Source of the DNA: Straminergon stramineum
Lineage: Eukaryota > Streptophyta > Bryopsida > Hypnales > Calliergonaceae
Direction of reading: 5' to 3'
Length of the DNA: 64,000 nucleotides
Assembly: GCA_963920665.1 (NCBI GenBank)
Contig: OY987267.1
Span: forward strand, 1,922,001 to 1,986,000
Below are positions 1 to 64,000 of this stretch, piece after piece. Numbering within the stretch: position 1 is the first letter of the stretch; each line of letters begins with the position of its first letter. The translations under genes were made by a program, and so were the position numbers. Below the pieces are notes generated by a model that worked only from the letters and a program-made list of their open reading frames with translations, ran no database searches and was not told the DNA's origin.

Positions 1-1710
1 TACAAGTGACATTTTTTAATTCGTGATCATTGTTCTTTGCGATGTCACAACTTTGCCATTAAGAGTCCAAATTATAATAGATTTCCAATGGAGTTACATC
101 AATCATCTAATTAACATGTATATATAGAAAAAGAATTCATTACTTTGCAAGTAACTTACAAGGCTAATAGAATCAATGTTCCCAACTCCATACCATGATC
201 TCTGAGAGAGGCAAATATTTAATTGAAAAAATTCAAGTGACTATATTAGAATTTTCTAGGATTTAGTGCTAAGGACTCAGTCTCGTAGATCAAGGTGGAC
301 CATTTCTAAATTCACAGCCTCTACAAATTTTCAAAATATTTTATAAAGTTGGGACAAACTCCAATTACAAAGCACCAATAAATTCACTTCGCTAGCACCA
401 TTCCTAATACCTGAAATGAAAATGTTTGAACCAAAGAAAGCCCACAAAAATTGGTTCCTCACTCATCACTCCCTAGTCCCTACTCATCACCAAAGACAAA
501 GTGCCATCCAAGGAATAACTTCAAGAGAGTACAAAATCCCGTGAAGGAAAAAGAAGAAGAGAAACGGTCTCTCCGCAAAATGATTCATGTGCTGAAAAAG
601 CAAAAGGTCGCGGACGGAATCTCAGCGCTGAGTGTGATAGCCCTCGCCCACCGTCCAATCGGGTTCGTCCACATCCATAGTCAATTGATACCCGTTACAC
701 CCACCTCCCCGGTCATCAACCTTAAGGCCTATAGAGGCAGCCCGCATCACACTGCAAACTCTTTCTCGCACCTCCGACCCCTGGTGTGCTGTCGCGGGCC
801 AATGCTAGCTGCCCCTTACCTTATTACCATTCTCTGCCGCTGCAGTCACTTCTACTCGTGCGCATTTGTTGCAGACTCCGCATTACGCAACTTCTGTGGT
901 TGGTTTTCGTGCTGGCGATCCGATGGCGCACAGAACGAGGGCTTAGTGCGGCAGTTTGAGCTTGTTTCGGGAGGGATTGGTGGGGAGAGAATGTTGCAAC
1001 GCTTCTTACAAGCTTTTTCGTGGAGATAAATTAGTGGTGTGGGTCTCAGTAGATTTCATGAGAGTGCGAGCCGGTGGAGGATGAGGAGGAGAGGATGAGG
1101 AATTTTAGGGAGTAGGGTTTGAGGCCCGGGAGTCGGAGTCTAGTTTCATTGGGGACCTGTTTGGCGCTTTTCCTAGGTCGTGGTGTGTATTGGTGTGCAG
1201 TTTGAGCTTCGGTGGGGTAGTGATCTAGGGGGAGTATCTGGAGCGGCGAGTATCGTTTGTGGAGATGGTGTGACATTGTCTACTCGGACACCGAGTCTTT
1301 CTTATGATCAGTAGACTTGGAAGTGCAATGTTTGGAGCATGAATGATCCGAACCGAAAGCTGTGAACATAAACGTTCTAGAGGATGGAGTCATTGTAGCA
1401 GTTGATCTGGTGGCTACTTTGGGGGTTGGAGTTTGGAGTGCGGTGTAGAAAGGGATTGCTTGTGTGCGGGTTTGGCGGATGTGTGCCGCGTGATGCATTT
1501 CGTGTGATCTGTGGTGGTGGCGTGTAGTGTGAATGAGTCTAGGGGTGAGGCTGTGGCGGATTCAGTGTCCTGGGGAAGATGAATTCGAGTGCGATGGGGA
1601 TCGCATTGAGACGGCGATGACGACAGTGGGAGGGTCGTGACATCGAGAGCTTCACTATCCGCGGGTGGATAGGAATTGAAAGTTTAGGGTGGAGGCGACT
1701 GGGAGTAGCG
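1..1710 (+). other. 5' flank and leader of the SnRK1 gene
   Basis: This stretch precedes the SnRK1 start codon. The first ~500 bases are AT-rich. From about 600 onward the base composition rises, as expected for promoter and 5' leader. The reading frames here (for example 451-1029 +) show no recognisable domain and a composition unlike the neighbouring exons, so I do not call a gene. Transcription start and any leader intron cannot be fixed from the sequence alone. Confidence 0.4.
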
Positions 1711-6476
<4,766 letters not shown>

Positions 6477-9400
6477 CACCCTGGAGTGCTTGCCACCTCG
6501 TTTCTATTGCTGTACGATTGGATGTGTAAATGACAGGCTGCAATTCTGGCTGTTCATCTCGAGCCGCCTGCTGCCCTGCTCGGAAGGCAATTTACCTGAG
6601 TCCACAAAACCCTTGTATTATGGAAGCGACCTACGGAACCCAAACACTCGTTTTTATGTATAGAAATTAGGGGTTTGATACTCAAACAAGCCCAAAAGGC
6701 GGGCAGAGGCCACCAGAAGCTTTGATTTTATCTCTGAACTTTTAAACTCACCCAAGGTACTTACCAGGTTGGACCATTATTAGTTCTCCATTAGTTTCTT
6801 CCCTTGCTGGATCCCGGCAATCCGGCAATGTGACATTTTAAACGTATTTTCCCGGCAACTCGGTAGCCTGTTCCAGCGGTGCAGCGACATCGGCAATTTG
6901 AATTCTTACAGTCTGAGCCTTGTTGGTCTTGAGCTCCACTATTTCAAGAAGGCAAGGTTTTGTTTGGCTTCACTTGCTCTGGTCTCGATTGATGATGTGC
7001 CTAGATTGTGCTGTCCTTGGATTATGGGCCAGTCTGTGTAGTATAAGAGTATGGATATTCGCTCTGCATGTTTGTGTAGATGTTGGAACAGTGCAGATGT
7101 TCTTGATATTTTGTGACTTGAAAACCGAAAAAGAATTTTTAGTATTATTTTGTACCGTGACTTCACATTTTGTCTTCTGGAATTCTCTCCTTGCAATAAG
7201 TTGTCTCTCTCTAAGATAGTTGTCAATCTCAATTCTATAACATTCTAAGTACTCAAACTGAACATAGTATGATTACTTTTGTAACTATGTAGTACATGTT
7301 TGGAACTCCTCCAAAGTATCTAATCATTTAATTCTTGCATAATATGATTCCTTTTGTAATTTTGTATTAAGTAATTGAAACTCCAAAATATTTATTTCAT
7401 TTAATCATTTTATTCAAGTAGCTCCCCTCCAAGAATTTGATGAAAGTCTTTTTTTTTGCTGATCCAGTCCAATCGTTGAATCGTTGAAGGGCCTGAAAGT
7501 TCTGTGCGGCTATACATGGTAGTATATTATGAATTTGGTGGTATTTGATTAAGAATACATTGACCAAATATTTTTCAATACAAAGGAAATTAATGATCAT
7601 GATATTATGTAATAACTATGTATCACATTTCATATATTAAACCACAATTGAAGAGTTATAAGGCAAAATATGGTTTGTATAGAGGGACCCCAAGGGCCTT
7701 TCAATGGTTGAAAACTTGAAATGTTGTTCTAAAATTCTTCATAGTTAACCTTAACCCTTGAACGCGGGGTTGGTGACCATGGAAATCAGCCATTTTGGAA
7801 CCGTGTGACATCATCCACTTTAGAAAAACATCCTATACATGAGAATTCTTTGTCATTCATCGAACTATAATCATCCACCACATTGTTCAAGGGTTAACCG
7901 TTAAATGTTTCGGACTATGTTTTCTCCCCAAATGCTCAAAAATTGTCATTTCTATTACAAACAGTGAATTTTAGGAAAAAAAACATTTTTGGACACATGT
8001 AACCGTAAATCTTGTAGTACACTAATTTGAAAAGATGTGAAAAAAATTTCAAAAATTTCCACCATGTAGATTGTAAGATATTAGTGTTTGAATGGACAAA
8101 TCATTTTTTGGGCCCTGTGAAAAAACAAGCAGCTGCACTTTACAAGGCCAAATTTTTATGAAAAAAACTCCGAAATGGTGGTTATTCTTTGGATTCATTC
8201 TTCAAGGCAAGTTGGCTACATGCTTGAAAAAATTTAGATGATTTGGAATTGTACAACATATAGGAAAAAATTAGGAAGTACAAAGAAGTAGAGAATGATT
8301 CAAAATACTAAATTGTTAAGGATTTTGTTATGGAATTGAAAAATGCCAATCCCAATGGTTGTAATGTTGTAATAAACAATCTACATCCTATAATTTTATT
8401 TTTTTCCCCAAATATTGAAAATTGAGTGAAATAAAAGACTTCAAAGTTTATTTTAGAGTAGAGAATCCAAAACTACTTGCAAACTAAAACTCCTCATAAC
8501 TTTCATCTTATTAATCATAATGGAATGATTCAAAGCTTTCTATGCATATATAAATCTAGAAAATCAATTTTAGATTTTTATTTCTTAGAAATGTTTTTTT
8601 TTAAGAATTTTGGATTACCCGAAGATCAATGGAAATTACATATCATACCATAACTTTCTAACTATGTGGTCAAAAGTTATGAAAATTGTTGGACCTTATA
8701 GCTACTTCTCAGGCACATGTTGTGTGAAAATTTTAAAGAAAAAAACTCCATTTGTAGTGAACTACCCAAAATTGCTATGTTGCCAAAAAAATGCAGTTTG
8801 GTCCTTTAACGATTAATGTTCCGACACTACAAAGGAAAAAAATGTTCAATTAAAGACATTCAAGGATCCTATAAAAATGAAGAATGCACCTATTCATTGG
8901 GATACCAAGTGAGACTTTGACTACAATCAAAGGTAAAATCCATTACATGAAAGTTATCATAAAAGTCATGAAATGTCACCCTTTCTTCAGTCTCTAATGT
9001 GCTTTCAATTCTAAATTGCCTAGTGCTATTAGATAGGTAGTTAGAATGATGATTACTAAAAATTAAGAAGTTAGCTTCTTAAAAAGAAATCCAATTCAAA
9101 TCATTTTGTAATTTTTCATATTCATACAATTAATATTCTATAAATTTTTTAAGTTGTAAGTGTAGGATATGTACTCATAGAATTCCTTTTAAGGTAGGGG
9201 CCCTCAGATGTGCAAGGTTCCTTAAAGTACTACTTGATGAGATACTCACATTGTGTACATCTTTGGATTTGTATAATATACCTATTCTCAAAGAAATGGT
9301 CTTAAAACATCTACCAAAAAAACTTTGACTTTTCATAACTACTCCATGTTGTATCCAAATGATGTGTTCTTTGTTTAATTGGAATCTCCTATCACTTGCC

Positions 9401-12233
9401 AATGAAGAATTTTAGGAGTCTAATACTAGAAAACAACCCTCAATAGAAAGAGTGGTGATTTTGGATGTCCCTACCCTTGAAGCAAAAAATGCTTCAACTC
9501 ACATTGATTGCTTCAAAAAAAGTTTAATTTCCATTGATTGCTCTTCAAACCTCCAGGGTCAACATGGAGCATTAATGAGCTATGTGAAGTACTCTCATTT
9601 CTTTGGAAGATCATATAATGTAATTAGGGTCTCGAATTACATCACATGTGGTTCCACTCATTATTGGGCTTTAACCATCTAGCATTTGATGACCAAATTT
9701 GTTCATTTAAAGGATTTATTTTGAGATGCAAAATTTTTGGTCATTGTTTACATCAAGCATTGCTGCTCGTCTTTGAAAATTGCATAAAAAATTTGTCTTG
9801 TTGTCAAGCTTTACCTTCCTTGTTGGATATTTAACAAAATTCCTTCCTTCTCGGACATTGCCCTATAAGAGAAACCTACTCTAGTGACAACCAAAAGATC
9901 TGTGATAGACTCTTAGAAAATTGCCCATTAGAGTCTTGCATCAATCCATGATAGACTTTTTTCAATAAATGAAATTTGGGCTACATGAGATTAAGTTAAT
10001 AGCCACAATCAATGTCTTGAATGATGGTGATCAATGGAGTGATTAGTAATTGCAATAGGAACTTCCATTTAAAAAAAATTAAATTCTTTACTATAAGTGA
10101 CTTTTTTGGGCCTTCATGTTGTAGCCATGTTAGGAAATACTGTGATTGCTTTAGGTGAGAGAGATCATGGCCATTCTCAATACATTTTATTGTTAGTTTT
10201 GGAATAGTTTACAAACTTCTTGAGCTAATTTCTATTGCTCTCATCATTTCTTACATTTGTTTTTATTTGAAATAAAAAATAGTCAACAATGCTATTAGGA
10301 CAAACTAGTCATTCTACCTCTCGTACATAGGGTTTTACTTCTAATTGACATCCACCCAAATAACTACTGTAGTACCTTTCTAATTTCACAACCTCTTGCC
10401 AAATTAATCAAAATTAAAATTTCAACTTTAGCAATTAAAAAAGGATTTCAACAATTTCTACCATCTAGAATAGTGAATATTCAGCAACTCTACAAGTATC
10501 CAATACAATATGCTACTAAGTACCACATTATCTTACACTATCGTATACTATTGGTATCCTCTCCATATAATCACTTACTTCTAGTGAATTATATTACTAG
10601 TATCTTCTCTATATAATCATTCACATTGATTACCACTATTGTAGGGTTGCAACACATCTTGTATGTATAAAAGGAAAAGAACAAGTGACAAAGTTTAGAT
10701 TTGTCTTACAGAAGAATCCTTTATACATAGTCTAATTATTCTTATGGGGATTTTCAAGTTATCCTTTGACTATCAATATGTATGGTTTTATTCTTCAAAA
10801 AATATACGAAGGACCAATTAAAGATTCTCTTCATTTCAATGGTTTTGAGAAAATGAAGTTAAAGTATGGTTCTATACCTCAACTTGTACTCAAGTTCATT
10901 GAAAGTGTGTTTGAAACAACTTGAATTGGTTGGACTTTGAGAAAAAGGTAACTACACCTAAAATGGACCACTCCTCAAAATTGACCCTCATTTTTGAAGG
11001 AAAATTCAACATAGATGATATCCAAAATCGTGCACATTGCAAGGACAAGTATGAAGTGGAATTAAGGGCTAGTTTGAGAAGTGTGCAACTCTATTTATAG
11101 TATTGTGGAGGTGTCAACCTTAGAAGTGGTCGATCTTTAGTATACTTTTTGTGGTTTTAACTTCTTCTCTATGCCATGTTTCAATACTACTAGTGTGATT
11201 TCTTGATATGCATCAAATGGATTTTGCCATCACCTACATGAAACTTTTAGCAATATACACCTTGCATCTTTGAAAATTTGTAACTAATTTACAACGTGTC
11301 CAAAAATTATGGAACCGCTTGCATTTTGGTTCATAGTCCTTCATCAATGTACAAAAATTGTTGTTCATTTTCTATAGTGTATTGATCATGTCATAGAGCT
11401 TGTTCATGCGATTTTAGGTGTAGTTACCACAAGTGTTGGGTAGTTTTGAAGATTGTTGTTGGTTATCATTATCATTATAATTATAATTTCCTGAAATACA
11501 AATTCATTAATAAAAACAATTAATTTTTGCTGAATTTTTGTTGAAAAGGTACTACGATAAAGAGGGTTGCTATTATTTGAGCATAGGAGTGTGAGCCTAT
11601 GAACCTATAATACTACACACTTATAGATGTATATACCATAAAAACGGCCTACGATTATAGAATATATATGTTACAAATATTCATATTATAAGTGTTTATG
11701 ATACATACACCTTCTATAATATGTGATATCCATATTATAGGTACCCAGAATGTACGTTCAATGTTCACAAGCTTGCATTCTTGGACTCACATACTAGAAC
11801 CGTTGCTACAGTAAATAACCAACCGTTTCTACAGTAATTAAGAAAATGGAACTTTCTCGGAATTGGTACCCCCGTCCACCTGTGTCACTCTCAGGGCACC
11901 TCCCGATGGCAGGTAACCACGTCCCATTACGGCCTTGGCCACAAGCACGTGGACCGTATCCCGCAAACCAAGGTTCGAACCCCAAGCGCGACACCGGCCA
12001 TTAGGACCATTGGATATTAACTTAACGACAGTTGTATCCCATCAACTCCATTCCTCATCACCCCCCCTTTGAAATTTTGCGACCAATTGCTCATCCTCAC
12101 CATACCCATCTCCTCATTTCTCACTCTCGAACTCTGCTTCTCATACCCCAAATCCCGTTGCAATGGAATGTTCACATGAGAAGCAGTGCAGATAAGAAAG
12201 CATCTGCAGACTTCGTCAATCATTGTCTGATTG
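6477..12233. other. 3' flank of SnRK1 and AT-rich intergenic DNA
   Basis: The first ~700 bases are plausibly the SnRK1 3' UTR and terminator region. From about 7,200 to 11,800 the DNA is strongly AT-rich with many short homopolymer runs. Frames here (for example 8610-8816 +, 9452-9834 +) have AT-biased codons and no recognisable motif. I see no gene, tRNA or clear transposon. A SINE-like segment at the right edge is listed separately. Confidence 0.6.
11870..12035 (-). mobile_element. possible tRNA-derived SINE-like segment
   Basis: A GC-rich island in AT-rich DNA contains GGTTCGAACC (near 11973), a good RNA polymerase III B box. On the minus strand a weak A-box-like TGGTCCTAATGG lies about 25-35 bases upstream of it. 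No poly-A tail or target duplication is evident, and the B box is nearly palindromic, so strand and identity are uncertain. It could instead be a fragment of another repeat. Confidence 0.25.
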
Positions 12234-12369
12234 CACTCTTGCAGAGCCGAGTGGACGCTTTTGCTCGCTCTTCAATAAAGCCAGGGCTTGTGAGCGGAGG
12301 ACTCTCTTGCAGGGTCGAGTGTAAGCTTTTGTTTGCTCTTCAATGAAGCCAGGGATTGTGTTTGTAGGA
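12234..12369 (+). repeat. 68-bp tandem duplication in the ALMT leader
   Basis: Two head-to-tail copies, 12234-12301 and 12302-12369, share CTCTTGCAG at their starts and GCTCTTCAATRAAGCCAGGG further in, with scattered differences. They end 60 bases before the ALMT-like start codon, so they are probably in its 5' leader. Each copy begins with a pyrimidine-rich tract and CAG, resembling a splice acceptor. Confidence 0.75.
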
Positions 12370-12429
12370 TTTTGGGGAGGCCATTGTTCTTGAGAGACTG
12401 CAGATTAGAGTTTAACGAAGCGTGAAGCG

Positions 12430-15400
12430 ATGGTAGGAAGTCGAGACTCAAGGAATGGAGAGCTGGATGCGCCATTGTTAGGAGGCGAAACCTATGATGA
12501 GAATGGAAATCGGGATGCCAAGGTTCGGGATGCAGGCTCTGGGGGGCAAGACGAGGTTGTGGTTTCGGTTGGTGAGCATCAAGGTATTGATCGCTCATTC
12601 TCAGGAAGAAGCGAAGGGCTATGGGAAGGAATCTACGACACACCTTTGCTGGAAGCTGCGAGCAGGAGCACGTTTGAGCAAATTCGCGAGCAGAACAGGT
12701 CGAGGCGCGATGATTTCTCGCGGCGAGGAGGGTGGGAGAATCCGGTGAGTCGTTCCAAGCGGAGACGACATGCTATAAGAAACCCTATTCACCAAAAGTC
12801 GTTCGTGGCGAGGGCGGCGTATAGTGCCAGGACGGATACCATGAATTTCTTGTATAATGCGATGATCGGGATTTATATGTGGCCCAAGTGGAGCTGGGAG
12901 GCGATGAGAGCGAATCGAAGTCTGACGGTGCTGTCCGTGAAGCAAGGTGAGGACGATTGTTTGGTGATTGTTTGCATTGGGAAGAGAGATAGAGAGAGAT
13001 AGTTGCATTCTTGCTGGTAATGTAAAGTCTCCATTCACCATACAGTTTGGGAAAGGTTCCTTTCACCACACAGGTGAAACTTGAACCTTTCCCTATAAAA
13101 ATCTAGAAACTTGCACCATGTAGAAGTTTGCACATTTATTTCGTGTTAAGCTAAAAGTAAAATTGCGAAAACTAAAACGTCGAAAGATGAAGCACTTTCA
13201 CAGTTAGCAAAAATCCAAACTCACCTGTATGGTCAATGGAGCCTCTCATGTACTGTGTAGTTAATGGAGTCTCTACATTATTCGCACAGAAAGTGGTCTT
13301 GTTTCGTCGCCGTGCCTCCGCTCCTGTAGAAATCCTAATGAGAGTAGGGTTTACATGGCATTGACTGCACACTTCCCGTTCTCCTTGCACTCATACCAAC
13401 TGCATGGAATGGTTGTAAGAAATTTCGATTTATACTGTAAGAAACTTGGTTCTCGTCTTGTGCACCTCGTCCACATATGACTAGCTTTTAATCTTCAGGT
13501 ACGTGAAAAAACTATGATGTAACAATGAAGGCAAAGCTGTTGTGTTTAATGAAATTTTGGATCATCACTAATGCATCGTAAATCACAAGATATACAGAAG
13601 TCTTGAGCTATTGTTTTTGTGCGAGGTTTTAAGACTCATTCTTTAATAATTGTAAGAATTTCGAATCGATTTCTACAACTTTGATTTTGCTAAGCTATTT
13701 TGAAGTTTGCGGTGTGTGCGGTCGGTGGCATGTTTACTGTACTAGTGTGATGTTTGTATTAAAAAACAATGTTTGCGTCAAAAATGAAAACGAGAAAAAA
13801 GAATGAAATTGAGGCTGCATGTTTACTCAAGATTGGAGATGGATGGTGGTTTGCAGGATTCTGTGCTGGTTTGGCTTCTATATTGTGTGTCATCAAATTT
13901 CCTCAGCCTTATACCCAACTCTCATACATTGCTTTATGGGCTGTTATTACCACCGACCTTCTGTATGAAGCCAATATTGGACTCTCAGTCAGCAAAGGCT
14001 TCAATCGAGTCCTGGGAACTTTGGCTGCTGGTTTCTTAGGTTTTGGGCTTAATCAACTTGGGCCGGAGTTTGGACAAGTTTATCCTTACTTTGTGGTACA
14101 TGCCATCACCTATTTCTTCACTATTCTTCGAGAACCCTCCTTTTTTGCATGTCGGTGCCATGGTTTTCTTTTTGGTTGTTCAAGTTTAGCCAGCATGGAG
14201 ACAAAAATTGTGCGCACAATGCAAAAAGGGCTGACACAATGTTAATTAGGTAGTAATATCAATCCACAGAATATCAAAACATATTAAAGAATTGTATAAT
14301 TTTTGTACAATCTTCCCGTTTGTAAGGAGCCACACCTAATTTCGACTGCTCTTTAAAACCGACCAGTGTAGATTCTTGCCTATGCCTAAAATGTACTCCC
14401 ACTATTCATGAGAGTCTGTGATTGGTTTTAGAAACACTTATTTTCAGCACTTTGAAAATTCATAGTTTATTCATACGGTGTCCAAATGATGCATTCTAAG
14501 AGAATCTAGAATCCCCTTTTGACTACCAGCAAAGTCCCACAAAAAGTTTTCCAATATAGTAATGGGAACCATGCTGAATTGCTTATTTATACATTTCTAG
14601 GTGTAGTTACTGTATTCTTAAGTGGTTCAAACTGCATACGGAAGTACACGTATTCACTTTATATAATGGATGTCTTTTTAATATAATCTACATTAAACCT
14701 GCTACGACTATTTCAATTAATGTAGATATATGACTACGTACTAGGGGACGGTCATTATGGATTTCTAGTAGTTTATAATCAACTGAACATTTTTTTGTAG
14801 CCATCGCAGCACTAAATAGCCGATAGAGAGACCATGGTTGCTGCAGTGGCACATTCCTGCGGTCTGGATGGATTATGTTGGACTATTCTAGAGGGGTCTG
14901 AATGAAATTTCGTGTGGTTGTGGTGCAGGTTTTCTGTGTAACAATGGGAGGTGGCGTTTTTCGATTTTTGAAAGGAATACCACCCTTGAAAGATCAATGG
15001 GGCTATGCCTTCACCGTAGCAACGATGGCGTTTCATATTTTTATTATCACCGCATATTTGGATCCAGAGAAATGGACATTACCGATGCTTAGGTTTTCCA
15101 TGATCTTGCTGGGGTTCGCCATGTCATCGCTTGTCAACATCGCTGTTCAACCGATCTATGCTGGAGACGCTTTGCACAAGCTTGTGGCGAAGAATTTTGC
15201 GACGGCTGCCACCGTCTTTCAGAGGTAGGAGTTTCAGATTATTGGTGCAATTTTACCCAATAGAGGTTTTTTTTGAGTATGGTTGTGTCTCCCCCCCCTG
15301 ACCCCTCTTCGAATGCTGGCAGCCTATAAAATTGAAGTTATCTTCTCAATGTCTCACTTTGGACAAAAACAACCAATTGAAAATAGAAAACAACCAAGGG

Positions 15401-17282
15401 GCAAATGTTTTCTAGCATTGCTTGAGGTGCTATCTACTTTTGGGCCTAAGTTTTCGCTTGGAGTTGCAGGGGTGGGACCAAAGCCCCAATGAGGAAGAAG
15501 CCAACTCATTGTCAATCGATTGCATGCAATTATGAGCTGTTCTCATCCGAACGAGAAAAAAATGGAAATAGAATCTGATTTAATGTGGAAAAGAGATGGC
15601 ATGTGTTCAAAGTGAGGCAGTAAGGTTTCAACATTATAACCTAATAGGATTACTTTATAGTTCACAAATTATATGAGCCCCAGAACAATTTCTGGTGCGT
15701 TGGTACTAGTGATTTGGGCTTTCTTTGCAGATGTGTTGAAGAGTACAACAAAGATACGAAACTTGATCATGTCCCAGACATCTTGAGTGGGCGCTCTGTG
15801 GATGACAAAATCCACCAAAGCTACCATGAAATAGTGATGTCAGATTCAGACATCGATAAGTTGGTGAGTCTCATTGCAGCTTTACACTCGAAGCTAATCT
15901 CATGAATGTATGACTGTTGCTTCTCAGTATTCAATCTTCAAATACAATCCTATTCCATTCAATTGATATGATTCATGACTGATACCACTTGTGGTGTTAC
16001 CTCAGTTGAGCGCAGTGCTGTGGGAGCCTTCGCATGGAAAGTTTTTCAAAAATTACCCGTGGGATCTGTATGACGACATTACAGACTACCTTCGTTACAC
16101 TCTGTACGACGTCATAGCTCTTGACTTGTGTCTTCGAGCAAACATTCAAGCACCTAAGTACCTCCGGGATATTTTTGCTGAGGTTGGAATTTTTTTTCCA
16201 TGCTTCTCTTTATTGCCATATATCAGTGAAACCTAGATTTTCCTCCTTTCATAGCTTTGTTAACTCCGAAGTGTCCAAACGAAAAGAGAAGCTTACTTTG
16301 GAAGCAAATACCGGTAGTCTATTATCGTAACTTCCAAAACACACTTCTCTTGTTAACAAATGTAGGGAATGGTTTCTTCTTTCTATTGGTACATTTTGTT
16401 ACCTTCCCTGAAGCTTTTTAAATCATTTATTTAGGTCTGGCAGTGGCCACTTCAGGGTTAAATATGTTGAGGTTGAGTTTCGCTGATGAAAGAATTGTTG
16501 TTGCACAGGAAATGACGACCATCGCCTCAGAGTGTGCAACCGTACTTCGCGCACTAGGTGACAGTGTACAGAATATGAAGAAGTTTACATCTGCAGGCAT
16601 CATGAAAAAAGCTGAGGAGGCAGCTGTTGCGCTTCAGTACAAGATCTTTAAAAACACAGAATTGCTTTTGGGCAATACCAACCCGGACTGTCCCAACTCT
16701 CCGATGATCCCACCATTAAGTCCGTTTGCAAATAGAGAGCAGTGGTCGGAATCAAACTCTATTCCAGACGATTATTTTCGAAATCGCAACACAGAAGAAA
16801 GGAATACTGGGCCATCAAGAGGAGTGAGTGAGCCAATCAACATCGCCTCATCTCCTGAAGAGAATTCACAGCAGTCTGCAGCCAGTTCACCGGGATTGTT
16901 TTCTGGTTCTGGTTCACCCCAAGGAAGTCTCCTCAGGGGAAGGTCAGGGCCAGTGAAGAAAGCCACTCTGGAGACTCTGACTGAGGGAGTCCCTGCCATC
17001 CATGTTTCCATACCCAAGCCAAGCGTAGACCAGGTTGAACAACAACTAGGCGAACGAACTCCAACAAGTGCCAAGCGGTCCCTTGCTTGGCAATACACGT
17101 TTTCCTCCAGGAAGAACAGCTTAGGACACAACTGGGACGGTACGCTGGAGAGAATTTCGGCCCTGTCCTTAGTCAAGTTTGCGTCTCTGTTAATAGAAGT
17201 TGTTACCAAAATGAGGTATGTTGTGGATTGTGTTGAAGATCTCGGTATACAGGCTAAATTTGAAGAAAGTGATACAATTTAA
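12430..17282 (+). CDS. ALMT: aluminium-activated malate transporter (ALMT)-like anion channel
   Basis: ALMT proteins are plasma- or vacuolar-membrane anion channels that release malate and other organic anions. Six exons join in frame: 12430-12946, 13857-14095, 14929-15224, 15731-15863, 16006-16182 and 16509-17282, all GT-AG, giving 712 codons (711 aa). The N-terminal ~155 residues are hydrophilic and basic (SKRRRH). They are followed by about six hydrophobic segments, with family-typical stretches: LWAVITTDLLYEANIG, KGFNRVLGTLAAGFLGFG, and VQPIYAGDALHKLV (the counterpart of the family's WAGEDLHKL). The cytosolic half contains LWEPSHGKF, matching the conserved WEPPHG motif, then helices and a Ser/Pro-rich tail. 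The N-terminus is longer than in the Arabidopsis proteins I recall. The start is the first in-frame ATG of a clean exon. Subfamily and membrane location cannot be told from this. Confidence 0.9.
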
Positions 17283-19164
17283 AACTCTGCTGAAACAAAT
17301 GGGATAATCCCGTTCTATTTTGTTTTTAAAACAAGTCCCATGTACATGCAGTTTTCTTATTTTAGGTGAGGGATAGCTACCGTCACGCTTAGGCACTAGT
17401 TGTTTACTCTGAAAAATGGACAATGTATTGAGCTTGTTGACTGGAATGTACAGTTCAGGCCGACCTGGGACTTTACCCTTCCATGAGTCGTGCTAAACGA
17501 GATTCCTTTGGGCTCGGAAGAAGGCTCTTGTTTTCCACGTCATGCCCAAGTGTATGTGTTTACTTCTGTATTGTGCATTGTTTTCTTTCGTGGTTTTCTT
17601 CTTTAACAGCATGTCAATTGCTAATTTGATATGGATTGAAGTAGGAAACCTATTCCCGGGACTTCCAGCTGTTTTGAGTGGTTCATTATTAAAAAAGATT
17701 TTTTGGGGTACTTGTACCCCTTCTCTAACCTAGTTACGTGTGAATTTTGTCTGCTTGAAGTGGATCAACTCTAGTTTGTCCATAGAAACCAGCCTGGCCT
17801 TTTTAGGGTTAAGTGATCAACGGTTTATAATCATAGTCGATTATGAGGTGGGTAAAGTATGATGATGACGACTGACGAACCTCTAGTAACGTAGACATCT
17901 AGTTGTCGATTTCTATGAAGGTCAATGACTGTAGAACCTCTGGTTTTCCTAGTGAACAATTTAACCCCTAAATGCCAAGGCATCAAATTCTGGTGTTGAA
18001 GAAACTTTGAAGTTAAATAAACCTTACCAAGTTACTATTTTTAAGTAGTTTGTATTTTTGGAAAATTCATTTTGAATTCTAGTTTTAGCATCAAAAATTC
18101 AATTTTGAAAATGAATGATTATGATTTTTCTATTCAAGATATTGTGCAAGGGTGTTCGTTGGAAATTTCAATTTTCTAGTGTTGAGGGCTCTTGGAAATG
18201 AGCCTCAAATACAATAGATCTTCGAGAAGCCATAAATTGATTGGGGTTGTGTATGTTATGCCCTTTAACCTCTAGTGATCTTAATTTCAGATTTGCCATG
18301 TGGAGAGGGGGTGGAAGACTTCAAATCACTTTCACAATCCTAACACCCTCATGATCAGACATTGTAATCTTTGAATCCATAAGTGATGTTGTGCTTTCTT
18401 TTCCCATGGCATCTCTAAAATGTTTAGTTTGAATTTGTCCAATTACAATTCCCAAAAAAGAAAAAACTGAGAAAACTTATCAAAATGTTGGCTTCTCTTT
18501 CAATTTGAAGTAAATTCCAAAAAGCTTAAAAAAGGCCTCGGGAATTTAGGGTTAAGACTTAGATTTTTTGAGAGCACTTGACAGACTTCCATAAATCATA
18601 ACTAAGTGTATACTCTCCCCAAACCCATCGCAAGCACTAGTGGCAAGTCCGATGTGCAAGGAAACCGTGGACATACTCCGAATCTCAACATCAATAATCC
18701 CTCTCATTCTAAGTCTTTGAATCAGTCAAAAAGTGCAGATCTGTCCTGGGATTTATTTATGCCCAGTAACATTCTGTATACTACAGGCACAGGCACTCCA
18801 GTATTATCTAGACCATTTCAGCAGAACCCTAAATAGTATATGCACTTGAGTAGCAGAGAAAGTCACCGAAGGTACGACGTCTATGTAGAACCGTTTGGTC
18901 TGAAATTCACATCGCGTTTCACAAAAGAATCACAAACAGTCTAATCCCATACATGTTAGTGCGAAATCTCAGCTGCAACATTCACGTTTGATAGTATAAA
19001 ACACTTGGACCATGTCATGAAGATTTTGTCATTAATTAATACATAAACAACAGAAACTAGAGCTGATGTCACCACCAACTCAACTCATCAATAGAGTACG
19101 CTAGAGATACTGGCTGAGCAACCAATACGGCAGATGCATATCCGTGAATCTATGAACTATGACA
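17283..19164. other. intergenic DNA between the ALMT-like and PLAC8 genes
   Basis: This holds the ALMT-like 3' UTR (to roughly 17,750), then AT-rich DNA without a supported gene. A frame at 18606-18836 (+) has ordinary amino-acid composition but no recognisable domain, splice context or partner exon. The right-hand end would contain the 3' UTR of the minus-strand PLAC8 gene. Confidence 0.5.
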
Positions 19165-20288
19165 TCACCGCTGGAACGATTGTACGGTAGGGGGCAACAT
19201 AACTCCACGAGCATAATGCCTGTTGACAATTTCTCGGTTCTTGATCTCTCGGGTCTCCTGCATTCAACACAAGCCCAAGCAAACAACAATCAGAGCCGCA
19301 ACAAAGATATGACCAATAACAGAAGATCGGGATCTCATTTGCGTGGGGTCCTGTCCCGTGGGTTGAAAAAGTCACCGATTTACAATGCAAGAAACACGTG
19401 AGTAGGAAAAGTCCTCATTTCCAATGCAAGAAACACCTGCCTCGAAAGAAATTAGACACTTCTAGGTTCTATCACCGTTCAACATGCGTAAATGTGATAC
19501 ATCGTAGATGTCATACTCGATGCCATACTCATGGTTTCAAGGACACTTTGGGCTTATGATTGGGACCTTACTACTTCAACATTCAGCATTCAACAGTTTC
19601 ATAAATTATTCGTACCTTAACACTACAGTGCATTCGAACCCTTTCCAAATGGGAAAAAGACTCGCAGACTTTTTTATTAAATTAAACAATTCTAATAATG
19701 AAAACATCTGAAATCCACGTGAAGGAACTCCCTACCATAAGAAAACGACAGAACAGAATTAAGCAGCTCATTACTCATCCGAAGCCACGCCGAGCACCAG
19801 GTTATTAGCTTCCCAAACCCCTAGAATTGAAAAATACAGGGCTAATCCAAACCCTAAGCGCTACATACCTGGCAGATTGCGCAGAACCAGCAGAAGTAAT
19901 GGATGAACCAATCCGGCAACGGCCGACTGGGCAAGTTATACTTGTTCCGCAGCTTCCGGCGGTACGCGTACGAATAGATGCACCCACATGACGTCAACTG
20001 CTGAATCACGTACCACACGACCGCGGCCGTGATACAAGACGTGTTCCCCTCATCTAAATGCTCCGCAACTCGCCCGAACGCCAGGCACGGGCAGAACATG
20101 GTGAAGACGCAATTTGGAATATCAGCCAAACATCCGAACAAACCCGTGCTCCAGTCATCCTGCCCGTACTGCGCACCCCGATTCGAATCGCCGTAATAGT
20201 TGATCACTGGAGGGGGCTCGGATTGCACCACGGGGTAGCCGTAATGCTCCACCGACTGGTTCCCATCTTCCGAAGTGCCGCCCATCAC
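19165..20288 (-). CDS. PLAC8 / cysteine-rich family protein (PCR or FW2.2-like)
   Basis: This is a small membrane-associated protein of the PLAC8 family, whose plant members act in metal export, cell-number control or calcium signalling. Two exons: 20288-19869 (140 codons) and 19257-19165, joined by a 611-bp GT-AG intron in phase 0, giving 170 aa. The core shows GLFGCLADIPNCVFTMFCPC, then LAFGRVAEHLDEG. This is the PLAC8 signature of a cysteine cluster ending CPC and followed by FGR. Two hydrophobic segments follow (about 83-97 and 125-140). Exon 2 begins ETREIKNR, the usual basic ending after the second segment, and finishes PPTVQSFQR. The N-terminus is proline- and tyrosine-rich. The second exon rests on splice sites and family resemblance. 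Substrate cannot be inferred. Confidence 0.88.
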
Positions 20289-20310
20289 GAAACCCTAAAA
20301 CCCTAAATTT
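20289..20310. promoter_or_regulatory. telo-box pair at the PLAC8 start
   Basis: Two AAACCCTAA-type telo-boxes lie directly upstream of the minus-strand start codon. Telo-boxes are common near the transcription start of plant genes and bind Myb-type telobox proteins. Function here is inferred from position only. Confidence 0.4.
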
Positions 20311-22569
20311 GCACAATTCCTCGACAATTCGGCACGGCCGTGCCAATTCAACAAACAGGAAACACTGTGTTTGTTCAGCGAGAAGCTCCAGGAAACGGCA
20401 AACTTGAATCAAATTCAAGATGGAAAATAAAACTCAACGACCGACGGTGGTCGGTTGGGTGATTGTGCTGCTGCGTCTGGTAACTCAAGCTCTGGCAAAA
20501 ACAAACAGCAAGTGAGATTGTTCGACGAAGCTGGAAATCGGCGAAAGGGAGCTGAAATGTTGGAACGTGACAAGTGCCGCAGCGACCGGTTGCCACGCAC
20601 TATTTGCGGTGAGACTCTGGCAATACCGGGTATTAAACGGGTATTAAGTAAATGCAAGGGTAAGGGTAAGGGTAAGGAAGGAAGCCACTTGTGGTCTGTT
20701 CGATCACTGCACATAAGGTAGAACCACCCATTACCAACCACTTAAGCATTTTGTACATGATCCAGAACAATAGAAGGTAATGTGAAATTTCTTCCTAGTA
20801 GAAAGATATAAATAACGGTCATTGCCAATTTTTCATTATTTTTTTCTTTAAATTTAAATTACTATGAATTTTGAAAGCCAAAAGTTGGCCTGCACCCATA
20901 CCAAACATGTAGTAAGAGTCTTCCATAACTAGTCATCAAAAGACTACTTTGGCTCTCAAAACCAAGGATATGTGTCATAACACTAATGACCAGAAGATGG
21001 TTGGAAACCAAGAACTGATGGTTAGAAATCAATCACTATTTCTATTGAATTTCCTAGTACCTATAGATTGCCTATAGGGGCCTTGTTGGGAATGGGTCAT
21101 TCTACCATAGATATAATTAATAGATTCACAATTTTTTTTTCAAAAGAATGGCAATCAGGGTTTATTTTACATATGTTTCGATCAAGTGATTTTAGAAAAA
21201 AGAATGATATACTATAGGCTATCAAAGTAAAATGGCATATAACTTCCTATTGTGGTCCTTAGGATAACTATCCTTGCCCTTTTGGATTCTTCTATGGCTT
21301 TCTAATTTCCCTACATGTTCCTGATGGAAACCCAAATTCAAGCACCCTTTTGTATAGTGAAACAATTTTGCCATGTGCAAAAGCTACGTCAAGGTGAATC
21401 CATTGAATTCATGAAATGGTGACTTTCCAACCCAATTCCAACCCTTTCATCTCCAACTCCAAAACTTTGAGTCCCAATTGCACACTCAATGCAATAAAAA
21501 CTACATTAGAATGCAATAGAAGAAAATTAGATCTAAAAGTAGAGTTCTAAATTGGATTACAATCCATAATGGTTTTGCTTACCTTATCTAGAATCTAAAC
21601 CTTTAAAAGACTTGAGATATTGTAGGGTTGCTTTAGGTTGTTAAATCTTAGATGAATATAGATTCAAGATGTCCTTGTATCTTGTGAAGTTTGAACTAAT
21701 TTATACATCTTTATTTGAGTGGTTTTATTTTCGAAGGTATAAGTAATTTTTAACTGTAAAGAGGATTTCAATGCACTTTAGCATGTATTATTTGGACATC
21801 TTGTGAATAAGTTATATTCATCTTTAAAGTAATGTCTCTAGTAATATATCAAAAATCAACACTATGCTCTCTTTAATTCACATATTTTGATTGTGTACAT
21901 CTTGTGTCATCAATATCTAGGTTTTTGAGATACTTTTGGATCCAAATGTAACTGTTGCATTTTTGGTAGTATAGATTATAGGTGTACATACCTTAGGAAA
22001 AATGTTTGCATGTACAATTCATTAGAAAGGATTTAAAGCCTCAAGTACAAGGGTGACTTCTAAGGTACCACTCAAAACACTACCAACTATTGTAAGAGGA
22101 AAGGAGTGTGTTGGAAGTTAACAAGGATTCTACTAGACATGTTTGGAATCTACTTGTCAAATTTTTGCAGACTCATGCAAGAAAGAAGTTACATGAATTC
22201 CACTAAGCGATGATTAAGTTGCCTTGAGGATTTGTTTTTGTGTTGCAATCAAGATATTCTTTGTTTGCTACAATTATACATGGTTTAATCTGGAGGTGCT
22301 CTAAAGTCCAAAATTTGGATGATGAAAAAAATTCTTTCAAGCAATACATCAGGAAAAAATGACCCCTCTGAATAGTATTGATGAGGATCACTTTCGATAC
22401 TGTCACAAACACTTAACAATAGAATATTGATGCAGTATTGAAACAATATTGAAAAAAGGGTGTGTGCCTGCAATATTGCAGTCATACTAAATATATGTTA
22501 AAAAATAGCTTAGGAAACAATGTTGTAATGCTAATGAAACTATTTTATAACAATATTGCAAGTTGTTTT
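20311..22569. other. upstream region of PLAC8 and AT-rich intergenic DNA
   Basis: The first ~430 bases are mixed-composition promoter or leader DNA for the minus-strand PLAC8 gene. Frames on both strands there are short and unlike proteins. A short run of GGGTAA repeats lies near 20,657-20,677. From 20,750 onward the DNA is AT-rich, with no gene, RNA or transposon that I can support. Confidence 0.5.
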
Positions 22570-22850
22570 AAAAAAAAATTCATTAATTAATTTTATAAAA
22601 GAAGAATTAGTGCCCGGGCAGGTAGCCCCAACCCCAAATGGGGACCACCCAAGCAACCAGCCCCCAGAACCCCACCTGGAAAGGGTCCAAGCACCTGGAA
22701 CCCCAACCGAACAGGCAACAAGCACCCAAGCAACCAGCCCCTGATATACCACCTAGACGGAGACTTCCTAAATAAGGCTACTCTCTGGATTTGAACCTTG
22801 TACATCGCAGGTAAGGGCAAATGATGTGAGCCAATTTACTATACCAAACT
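22570..22850 (-). mobile_element. tRNA-derived SINE-like element
   Basis: On the minus strand an A box (TGGTATAGTAAATTGG, 22846-22831) is followed 33 bases later by a B box (GGTTCAAATCC, 22797-22787), the spacing of a tRNA-type internal promoter. The body that follows (22,760 down to 22,610) is C-rich on the plus strand with internally repeated AAGCAACCAGCCCC blocks. It ends near 22,570 in a run of T on the transcribed strand, which would act as a polymerase III stop. GC content contrasts sharply with the surroundings. Target duplications were not found by eye. Confidence 0.5.
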
Positions 22851-24035
22851 TGATGTAAACATAGGACATAAAATTTTATTTAAGTAGTTTTTTGAAATGT
22901 TTTTCACTTGCTTTGTAAAATCAGCATACTTTGGAGGCCTTTTAGACATAGTATAACAACTTTTTCAAAAAAAATTTGAACTATGAAAAGTTGTAAATTA
23001 AGCTAAATTTCATTTCCAAAAATCCGTTTGAGATTTTGAACATCCGCTTAAAAGTTATGGACAAAATTTAAAGAGGATGTTTGAAAATGTCCCCCCAAAT
23101 GTCCTTTTCAACCCCTCTTTGAACTTTGCCATAATTTTTTATTGGAGAGCCAAAACCTCAAATGGATTTTTTGAGATGAAATTTAGCTTGACATTACAAC
23201 TTTACATAGTTCAAAGTTTTTTGAAAACAATTGCTTTGCTATGCCAAAATTGCCACCAAAGTCTATTGAGTTAAAAAAATACCGAATTGTGAATGATTAA
23301 GTTTAAAACAAAAAAAATACCTTACTTAGTACCCTCTAAGAAGTTTTGCAACCCCATTATGAAGTCTAATAAAAAAATTGTACCAAAAATTTCTCAAAAT
23401 TATAATTAGGTTTGGCAAACCAATTGAACCATCATGCTCAAACGTATAGAAGTAGTCATAATACAAGGATTTATTAGTAAAATCTAATTATAATCTAAAA
23501 ATATCTATTTAATAAAATTGGGGAAGGCAATACCTTGACATTGATTTCTCTTTAGTGTAAATTTTCTCTTAGGTACTATGAATTTTTTTCCACAAAGGGA
23601 GATGAGCACATTGATGTTTCTTAAATGTTTCGACTAGGGCTTTTTTTTTGGACTAGTGTCCCCTATGTTGGCTTCACTGCACAAGCTAGATTTTGGAGGG
23701 ATAGATTCACATTGGTTAGATTCTGACATATCTGGTGAAATTTTGCTAGAAAAAAAATCCCTAGTTTCCACAATAAAATTTGAAAAATCCATCACCAACA
23801 TTTTTCAATCAAATATTATGTAACAAAATGAAGAGCACAAAAAATAATTTATTAAAAATAGGAATTTTGTTTTTTGAAATTGAAATTTGGTGTGTTGATC
23901 AAGATTGCATAAAATAATAAATTCAGTAGGATAGTTTTGATAGAGTATTCTTAAAATGATACCATTCTCTCCATGTCAACCAACAATCTTTATAAGAAGT
24001 TACAAAAGGGAAATAATAGTACAAAAAATGAATAA
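22851..24035. other. AT-rich intergenic DNA
   Basis: A-rich and T-rich runs dominate. Frames are short and AT-biased. I see no gene or structured repeat here. Confidence 0.55.
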
Positions 24036-24442
24036 TTGAAAGGTGAGATTTTGAGCAATTGCAATACTTGCACAATATTGTTTCAATGTAAATTTGTTAT
24101 TTTAAATTGTATTGTTTCAATAAATATCCAAAGCAATTCAATTAAAATTATTAATTGTCACAATATGGCAACACTATCAAATTCTTCAATATTGTATAGG
24201 TATACTTTCAATATTGCATCAATACTATAAACTATTAGAATTGCATCAATACTACAACAATTTCAATTGTTGCAATATTGCAACAATAGCTAATTTTTCA
24301 TAATTGAGAGGCTACATAATTTTTATTACATTAGTACTATAAGAATACATAATTTTCTAGTATTGAGTACGTATACATTTTGTATAGCATCAATACTATG
24401 TAGTTGGGAAAGTGCAATAGTATTGATGCAATACTATTGCAA
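24036..24442. repeat. cluster of CAATATTG / CAATACTATTG palindromes
   Basis: About 400 bases contain many copies of CAATATTG and of ATTGCATCAATACTA. They include a 22-bp perfect palindrome (24266-24287) and a 13-bp stem with 3-base loop (24413-24441). Similar motifs recur at 22,380-22,560. The arrangement resembles sub-terminal repeats of a DNA transposon, but no terminal repeats or transposase were found. Confidence 0.5.
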
Positions 24443-24714
24443 TGGGGGTGTTTTCGTGATGTATTTCTCCCAAATGATTTCTCATTCATCCAAAGTAATA
24501 CTACTTAAAAAGACAAGCTTCCTTTATGGCCTATTTGATGAAATTGAACTAAGTAACATATTTTACATGAAAATATAAGCAAAAATGTCCAATATAATTT
24601 TTTTTAAAAGGACTTAGGTGTTAAAGGGTTAAAGGCGGAATGGAATCAAGTGAGTGCCTTGGTTAATGTTGCTGGCAGTTTTTGACTTCCCCATTTCTAT
24701 AATCTCCTGTTGTC

Positions 24715-24930
24715 GTGCCACTTGGTGGGTTCAGATTCAAATGCTCGACTATTGCAAAGCTACGCGTTCTGAGAAGGGACAATCTCTACAATAAAGTACT
24801 CCGTATTAAGGAGTCGAAGAAACTGAGAAAGGATTATGCTGTGGAAGTCACATTCGCTACCTACAAAGGCAAACTTTTGCGTCACAAATCATACATTCAA
24901 CCCATAAAAACGTACAAAAAGACTTCATAG
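24715..24930 (+). other. isolated coding-like stretch, unknown
   Basis: A 71-codon frame rich in Lys and Arg lies in AT-rich DNA but has noticeably more balanced codon use. It could be a lone terminal exon or relic: a possible acceptor (GGGTTCAG) sits at its left and it ends in TAG. No homologous family comes to mind and no partner exon is evident, so I do not call it a gene. Confidence 0.2.
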
Positions 24931-25564
24931 CTGTGACATTTCTAAACTTGAAATTGAGCTGTGAAACTGCGAACACCGAAAGCCCTGGACATGCAACTTA
25001 GTCTCTCCGCCTGCTCTAACAAGGGCTGAGCAAATGTACTGTAATATACAGTAGTTCTGATGACTTGTGAAGTTGGGTTCGGTGGTTAGAACTGTTGAAG
25101 GCTATGGAGGTGAAGCACTGCAGAGCAATGGTTACAATTACGGAGTACTACTTCCGCAGTTTTCACAAAAACACGGAGGTGTGAAGCGAATCTCGAGCGA
25201 TTAAAGAGAAGAGGCGGCATTCTCAATTTCGGACTGCGGTGGCTGTTTGAGAACCCGAAGAATATATCGTTGTACCCAAAACGCACATTTCTGCAATAAG
25301 CATCATTCTTGCAATATACTGTGCATTGAAGAAAAATCGACACAAATGAAATCAGTGTCAATAGTCTTCACAAATTATTTTCTTCACATTAATTAGTGAA
25401 GAAATTGCCGTTACGAATCCCAAGCTATATTGCACCCTACTGCCTTTGCTGAAAAATGTTACGCTACCACCCTGGAAGGAAGGACAAGGAAATCCAAATA
25501 ACGAAACATCGAGCTTGAATTATGAGACTCCCCAAACGTGCACAGAATTGATGTCAAATTTTTC
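24931..25564. other. intergenic DNA
   Basis: Mixed-composition DNA with short frames lacking motifs. It adjoins the tandem copy of the reductase 3' end. I see nothing else in it. Confidence 0.5.
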
Positions 25565-26041
25565 CGTCCTCTGGCTTTTCATTACCATAACCGTGGCTTC
25601 AAGTCTATTTCTCCTGAAGCAATAATGTACAAGAATCCTTGAGCTGCCGCTGCTTCTCTACAATTCGATTTCATTCGTATGTTGATAGAATCATCAACGG
25701 GCCTTCGACACAGCAATTTCTAGTGACCGCGCCGCACCTAAACTTAAATTAGTATTGCACAATGTGCGCATTGATCTGTGAAGACTAATCTCCATTTTCC
25801 TATACTAATCTACCCTAAACCTTTCATGTAATTGTGGTTGAAATTGTGAAATTATTTTAGTATTGCCAGACATCCCTCTGGTATCGCCCAGAGTCTTGCT
25901 ACTCCTACACAAAGCTCTCTACTTCGTCCCATCCACTCCCGTTTCCTGCAGCACATTGCTATGCAACACTCTATGCTCGGTGCACATCCTTGGTCATGCC
26001 TTCAGCATCACCGAACAAATACAAGTATACAAATTCTTACG
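25565..26041 (-). pseudogene. tandem partial copy of the P450 reductase 3' end
   Basis: This segment repeats, with an offset of about 471-476 bases, the sequence 26042-26520, which is the last ~50 codons of the reductase plus its 3' flank. The coding part (26035-25868, minus) still shows the final [12 protein letters not shown] block but carries a frameshift after the DVHR-equivalent codons and an in-frame TAG. It is therefore a dead fragment. The 3'-flank part (around 25,575-25,700) matches 26,045-26,170 closely. Confidence 0.85.
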
Positions 26042-26338
26042 TCCTCTTTTCATTATCATAATCGTGGCTTCAAGTTAATTTCTCCTGAAGCAATAATGTA
26101 CAAGAATTCTTGAGCTGCAGTTGCTTCTCTACAATTCAATTTCATTCGTGCGTTGATAGAATCAACAACGTCGCAATTTCTAAAAAGGTGTCTAACCTCG
26201 TAACCTAAGCCGCACCTCACAGAGCCTGAACATAAGTAAGTATTGCACAATGTGCGCACCGTTCTATCAACTCTAATCTTGATTACCTATCCTAATCTAC
26301 ACTACATTGTTCATGAAATTCTGGTTACTATCATACGC

Positions 26339-28369
26339 TTACCAAACGTCCCTCTGGTATCGCCCAGAGTCTTGCAACTCCTTCACAAAGCTCTCTGCTT
26401 CGACGCCCATTTCCTGATGCACAATGCTATTTAACACTCTGTGCACATCCTTCGCCATCCCCTTCGCATCCCCGCACACATACAAGTACGCCCCTTCCTT
26501 CAGCAGTTCCAAAATCTCCCCTGCCTGCTGCATCATCTTGTCCTGCACATACTCCTTCTGCGAGTCCTTCTCTCGTGAGAATGCAACCACAAGGCTCGTC
26601 ACCCCGTTCTCGCAGTAAGCAGTGAGCTCGTCTTCATAGATGAAGTCTTGCGTTTTTGTGCGGCATCCGAAGAAAAGCTTCGCAGGGCCGAGAGTGGCGC
26701 CTTCAGTTTGAAGAGCTGATCGTTCTTGCAGAAAAGCTCGGAACGGCGCAAGACCTGTTCCTGGACCAACCATGATGATGGGAGTGCTTGTGTTCTGGGG
26801 CAATCGGAAGGCGGATTGCCTGACGAAGATGGGCGCCCACGTGCGAGCTTCAGGGTTTGACGAGCTCAAATTTTTCATCCAGGTGGAGCACACGCCGCGG
26901 TGAACGCGTCCCGTGGCGCTTGTGCCTTTGACGAGCGCGCAGGTGACGTGAATTTTGTTTGGGAAGAGTTTCGGCGAGGACGAGATCGAGTAGAATCGGG
27001 GGAGGAGGCGCGGCGCGATGGCGGCGAAGAAGACGCCAAGAGGAAGCTTCACTGATGGAAAACTCGCCATGACTTCGAGTAAGCTCCGCTGGCTCGCTAC
27101 TATCCATTGTGCGTATTCGTCCTTGCCTGCCGTGGACGCGAGGTGCTTCAGCCGCTCGCATTCCGTCGCGTCCTCGGCGTAGGATGCGAGAATCATGAGA
27201 ATGGACTTCCGCGGGGAGCTTAGCAAATCTGCGTATCGACGAAGCGCCGTCGCGACTGTCACGGGCCCCGGGAATGGCTGCGGAGGCGTGGCGCCCGCAT
27301 TTGTGGAGTCCAGGTGAAGCGAGAAAATGAGCTCAAGATCCACGCCGAGAAGACGCGCTGCTTCTTCGACGTCTTCATTCGCATTCTCGACGTAAACTCC
27401 CACGTGATCACCAGTCTCGTAAGTCAGTCCCGTGTTGGATATGTCGAATTCCAAGTGCGTGCACGCGCGATCGGAGAGAGGCGTGTGAAGCTCGCGCGCG
27501 ATCCCGACCTCGACTCTACAGGGATGGCTGGCGTCGTAGCCATTCTTCTTCGCGGCGTAAGACTCTTCGTACACCTTCGTGGTGGCGTCGTACGTGATCA
27601 CGGTGTACTCTGGAACGCTGGCCGTGTATGGCGTGGCTGGGGCGTCAAGTTCACAGTCGTCGCCTCTCAGCAACACGTCAAGCTCCGGCCACAGCTTCTC
27701 CTTCCACGCGGTGAAGTCGTCTTCGATGCAGTCGTCGTCGTCGCCGAGTCCGACTTCTACGAGACGTTTTCCGCCGTGCTTCGATAGCGCTTCGTCCATT
27801 ACGATGGCGACCTTGTTGAAATGCGCGTACTGGCGGTTTCCAAGCCCGAAGACGCCGAATGCAAGGTCGTCTAAGCCGATTCTGGTGTCCTCGTTGGATT
27901 CGATGAACCACTTGTAGAAGCTAGCGGCGTTGTCCGTGGGCTCGCCGTCGCCGTAAGTGGCCATCATGAACAATGCCAAGCTCTCCTTCTTTAACTTTGC
28001 TTCGTATTGCGCATCGTCGGCGCCGTATTTTTCCAAGTCCACCACGTTGAAGAGGATTTTGTCGCTGTTGTATCTGGATTGGGCTTCCTGCACGAGCGCG
28101 TTCGCGAAACCCTCTGCGGTGCCTGTTTGCGTCCCGAAGAACACCGTCACGCGCTTCAGGGATGGATCTTCTTGCACAATGGGCTCGGCTGGTAATGGGA
28201 CTTGCACCGGTAAAACCTTCTTTCCCTTCTCTGATGAGACTTCTAGGCTCTTCCCCTGTAGCCGATACAGGAAGAAGCCGACCGTCGCGAAGAGGAGCGT
28301 AAATGCCCACACCTCGAAAATGCTGAAAAATGGAGGCATCACCGAAATCGCCACAGCAATGATCGCCAT
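26339..28369 (-). CDS. CPR: NADPH-cytochrome P450 reductase
   Basis: This ER-anchored diflavin enzyme passes electrons from NADPH through FAD and FMN to cytochrome P450s. The 676-aa frame is complete and without introns. A hydrophobic anchor (about residues 8-36) precedes a linker. The FMN domain follows, with [12 protein letters not shown] (78-89), [11 protein letters not shown] (137-147), [11 protein letters not shown] (175-185) and the acidic [13 protein letters not shown] (207-219). The FAD/connecting region has [10 protein letters not shown] (457-466) and [11 protein letters not shown] (487-497). The NADP site has [16 protein letters not shown] (535-550), FFGCR (566-570) and [10 protein letters not shown] (630-639). 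The C-terminal Trp676 is the residue that stacks on FAD in this family. Length is close to the usual 680-720. The ATG at 28369 gives the membrane anchor, so it is the likely start. GC content is clearly higher than in the flanks. Confidence 0.97.
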
Positions 28370-29914
28370 CGCGATCCCCTACAAGCGTCCGAAAACCCCT
28401 CTCCAATTTGACGATTCAATCCTCCCAAATCCCTTAAAATCCGAACCAAAACTCAAATTCAAACCATACCCAATGCAATCACAGTACACAATCCCAATCC
28501 CTCGAAGCAGAAAACCAATTGAGTCTTTTTGTTCACCCGAATTGAATGCTTCGTGCGCTACTCCCGAATCAAACTGGGTTGCCCAATAATCCCCCAAATG
28601 AAAATTGACTGCGCAAAAGTCCAGAAATGTAATCGAGTTGCCCAACGCTCCCGAATGAAATCTTGCGCTGTGAGATGTGCTTGCAATGAGTTGCGTTGTG
28701 TATTGATGGTCTGCGCCTGCTCTTGCACCACTTAATAAACCCACTCCAGCTGCAAGCTGTGTTTCCTTTCCGCGGTTGGGCTTGGTTTGAATGGGCAAGG
28801 CATTTGCGAGGTCTAGTCGACGAGAGCATTGACCTCCACAGGAATCGGAAGTCTATTGCAATTGCCATGGTGCGTAGTGAGGAAGGGAGTCCACTGGGGA
28901 AGTGTCAAGCCCGACAACTAAAGAAGCGTTGACATCATGAGCAGTGAGGAAAAAGGAGAGGAAAAGGTCAGCAAAAGAGGTTGAAAGAGGACATGGGTGT
29001 GGTGGCGGTGGCGCTGGGGGCTCGGGTCGGGTGCGAAAGGCGCGTCCGCTTTGGGGCTGTTTGGTCAATTGGACCCTGGAGTTGGACTGCGGAGCTTGGA
29101 CTGCTGGGACCCGGCCCGGCCCGTGACTGAAAGGTGAAGGAACTAGGACCTTGAATTTCTCTGCAACCAGGGCAGCCTGCAACCAATAGTTTTTTAATTT
29201 TAATTTTCAAAATTGGGCAAAGTTGTTCCACTTTTTTTTATTGGCTCTGGAGTCTGTACTGAAGGAGAGGAGGGGTAGCATTGGCACAAGAGGCTAGAGT
29301 AGGACCTTACTTGAAAAGCAAGCTATAGATGCCACAAGGACAACTACAAGGACTTGCAGAGCTTCTTGGACTATTACTGGACTTCTTTAACAGCTAGGCA
29401 ATTCATTGTTTTTGTTTTTGGCCATATAAAACTGCACTTACTAATTGGAAGGATAAATCCGGCTCATCACCAAGGGGGGGCCACTTGGCAAATTGCACTC
29501 CAAAGAGCTTTGTGTGGTGCTAGCAACAGGCCAAAAACTTTTCTTTTTCGTGGTAGGTTTATCATTGTCCATATGATGGTGAGTGTAGTTGGCCAAATGC
29601 TAAAATGATGAATTTAACCTACAACTTATTCACTCGAAGATACAAATGAATCTTTGGAGTTTCATTGTTTTATAAAGGTTTGGCTGATATTGATGTTTGA
29701 CAAAACAATAATTTTGTTAAATTGGCAATAATAGCATAGTCAAAATTGTGACTTTTATCTTTTTAAAGTTCTAATTTCAGATTATAAACTAGGACAAATG
29801 TAATTTTGAGTCTAGACCACACGTCCTAATTGACACCACAATAATGGAATATCACCAATTTAACAAAATTGACATTATTGGATGTGTGATGGACATAATA
29901 ACCCAATGCATTTC
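28370..29914. other. upstream region of the reductase and AT-rich DNA
   Basis: Bases 28,370 to about 29,200 are mixed to GC-rich and probably hold promoter and leader for the minus-strand reductase. Overlapping frames on both strands there look like by-products of base composition. From 29,250 the DNA becomes AT-rich again with no supported feature. Confidence 0.5.
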
Positions 29915-30215
29915 AAGAATAATTAAATGTGTGCAGTACCTATCAACCAATAAACCCCACAACTATCTAAGACAAAAAAGGGAGTATGCATTACCTATCA
30001 ATGTTTCCTAAAACCCCATGACAATTTAAGACCAAGATTAAGAGTATGCAATTCCTATCAACTAATAAACCCCATGTCTTTCTAAGACTAAAACTAGGAG
30101 TCAATAATACCTATCAACATTTCTCAAATCTCCACAACTATTCAAGACTAAGACTAGGAGTGTGCAATACCTATCAATGCACCTTCTTCAAAACTTCATG
30201 ACTATTCAAGAGGAC
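29915..30215. repeat. 58-bp tandem repeat, five copies
   Basis: The motif ACCTATCAA and neighbouring ACTATTCAAGACTAAGACTAGG recur with starts near 29939, 29994, 30054, 30110 and 30170, a period of 55-60 bases. Copies are diverged. No coding potential is evident. Confidence 0.75.
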
Positions 30216-33200
30216 AGGAATATGTAACGCAAAGAACTTCAAGGTGTTTCCTTAACTCAAAGGTGTAATATGAAGCTTAACAAGAATGCTCTAAAACTTG
30301 TGTTGGCAAGATTGAGGTTTCCACCATCTTGCCTTCAATATATACTATCATAATATCATGAAGTCTTTTTAAAAAAAACTAAGAGTCTCTAGGAGGCACT
30401 AATAAATCCTAGGGATTTCTAGAAGGCTTCAAAAAGCCACGTATCTAAATCTATGAAGAGTTACCAGAAGGTTTCAATTAGTCACACAAATATTATAAGA
30501 ATCTCTTACAATTCTTGGTAGATATACCTATCATTGAAAGAAAGTCCAATAAAGGAAGAAAAAAGTTTTTCAAGTTGACGAAGAGTGAATGTCAGCAATA
30601 AGATGTTGGAAAACTTTTGCAAAGCTAAATAAGATAGACTCCCTATTAGTGTCATTTGAGTAATATTTGAATGATATATGAATATATGTAGGGCATGGAA
30701 TTTGGATGCTCACTCTATTCAAAATCCTACTAGTAGAAGTTGAAGATTGACAACTTATTGAAAAGAATATAGCCCTTAATTATAAATGACATTTTTTGGC
30801 CTAATGGCCAATCCAAAGGAAAATAAAAAATTCTTTTTGAAGTGAGGCATGGACTTGTTTTTTGCCCAAGGTTTGTACAATCAAGGCATGTAAAACTAAA
30901 CAATGAAGAAGGATTTCAAGACTTTGTAGCCTAAATGTGGTATTTGGCAAGCTTATTCAATGTAGAAATGGATCTATAGGTTGAAACATTCTAAGAAAAT
31001 CCTAAAGCGACTTTTTATCAAATATTCTCTTCAAACTAAGTCCTAGGAGCCTAGCATGTTGTTTGAAGATTAATGAGGAATACAAAATTATTGTTTATCT
31101 CTGTAAGATTAAAGATATGAATGTATTATTTAAAAAAAAATTAAGTTCTATAGCATTTAAATCATTGGATTGAATTTGATGATTGATAGCTTATTAAATA
31201 GATTTTAAATATTGAGAAATAAAATTTGATGAGTGATATCTTGATGAATGGATCTTGAATAAATTTACAACAATCTTGGTGTAATACTATGAGATGGTCA
31301 CTGAAGGTCTTTATTCAAGGATTTATGAGTTTATTTTTATTCTTTTCTGGTTTGGTGGCTTGTAGGTCAGATCTCTCTCTTCAATGAAAGTCCCCTCATT
31401 TGAAGAGAATCTTTGACAAAAAGAATGTCTTAGGACGAAGCCATTACTTTCATTGGTATCTCTATCCATAGTGAGAGATTCAACAATGGTGCTCAATGGT
31501 TGGAATTTCAAAAGTTCTGTAGGCAAATGAAAGTGAAACATTTGTTGAAAGCAATAGTGGCAAGCATTGCTTTTTTTTGGCTTTTTATTGCCAAATTGCA
31601 CCAAAAAAATTTGGTTTGAAAATGTCTTGTAGAATTGTGACATGTGGATATTTAGAAGTCATAAAATTATAAGTTTGTCACATAGAGATTTTAATATAAT
31701 AATCAAATAGAGGATGATGTTATAGATCATTTAAAAAGAGAAGTACAAATATAACACAAATTTATTTCAGTAGAGATATTTGCAAATTACCACTTGTTTG
31801 ATTTCAATTGTCCAATCAAAATGAGCTCAATTATTCCAATTGTTTTTGACAAGGTATCCTCACCTTTTTGAAGCACCATTTGTTTGGCTACAAGAAGTCT
31901 TCACAGGTAGGTTAATGATCCAACTCTAACAAAGTTTTTTCTCAAATTCAACACTAGTTTTGAAAAGTAACCAATGGAAGTCGAAAAATTCTTTGAACCA
32001 ACCAATGACAGATTGATAGTTGAAGCATTTTGTAGTTCAAAGATGTCCGATACAAGGTACTAAAGTGTCAATAGTAGGTGTTCCTATGACCTCTATTATC
32101 AAATTTTGTAGTTTATTCACATGATCTTTGAAAATTCTCAAAACAATTGCAATAGTGTCTACTTTCATTCGGTAACGTTGTGATGTGATATTTTTCCAAA
32201 TGGTATTCAAGGATGTTGGATCTCAAACAAATGTCTTGTTTCTGTTTCACTTGAAGATACCTTAGTTTTGATATATGTTGTTAGACATCAAGAACATCAT
32301 TTCCTAATTCAACCACCAAGATGATGGAGGGCCAAGGCGACAAGGAGGGCAAAGCCATAGATGAGGTCCCACTAGGAGCGCCATGAAGGCATGGTCGGGG
32401 CATTGGTGTGGATCAGCATACAATGATTGGGGTTCAATTACTTGGTATAAGGCAACAACATAGCCCTTCCCCGTGTTCGAGTTCTCTAGTTGTAGTGTGG
32501 ATTGATGGTAGCCGATTGTGATTGTGTTGAAGAACGCAATGCCTAGGAAGAAATGGCGGTTGTCCACCTTGCATGAAGTGCAGAGGTGATGGAGACAATG
32601 ACACTGAAGAAGAGGAATTCAAAGTAGGTGACACTGCTGAAGTAGATGACAACAACACTGAAGGAGAAGACAATGTCAAAGAAAATGACCCAGACGATAG
32701 AGGTCTGAAGATGGTGGTCAAGATGGAGACTAATTGGGAGGACTGGATGACCAAGATGTTGAATGGGATGATGCTATGCTACACTGCACCCCTACTACAA
32801 ATGGAGTTCGCCTCAAATGAAGTTGGCTTGGACCTACAGATAAAAAAAGATTTCAAAACCCCGTGTACCCTTAACGGAGTGAGTTTGGACTAAGAGAGAG
32901 ATAAAAGAAGAAGAGGAGGGTGGTCTTAGGGCTAGGAGTCTCACAATTCACTCAACAAAATACTAGACCAGCATGTAGATCACACATTCCCAAGTGTTAC
33001 CATAGTTGACAACTGAGACAGCAATAAACCAGAGACAACGTAAGACTGAGTTGAGAAAGATCAACCCAAAACAAGTGAGGAGGAATTCCGTGAAGCTTTG
33101 CTTTTTGACACAATGTATCAAAATGCTAAATGCTCAAACTGGAAAGACTCATGGTGGATGGTGCCAACCTCGGTCCATATGCTACTATAGTATATCTACA

Positions 33201-33295
33201 ACATTACAACCTCTAGCATACAAAGCAAGAGTTTTACCTTGCCTTTATACTAGAGTTGTACATAGACAAAACAAGAACATGTGCAATCATCCTCA
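30216..33295. other. AT-rich DNA with one acidic coding-like fragment
   Basis: Mostly AT-rich without supported genes. Around 32,300-32,900 the composition becomes more balanced. A plus frame at 32573-32893 would encode a very acidic stretch (Asp/Glu-rich, with NWEDWMTKM near its middle), which might be a relic of a transposon or gene. I recognise no domain and no splice partner. The minus frame 31323-31643 is similarly unplaced. Confidence 0.4.
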
Positions 33296-33660
33296 CATCC
33301 GGCAATTCTATGGAGGGAAAGATCCAGAAATGTGGGGACCAATATTGGGGGTTAATATGGAAAGGGTTCACTCATCTTACATTTGGCTATTCTAGGGGGG
33401 GGGGGGGATCCTAGAATGTGGCAAGTGAAAGTTTTGAGTAAAATCAATAAACATAGAAGGTCAGGAGCACATCTAATAATCCTATGGAAGGAAAGATCGT
33501 AGATTGTGTTCAATATGGGATGAGGTGACACATTTTGCAATCCTATGATAGAGAAGATCTTGGACTCTAACAACCTAAAGTTTTTAAAGATATATGACTA
33601 GCCCCACATCTGGCAATCCTATGGAAGGGAAGATCTTAAGATGTGATGGTCTAACAAATT
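33296..33660. repeat. dispersed GGCAATCCTATGGAAGGGAAGATC repeats (short form GCAATCCTATGGAAG)
   Basis: Four imperfect copies of the motif occur near 33300, 33476, 33536 and 33607, each followed by a variable AGAT/GTAG stretch. They are spaced 60-175 bases apart. This looks like a degenerate tandem array. A run of 13 G (33395-33407) flanked by ATTCTAGG and CCTAGAAT lies inside it. Confidence 0.6.
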
Positions 33661-35760
33661 CTACTAATCTACCGATGAGAAGTACTTGGTTTCATTTTTA
33701 TGCTAACCTCTAACAATAGTGGATGAGGTATGGAGTACTTACATTGAAATTTTGCCATAAACACCCTCTATCTAACTTTGATTGTTTGAGAGGTTTGGCA
33801 ATCGAAAATTCAAATTAAAAATGCCTTGGCGGCCTTGCTGACTAGTTTTACGTCACTTCTAACTTTAAGAAGATAATAACCAAGAAATGATTAATTTGAA
33901 TTGTTTAGGACCCCAATGGGATCAAGAAATTGATTAATCTACCTCTAGTTGTCTTTTCAACAACTATGACATACATTATGCCTGGTCTAAGGTCCCATAT
34001 TCCCTGACTAGAGGTGAGTCTAGTAATTGTCATGGCCTTTAAAGGTGATAGTAATGTGTGAACATTAAGGTTCCTTGGTGTCTTTGTTGGCCAGTTTTAC
34101 ATTACCTCTAACTTTAAGATAATAACAACCAATAATTCTTAATTCAAGCTACAACTTCTATGACTATGTTAATGTTGAACTATCTCGCACAATAGTTGGC
34201 CATTTAATAATCAAGAGGTTGTTGTGTTGTACCAAGATTTTTTTATGGTTTTTAGTTTTTTGTATGTTTAGTTGATTTTTAAAGTTTTTAGTTGTTTTTG
34301 AAGATTTTATATTTTTTAGGATTTTTGTCAATTTTTTTGAGCTATCTTTTTTACAGTCCTATATTGAAAGGGTTGACGACTACATGTTTTTGGATGGAGG
34401 CATGTAAAATTTTTACATCTTTCAATAGTAGTAAATGAGGGAACTAATTACCACTTAATTGGAAGATAACCACCCTTTGTAGGAAAATAACCATGAATTA
34501 AAAGCCTACCGGACTCCATGACACCTCTATACTTTATATTCTTTGCATCAACCCCCATTGGTATGGATGGGGAATTTTGAGCCGTCCAAGTTTTTAAGCT
34601 AAAGGGAATTTTTTGGAAAGGTTTCTTTGACAAGCTATGGACTAGTCTATGTGAGCCCTGATTTACCTACCCTTGGTAAATCGTGAACACAACCAGGTTC
34701 TGGGTTTAGGCTAAGTGATTCCTACTTTTGGGTGTCTAAGTGTGGTCCATCATGCCTTTCAAGCAATGAATCTTTTTACTAAGTGCCTAAGGTGACCCAA
34801 ACATTCAAGAATCTCTTAATCTACATCCAGTGTCTTTAGCCAACCGAATGGATAGGCCGCTGTATGTTTTGGATGGAACCTATGACAGGGAGGAATTAAC
34901 CTAGAAACCCTCTAGTTCATTTCTCGCCATTTCTAAAAACCTAAAACTCGACCCTATACGACCTTCCTAGCCAAAGTTATGAGCGGATGAAGTTTGACTG
35001 CTACTCGGTTCTTCAAACTTCATCCATCTATTGAGCCTAGTTCCCTAATTCAAAAGGATGCGAAATTTTTAGGGATGGATCAAAAGAATCTTTCCTACTT
35101 GGATCTGGAGTTTGGCCCTAATTGGAGACTTCCACGTATTTCTCATTCAAACCTTGTCTAAACTTCATCTGCTAACTTTTCATAACCTATAATTCGGAAT
35201 TAACTTTTTTCTTCGGCCTTGGACCCTCGTTGATAGCCTCTTCCTAATATACTCAATTCGATGTTAAACTCTAGATCTAACTATTCTTCATCCAAATCAA
35301 TCCTAAACTTCATCTGGTAATAACTTCCTTGTTTTTGACCTGATTTGGGTGTGCATTGGGGTTTTGGAAAGCTGCACACCTCCTCTTTATGTTTCTACCC
35401 TAATAAGCAACTTGAACTATATTCCTAAGGGTCTGACCTAGGGCTGGGCCTTAGCCAAGGTTACTAATTGCTAATTAGGGACATTGGAGGGGTTAGAAAT
35501 GTGTTATCTCATACCTCGGAACTTGAATCATTGATCGTGTCCACTAGAAGCTCTCCCTCCTCTTCCTTGAACTCCCGTGCCATGATACAATGGACCACCG
35601 TTCTAATCATAAAATAGTTTAATACAAGGGTTTATTTGTTAGCTTTGTCCTATTTCTTTACTTCCCTCTACTTTTTCCATCCCCACTATTCCTCCTCCGC
35701 ACTATGGTGGCCCAATTACCCTCGTTTCTACCTACGAGGCTCTCCAAGGACGCGTCATGG
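33661..35760. other. non-coding DNA with a ~75-bp direct repeat
   Basis: A ~75-bp block at 33823-33900 recurs at 34075-34150; shared parts include GCCAGTTTTAC/GACTAGTTTTAC and CTCTAACTTTAAGA. From 34,650 to 35,700 the DNA has intermediate GC and no long frames, as in a solo or decayed LTR, but no terminal repeats could be paired. No gene seen. Confidence 0.45.
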
Positions 35761-36775
35761 CGTTGTTGAGTAGAGAGGCCTTGCCTTGGGAAAATGTAGG
35801 GCTTCTAACTGCAATTAGATGTGGCCCAAATAATGAAAGATTCCATGGCCATATAAAGTCATAAACATAATAAAAAAAACCCGAATGATGCCATATGAAC
35901 CAAAATACTATCACATTTCCATACACCCCTCAAAAGATGTTATGGAGTCTCAATATACATCATGTGTGGTAAACAATAGTAGAAAAAAAGGCATATCCTT
36001 CATAAACTCCCCTTGAAAAAGTGTTTGATAGATGAATGAGTGCCACGTCCGTTTTACAACTCCAAACTAAAAGTGTGATATGTCCTTAAAAAGCTAACAA
36101 CAAGTTCTACAACCTCTCTAAAATTCATTCAAAATTAAGCTATTGTCCAACTTTTATGGTTGGTCAAAGTTCACCCTTTCCAACTCAAAGGTAGCTCACC
36201 TATACTTCACTCCCAAGCCCATAACTTTCACATACTAATTCCGAATCAAAAAAATAAACTCATTTTAAAAAGATAAAAGAAGTATCTACAACCTCCCTAA
36301 GTTTTACTCAAAATTAAAGTACTGTCTACCTTTCATAGCCTTTCAAAGTTTACTCTCTTGAAACCTCGAAAGTATCTCTTCACCCTTTTACTCTCAAGTC
36401 CACAACTTTCACATACTAACTCCAAATCAAGAAAATAAACCCCTTTTGAAAAGATAAAAGAAGTATCTACAACCTCCCTAAGTTTCACTCAAATCTAAAG
36501 TACTTTCCACCTTTTATAGACTATCAAAGCTCACTCTCTTGAAAGTTTGAGGCAGATCCACAATACTTCATTCTCAAACTCATAACTTACACACACTAAC
36601 TTTACACTTAGTGAGTAATAGCTTTTTGGAAATACCAAAATCAGATACACAAGTTTTCAAAATTTCATTACCAAACTCTCCATGTACAATGTGCCATGCC
36701 CTCCTAAAGTGACGAGTCTCCTCAACAAACAAGGAGGAGGAAGAAGATGACCCTCTACCTCATCCGCCACCTGAA
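35761..36775. repeat. left arm of a 1,015-bp inverted repeat
   Basis: This segment is the reverse complement of 37298-38312, with no difference in the stretches I compared. Both arms are 1,015 bp and both stop sharply. Inside is a ~180-bp tandem repeat (about three copies; phrase CTACAACCTCCCTAAG near 36108, 36286 and 36467). The arm ends just before the assembly gap. Confidence 0.9.
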
Positions 36776-36791
36776 CCTTCATGCCATCCAC

Positions 36792-36991
36792 NNNNNNNNN
36801 NNNNNNNNNNNNNNNNNNNNNNNNNNNNNNNNNNNNNNNNNNNNNNNNNNNNNNNNNNNNNNNNNNNNNNNNNNNNNNNNNNNNNNNNNNNNNNNNNNNN
36901 NNNNNNNNNNNNNNNNNNNNNNNNNNNNNNNNNNNNNNNNNNNNNNNNNNNNNNNNNNNNNNNNNNNNNNNNNNNNNNNNNNNNNNNNNNN
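36792..36991. other. assembly gap of 200 N
   Basis: Exactly 200 undetermined bases, probably a placeholder of nominal length. It sits between the two arms of the inverted repeat, so the order and orientation of its flanks may be uncertain. Confidence 0.99.
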
Positions 36992-37297
36992 CTTCGATAA
37001 GTCTATCCACATCATCTACGTAGACTTATAATCCATAAAAAACAACAAGGTAAAACAGGTTTTACCTTTTGTTTTTACAACTTCAAATAAACAAAATAAA
37101 ATATTAAAATATTTTCTAATATAGAAATCAAAGAACTAAATATTTGTCAAATAGAGGTAAACAAAAAGAGTTCAAAGGGAGTATGACCCCATTTGTTTCT
37201 TGAGACTCTAGAAAAAGAAACCCTCCAATTTAACAAATAATTATGCATTTTCACATAATGAACGCATGTACATGTATAATTATGTATTTTCACAATA

Positions 37298-38312
37298 TTC
37301 AGGTGGCGGATGAGGTAGAGGGTCATCTTCTTCCTCCTCCTTGTTTGTTGAGGAGACTCGTCACTTTAGGAGGGCATGGCACATTGTACATGGAGAGTTT
37401 GGTAATGAAATTTTGAAAACTTGTGTATCTGATTTTGGTATTTCCAAAAAGCTATTACTCACTAAGTGTAAAGTTAGTGTGTGTAAGTTATGAGTTTGAG
37501 AATGAAGTATTGTGGATCTGCCTCAAACTTTCAAGAGAGTGAGCTTTGATAGTCTATAAAAGGTGGAAAGTACTTTAGATTTGAGTGAAACTTAGGGAGG
37601 TTGTAGATACTTCTTTTATCTTTTCAAAAGGGGTTTATTTTCTTGATTTGGAGTTAGTATGTGAAAGTTGTGGACTTGAGAGTAAAAGGGTGAAGAGATA
37701 CTTTCGAGGTTTCAAGAGAGTAAACTTTGAAAGGCTATGAAAGGTAGACAGTACTTTAATTTTGAGTAAAACTTAGGGAGGTTGTAGATACTTCTTTTAT
37801 CTTTTTAAAATGAGTTTATTTTTTTGATTCGGAATTAGTATGTGAAAGTTATGGGCTTGGGAGTGAAGTATAGGTGAGCTACCTTTGAGTTGGAAAGGGT
37901 GAACTTTGACCAACCATAAAAGTTGGACAATAGCTTAATTTTGAATGAATTTTAGAGAGGTTGTAGAACTTGTTGTTAGCTTTTTAAGGACATATCACAC
38001 TTTTAGTTTGGAGTTGTAAAACGGACGTGGCACTCATTCATCTATCAAACACTTTTTCAAGGGGAGTTTATGAAGGATATGCCTTTTTTTCTACTATTGT
38101 TTACCACACATGATGTATATTGAGACTCCATAACATCTTTTGAGGGGTGTATGGAAATGTGATAGTATTTTGGTTCATATGGCATCATTCGGGTTTTTTT
38201 TATTATGTTTATGACTTTATATGGCCATGGAATCTTTCATTATTTGGGCCACATCTAATTGCAGTTAGAAGCCCTACATTTTCCCAAGGCAAGGCCTCTC
38301 TACTCAACAACG
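37298..38312. repeat. right arm of the 1,015-bp inverted repeat
   Basis: Reverse complement of 35761-36775. The spacer between arms is 522 bp including the gap. Outer flanks differ (TCATGG before the left arm, GATTGTTGG after the right one) and show no target duplication. It may be a foldback element, a real palindromic duplication or a misassembly. Confidence 0.9.
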
Positions 38313-38804
38313 GATTGTTGGATTTCCCACTCCAATTGGTGTTCTACTATAAGGAATGCACTCCTTTCCACAACTTCTTTCTCTCTTTACTCTCTAGACT
38401 TTACTGATTCCCCTTGCTCCTTCCAATTACTGGACCTTCCTTCTTCATCCAACTATTGGACCCCCCATCCTCTACTCGAACTTTTGGACTTCTTCCCCCT
38501 TCCCATAGTCCAGTCATTATATCCCATTAGAAGAGATTTAAATGCTAAACATGCCCACAAGTTCCTAAGCTGTGGGGAATGTAGGAACTACGCCACTGCT
38601 ATAGTTTGACATGGTCGAGACCGTGCCATGTCAAAAAAGAAAAAGAATTCCAATTCTTTTTACATTTCAGAATTAAGATTTTTTTATTTTTTAAATTTAT
38701 TTTCCAGCCAACAGCTAGACGTTCCTAAATAGCAAAAGGAATAAACAAGGGAATAGCCCTAAAACGGGCATGTTGAGCCTTCAAATTTTCTTTAATGCTC
38801 TCCT

Positions 38805-39000
38805 TGAGCCCAATTATTATACCCCCCCAGCCCTGAAGCCCAATTACTGAATTCTAGCCCCAAAGCCCAATTATTATAACCCCCTTTTCCCTGTCCCAAT
38901 TACTATAACCCCCTCTCTGACCTAATTACTATACTTCCTCTTCCTGGCACCTAGTTATTGTATCCCTTCTCTTTCGTGCCCAATGATTGTACCCCCTCTA
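38805..39000. repeat. degenerate CCCAATTACTATACCCC repeat
   Basis: Seven or so imperfect copies of the motif occur in ~200 bases, for example CCCAATTATTATACCCC, CCCAATTACTATAACCCC and CCTAATTACTATACTTCC. Single related copies occur at 38,430-38,520. Spacing is 20-35 bases. The plus strand is pyrimidine-rich. Purpose unknown. Confidence 0.65.
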
Positions 39001-40376
39001 TCGGCGGTACGTGGCCCTACTCCACCCGGTCTGCCTTGGTTGTATTTGGCCCCAGATTCTAAAGACAATATTGGTGCTGGTTGTTGGTGGAAGCTGTGGT
39101 TGTTGGTTGGAGTTGTAGGATGCCGGTTTGATTTCTTGTAGCTCTCTCCTACTTGTGCTAACTTCTAAGGGGGATTAGGGGCCATATCTACGGTTAGTGG
39201 ATTATGTAGTTGGGTTTGTGGAAATGAAGGCTACCCTATGCTTTTCACTACTCACTTTTAGTGCTTATCTTCACTTCTAACTCCTACTTTTGGGGGTCTA
39301 AGCTTTGGTTTGTTTCCAACATGTTTTGGGAACTAAATTTTGTAAGGGAAGGGACCACGGGGGGTTCAAGGTTCTTCTGTGGAGCTCTTTTAACACACCA
39401 CTAAAACTTTTGACCCTAGGGGGGTCCAAAGCTTCACCGTCATGGTGGAATTCACCAACCCTCACTCTCTCTTGGCCTCCTATATGGAACACCACGTTCG
39501 TATTGGGGGACAAAAAGAGACCTTCGACACTCAAGGATTACCTACAAGAGGTTAGTACAATGAAAGACTTGAACTAAAGGCCTCCAAAGTACCAACGCCA
39601 ATCATATGGGGGGTTACTCTAGGGTCCATTAGAAAAATAACAAGGCCTCACAAGAGCTGTGAGTTCCCAATGTTGGGAGCATACCCGTTGCCTTGCTAAT
39701 TCAGCACTTGAGTATCCGTCGTGCTGTCCAAAATCTTGGTGCAGTTGGTACCATTGTCTGAGCTCGCGCGCTAACTTGTTGCTTTTGTGTTGCACTTCAT
39801 GTTGCTCCCATTGTTGTTTATTTCCACTTTTGTTTGGTAGAATTGGACGAATTGGATTTTTGAGCCAATGTTTAGGTCGAAGTTGATTAGGGTTTCAACG
39901 AGGACTTCATTTTTTTTTTGAATTCATTTGATCTGTTTTGTGATAGAGTATTTGTTTTGAAGTAGATTTCTGAATCAAAATTTCTTGAATATGAGTCCTC
40001 AATGTACAATAGATGCAATTTTGTTATTCAATTCCAAGAGTTTGGATGGAGATTGGATTCCTACGAGGGTAGGTGTGGGGTCTTGGGTGATGCTACAACT
40101 TGGAAAGCAAGGTGGCGACGCAAAAGATGCAAGACAGCATAAGAGTGAAGGAGGCTACAAAGTTCGCATTCTCAAGTTTAAAGTAGTGAAAGATTCTTCT
40201 GTGGTTTCGAGTGTCTATGTGCAACATGCATATATGTACAGGTAGCTTGATTTGGAGCCTAGTGTTAAGCATGGTGGTGCAAATTGTAAGTGTTTGAACT
40301 TAAAATCAAATCTTGTTTTGTTAATTAGAGTCTCATATCAAGGAGTTGTGATTTCTCATGTGAAGGTGTTTTGAGT
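39001..40376. other. mixed-composition DNA with a possible exon
   Basis: No secure gene. A plus frame 39985-40245 contains GYKVRILKFKVV and later YVQHAYMYR before a possible donor (CAG/GTAGCT, 40241). This might be an upstream exon of the relic at 40377-41405, though the phases do not match directly. The rest shows no motif. Confidence 0.35.
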
Positions 40377-41405
40377 GCAGATTTGTATCCGTCTCATTAT
40401 TTTGACTGGGTGTCGCCGAAAACCATCATAGATGTCTTGTATGTCTTGCATGCCGATGTTGGTGAACCTTAGAGAGGTCACTAAAGCCACAAGCAGCTGT
40501 TGAAGTTGGGGGTGTATTTCTACAACGCTACTTACATACCTCGCAGTCCACCACGCCTTTTTGGCCATTTGGAAATGATTCCTCTTCCTTCTTTTCAAGA
40601 TCATGAATGGCCGGTACCTGATACAATAACGAGTGAATCTTTCACGAGCAAGATGCATTATGATTTCTTGCATTCTTTGAGGCCAAACACTTCATCTTGT
40701 TGTACTCATATTCAATGATTTATGCCTTGCCATATCATGGTTGACCTTTTTTCTTCAGCTCCAATGTATTGTACTCCTACACTCTTTGTTTTTAAAAATT
40801 TAACAAAAGAATGTTTTGACTCAATTATGGATGAGGGATGGGATGTCAAAATCACTGTAGGCTTGGATGTGATCTGATGCACTATGGATCGAGGGTCGGT
40901 GATCTTTCGCTATCACATAGGTCGATCTACGTTGTATGTAAACTTTGTCTACAACCGTGAATGCCATTGTGGTTCAACCTGGGAAGCATTGGAGCAAGTT
41001 GAAAGCAACCTCATGGTGAAGATAGCATGTGAAATACCTGGCCATGAAGAGCCTCTGCAATTGGAAGTAGGCTGTAGTTTGACCTTTGCAAGCATAAGAG
41101 AAGAAATAATGTTGATAATGGGCTACAATGATCAACAAGAATATGTCGATCAAGATTATGTAATGTGCATCATTGAGAATGGATTCATTACAGAGAAGGT
41201 AAGATTAATTCACTTCAATAAAGCCTTCTTTCAATGCATATAATTTTTTAGAAAATTGAATGCTTAAATTTTGAAATTGAAAAGTATCTTCATTGAATCA
41301 TTGTTTACTATTGGAATGTAGGTCAACACTAGAGCTGAACACAATAGGACAGTAGTAGATGCACTACCACCGAAGGCTATCAAGTTTGTTCCAGAGCGAA
41401 CTTGA
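40377..41405 (+). pseudogene. stop-interrupted gene relic of unknown family
   Basis: One reading frame runs from about 40377 to 41198 and continues after a GT-AG intron (41199-41321) to a TGA at 41403-41405. It is broken by a TAG and a TAA near 40,470-40,490 and by TGA codons near 40,716 and 40,875. Between the stops the protein looks real: DLYPSHYFDWVSPKTIIDVL, then GVYFYNATYIPRSPPRLFGH, later CHCGSTWEALEQVESNL, and after the intron VNTRAEHNRTVVDALPPKAI. I recognise no domain. Either it is a decayed gene with the frame preserved, or some stops are removed by splicing not visible here. Confidence 0.45.
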
Positions 41406-42824
41406 AGAATTAATGAGGTAATTGAAGAATTAATGAGGTATTTGGTGCAAGCTTCTTGCCTTCTCTAAATTCTTATTTCATTTTCTTACTCTTCCCCCAC
41501 ATTGCGTGTGTTTCTGGAATGCAGATTTCTAGAAATTCTACACATCAACAACAATTGACGTTTGCATCGATACTTGGAGTATTTTCTGCCAATTAGTTTC
41601 AGATGAATGTACATAGAATTGATAGTTAGATCTTAGACAAACATATTTCTCTACATGTGAACTAGTTTCGATGCCTAGACATACATGTCTGAAGTACACA
41701 CTGATGTCAACCAAGTGTTTTGACACTTACTTAGCAGTAGAGTTATTTACTCTCAAACTTATGATTTTTCACACCAAGAATATTTATATGATTTAAATAC
41801 ACTGCAACTAGTCAAAACATCTTTAGGTTCAGTTCCAAGCTCAATCTTTCTTTCAAATTCTCATCTTCGGTAGCTAACAATGTTCATTTCCCCCAGCCTT
41901 CAATCAGCTTCGATTCTGTTGTACTATTGATATTGATAGCAACTGGGAAAAAACCAACTCCATTGGGTGTTTAGATCACAAGTAGTTCATTAATTAATCA
42001 TGATGAACTATCCACAAAATAGTTCTTCCTAATGGAATTTTCCACAGGGGTTAGGGTTTAGGGTGCATGCAATACCCCCATCCTTGGAACATGTATCCAT
42101 CCTTACAATTCTAGTTTTCAGAGCTTTGTGTAAATTAGATGTATGTCACAATTTTAAGCCTCTGAATCATTGCAAATTTAACAAAATTGATAGTACAATG
42201 AGAAGCAAGAATCATGTTGCATATTCCATCACAAATGTCAGCTATTCTTAGGAACATCAATTACTCGTTGATCAAGGTTGCCTTCATAGATAGACAGGGA
42301 TACCGGCACACTGGCACCGACAACCATTTTCATTAGTCCGAATATTTAGAACTAGTCAAAACTTATTCTTATAACAATTCATAACTAATATTCAGAACTA
42401 TTTTTATGGATAATTGACAATGCTTGAACATGATATATATAGTCTTAGTTGCACAAAACAAATATAATCACTCACTTTGGAGCTATTTTCAGACCGCTAC
42501 TGGTGGTCACATAAGGTCAATAATTGAAGCAGACACTAGCAACTAAAGCAACTTAACAACCCCATGATCTCAAGGTTTAAGCAAGGTACAAGTTTATCAC
42601 ATATAAACAAGAGGTTCACGGCAAATTATACTGAAAATTCTTTTTTAGGGTTGTTCTGTCGTACGTGTTTTGGGGTTTGGGTGTCGAGTTGTTCGTCTGA
42701 TGTTGCATGTCATATAAGACGAGTGTCGCATATACGAGACAAATTTGAACAGTGCGAAATTAGGGTTTAGGGTTTTCGGGCAGGGCAACCAAAATTTTTA
42801 TCTTACTTGGCGGGTTGTCAACAG
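41406..42824. other. AT-rich intergenic DNA
   Basis: It begins with a short tandem duplication of TTGAAGAATTAATGAGGTA (41402-41440). Otherwise it is AT-rich without supported genes. Two short TTTAGGG-type telomere motifs occur at about 42,052-42,064 and 42,761-42,775. Confidence 0.5.
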
Positions 42825-42850
42825 TGACGTGGAAAGCTTTGACCACGTCA
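42825..42850. promoter_or_regulatory. inverted pair of bZIP-type TGACGTGG sites
   Basis: TGACGTGG (42825-42832) and its exact reverse complement CCACGTCA (42843-42850) are separated by 10 bases. TGACGTGG is a typical plant bZIP (C/G-box, ABRE-like) site. The pair abuts a GC-rich minisatellite on its right. No gene is visible next to it. Confidence 0.45.
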
Positions 42851-42995
42851 CCATAGGCGACTGCGGGTGGGGCGCGTACGGGTAAGGTGGGGTGACCGCG
42901 AGTCCTAGAATGAGGGCGTCTGCGGGTCCAACTCAAGGCGACTGAGGGTGTAAAGGCGACTGCGGGTGTAAGGAAAAGGGCGATCTTGGCTTTAT
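42851..42995 (-). repeat. GC-rich minisatellite A
   Basis: About five copies of GGCGACTGCGGGT-like units plus one GGGGCGCGTACGGGT unit on the plus strand. This is the same motif family as the arrays at 47.5, 50.5, 52.6, 54.6, 56.8, 62.8 and 63.1 kb. Orientation predicts a leftward gene, but none is recognisable to the left. Confidence 0.8.
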
Positions 42996-43850
42996 CCCAT
43001 ACGCAAGGAATTTCTTTTGTTCCGTGGATGATAAGAACTTCTAATATACGACATAAATGCAATTGTCCATCTTTGAAAATTGAGTCCCAATTCCCAAAAG
43101 AGAGATCTTACTAAGTCCTCATACCGGAAATGAGTATTTTTGTGAGGGGAAAGGCAAGTACATCACATCACAGAGTTCTATTGGAGATGATTTTCATACT
43201 CACTAGTCCATCCGTTAAAGGTTAAGAGCAACCTCGTGTGCCGTTGCAATTGCAAACATAAATATAACAACCATTTCAATCTTGCTCATGATTTCGGATC
43301 CTTCAGTTTCCATGTGCCATTGCATTCTCCTAAGCCTTAAATGAAGTACTTCACATTCTGTGGTCATTCACTCATTCATAGGAGCCTCTGAGTTCTACAT
43401 GTTTTTATTACATATGGTTGGGAATTTCTAATTCAAATTTTCTACTCCTATTGAAGTGTAGAAGCCAATATCGCAATTGGATATAATAATTACACCAAAA
43501 ATAGATACAAAAACAAGAAAAATTTAAGGATAATTAGTATTACTGTATTTATAAGTTGTACACACTAATAGAGTAGTGACCCAATCTTATAAATGAACTT
43601 CTACTTCAATTGTACTTCCATGAACTTTGTTAAGATCTCCACGTCTATACTTGTAGAAGTCCACACTAAAGACATTGAACAGAACTTTGTAATTCTAACA
43701 CTATCATGCTTTCATACTAAAGTAGATACTACACAAAACTCATCTATAGGCTATTTGCCTATGAACTTAAGCTAGAAAAATTCAACACACCAAAATTATG
43801 CAAAAGCATTACATTACCACTTCACTACCTCTAAATCTATATTTATAAAG
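42996..43850. other. AT-rich spacer 3' of the hAT relic
   Basis: AT-rich DNA without recognisable features between minisatellite A and the end of the hAT-derived frame. A terminal inverted repeat of the hAT element would be expected around here, but I could not identify one. Confidence 0.4.
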
Positions 43851-46800
43851 TTACGGTGAAAATGTGTAATCACTAGGCACCTCATCAGCGTCAGGGTCAG
43901 AATCATCATCCGACTCCTCCACCCTATCATTATCATCACGGTTATCATTCTCGTCGTCCTCCCTTCGTACTCGTTCATTTTGCACTTCATGTTCTACCTC
44001 TGAGTTCACGTTCTGCACTTCAGTATCCACGACGCCGTCGCCGCTAGTTTGCACCAATCGTTTAGTCAACCTCAATGCATCTCTTGTTCCATCAAGGTTG
44101 GATGTAGGATGTCGTCTGCCTCTACTGGATTGCCCGATGTTTTGATTGGAATTGGCTTCACCCATGATGAATCTTTGGACAACATGGTTCTGTTGTTTGG
44201 GATTTCTTTGTAGCCTCTCCTGCGTCTTCCTCAATCGCTTTTTCTATCCTCTTGTGCCTTCACGCATGAGCAAGGATGATTCTCCAGGGCCAGAAATAGA
44301 GGAGGGTTGAGTGGGTTGCGGAGCTGAAGCATGGCCTTCATTATCAACTGTCCTAAGAGGACTATTATGCAAGGGCGGCCTAGTCGTACGGGTTGGTATA
44401 GACCTAGTCGCCCTAGCATTGTTTGCGTTTCCTCCTCCACTTAAGGGCACCGTACGATTCCGGTTCATAACAGCTTGCAAGGGCAAGTCTGAATCATATT
44501 CCACATTTTCTGTTCTCAAGGGGCTCCGTAATGGAGAAAGTGGAATGCTTGTATGCACAACATCTTTGTCGTCTGTTGGCGGTGTTGCCTCCTCTTGCCT
44601 TTCATTTACCTCAACAACTCGAGCGGCACTTCGTAGGTTCATTACCCTTGTAGAACCCTGATCTACAGCATTTGGAGATCTTGCTTCCTCAGCTCTTATG
44701 GACATTGGACTATTTATGCCTTCATTGGGGTTGTCGGGACTACTTGTCCGAGTCGGTGATGAATTTATTGGAGGAGGTACATTCCTATCTCTAGCAGAGA
44801 CGTAGGGTTGCGGGGGCCTTCATGGTGCACGTTGAACCTCCTCCTCCTCAGAGTAGTACGTATTATTCTCAGCTGTAAATGTATTTCCATAGTTGTGTCT
44901 CCATGGAGGACTCTTTTCTCTATGAATCAGTCTTGTCCAAATATTTCCATGTAGATGCTATTCTGCCAACCTAATGTTCTCATTAGCTCGAGCCCTTCTG
45001 ACTGGGTCGCCATCCCCTAATGATCCTGTACCTAATGGCTCCTCATTCTCTTCCAAGGTATTTCCATCCACAAGGTAATTTTCGTAGAACATTGCAAGAT
45101 TGCGTCCAAGTTTCTCACGTTCAAGTTTACTGTTGGTGTAGATATACACCAATGCTTCCGCCTTGGATGTGGTTAGGCAATTTCGCACTTTATTGTGCAC
45201 AAACGAATACATGCTCCAATTCCTTTCACATGATGATGCTGAGCACGTCAAAGATAGAACTCTCATTGCAATTTTTGGGAGAACATTAGCACCCACAAGA
45301 TTCGACCATTGATGAGGCATTAGTTTACATTGTGTAATATCAAAAGACTCTTCTAAGGGGTCAAAAGGACCTGTCTTCTCTTCGAACTGCGTGAGCTCCT
45401 GCAATGCCTCCATGTATGATAATCCCAATGACTCGCTCATTTTTTGAAGCACCTGATTTAAGGCTCTTTTGGCCACACCGTCGTTACGAAGGGTTCCTAC
45501 TTCAATCAAGAAAGGATTTAAGAGTGCCCCTGCATAGTGTAGGTCTGTGAGCATCAATTTCCAACAAGCCTCGAATTGCGTCTCAAACTTCGTTGCAGTT
45601 TCATCATTCAGAAAAAAAGGTTCATTTCTCAAGCTCCACACGTGCTCTTGAAGAGTCTTCATAACCAACCAACCAAGCCTTAGGCATTGCCGGGGCTTTT
45701 CCATCAAACACTCGAAGAGCAATAATGACGGGCTCCACCATGTGCAAAAAATTCTCACACTCCACCCAAAAAGATTCCGCATGAATGTCATTCCGCGCTA
45801 TAGTGGCTCGCGCTCTCAATATATCTCCATTTTGGCGATGTTCCAAACTAGCCTCAAATTGCACATATGTCTCATCCATTATCACTCGAATCAATGCTGA
45901 CTTGCACTCCACTACACGTGATATCATGAGGAAGTTCACTGCAAAGCGTGTTTTAGAAGGCATTCACAATGCCTTGTCCGGGGAGTACTTTCGGAAGAGA
46001 GCCAATGTGGAATGGTACTTCTTGATGTACTTTACTATCTGCGTACAACGTCATACTATTCTCGTCACCTTGACATCCTTTGTCCAGTCTTCCAAAAGCA
46101 AGTCCAAAATGTGTGCTGCGCATCCTTGGGTATACATGTGAGGATATTTCTCTTGTAACGCCTTCAAAGTCCCCATCATGACAGCGGCATTGTCCGTACA
46201 TAGTTGGACAATGTTTTTGGGGCCAACCTCTTCTATGTATTGCGCCATCATATTGGTTGTGTACGCAATGTCCCTCTTCTCCCCCGTGGTGTCCACCGAT
46301 CCAAGAAACACATCCCTTGCAGGACACACGAGCATTAAATTTAGTAATGGACGGCTATTAGTATCAGACCAACCATCCGAACAGATAGTCGCTCCATAAA
46401 CTTCGATAGAGTGCTTTGTCCGCTCAGTGACCATTTTAGAAACACTTTCTTTCTTTGGCTCTATCATTCTTGTACGCAAAGCATTGTATGAGGGCGGTTG
46501 GTATCGTAGTCCTGATGCCGCTGTCTCTTTCACTGCTTTCACAAAGGCAGAATGGCGCGCAACATTGAACGCAATGCTAGCCTCATATAAAAAGGAAGCC
46601 CACATGGTATCCAACTTTGCTCTCGTGCTACTTTGTAATGCCTCATCCATGCTAGTTTGCCTAGAAATGGAAGGGTCATTCCTCCTCAAAATTGTTTGAG
46701 GAGTGGAATCTACTGAATCTGTAGTAGGGAGCATTGGTTCATTCGTAGCACTAGGCTCCTCTGACCTCTCCCTATCCCCCTCCAACATAGGCTCTACCAC

Positions 46801-47130
46801 AGTCTCATCTATAACATTAAATTCTGGAACCTCCTCATGCATTTGTTCAAAGCTCATTTCCTTCGGAACAACCCCACGACAAGTCCTAAACTTTTGCAAT
46901 ACTACCCATGGGGTTTTCTTACATCGCTCCGATGCAGTCCTGCCGCCAAATCCAAAGTGACAAAATGCTTGCTTTTGTACAAATACGGAGGTCCACCCAC
47001 AGAGAACACATGTTCGTGTGTTTCCCGCAAATTGACGGTCAATGTCTACAACCAACCAAGGGTCCCACTCCTTCGTGGCTCTCCTTGTATCATTAATGCT
47101 AGTCCTCCTCCCCTCACCCCGACTAGCCAT
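43851..47130 (-). pseudogene. decayed hAT-family transposase gene
   Basis: hAT transposases cut and paste DNA transposons. One frame can be followed from ATG 47130 to a TAA at 43851. The N-terminus has a BED-type zinc-finger-like C-x2-C with a downstream His and Cys. A DUF659-type part follows: PPSYNALRTRMIE, ICSDGWSDTNSRPLLNLMLV, NIVQLCTDNAAVMMGTLKAL and GCAAHILDLLLEDW. Near 45,250 comes the hAT dimerisation block CSASSCERNWSMYSFVHNKV. The tail is acidic and disordered. The frame is broken by TGA at 46051 and 45964, a frameshift near 45,660 in a GGTT repeat, TAG at 44958, TGA at 44820 and TAG at 44244. It is upstream-linked to minisatellite B like its neighbours. Almost certainly inactive. 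Confidence 0.88.
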
Positions 47131-47316
47131 ATTGTTCCTCGCCTATGAGTTCTTCAAACAATATTATCATATGAATCAAAGCCTTGATTTAGAAAAAAGA
47201 ATGGCAAAGCCACTTGCTTTGAACGGTCTTTTAAACCACGCAAACCAAGTGGTTGCCCTCCAAAGATCCAAACATCCGCAAGAAGCCTCTTTCAAAGATT
47301 CAAGCCAAGAGTTCAT

Positions 47317-47361
47317 CCTTGAAGCAAGGTGAAAACCACAGTCCGGGCCTTCAACTTTATA
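47317..47361 (-). promoter_or_regulatory. core promoter-like region of the hAT relic
   Basis: On the minus strand TATAAAG (47361-47355) lies between minisatellite B and the hAT start. A 13-bp inverted repeat CCTTGCTTCAAGG (47329-47317) follows. It occupies the place of the TATA and CCACTTGAAGTGG-like elements of the other modules, but its spacing (about 29 bp) is shorter, so homology is uncertain. Confidence 0.35.
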
Positions 47362-47414
47362 CTGCCATCCTGCTAGCACCGCAAGTTGTCCCCTGAGAGC
47401 CAGAATGGGTGCAC

Positions 47415-47658
47415 GAAATGGGCGACCTTGTAACAGGCACACTTGCCCTGTGGGCGACTACGGGTCGACGGTTTGCACTAGGAGCGCGCATGCAGATCAT
47501 AGGGCGACTGCGGGTCCAAGGGGGGCGACTTCGAGTCGAAAAAGAGGCGACTGCGGGTAAGGGTGGCGAGTGCGGGTGGAAGGGGGGGCGACTGCGGGTA
47601 GAAGGGGGCGACCGCGGGTCTCAAGAGGCGACTTCGGGTACTTGAAGGGCAACCGCGC
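47415..47658 (-). repeat. GC-rich minisatellite B, upstream of the hAT relic
   Basis: About ten units of GGCGACTGCGGGT type on the plus strand (ACCCGCAGTCGCC when read with the hAT gene), separated by purine-rich linkers of variable length. The array ends at the right in GGCGACTTCGGGTACTTGAA. It starts about 285 bp before the hAT start codon. Confidence 0.88.
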
Positions 47659-48537
47659 TTACACTTTAGGATCCAAGGCCATTTTTGTTATCTTGTTAGC
47701 GTTCCATCGATAAGTTTCTAGATGAAAGTCATCCTAGTTTAGATAGAGATTTTATTAAACCCTAAACGCTATCCAAGGGTTTGATGTGGTATTTATAGAT
47801 ACTTCAAAAAAAGATTTTTGGGAGTATAGTCATAGACTTAAAGAATGCAATTTTTTTTTAAACAACCACATGAAGGGAAACTCATTTCAAATCCATTCCA
47901 ACAAACTTAAGAAAAAATAAATAGAATTAGCTTGTACTCAAATGTGGAAAAAATTAAGAACTTTCTCTTTCTAATTAAAAAGAAAAATGGGGGACAATAT
48001 TGGTTGATCAAACCATATACATGGAATCCACAACTCAAAATGTATAACTTCCATTTTTCTATCAATTCCAAAAGTATTCTTTTGAGTACCTTTTTATGAT
48101 GTTTTTTCCCAAATTATAAATCTCAAGAAGAGTCCATACATTCACGAGGTGAAGGGCATGGGAATGTTGTCATTTACAATATGTTCAAACCATATGTTAA
48201 AATACAGAAAAATGCAACCATATAAACTTATATTGAAACTCTCATGGATGATGCAGCTTAAATTTATTGAGGGTTCTTTGTGTAGACTCAAAGTTACTAG
48301 AATTCTTTTTTTTTTTAAAACACTACACAAATTTAACAAGAAATTAACATTCACATAACTTGAAATCATCAAAATTTGTCAAAAATTCAAATGTTTGGAT
48401 CCAAATGCAATCACATTTTCATACACAAAAAATAAAAATAAACATTCTTGTATTTCAGCAAAAATAAGGACAAAGCCTTTTTCTTCATATATCTTGGAAG
48501 AAGTATATAGTCATAAAAGAAACAAGAGCCACCTAAT
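47659..48537. other. AT-rich spacer
   Basis: AT-rich DNA between minisatellite B and the 3' end of the next minus-strand gene. A telo-box-like AAACCCTAAACG occurs near 47,758. No gene seen. Confidence 0.5.
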
Positions 48538-50097
48538 TTATACTCCATCCATTTCCCCTTGTTCTTCCCTTTTCTTCTTTTCCAATTCTATTTGGGCTCT
48601 TGCCACTCTCTCTTCCCTCTTCAAAAGAGTCAGGTCATGGTTCCACATCTTATTTTGGATCCACCACTTCTTGAACAATGACATGAACTTGATCTGTGCC
48701 TTTGGCCATGACATCTTTTCCTCCAACTTCTGTTCCAATCTTTTCATAGAAGCTAACTTCATCTTCAACTTTTCTATTTCCGTAGTGGATGACAAATCTT
48801 CAACATCCACAGACAATGAATCTGATTGCAACGACCGGTCAATAGGATCAGCATCCTTCATCTCCTTCAAGCGGTTCAATGTCGATCTTGCCTTTTCCAC
48901 ACCTCCTTTTTCAATGGCAAGGTTGTTTTCTTCCATCCTACATTTTCCCATTATTGTTTGAAGTCGTTCATCCATAACAGGATTGACATTTGAACTGGAA
49001 CCTCCATCTTCTCCCTTATTGAACTTGAGGTAAAATTGTTCCAGTTGTTCCATTTCTCTTTGTTGGGTTGCCAAACGAGTTTGTCCAGCTTGAATTAGTT
49101 CTTTGAGGGTGCCCACATCCTCAACCTAAATCTCTTGTGCGCTTCGCTTCTCGATGATCTCACACTCCCTTTCTTTTTCTTCAAGATCCTTTAAAAGCAT
49201 CTCCAACTCCACTTTATAGGATTCTTTCGTCCGCCGTTTATTGTCTTCTCCAAATACACCTTGATGTTCTTGTTCCATTTCACGCAATCCTTCCATGGAA
49301 GGCAAATTCATCAAGGTCAAAGGAATCTCTTCTTCGGCTTCACTCTCCCCATCCAACCTATTTTCATTAATTTCTTGCAAGCGAGCTTGCACGTAATGGA
49401 ACACTTCATCATCTTCGGGACGACGGACCCCTATCGGTTCCACAGACATAAAAGGTTCTCCATCCGTTGGTGTGGTCCGTTGCATGTTGCCTTCTTCGGA
49501 TACCACCAATGCTAAGTTTTCTTCCATTAATGTATCTTCTATCCTGTCCCTAGATTCAGGCAATGGCTCTTCATCGGAGTCCGATTCTCTAGTTGATGTT
49601 GACCAAACATAATCCTCATTTGCCACTCCTTCTATAATGTTCTTTTTGGGCCCTAGCCCATCCCGAGGATTATTTGAAGGACCCGCTCTTGGAATGTCTT
49701 TTGTATCTGGAAGCGTGACATTCTTGGATGTCTTGAAGGTCATCCAATCTACCGTTTTCCCCAATTGTAACTCTGCATATATCATTTGGCATATGCCCAT
49801 TGAGACTTCGCTCCGTGGAATTTTTCGCTTTCCGTACAATGTTGGGTACACTTCAATACATCTCTGGACAAATGCATCATCCTTGCAGTAATGAAGATTT
49901 GCTTGGTTTTGCTTCACATGGTGAATGTGTCGATGGTAAGGGAATAGCTTGTCGATATGGCACCAATCCACAAATAACTTGCAAGTCGTCAAGGTCCAAT
50001 CAGAATTTACATGACGCCATCCCCGATATGCCTTAGCCATTGGGTCAAGAAGGGTGCGTCGTTGCCTACTATGGCGATCTCCTTTCTTCTTCGTCAT
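48538..50097 (-). pseudogene. WCHI-domain protein with coiled-coil tail, one in-frame stop (copy 1)
   Basis: A single frame runs from ATG 50097 to TAA 48538 (519 codons), broken only by a TAG at 49128-49126. Residues ~10-140 form a conserved domain shared with the genes at 57.3 and 62.5 kb: AYRGW (23-27), TTCKLFVDWCHIDKLFP (W44 C45 H46 I47), QNQANLHYCKD, then RCIEVYPTLY and finally YAELQLGKTVDW. An acidic, Ser-rich linker follows, with EEEIPLTLMNLPSMEGL. After the stop comes a Lys/Glu-rich predicted coiled coil to the end. I know no named family with this domain. The single stop could be a recent mutation or be read through. Low GC and no introns, with minisatellite C ~200 bp upstream. Confidence 0.7.
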
Positions 50098-50228
50098 CTT
50101 GTCGTGTCACTCTAGCGTAAAGAGAACTAGACTTTTGTTGATAATATAACCGAAGAAATGAATTCTTAAACGTGGAAGCCACAACACGTGTAGATGCCCA
50201 AACTTCCAATCCACGAACCGGCAGTCAG

Positions 50229-50314
50229 ACGCTTCAAGGCGGATGAAAGGCGCGGTGCAACGAAGGAAGTGACAACTTGGGAATCCAGTATCCCCTTAAA
50301 TACCTGAAGTCGCC
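50229..50314 (-). promoter_or_regulatory. conserved core promoter-like cassette (copy 1 gene)
   Basis: Read on the minus strand: GGCGACTTCAGGTATTTAAG at 50314-50295 forms an inverted last repeat unit running into a TATA-like TATTTAAG. About 56 bp later TTTCATCCGCCTTGAAGCGT (around 50248-50229) matches the downstream element of the kinase and copy 2 modules. The same order and spacing recur at 54.7, 57.0 and 62.6 kb. Confidence 0.6.
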
Positions 50315-50745
50315 TAGGGCGCGTGCGGGAAGAGGGTGCATGTGGGTCTTGGGCGACTATGGGTTTGGGTCCCACTGTTCAGAAACTGCCATTGAGGAAA
50401 AATTAGAGTTTCTGGAAGGAGACCTCGGGTGCAAGGTGACCGCAGGTATAGGGGGGCGTTTGCATGTAGGGCGACCACAGGTCTTTTCCTAGGCGACCTC
50501 GGGTAATGGGGCGACCGCGGGTACAGGGGGTGGCTGCATATAGGGCGACCACAGGTCATTTCCTAGGTGACCGCGGGTAATGGGGCGACCGTGGGTACAG
50601 GGGGCGGCTGTATATAGGGCGACCACAGGTCATTTCCTAGGCGACCGTGAGTAATGGGGCGACCACAGGTCTCAGATTCCAAAAGGTCTTCCCCAATTCA
50701 TGACGATGGGAGCGGCTGCGTATGGGGCGACCTCGGGTCAAGGGC
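50315..50745 (-). repeat. GC-rich minisatellite C, upstream of WCHI copy 1
   Basis: GGCGACCGCGGGT-type units with a higher-order period of ~76 bp between about 50,470 and 50,680 (GGCGACCACAGGTC, TTTCCTAGG, then TAATGGGGCGACC). A GGGCGCGTGCGGGA unit lies nearest the gene. Orientation relative to the gene is as in the other modules. Confidence 0.88.
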
Positions 50746-50916
50746 GCCAAAAAACATGAGTTTGAGTTTCCGCCCTAACAAATTGGAGGGAAGGTGTTCA
50801 AACTTTTCAAGTACCGCTCCCCCCTTTTCTAAGGATTAACTCCAGAAAATCCTAAGACAGAGGCATTCAATACGAAGTGATCAAAAGTTAATTAAGTAAT
50901 AAAGAAAGAGAATTGG

Positions 50917-51845
50917 TTGACGAAGTGGAGATTTGGAAAAGCCCTTCTTCCTAACATTTTATTTCTTCTTCATCCATCCATGTGGTCATGTAAAATTCAA
51001 CGTAACCATTTCCTACTTTAATTTTTGGAGGGAGTACATTAAAAGGAGACCTTTCCTTGTGGGGGGAAACGATGTACAAATAAAATACTAAAACTGTGGG
51101 ATGCATGAAGAGAAATCTTTTTATCTACATCAAAAGTGGTTTTAAAAAATGGAAACTTGGGAAAGCTCTTCTCTTTGACATTTTTTTTTCCACATGCTCA
51201 TGTCAAATTCAACATGACCATTTTCTATTTTAATTTTTGGAGGGAGTACATTTGGAGGAGACCTTCTCTTTGGGGGAAATGAATAAATGATATACAAAAA
51301 AAATACTAACACCATGAGATGCATGAAGAAAAAATCTTTTGATCTCCATAAGAAGTGGTTTTTAAAAATGGAGCTTGGGGAAGCTCTTTTCCTTCACAAT
51401 TTTTTTTCTTCGTGCTCATGTAAAATTCAATATGACCATTTCCTATTTTAATTTTTAGAGGGAGTACATTAAAAGGAGACCTTCTCTTTGGGGGAAATGA
51501 ATAAATGATGTACAAAAAAAATACTAACACCGTGAGATGCATGAAGAAAAAATCTTTTGATCTCCATAAGAAGTGGTTTTTAAAAATGGAGGCTTGGGGA
51601 AGCTCTTCTCCTTCACAATTTTTTTTTCTTCATGCTCATGTAAAATTCAACATGACCATTTCCTATTTTAATTTTTAGAGGGAGTACATTTGGAGGAGAC
51701 ATTCCCTTTGGGGGGAAACGATGTACAAATAAAATATTAACACCATGAGATGCATGAAGAAAAAATCTTTTGATCTACATAGGAAGTGGTTTTTAAAAAT
51801 GGAGACTTGGGGAAGCCCTTCTCCTCGTCATTTCATTTTCCATCT
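50917..51845. repeat. 212-220-bp tandem repeat, about 4.3 copies
   Basis: GGGAGTACATT recurs at 51031, 51242, 51461 and 51681 within a long shared unit that also contains TTCAACATGACCATTTCCTA, GATGCATGAAGA and AAGTGGTTTTTAAAAATGG. Copies differ by point changes and small indels. The repeated minus-strand frames they create (51142-51542) are by-products. Confidence 0.9.
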
Positions 51846-52384
51846 TCAAACATAGGAATTTCAATAGAGTCCTCCTCTTGATACATCAAGGGGATTTAAA
51901 TGACATTTGAAGGGGTGAATGAATATTGAATTTATTGAAGATTAAAAAGTTCAGAAATGACACCTTCAATGGTTTATATCTTACAAGTGCAAGGTTTAGG
52001 AGTTCAAACTTTTTTATGACATATAATGAAAAGCAAATCACATGTGTTTATCATTTTATCCACCCTAAAAAATAGAAGTACATTACTTTTGGGGTGGCAC
52101 ACATGGAGAAGGTCCATGGTTTTTCTATAGGGTTTAGGGTATAGGGTTTAGGGTATAGGTTTAGGGTTTAGAGTTTGGAAAACCCTCTTCAATTTATCTA
52201 ATTAGTCTTACTATAATTTTGTATTTATAGACTGATTTTGTAGTATTAACTAGCTACCAACATTGAAGGACAGGTCAGTTATAGTCCATGAAAGACGCAA
52301 TTAAGTCTGACTTCATTAGTGTTGGAGATGGCTCACATCTTCTGCTACGTTGGTTTTTGGATTGGCGTGACTTTAAGATAGAGG
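51846..52384. other. AT-rich spacer with interstitial telomere motif
   Basis: Mostly AT-rich. At 52130-52170 there are about five TTTAGGG / TATAGGG units, a short degenerate interstitial telomeric repeat. No gene. Confidence 0.5.
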
Positions 52385-52965
52385 CGATTGCTAGTGGGGG
52401 GCGAGTTTAGGTCCTGGGCGACCGCGGGTGGGGTGACTTCAGGTCCTGGTGGTTTCGAGGCCAATTTGGTGGATTGGGGGGCGACTGCGGGTGGGGGGCA
52501 AGTTCAGGTCCTGGGTGACCGTGGGTAGGGGCGACTTCAGGTCCTGGTGGTTTTGAGCCCAATTTGGTGGATTGGGGGCGACCACGGGTGGGAGCGCGGT
52601 CTTATGTTTTGGTGGTTTCGAGCCCAATTTGGTGGATGGGGGGGGGCGACCACGGGTGGGGGCGCGGTCTTCTGTTTTGGTGGTTTCCAGACTAATGTGG
52701 TGGATGGGGGGGGGCGATTGCGGGTGGGGGGCGACTTCAGGTCTTGGGCAACCGCGGGTGAGGGCGACTTCAAGTCCTGGTGGTTTCGGGCCCAATTTCG
52801 TGGATTGGGGGGCGACCGCGGGTGGGGGCGCTGTCTTCTGTTTTGGTGGTTTCGAGCCTAATTTGGTGGATGGGGGGGCGACCACGGGTAGGGGGCGACT
52901 TCAGGTCCTGGTGGTTTTGAGCCCAATTTCGTGGATTGGGGGGCGACCACGAGTGGGGGAGTGCC
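52385..52965 (-). repeat. GC-rich minisatellite D (higher-order array, no gene attached)
   Basis: GGCGACCGCGGGTGGGGG units are embedded in a higher-order repeat with the phrase CAATTTGGTGGATTGGGGG at 52468, 52565, 52630, 52699, 52799, 52864 and 52930, so spacings alternate near 66 and 98 bp. It is the longest array here. Orientation predicts a leftward gene, but only tandem repeats and AT-rich DNA lie there. Overlapping proline-rich frames on both strands are by-products of the repeat. Confidence 0.9.
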
Positions 52966-53040
52966 TTCCAATCCAAAGAAGTTTTAATAAGTATAACGAG
53001 TTCAACTTTTAACATCCAAGAACAAGTCACTTCATTAGGA

Positions 53041-53189
53041 CCTTGGGGTCTTCAAGGCATCTTCGGGTGATGCATGGAAGGTATTGGCTTCCTAGAAGTC
53101 ATTGTTCTTGTAGAGGTCTCGGGTTCGATCTCCAATGAGATCAATTTGGTTTGGTTCTTGTAGCCAACCGATAAAAAAAAAAAAAAAAA
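53041..53189 (+). mobile_element. tRNA-derived SINE-like element with poly-A tail
   Basis: An A-box-like TGGCTTCCTAGAAG (53085-53098) is followed by a strong B box GGTTCGATCTCC (53122-53133), and the segment ends in 17 A (53173-53189). This is the layout of a short tRNA-derived SINE on the plus strand. TTCTTGTAG occurs twice inside. No clear target-site duplication. Confidence 0.55.
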
Positions 53190-53259
53190 GACGTCAAGCT
53201 AGTTCCCTATGGTATGTGGGAGGGAAGGTGATTTGATTCTCAAGGTCTAGGGGATGGTC

Positions 53260-53375
53260 CATGAGAGTTATAAGAAATCAGTATTGAATTTTGGACGGAA
53301 ATGTATGTGGTGCAACCTTGCACCTCATACATCTCCATTCTAAATTCAATACTGACCGTCTCAACCCTCATAATA
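53260..53375. repeat. long imperfect hairpin (foldback), possible miRNA-like precursor
   Basis: CAGTATTGAATTTTGGACGG (from 53279) pairs with the stretch ending CTAAATTCAATACTG at 53354. Over ~37 positions per arm about 31 match, with almost no loop around CAACCTTG. Weaker pairing extends both ways (ATGAGAGTT with AACCCTCAT). It could be a small foldback transposon or a plant miRNA/siRNA precursor. Confidence 0.55.
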
Positions 53376-54447
53376 CATCTCCGAAATCTTGGGAATCAAA
53401 TGATGTTTCCTGCTCACCTATCGGAGTGACCAAACTTGACGTTTTGTCTCTTTGGAGAGAGATTATTTTTTGTATACAAAAGTTGAAGTAAACCTTGGAT
53501 AGCTTTTACAAGAACATATTGAATGTCCTCCATAGAATACTTAGCCAAAGAAATTGTACATTGTATAAGGATTTGCATGTGACGGTTCTTCATCTTTAAA
53601 CGATGGGGTGGCTAATTTTGAGTCCATAAATGATAGAAACTCTCTATATAGGATAGAAGAGCATCTCATCATCTTGTAAATTTTGTAGTGTAAGAAGGGG
53701 TGGTCCTCCTTGGAAAGTTTACTTTCGAAGACCGCATCTATAATTTGTAACTTAACAATTTACAACGTCTAAGAAGGATGATTTCGAAGGTGTCCCACTT
53801 GTCCATTTAGAAATTTCTTGTATCTTGTGGGTGACCAATTTTGAAGGATTGGCATGCAAGAAAAAGAAATGATAGCATTCAAACACCCTTGATGGTTTGA
53901 ACAATGTCTTCATCAAGAATAACAATCTTTTGACTTGATGTGCATATGCTTCATTTGTTGTTCATTTCAATGTGCTCTGCAACATGTATGTTTGCATTTA
54001 TGACCTCTTCCACACCAAAAGGGTTTAGGGTTGTGTAAAAAAGCCAAATTCATGTTCACTGTAGAGCAAACTTGAAGAAATTAGAAAAAGACTTTGGACA
54101 CTTCTAAAGTAACCTCTATAATATTATTATGCAATGGTAGAATGTAAGTATTTCAAGTTCTCCCTTTTTGTTTCAATAGAAGTCAATCATGTCCCGCACT
54201 TTTATATTTTTGATTCCCTTTTTTTGTTTTGGCCCATTCCTTTTTTTTCTTTGTGAACATTGTAGACATATATTTCGAACCATAAAGAAAGAACTCAAAA
54301 TCTAATTCCACATTCTAGACCATATCATAGTGGTCTTATGATTTTATTTGAAAGCAAGCGAAATAGAAGTGGGAAGTTGTAATGCCAATGTTTCTACCCC
54401 ATATGAAGGTTTCTTTTAGCTATTATTTAGGATGGTCCATCCTTTTT
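53376..54447. other. AT-rich spacer
   Basis: No gene recognised. One telomere-like GGGTTTAGGG occurs near 54,020. Otherwise ordinary AT-rich DNA up to minisatellite E. Confidence 0.5.
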
Positions 54448-54722
54448 GGACCCGCGGTCACCCAAGACCAACGGTTGCCCCCACACGAACGGTCGCCTCC
54501 ATTCGCGAGGACCTCTGGAACCTGTAGTTGCCCCCTCCCGCGGTCGCCCCAACCCACAGTCGCCCCTCCCGCGGTCGCCCCAACCCACAGTCGCCCCTCC
54601 CGCAGTCGCCTCCATACCCGCGGTTGCCCCATACCCGTGGTCGCCCGTTTTGCATACGCCAGACCCGCACGCGCCCCAAGGCAACCTCGGGTACTTAAGT
54701 AGTCACCCAGACCCGCGGTCGC
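54448..54722 (+). repeat. GC-rich minisatellite E, upstream of the kinase
   Basis: About a dozen CCCGCGGTCGCC / CCCACAGTCGCC units, then GACCCGCACGCGCCCC, an inverted unit GGCAACCTCGGGTACTTAAG and one last GACCCGCGGTCGCC. The units read in the same sense relative to the kinase as the arrays of the minus-strand genes do relative to theirs. Confidence 0.9.
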
Positions 54723-54775
54723 CATTCTTGGTCTTGTGCATTGGCTTTCATCCACCTTGAAGTGGCTGAATATGT
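54680..54775 (+). promoter_or_regulatory. conserved core promoter-like cassette (kinase module)
   Basis: GGCAACCTCGGGTACTTAAG (54680-54699) ends in a TATA-like TTAAG. 58 bp later GGCTTTCATCCACCTTGAAG (54743-54762) runs into TGGCTGA. The ~100-bp region aligns with 56,926-57,025, upstream of the next gene, and with the minus strand at 50,314-50,215. The kinase ATG lies ~105 bp downstream. Confidence 0.65.
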
Positions 54776-54869
54776 GCTCGTGGGCCAAGGTGATTTCAGA
54801 AGGGGAAGTTTTTGCCCATTTTTCTCTCCAAGTTCAAGTCAAGAACGCCTCGTTTTTCAAAAGAGGACC

Positions 54870-56459
54870 ATGTCTACTTCAAAGGAAGGAAGTAGTAAAG
54901 GTTGGATATCGGCTTGGGACAAGGACCTTGATAATCCTGCAGCATTTGTTGTAGATATAACTACCAAGGAGGTAATTGGGGGTGCCAGACCATCCAAGAC
55001 AAAGAAGTCCAAGACAGCACACGATAAGGACCCTACCTATCCTCCAGCATGATATACGACCTATGCGCATGAGGCTTGTCTCCAATGGTATGAGGAAAAA
55101 AGTGTACAATATTTGGAAAGGAAATACTTGAGAATTAAAGAGGTAGGCATCCAATCCTTGAAGGATGAGTTGGAGGAATTTATTACAAGGAAATGCAAGG
55201 AATCTTCGGATTATGCAGATGTGGATGAAGTGTATTTCAACCAATGGCAAACGTGGATTGGCAATTGCCTACAAACTGGTATATTCAACACCAAGAAGTT
55301 GATGCTTAAATTGCGACCTATAGTGCCTGGATTTGGAGAAACGGATAGGGCCCAAGAGTTTCGTGAGAAGATGGATTGGTGGCAAATTGTAGCAAAAAGA
55401 TTGTCAAGGTCTGAAGCTAGGGGTATGGGGTGGTAGACGAATGCATTGAAGGCTGCATTTACAAGAGATAGTGGTTCATGTATCATGTGGGTCTACTCAG
55501 AGGCCAAGGTGGTCCCACTTACTGGATTTGACCGTCAAGGAGGATATGCAAAGGTGCGCAAGGTACGCATTGAAGGGATGTCCACGATCCCAACGCATGT
55601 ACATTTTGTGGGGAAATTGTCAAAGCAAAGGAACAAACGCGATGCAAGGGTGGAATGGTCAGTGGAGGCTTTGGTATGCCTGTTGAATCATCCGTCCATT
55701 ATTAAATTCCTAGTTGTCCATGACCAAACAATGGAAGCATACACTTTGTGGTGGAATGGTGGTAATTTCAAAGAGTTGCTTCATTTGAATGAGAAGGTGG
55801 TGCCGCATGCGGAATGGCATGAAATCAAGTTGGTCAAGCAACTTACAGGCCAACAACAAAAAGAAATTAGCCTCTTTCGAAGACACAAGGTGAAGTTGGC
55901 GTGGGCCCTAGTTTATGTGACAAGTCTCGTGCACAATGCTGGGGTGCTGCACAATGACTTGTCACCTGTGAACATATTGTTGCATTATCCCCCCTTCTCG
56001 GACGAAGAGATCAACATTGGGATTTGTGATTGGGGAATTGCAAGTCGTATTCAAGAAGGAGCTCCCTCGCATTTTGGATATGAAAAACAGGAAAAACTTG
56101 ATGCTGAGAGGATGGGCCGTTGGTCGGCTGCTCCAAAGTTGTTCTATTTGTTTGGGCCAAAGGGTTCAGATACGAGTTTAGATGTGATGAAAGCGACTTG
56201 CAAATATTCGGTGAAGTCCGACTCTTATTCCATTGGAAAGTTGACCCAACGCATGAACATAGAACACATGGTTGAATACGACAAGGACTTATTTAGAAAT
56301 CATGAGTCATCAAGGTACTTTGCCATGAAGTTACGTGAACTAGCTGATGTTGATGTTAACAAAAGACCAACATGTACGCAAGTGGTGGACCTCCTCATGG
56401 GTAAACCATGGTTCATGAAACCACCCGAATTTGTCTTTCGGGACTCTGTCCTCTCATAG
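54870..56459 (+). pseudogene. atypical protein kinase-like gene with two in-frame stops
   Basis: One frame runs from ATG 54870 (GGACCATGT context) to TAG 56457-56459, 529 codons, interrupted by TGA at 55050 and TAG at 55434. The first ~185 residues are hydrophilic with a predicted helical part (YLERKYLRIKEVGIQSLKDE). The kinase-like domain covers about 220-500. Its landmarks are a candidate ATP-binding lysine K249 (FVGKLSKQ) and the catalytic loop HNDLSPVN at 361-368, with Asn for Arg and Ser for Lys compared with HRDLKPEN but retaining D363 and N368. A DWG (387-389) replaces DFG. Near the end DVNKRPTCTQVVDLL matches kinase subdomain XI. The metal- and base-catalysis residues are kept, so the domain might once have been active. 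The start is preferred over upstream non-ATG codons. Intronless. Confidence 0.75.
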
Positions 56460-56717
56460 GATTTGATGTAATAGTTTTCTAGCGGGAATAGTAACGTTGG
56501 CCACCTTTTGTGCATCTCATTTTGGAAAAGCAATGCAAGTGTATAAACTATTTTTAATGTGAAGTGCATGTTTGGACCCAAAATATTGAGTATTGTACAT
56601 ACACATCACCTACTTGCATGCATTTGGGTTTGAATATGAATTCTTTGCATGGTTCATTTGGGGGTAAGTCAATCTAATTGTTAAGGCAATCTAATTTCAC
56701 TATTCAGTGAAGGTATG

Positions 56718-56925
56718 TGGCGTCGCGGTCGGGGGTTTGGGACCCACGGTCGCCCCAGACCCGCACGCGCCCCCAGTCCCACAGTCGCCCCCAGACCCAC
56801 AGTCGCCATCACCCGCGGTCGCTGGCGGTGGTCCTGGACCCGCGGTCGCCTTCCCGACCAGCACGCACCCCACCCCCCACCCCTTGGACCCACACGCGCC
56901 CCATCTAGAGCCGCACTCACCCTGA
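56718..56925 (+). repeat. GC-rich minisatellite F, upstream of WCHI copy 2
   Basis: CCCGCGGTCGCC, CCCACAGTCGCC and two GACCCGCACGCGCCCC-type units with C-rich linkers. The array begins ~260 bp after the kinase stop codon and ends just before the core cassette of the next gene. Confidence 0.88.
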
Positions 56926-57025
56926 GGCAACTACGGGTACAAAATCAGACCCTAAACCCGTAGTCTCCCATCTTTCCCTTTTGTGCCTTGTCTTTTATCC
57001 ACTTGGAAGTGGCTAATTGCAGGCT
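56926..57025 (+). promoter_or_regulatory. conserved core promoter-like cassette (copy 2 gene)
   Basis: GGCAACTACGGGTACAAAAT (56926-56945) followed by CCACTTGGAAGTGG (56999-57012) preceded by TGTCTTTTAT. Spacing between the two (~59 bp) equals that of the kinase cassette and the intervening bases align partly. The gene's ATG is at 57267. Confidence 0.6.
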
Positions 57026-57266
57026 TGAGAGGGGAGGTGGGTGTTGTGAGGAGGATATTCTATGTCTCCTCATGTCACTTTCATCCATTGATTGTAAATC
57101 ACACCGAATTGTTTGAAACTTGATTGTGATTGTAAATGTTCATGTTGATGTATTTGTAAATGTGAATTACCACGAGGTAATAGATTTAAGTTTGGACAAC
57201 CGCGGTTTTAGGCTTGGTATATTTGGCATAGTATCCGAGTAGAATTGATCGTATAGATTGAGCACT

Positions 57267-58727
57267 ATGGAGAATGAGCCCCCACCATTGACGCCTGCCA
57301 CAATCAAACGCCTTACACGACAAGAGATGAAGCTCATCCGTGACAAGGGTCGGAAACGGTCCGGTAAAATTCACAAGAAGCGTGTGGCCATTTTGATCCA
57401 TCCAAAGATTAAGGCATTTAAAGGTTGGAGAAATGAACCTGAGCCTTGGAGTTACAAAACCGTTTGCAAATACGTGGATTGGTGCCACATTAGCAAATTA
57501 TTTCCCTTGTGTCGGCACAAAGAACATCTGAAGCAAAACAAAGTAAATCTTGCATACTCGAAGGACGAGGGCTTCATACTTAGATGTTGTGAGGTGTGGA
57601 AGCACTTGTATTTGGAGGACTCAACTTACCGAAACGACAATTTTTGTTTCTTTCTTGTGAGAATGGTGTATGCTGAATATGTGTTGAAGAAGGAGGTGGA
57701 TTGGTCAACATTGAAGGAGGTCCCTATTGCGATCATTCCGGAGACTACAAAAATTTTACCACCAGATGAACCTATGGATGTAAAGAAGATGTTATCCAAG
57801 GTGAAGCGTGGGAAGTCATTTGTTCGTGATGAAAGCGTGGTTTGGTCAGAGACTTCTAGCTCTGATCAACACACCCATGAATACGATGGACATTCTTTCC
57901 ACAATGATGAGGAGGAGGTTGCCATACAAGAATCTAGGCCGGCTGTGGATGTGGGAGTCGACCAAAGTGGACAATCAGCTCAAGAGCCCATCATAGTATA
58001 AGATACGGATGAAGGCATGGATGATGGGGTGGCTAGGAGAGTGGACCCCGTTTTGTGAGAGGGTGATAGGAGTGGTGAAGGAAGCGATTCAGAAAATGAA
58101 GAGGCAATGTTGCTTGCCAAAATAGAAAGTGCAAAATTAGCATTGTGTGCAAAGAACGAGCAATTGAAAACTTTGAAGGAGCAAGAAATGAATCCCACTT
58201 TCGTAGAGGTGTTGAAGCAACGGTTGAAGGCCATAACGAACGTCATCAAAGAGAATGACCAGGGCTTCCATTCCTTCAAAAGAAATCGCAATTTTTATTT
58301 GAAGGAAATGAAGAGTGGGAAGGTGCATAAAATGGACCATTATTTGATATGGGAATCAAAACTCGAAACCCTTGTCCGCAAACGTCAGCAGGCACAAAAT
58401 GAAAGGCAAAGCCTAGAACTTCAAATAATGGAGAAGAAGAAAGAATATTACGAGGCCGCTGTCCAGCACGTTCCAAAAGTAGAGCTTTTGGCTTCTTCCT
58501 CAACATATGGTAGTGTTGCTGGAGAAGTAGCATTGCTTGAGAAGTTGGTGAAGTTCCATGAGCAAAGATTACCATTGATGGTATCGGAGTTGGAAGCTTT
58601 GAGGGCAGAAAGTCGTTCTTTTTCGGATTGGTATAAGTGGAATAGAGCTAGCATAGGGAAGTCTGATGCAGAATTACAACAAATGGGTCCGGAGCCCATT
58701 TTGAAGGACTACCTCAACACAAAATAA
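57267..58727 (+). pseudogene. WCHI-domain protein with coiled-coil tail, two in-frame stops (copy 2)
   Basis: One frame from ATG 57267 to TAA 58725-58727 is interrupted by TAA at 57999 and TGA at 58056. The conserved domain lies at about residues 25-150: basic lead-in RKRSGKIHKKR, FKGW (51-54), VDWCHISKLFPLCRH (W72 C73 H74 I75), NKVNLAYSKDEGF, RCCEVWKHLY, and YAEYVLKKEVDWSTLK (V144 D145 W146). An acidic linker (NDEEEVAIQESRPA) is followed, after the stops, by ~200 residues of predicted coiled coil beginning EEAMLLAKIESAKLAL. Layout parallels copy 1. A GTG or internal start after the stops is conceivable but unsupported. Function unknown; the Trp/Cys/His pattern could suit a structural or nucleic-acid-binding fold, but that is a guess. 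Confidence 0.7.
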
Positions 58728-60061
58728 AATACCTAGGAATACAATGAGGATAAATACTTTCACCATGATTATTTTGTATTTTGCCTATCCTGGTGTTATA
58801 AAGAAATGCAATGTTTTGAGATAAAACAATGTATATGGTGTCTTGAAGCAATGTCTATACTAGAATAGTTAAATTGGTGTGGGCACACTAGTGGTGTGCA
58901 TGGAAGGGAGAAAATGCCACACCATTTTGGGATCTTACAACTTTTCTATATGGATGAATATGTCTCTCTCATGTTTTGGGAGAAGGTGATGGTATGATGA
59001 ATGGAATGGGATTCTTGCACATAATTACAATCGAATAGGAACATGGGATTGATGGGAAGTTCTTGATTCTTGACTGTAAAAGTTGACATAGTATTTTCAC
59101 TATTTTGTGAGAATGTCGTTGTGAAATCTACAGTACAACTTGTATTAATGATTTTCATATGAATAGTGGAGAACGAAAAACCGATTATGCCCCAAATACC
59201 ATATTAATCGAGGAAATTTATTGGGCTTATTTGTCTCAGGTGATTTGCTGCATTGTTCCTCCTTGTATATAGGAGTTTTTAGAATTCTAGCTTTAGTGTA
59301 ATTTGAAGAAAATTACAATGGATATTGAGGAATTAGGTAGTTTTGATATGTAAGTTGGCCTACTCATGTTTTTTATGAATCAAAATTTTGACCTCCAAGG
59401 ATAGGGTGAACCATTTGAAGGTATGGTAATGTGAAGTCAACAAGTCAACATCCACGAAAAGGGGCATGTTGTATTTGAACCCCTTTTATTCCTTCTTTGG
59501 CTAAGTATCTTGAAAGCTTAGAGGAAAAGCTTCCTATAATTAGAACCTCACGATTTTAAAGAATATGAAAGGAAATATCCAATTGGATAATGATGCTCCA
59601 CTCTAGTGAGTAGTGACCTAGTTTTCTTCTCAATGCAAGTGAAATTAATTTGAAAAGTTAAACTTTAAGAGCTTTGTTGATTTGATTCATACAAACTATT
59701 TTGGGAAGAACTGGAAAAGATCATTCTCGATATGATTTCAGAAATTGGTGCTTTGGTAGAGAGGAAAAAAAGGTAGTATTAAATAAAAATCAATGCCATA
59801 TGGAATTGCCGTACATAGGTGTGCTAGGAAGTTGTAGAAGTGGAATGAAAGAAGCAAACCCTAAACCACACCATCGTACTTGCCAAAACAACTAGAAACA
59901 TAGTGTAACTAAAACCTAACCCTTACTTGTCATCTATTATGATGGGAGGTAAGGCTAAATTGCATGATTCCTACGAATGTCTAGTCAATTACATTTGGGT
60001 TGTTTTGAGAGCCACTTCCTTCACCTTCTTCGTAGGTCGATGCTTCCCCAACCCCTAGCTT
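58728..60061. other. AT-rich spacer between convergent genes
   Basis: AT-rich DNA between the 3' ends of two convergent modules. Frames such as 59701-59895 (+) show no motif. No terminal repeats recognised. Confidence 0.5.
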
Positions 60062-62471
60062 TCACTTTACACGGGTTCGTGAAGCTGGTCCATCTGCCTT
60101 CAAAATTGATTGCAACACATTGGAGTCCTGTAGAGCTTGGAGGGTCCTTGTTGTTTGCGGAGAATGTGCTTCCAACAAGTAGTCAAGTGCTTGACTTTGG
60201 TAATATGGTCCGTACATAGAGTCCAGGTAAGCCATACTAGTCAAGTCTTCTAGGGAGGCACTATCATCTTGATTAGCCATCCTTTCTCCTTCTAAATTCC
60301 AATGGTGTCGTTGCGGATGAGGACCCCACTTGAAGGTTGAGGAGGTCTTGTCCCAATATCCACCAAGGCATTGGAAGAAGAATGCCCTCCTCCCTTCATT
60401 TTGTGGCCCCTTTCCCATGAGCCTCGGTGCAACTCTAGCAATTTTGTTTGGGTCTGTTTCCCAATTCAATTGCGAGCTAGCAGGTCCTTTTTCTTGATCA
60501 TGTTGTCCTTCTCGCCAATTCCAAACCAAATCTCGGCCCCACAAGGTTGTGTCAGCTGTAGTATCACGTGTGTGTTCCCAAGAAGGAGGCATGTAGGTTG
60601 TCAAGTTAAACATGGTATACAAGTGATCATGGAATGGTGCTGAACAAATCACACAACGTTGTCTAATCAAGAATTGTGTGATGAGACATTGGGTGGTATA
60701 CATGTGCACAAGATCCTAGTGCCCAACCCCCTTCGGGGCCAAATTGTTCAAGACATATGGGGCATTTGATATGGTCCAAAACAAAAGGTGCAGGCTTGGG
60801 CCACAATAGCATTTGTTTCTTCTCTTCTATGTGGCTAGACATTTGATTTTGGTGGTCCCAACCATTTTTGCTCCAATCTATGACCTCCTTTTGTGGCAAT
60901 TCCACCATGTACATGTTATTGGGAAACATGTCCTTCAACAATGCCCATGATGTCAGTCCATTCTCACGTTTAGGAGCATTTGCAACAAAGTTTCTAGAAA
61001 CTTTCTCTAGCTCCTTCGCAACTTGTTGGGATCTATCCACAGAGACAATGCAGGCGACCTTCCAATGGTAGTATGTGGTAGTCAACTCAACCAACTTTCT
61101 TCGAAGCATCTTATTTTCTTCTTGAAGTCCATGGTCTTTCTCCAATTGAATAATTGATGGAACCACAGGAAATGAAAGAGAGTCTTGGGTCCCATTGAGT
61201 TCAATTGTGTCATTGGTAGTATATCTTGTAACAATAGTAGGAAGTGTATTCGGAATGATGGGGGAGTGTCTAGTGCGCTTGGCAAGAGGAGAACATTGAA
61301 GGATATGGTTGGTAAGGTCTCCCACAACCTTGTCCACATTTTGGAGGTTCTACTCAACAAAGGCGTCATCCATATCTAACAAAGTGAAAGTGTCAGGGTC
61401 TTTCTCACGGAGGCGTTGCAGTTCTGTAGTTTGTTGAGAGATGAGTGTACTTTTTTGTTCACACTCACATCGCAATTTCCTCATTTCATTCTGTAGTGAA
61501 GAAATTTCAACATCTTTGGTCTTGAGGAGGTCCAGAGCTTTTGCCAAAATCATAATGTCGTGGCTTGAGCCCATTGTTGATGGAGAAATGGGAACACGGT
61601 TAGTTTCTTCCATAGCCGTGTCCTCATCGGGCCCAAAGTCAAAGATGTCATTTGTGCGCTGTGTTGGCAGCGATGGGTTAGGAACTATAGTTGGAATCAA
61701 TATGGGTCCCACTCGTGTTGTTGAACGCCGTACTCTAGATGGTTGCCTTGGTCGTTGTCTCGTGGATGTCGCGGGTCCTTCTACAACTTCATTTTGAACC
61801 TCATTGGGGCAAATAGATTGCTCCACAATTCGTATGACCCTATGGACGCGCGTACCATCAGAGTCATCATCTTCTTCAGACTCCTCAGTGTCAACCTCAG
61901 TGGCAGGGGTTTGCGTTTTGTATGCACTTCGAATAGGACCGAGTCCCCCTTTAGGAAAGGCTAGAACTCCTTTTGGGATGAAACCACTCTCTAGACGAGT
62001 GACATACGTACTTCCCTTGATTGTGCTCCAATCAACCTCTTTGTTTAGAGCGACCTCAGCATATGCTCCTCTAGCAAGGAAGAGGAGGACCTCATTCCTA
62101 TCTACAAAGGCGGTTTTGTAAAGGACTTGCCACAATTCAATGCATCTTTGAAGGAATGCTGGATTCTCACAGTACTTCAAGTTGGCCTTATTGGTGTGCC
62201 AATTATAATGATGACTCCATAAAGGAAAGAACTTGCCGATGTGGCACCACTCGATGTAGTCTTCGCAGGTTTGTATTGTCCAAGGCTCTGGTTCTTCATT
62301 CCAACCCTTAAAAGCAAGGTGGGCTTCACTATTGAGCACGTGCAATCGCTTTCGATGAATAGTGCCCCTACGCTTGCGATGTTTGTCTTTGGCAGCCTTC
62401 CGTAATGCCCTGGCGGTCTGTGCAGCAGCGGAGATAGGCAATGCCCTAGCATTGTTAACTCCAGTGGCCAT
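60062..62471 (-). pseudogene. WCHI-domain / coiled-coil / RING-H2 protein, one stop and one frameshift (copy 3)
   Basis: ATG 62471 opens a frame with the shared domain at about 20-150: RKRRGTIHRKRLHVL, FKGW (54-57), IEWCHIGKFFP (W75 C76 H77 I78), NKANLKYCENPAFLQRCIEL and YAEVALNKEVDWSTIK. A Thr/Arg-rich linker (QRPRQPSRVRRSTTR) and a predicted coiled coil follow (LLKTKDVEISSLQNEM). A TAG at 61352-61350 interrupts the frame, which stays open afterwards with more helical sequence. Then comes KCPICLEQF (Cys ~570 and 573) and CAHVYHP. A one-base shift near 60,690-60,700 is needed to continue into QCLITQ, RCVIC and the tail to TAA 60062. Across the shift the ligands read C-x2-C, C-x-H-x2-H-x2-C, C-x2-C, a RING-H2 finger typical of E3 ubiquitin ligases. 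Copies 1 and 2 lack this finger. Confidence 0.72.
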
Positions 62472-62589
62472 CAATGATTGTCGTGTCTAAGGCTCAAAAA
62501 ACTTGTTTTGCAGTTTAGGTGGTCCACATCTAGTAAGGTAAGAAGGGTGGATGAATGTAATAAATAGTAAATAGTCAAGGTTCACGCAT

Positions 62590-62667
62590 GTAGCCACTAA
62601 AGGATACAAGACAAGAAGCCTCAATGAAAGGTGCCCAAAAGGTCTTGGGCGAGTGGATAAATAGGTG
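62590..62667 (-). promoter_or_regulatory. conserved core promoter-like cassette (copy 3 gene)
   Basis: On the minus strand CACCTATTTATCC (62667-62655) supplies a TATA-like box. About 54 bp later TATCCTTTAGTGGCTAC (62606-62590), preceded by TTGTCTTG, corresponds to the TATCCACTTGGAAGTGGCTA element of copy 2. The downstream element is less symmetric here. Confidence 0.5.
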
Positions 62668-63008
62668 GGGCGAGCGCAGGTGAGAGTTGGTCATGGGGCG
62701 CGTGCGGGTGGGCGACCACCGGTTGAACCCGCGGTCTCCAAGGGGCGCGCACGGATCTTGGGGAGCGACTATGGGTCTGGTAGGGCGCATTCGGATCCGA
62801 GGAGGCGACTGCGGGTCTAGGGGCGCGTGCGGGTCCTGGGAGGGGCGACTTCGGGTACAAGGGCGCGTGCGGGTCTTTTGGGGGGCGACTGCGGGTCTTT
62901 GGGGGCACGTGCAGGTCCCTTGGGAGGCGACTATGGGTCTTTGGGGGCGCGTGCGGGTCCCTTGGGAGGCGACTGCGGGTCTTTTGGGGCAACCGCGGGT
63001 AATTGTGG
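62668..63008 (-). repeat. GC-rich minisatellite G, upstream of WCHI copy 3
   Basis: About fourteen alternating units of GGCGACTGCGGGTC and GGGGCGCGTGCGGGTC on the plus strand, in a loose higher-order pattern with TTTGGGGG / CCCTTGGGAG linkers. Orientation relative to the gene matches all other modules. Confidence 0.9.
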
Positions 63009-63073
63009 GGCGTTACTTCTCTTTGGGTTCTCACTTCGTGTCTTTGCTTCGCAACTTGCCACGTACTCGACAC

Positions 63074-63172
63074 CCGTGGTCGCCCACTAGCCTGAACTCG
63101 AAGTCACCCTACCCGTAGTTGCCCAAACCCGAGGTCGCCCAAACCCAAGGTCGCCCACACCCGCATGCGCCC
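63074..63172 (+). repeat. GC-rich minisatellite H, head-to-head with G
   Basis: Five or so units read in the opposite sense to array G (CCCGTGGTCGCCC, CCCGAAGTCACCC-like, CCCGAGGTCGCCC) and end in ACCCGCATGCGCCCC. A ~65-bp non-repetitive spacer separates G from H. By the rule seen elsewhere a rightward gene should follow, but none is recognisable up to 64,000. Confidence 0.8.
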
Positions 63173-64000
63173 CTTTAGGATGCTACGTGGAAGACACGTG
63201 TCTGCCACATGGCATCCAAGTGGCCTCATGGGTAGGGTGAAATTTTTTTTAAAAGTCAAAGGTAAGTTTGACTCTATTAGACAGACAAGAGGGTCTACTT
63301 GACGTGTTGGACGTCGTGTTTGTCGAGTTGTCGAACTGTCCGCCGGAACAACCATGTTCCTTTTAGATCACAAGGAAAATGCTTAACATGTCATTTATGT
63401 CCAGATGTAAGTAGCACAATCTACAAAAAAAAGGATCCAGTAAGCTGTATAGTCAAACGATTGCAAACGACAATCTAGGTTTTATGTTTTACAAAGTTGA
63501 GGTGTAAGTTGCACTTCCTGTCCTTCCTAGTATTGTAGTACCTCCACCCACAAGCTAAAAATTCTACTGCTATTCACCTGTATATTATTCATATTGGATT
63601 TGAGGAAGTATTTTATGTATCAGCCTTTACTCCACACCAATGAGTTCTCAGGCTTGCTATATGTGGTCAACATAATTCGGTAGGCTAATGTAGAACTTTG
63701 TGTTATTGTAATCTTCCAAAAGAGGGTTATAGCCATCAAGGGTTCGACAGATGTGACCTGAGCAACCATCCCACCATTTGAGAAGAGAAATACATAAGCA
63801 ACTTTTGACAGTCACACACTTATGAGCAAGCATGTAGGAACTTTGCATCAAACAAACCATAGCATTAATTTCCGCACCCTTAGCTCTAAGAATCTCCTTC
63901 AAGAACAAGTTGTTATTTGGTCCTTTATATCAGGACACACTAACCAAGCAATCACATACTGCACTTGTATATAGTATAATGACCTAGTGAATGATGCTCA
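63173..64000. other. right-hand end of the window, no secure gene
   Basis: Begins with ACGTGG / CACGTG-type motifs (63,183-63,200). A minus frame 63908-63657 has fairly natural amino-acid composition (83 codons, with AKGAEINAMVCLMQSSYM), and could be an exon or a transposon relic. It lacks a recognised domain or partner. The remainder is AT-rich. Confidence 0.35.

What the first reader, a model, noticed from the sequence alone, without database searches (positions are those of the whole stretch)
47317..63172. A shared promoter-like cassette drives five unrelated-looking genes
Seen: each of five intronless genes (hAT relic, WCHI copies 1-3, kinase) has a GC-rich minisatellite immediately upstream, always in the same orientation relative to the gene, whichever strand the gene is on. 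In four of them the last repeat is followed by a TATA-like box, and 54-59 bp further by a conserved element like TATCCACTTGAAGTGGCT. In three the unit before the TATA box is an inverted copy (GGCAACCTCGGGTAC-like). Inference: this is a common, dispersed regulatory module that travels with or recruits genes. Unlike ordinary minisatellites, position, polarity and spacing are constrained.
Basis: partly seen in the sequence, partly recalled or inferred. Interest (0 to 1): 0.88.

Follow-up and report, generated by a model that had tools for sequence, protein, structure and literature searches.

The report
Giant five-gene jumping element, shared promoters
The five genes and their GC-rich repeat arrays are parts of one 20.7-kb jumping element of the hAT type, whose left end occurs hundreds of times in this plant (likely moss) genome, and the array and TATA box before each gene likely act as a common promoter that may also be bound by the element's own transposase.

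Summary
The arrays, their polarity and the TATA/element cassette are real, but they are not a free module that meets unrelated genes. All five genes (hAT transposase, WCHI1, kinase, WCHI2, WCHI3-RING) and all seven array clusters of the region lie inside one transposon, window 42646-63356. The gene order recurs at other loci. Ends are inverted repeats CAGGGTTGTTC/CATGGTTGTTC. Of 8 copies with both ends read, 6 have perfect 8-bp target duplications, the window copy 7/8, one 5/8; one insertion has a paralogous empty site. The genome has 480 left ends (reversed control 0). The first 100 listed motif sites all fall in element intervals, 1.1% of that stretch. Gene-less 3.2-4.0-kb derivatives keep and enlarge the arrays, so arrays are not promoters only. 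A second gene family here (kinase and WCHI-RING, head to head) and a homologous gene in another record also have array plus TATA, with a different unit. I read it as a giant multigene hAT element whose subterminal arrays likely double as upstream regulatory sequence. Promoter activity and transposase binding are untested. TATA-to-element spacing holds for four genes of the window copy, not for hAT, nor for the kinase in two other copies.

The parts
42646..63356 (+). whole giant hAT-type element (window copy, 20.7 kb)
   Evidence: common blastn borders with copies at other loci, ends read
42638..42645 (.). target-site duplication, left (ttcttttt; 7 of 8 with right)
   Evidence: read by eye
63357..63364 (.). 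target-site duplication, right (ttcctttt)
   Evidence: read by eye
42646..42664 (+). left terminal inverted repeat (CAGGGTTGTTCTGTCGAAC type; first base T here)
63338..63356 (-). right terminal inverted repeat (CATGGTTGTTCCGGCGGAC type)
42856..42967 (+). left subterminal array, no gene start beside it
43854..47130 (-). hAT transposase gene, in several frame pieces here; DUF659 and hAT dimerisation regions
   Evidence: open over 987 codons in another copy
47453..47660 (+). array upstream of hAT gene
47353..47366 (-). TATA-like box of hAT gene
48541..50097 (-). WCHI1 gene, one in-frame stop
50302..50738 (+). array upstream of WCHI1
50295..50314 (-). inverted unit plus TATA-like box of WCHI1
50227..50249 (-). 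palindromic downstream element of WCHI1
50986..51825 (+). AT-rich 218-bp tandem repeat, parts kept in gene-less derivatives
52383..52960 (+). central array, no gene start beside it
54450..54723 (-). array upstream of kinase
54680..54699 (+). inverted unit plus TATA-like box of kinase
54745..54767 (+). palindromic downstream element of kinase
54870..56459 (+). protein kinase gene, two in-frame stops
56742..56968 (-). array upstream of WCHI2
56926..56945 (+). inverted unit plus TATA-like box of WCHI2
56992..57014 (+). palindromic downstream element of WCHI2
57267..58727 (+). WCHI2 gene, broken here
59984..62471 (-). WCHI3 gene with RING-like region, one stop and a frame change here
62592..62610 (-). 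downstream element of WCHI3, partial match
62655..62667 (-). TATA-like box of WCHI3
62669..63012 (+). array upstream of WCHI3
63072..63171 (-). right subterminal array, inverted relative to the left one

Best explanation
The five genes and their arrays are one 20.7-kb hAT-superfamily DNA transposon with terminal inverted repeats and 8-bp target duplications, and the GC-rich array plus TATA box in front of each gene likely works as the element's common promoter, with its repeat units predicted to be bound by the element's transposase. Shown: the element, its ends, its copies, its gene order, its gene-less derivatives; a transposase frame open over the 987 codons fetched; WCHI3 frames open in some copies; and, in a second family, intact kinase and WCHI-RING frames. 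Inferred: the transposase cuts and joins at the TIRs and binds the subterminal arrays as other hAT transposases bind subterminal repeats. Also inferred: copies of those arrays were placed or kept before each gene, so that transposase level and DNA methylation of the CpG-rich units would set expression of the whole gene set. The kinase and the RING-type WCHI proteins would then act on host factors or on the transposase; their targets are unknown.
For: Same order array-hAT-array-WCHI1-arrays-kinase-array-WCHI2-WCHI3-array at other loci, complete in copy C, in part in B, D and E, about 91-97% identical in long blocks with common ends. TIRs and TSDs: 6 of 8 copies with both ends read have 8/8 (C, F, G, H, I, J), window 7/8, B 5/8. 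Paralogous empty site for copy C in L042. 480 left ends, reversed control 0. Of the first 56 WCHI rows (of 111 matches), 21 lie 12-26 kb inside one of the 100 listed left ends (of 480), 20 of them in the window's orientation; shifted control mean 0.4, maximum 4. Transposase frame in L036 with DUF659 and hAT dimerisation domains; whole-sequence match to Hermes chains, E 0.0004-0.0009, no single stretch significant alone. Arrays of inverted polarity about 210 and 185-200 bp from the two ends in the window copy and the five gene-less copies. Mean dN/dS among five copies each: WCHI1 0.37, WCHI3 0.49, WCHI2 0.51, kinase 0.70; transposase 0.46-0.87 in 21 pairs of seven other copies. 22 of the first 56 WCHI rows have no stop inside the match. 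Second family with intact kinase and WCHI-RING frames over one array and two TATATAAAG boxes.
Against: No transcript or binding data. dN/dS of the two hAT pieces among copies A-E averages about 1 or more (0.98, 1.29). Copy B's target duplication fails (5/8). The downstream element is absent at the right spacing in hAT and not significant in L001 or L042, and kinase spacing differs in copies C and E. Gene-less copies show that arrays persist without genes. No copy was read in which all five genes are open. The right-end count could not be obtained (tool busy). The BED zinc finger expected to bind the repeats has no Pfam match here.
Confidence: 0.78

Rival explanations
1. The arrays are transposition sites only: subterminal repeats needed in cis by the transposase. 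Their position before genes is a by-product of copies spreading inside the element, and the TATA boxes alone drive the genes.
For: Gene-less derivatives F-J keep 36 to 63 plus-strand units each, with inverted polarity near the right end; Hermes transposase binds subterminal repeats by its BED domains (passages of PMC10368747).
Against: All five genes have an array on the same side and in the same main polarity, 0 units in the 700 bp after the start; a second family and L001 with a different unit have the array right before the TATA as well.
Confidence: 0.3
2. The arrays are neutral minisatellites that grow by slippage or gene conversion in a CpG-rich element and have no function.
For: Unit number varies between copies and the last units are replaced or lost in some (WCHI2 in copy C); arrays are largest in gene-less copies.
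Against: Polarity and position are kept in all 19 gene copies examined; unit sequences differ between families while the place before the TATA box is kept.
Confidence: 0.17
3. One reading: an independent regulatory module dispersed through the genome that recruits unrelated genes.
For: Kinase and WCHI genes, not known to be related, share the cassette.
Against: The genes recur together in fixed order between common ends; 100 of the 100 listed motif sites lie in element intervals.
Confidence: 0.04
4. The window is a nest of separate transposons, one per gene, that happened to pile up.
For: Nesting does occur in this family: L039 has a second left end inside the first copy.
Against: Same order and spacing at independent loci with one pair of TIRs and target duplications outside the whole set.
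Confidence: 0.02

Closest known systems
hAT superfamily autonomous transposons (Ac, Hermes, Tol2)
   Same: CAGGG-type TIR (recalled as typical), 8-bp target duplication, hAT dimerisation domain, subterminal repeats near both ends, internally deleted and gene-less derivatives
   Different: 20.7 kb with four further genes; Tol1 and Tol2 are 4.4 and 4.7 kb (passage of PMC10175614); repeat arrays also stand before every gene
Pack-TYPE / Pack-hAT elements of plants
   Same: hAT ends around non-transposase genes
   Different: Pack-TYPEs are defined as non-autonomous carriers of captured gene fragments (passages of PMC8903248); here the transposase is on board and the gene set is fixed between copies
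DNA transposons that encode a TET/JBP dioxygenase in fungi (PMC12730594, title and abstract start in listing)
   Same: an accessory enzyme gene beside a transposase gene
   Different: another enzyme and host group; paper not read further
20.5-kb CACTA transposon of soybean (PMC2613891, title and abstract start in listing)
   Same: large plant TIR element of nearly the same length
   Different: another superfamily; its gene content was not read here
Teratorn, Starships, Mavericks (giant multigene eukaryotic elements)
   Same: many genes on one mobile unit
   Different: Teratorn is a piggyBac-herpesvirus fusion of 180 kb (PMC10175614, listing and passages); Starships and Mavericks recalled: tyrosine recombinase, and DNA polymerase with capsid genes; here a hAT transposase
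Spm/En and Ac regulation by own transposase protein (recalled, not from a call)
   Same: transposase sites in subterminal repeats that overlap a promoter
   Different: there one promoter; here five, each with its own array

Membership tests
hAT superfamily | terminal inverted repeats | tested here: met
   15 of 19 bp in copy F; like ends in the copies read
hAT superfamily | 8-bp target-site duplication | tested here: met
   8/8 in 6 of 8 copies with both ends read, 7/8 and 5/8 in the others; borders of G and I read by eye; paralogous empty site for C
hAT superfamily | transposase with catalytic core and C-terminal dimerisation domain | tested here: met
   PF04937 and PF05699 above cut-off in window pieces and in three long open stretches; Hermes chains E 0.0004-0.0009 for the whole sequence. 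Assignment of the catalytic D, D, E is by eye from that weak alignment
hAT superfamily | N-terminal BED zinc finger | tested here: inconclusive
   no Pfam match in 46051-47130; a Cys/His-rich stretch is present by eye
hAT superfamily | mobility of the element | not testable with these tools
   one genome only; synonymous divergence between copies 0.01-0.10
Pack-TYPE elements | no transposase gene; captured gene fragments | tested here: not met
   transposase gene inside copies A-E and in 7 of 10 sampled left ends; parent genes elsewhere were not searched for
Maverick/Teratorn-like virus-derived elements | viral replication or capsid genes | tested here: inconclusive
   the ten element ORFs given to Pfam show none; shorter ORFs were not scanned; WCHI domain has no BFVD match
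RING E3 ubiquitin ligases (WCHI3) | RING zinc finger | tested here: inconclusive
eukaryotic protein kinases | kinase domain with conserved lysine, HxD and DxG | tested here: met
   PF00069 above cut-off; HND and DxG invariant, lysine nearly invariant in A3
common core promoter of the five genes | transcription start downstream of the TATA box | not testable with these tools
   no RNA data

The most novel reading that the evidence does not exclude
The element runs an element-wide regulon: one repeat unit is at once the transposase-binding site at both ends and the operator in front of all five genes, so transposase dose and CpG methylation switch transposition and an on-board kinase and ubiquitin-ligase programme together. 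It is a plant transposon with virus-like gene control, and the same logic with a different repeat recurs in a second WCHI-kinase family and in another organism.
Probability: 0.3. Interest if true: 0.88.

Novelty: new variant of a known kind. Interest (0 to 1): 0.78.

Why it matters
Autonomous hAT transposons are recalled as a few kilobases with one gene. A hAT element of 20.7 kb with a recurrent five-gene set, hundreds of left ends and gene-less dependants would be a plant counterpart of the giant cargo elements of fungi and fish. It makes a question testable: why would a cut-and-paste element carry a kinase and RING-like proteins for the long term, as the dN/dS values and open frames suggest? 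It also warns annotators, since WCHI, kinase and transposase frames may be called as host gene families. The array would be a simple case to ask whether a transposase binding site can become a shared operator.

Tried and rejected
Viral contigs held no match to the doubled motif, WCHI or kinase. The genome-contig scan gave one relative, L001, in a bin labelled cyanobacterium, which I take as contamination by a plant. I first took the inverted repeats of L001 (816-910 / 4832-4906) as its TIRs. A hAT-like terminus GACAACCCTG lies just inside the right arm, but no left partner or target duplication was found, so L001's ends stay open. The palindromic element seen by eye in L001 is not significant. 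L001's genome gave no kinase match, which the tool says shows nothing without a positive control. WCHI N-terminal domain: good model (pLDDT 89), no Foldseek match at E 10 or better in PDB or BFVD; the full-length model matched RING folds only, weakly. My guess of a recombinase-type DNA-binding domain has no support. The ends of the second family (L042) were not found. Copy D is rearranged: its left target duplication matches the right flank of D0 in inverted position. Copy E's right end was not in the stretch fetched. Papers: the listings of searches showed no report of a giant multigene hAT element or of this gene set (20 of 155 listed in 61, 10 of 14 in 130). Only openly licensed PubMed Central papers are held, so this is no proof of absence; searches were on other points. 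One survey (passages of PMC6027215) found no hAT sequences in the moss Physcomitrella.
Full report
WHAT WAS GIVEN. The finding says that five unrelated intronless genes share an upstream GC-rich minisatellite, a TATA-like box and a conserved element, and proposes a dispersed regulatory module.

THE OBSERVATION. A scan of the 64-kb window for GGCGACYGCGGGT with up to 3 mismatches gives 95 matches, 92 of them in clusters at 42856-42967, 47453-47660, 50302-50738, 52383-53068, 54450-54723, 56742-57207 and 62669-63171, against 5.9 expected for the window from a first-order Markov model. Tandem Repeats Finder shows arrays at the same places. For all five genes the array is upstream and most units read on the strand opposite to the gene. 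Over 19 gene copies in 7 loci, 152 units are on the opposite strand, 26 on the same strand, and none lies in the first 700 bp after the start. Before the TATA-like boxes of kinase, WCHI1 and WCHI2 stands one inverted unit that runs into the box. The gap from that block to the CATCCACYTTGAAGTGGCT-like element is 45, 45 and 46 bases, and 44 for WCHI3. In alignments of 140-bp stretches, kinase-WCHI2 (score 45) and kinase-WCHI1 (35) were reached by 0 of 1000 shuffles, WCHI3-hAT by 7, WCHI2-WCHI3 by 8; the other six pairs among the five genes by 82 to 709, and the five pairs with L001 by 86 to 872. So the cassette is real for three or four genes; for hAT only array and TATA hold. Against strict spacing: in two other copies (C and E) the kinase gap is 16 bp shorter, and in copy C the WCHI2 inverted unit and box are replaced.

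WHAT THE GENES ARE. The minus-strand gene at 43854-47130 is a hAT transposase with DUF659 and dimerisation regions. The plus-strand gene at 54870 is a protein kinase. WCHI is a family without a Pfam domain in its N-terminal part. Full-length relatives of about 750-900 aa have a predicted coiled coil and a RING-like region; the RING score stays below the Pfam cut-off in the four WCHI-RING proteins tested (WCHI3, L001, P0012, L042), while precomputed annotation accepts it in several homologs. The genes of the window copy are broken. Close open relatives exist in public data (P0012, 98% over 23% of the query; P0015, 96% over 71%).

ONE ELEMENT, NOT FIVE LOCI. The window lies in a 326-Mb genome of 59 contigs. 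The motif occurs 5007 times exactly, the reversed control 6 times. Twenty 10-kb stretches, 17 around the first listed motif sites and 3 beside the window, showed the same order again: array, hAT (-), array, WCHI1 (-), arrays, kinase (+), array, WCHI2 (+), WCHI3 (-), array. Copy C shows all of it; B, D and E show parts, with some inserts and missing arrays. Blastn between loci gives common borders, window 42643-42647 and 63349-63359, at about 91-97% identity in long blocks and less in arrays and the tandem repeat. The borders carry CAGGGTTGTTCTGTCGAAC and, inverted, CATGGTTGTTCCGGCGGAC. Target duplications of 8 bp: C GCCTGACC, F AAAGGAGG, G GCATTAAC, H GAAATAAG, I GTTATCCA, J TTTATGAA, all 8/8; the window 7/8; B 5/8, a failure (G and I needed a border shift of a few bases by eye). 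Copy D's left flank matches the right flank of D0 8/8 but in an inverted arrangement; D2 and E have one end read. Copy C sits inside a WCHI gene of a second family, and L042 has that gene uninterrupted with the site once (GCCTGATC there): a paralogous empty site.

NUMBERS. The left terminal 26-mer occurs 480 times at up to 3 mismatches, reversed control 0. Of 10 left ends fetched (of 95 exact ones listed; all on the + strand), 7 run colinear with the full element through the transposase gene, 1 is an internal deletion (L034), and 2 are gene-less or nested (L035, L039); one search found no right end inside these 4.2-kb stretches. Of the first 56 WCHI rows (of 111 matches), 21 lie 12-26 kb inside one of the 100 listed left ends, 20 in the orientation of the window; randomly shifted ends give 0.4 on average, 4 at most. 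All of the first 100 listed motif sites, on the first 11.3 Mb of contig 1, lie in element intervals that make up 1.1% of it; for D0-D, D2 and E the interval is bounded in part by the fetched stretch.

GENE-LESS DERIVATIVES. Copies F, G, H, I and J are 3.2-4.0 kb, keep about 300 bp of the left end, parts of the AT-rich tandem repeat and about 550-630 bp of the right end, have no ATG-started ORF above 126 aa, and carry 36 to 63 plus-strand units, the first at 211-212 bp from the left end, plus 3 to 5 minus-strand units, most of them about 200-300 bp from the right end. Arrays therefore persist without genes and mirror each other at the ends, as subterminal repeats of hAT elements can. For Hermes, BED domains of the transposase bind subterminal repeats of the left end (passages read, PMC10368747).

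IS THE GENE SET MAINTAINED? Mean pairwise dN/dS between five copies each: WCHI1 0.37, WCHI3 0.49, WCHI2 0.51, kinase 0.70, hAT pieces 0.98 and 1.29. In seven further copies the transposase gives 0.46-0.87 in 21 pairs. Its frame is open over the 987 codons fetched in L036 and over 829 and 789 in L030 and L031, all cut by the fetched edge; against L036 the last two have one and two stops, and the other four have two to five. Copy C has a 740-aa WCHI3 frame; the longest WCHI2 frames seen are 375 and 381 aa. Of the first 56 WCHI rows, 22 have no stop inside the matched stretch. No copy was read with all five genes open. Values below 1 mix selection in the active lineage with neutral decay after insertion, so they suggest, and do not prove, constraint.

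A WIDER PATTERN. L042 has intact kinase (542 aa) and WCHI-RING (765 aa) frames head to head over one 21-bp minisatellite, with TATATAAAG boxes facing both ways. L001, from another record, has an intact 801-aa WCHI-RING gene behind a 21-bp minisatellite and TATATAAAA. The two arrays match each other (75% over 94 bp, E 2e-9), and the two L042 promoters match each other (0 of 500 shuffles). Against the window promoters the best counts are 20 (L042 WCHI with WCHI1) and 28 (L001 with WCHI2) of 500, the rest 56 to 460. So array plus TATA recurs with another unit; the downstream element does not recur detectably.

MECHANISM. I commit to this: the transposase moves the element by its TIRs (inferred from family), binds the subterminal units (predicted), and the same units before each gene are part of five like promoters (predicted), so that gene expression of the element would follow transposase level or methylation. 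What the kinase and WCHI proteins act on is unknown.

IDENTITY OF THE HOST. Plant by its aluminium-activated malate transporter gene; a moss by guess only, from genome size and the kinds of records with relatives. No call names it.

Noticed in passing
window 35761-36775 and 37298-38312: A perfect 1015-bp inverted repeat with a 522-bp spacer, either a very young palindrome or an assembly fold-back.
   Followed up: no
L042 1244-5631 (G000:C1:36000501-36007500): Second WCHI-kinase family: two intact divergent genes share one 21-bp minisatellite with a TATA box on each side; 94-96% like the flanks of copy C.
   Followed up: partly
L015:2326-4488 and L017:5037-5193: Copy C of the giant element has inserted into a WCHI gene of the second family, so one family breaks a gene of the other.
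   Followed up: yes
L001 (CADCWO010000051.1): A contig filed under a cyanobacterial bin carries an intact intronless WCHI-RING gene with an upstream array; likely contamination of the bin.
   Followed up: partly
L034: Natural internal deletion of the element joins window-equivalent 44973 to 49556.
   Followed up: no
G000:C1:11109501-11170000: Left end of copy D and right end of D0 share the same 8-bp flank in inverted position, a sign of rearrangement through an element.
   Followed up: no
window 52126-52176: Short run of TAGGGTT repeats, like plant telomere repeats, inside the element.
   Followed up: no
window 26339-28369: Single 676-aa open frame with flavodoxin, FAD and NAD domains, of a cytochrome P450 reductase type, without introns.
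   Followed up: no
WCHI N-terminal domain, L001:1945-2445: Confident mostly helical model (pLDDT 89) with no Foldseek match at E 10 or better in PDB or BFVD.
   Followed up: partly
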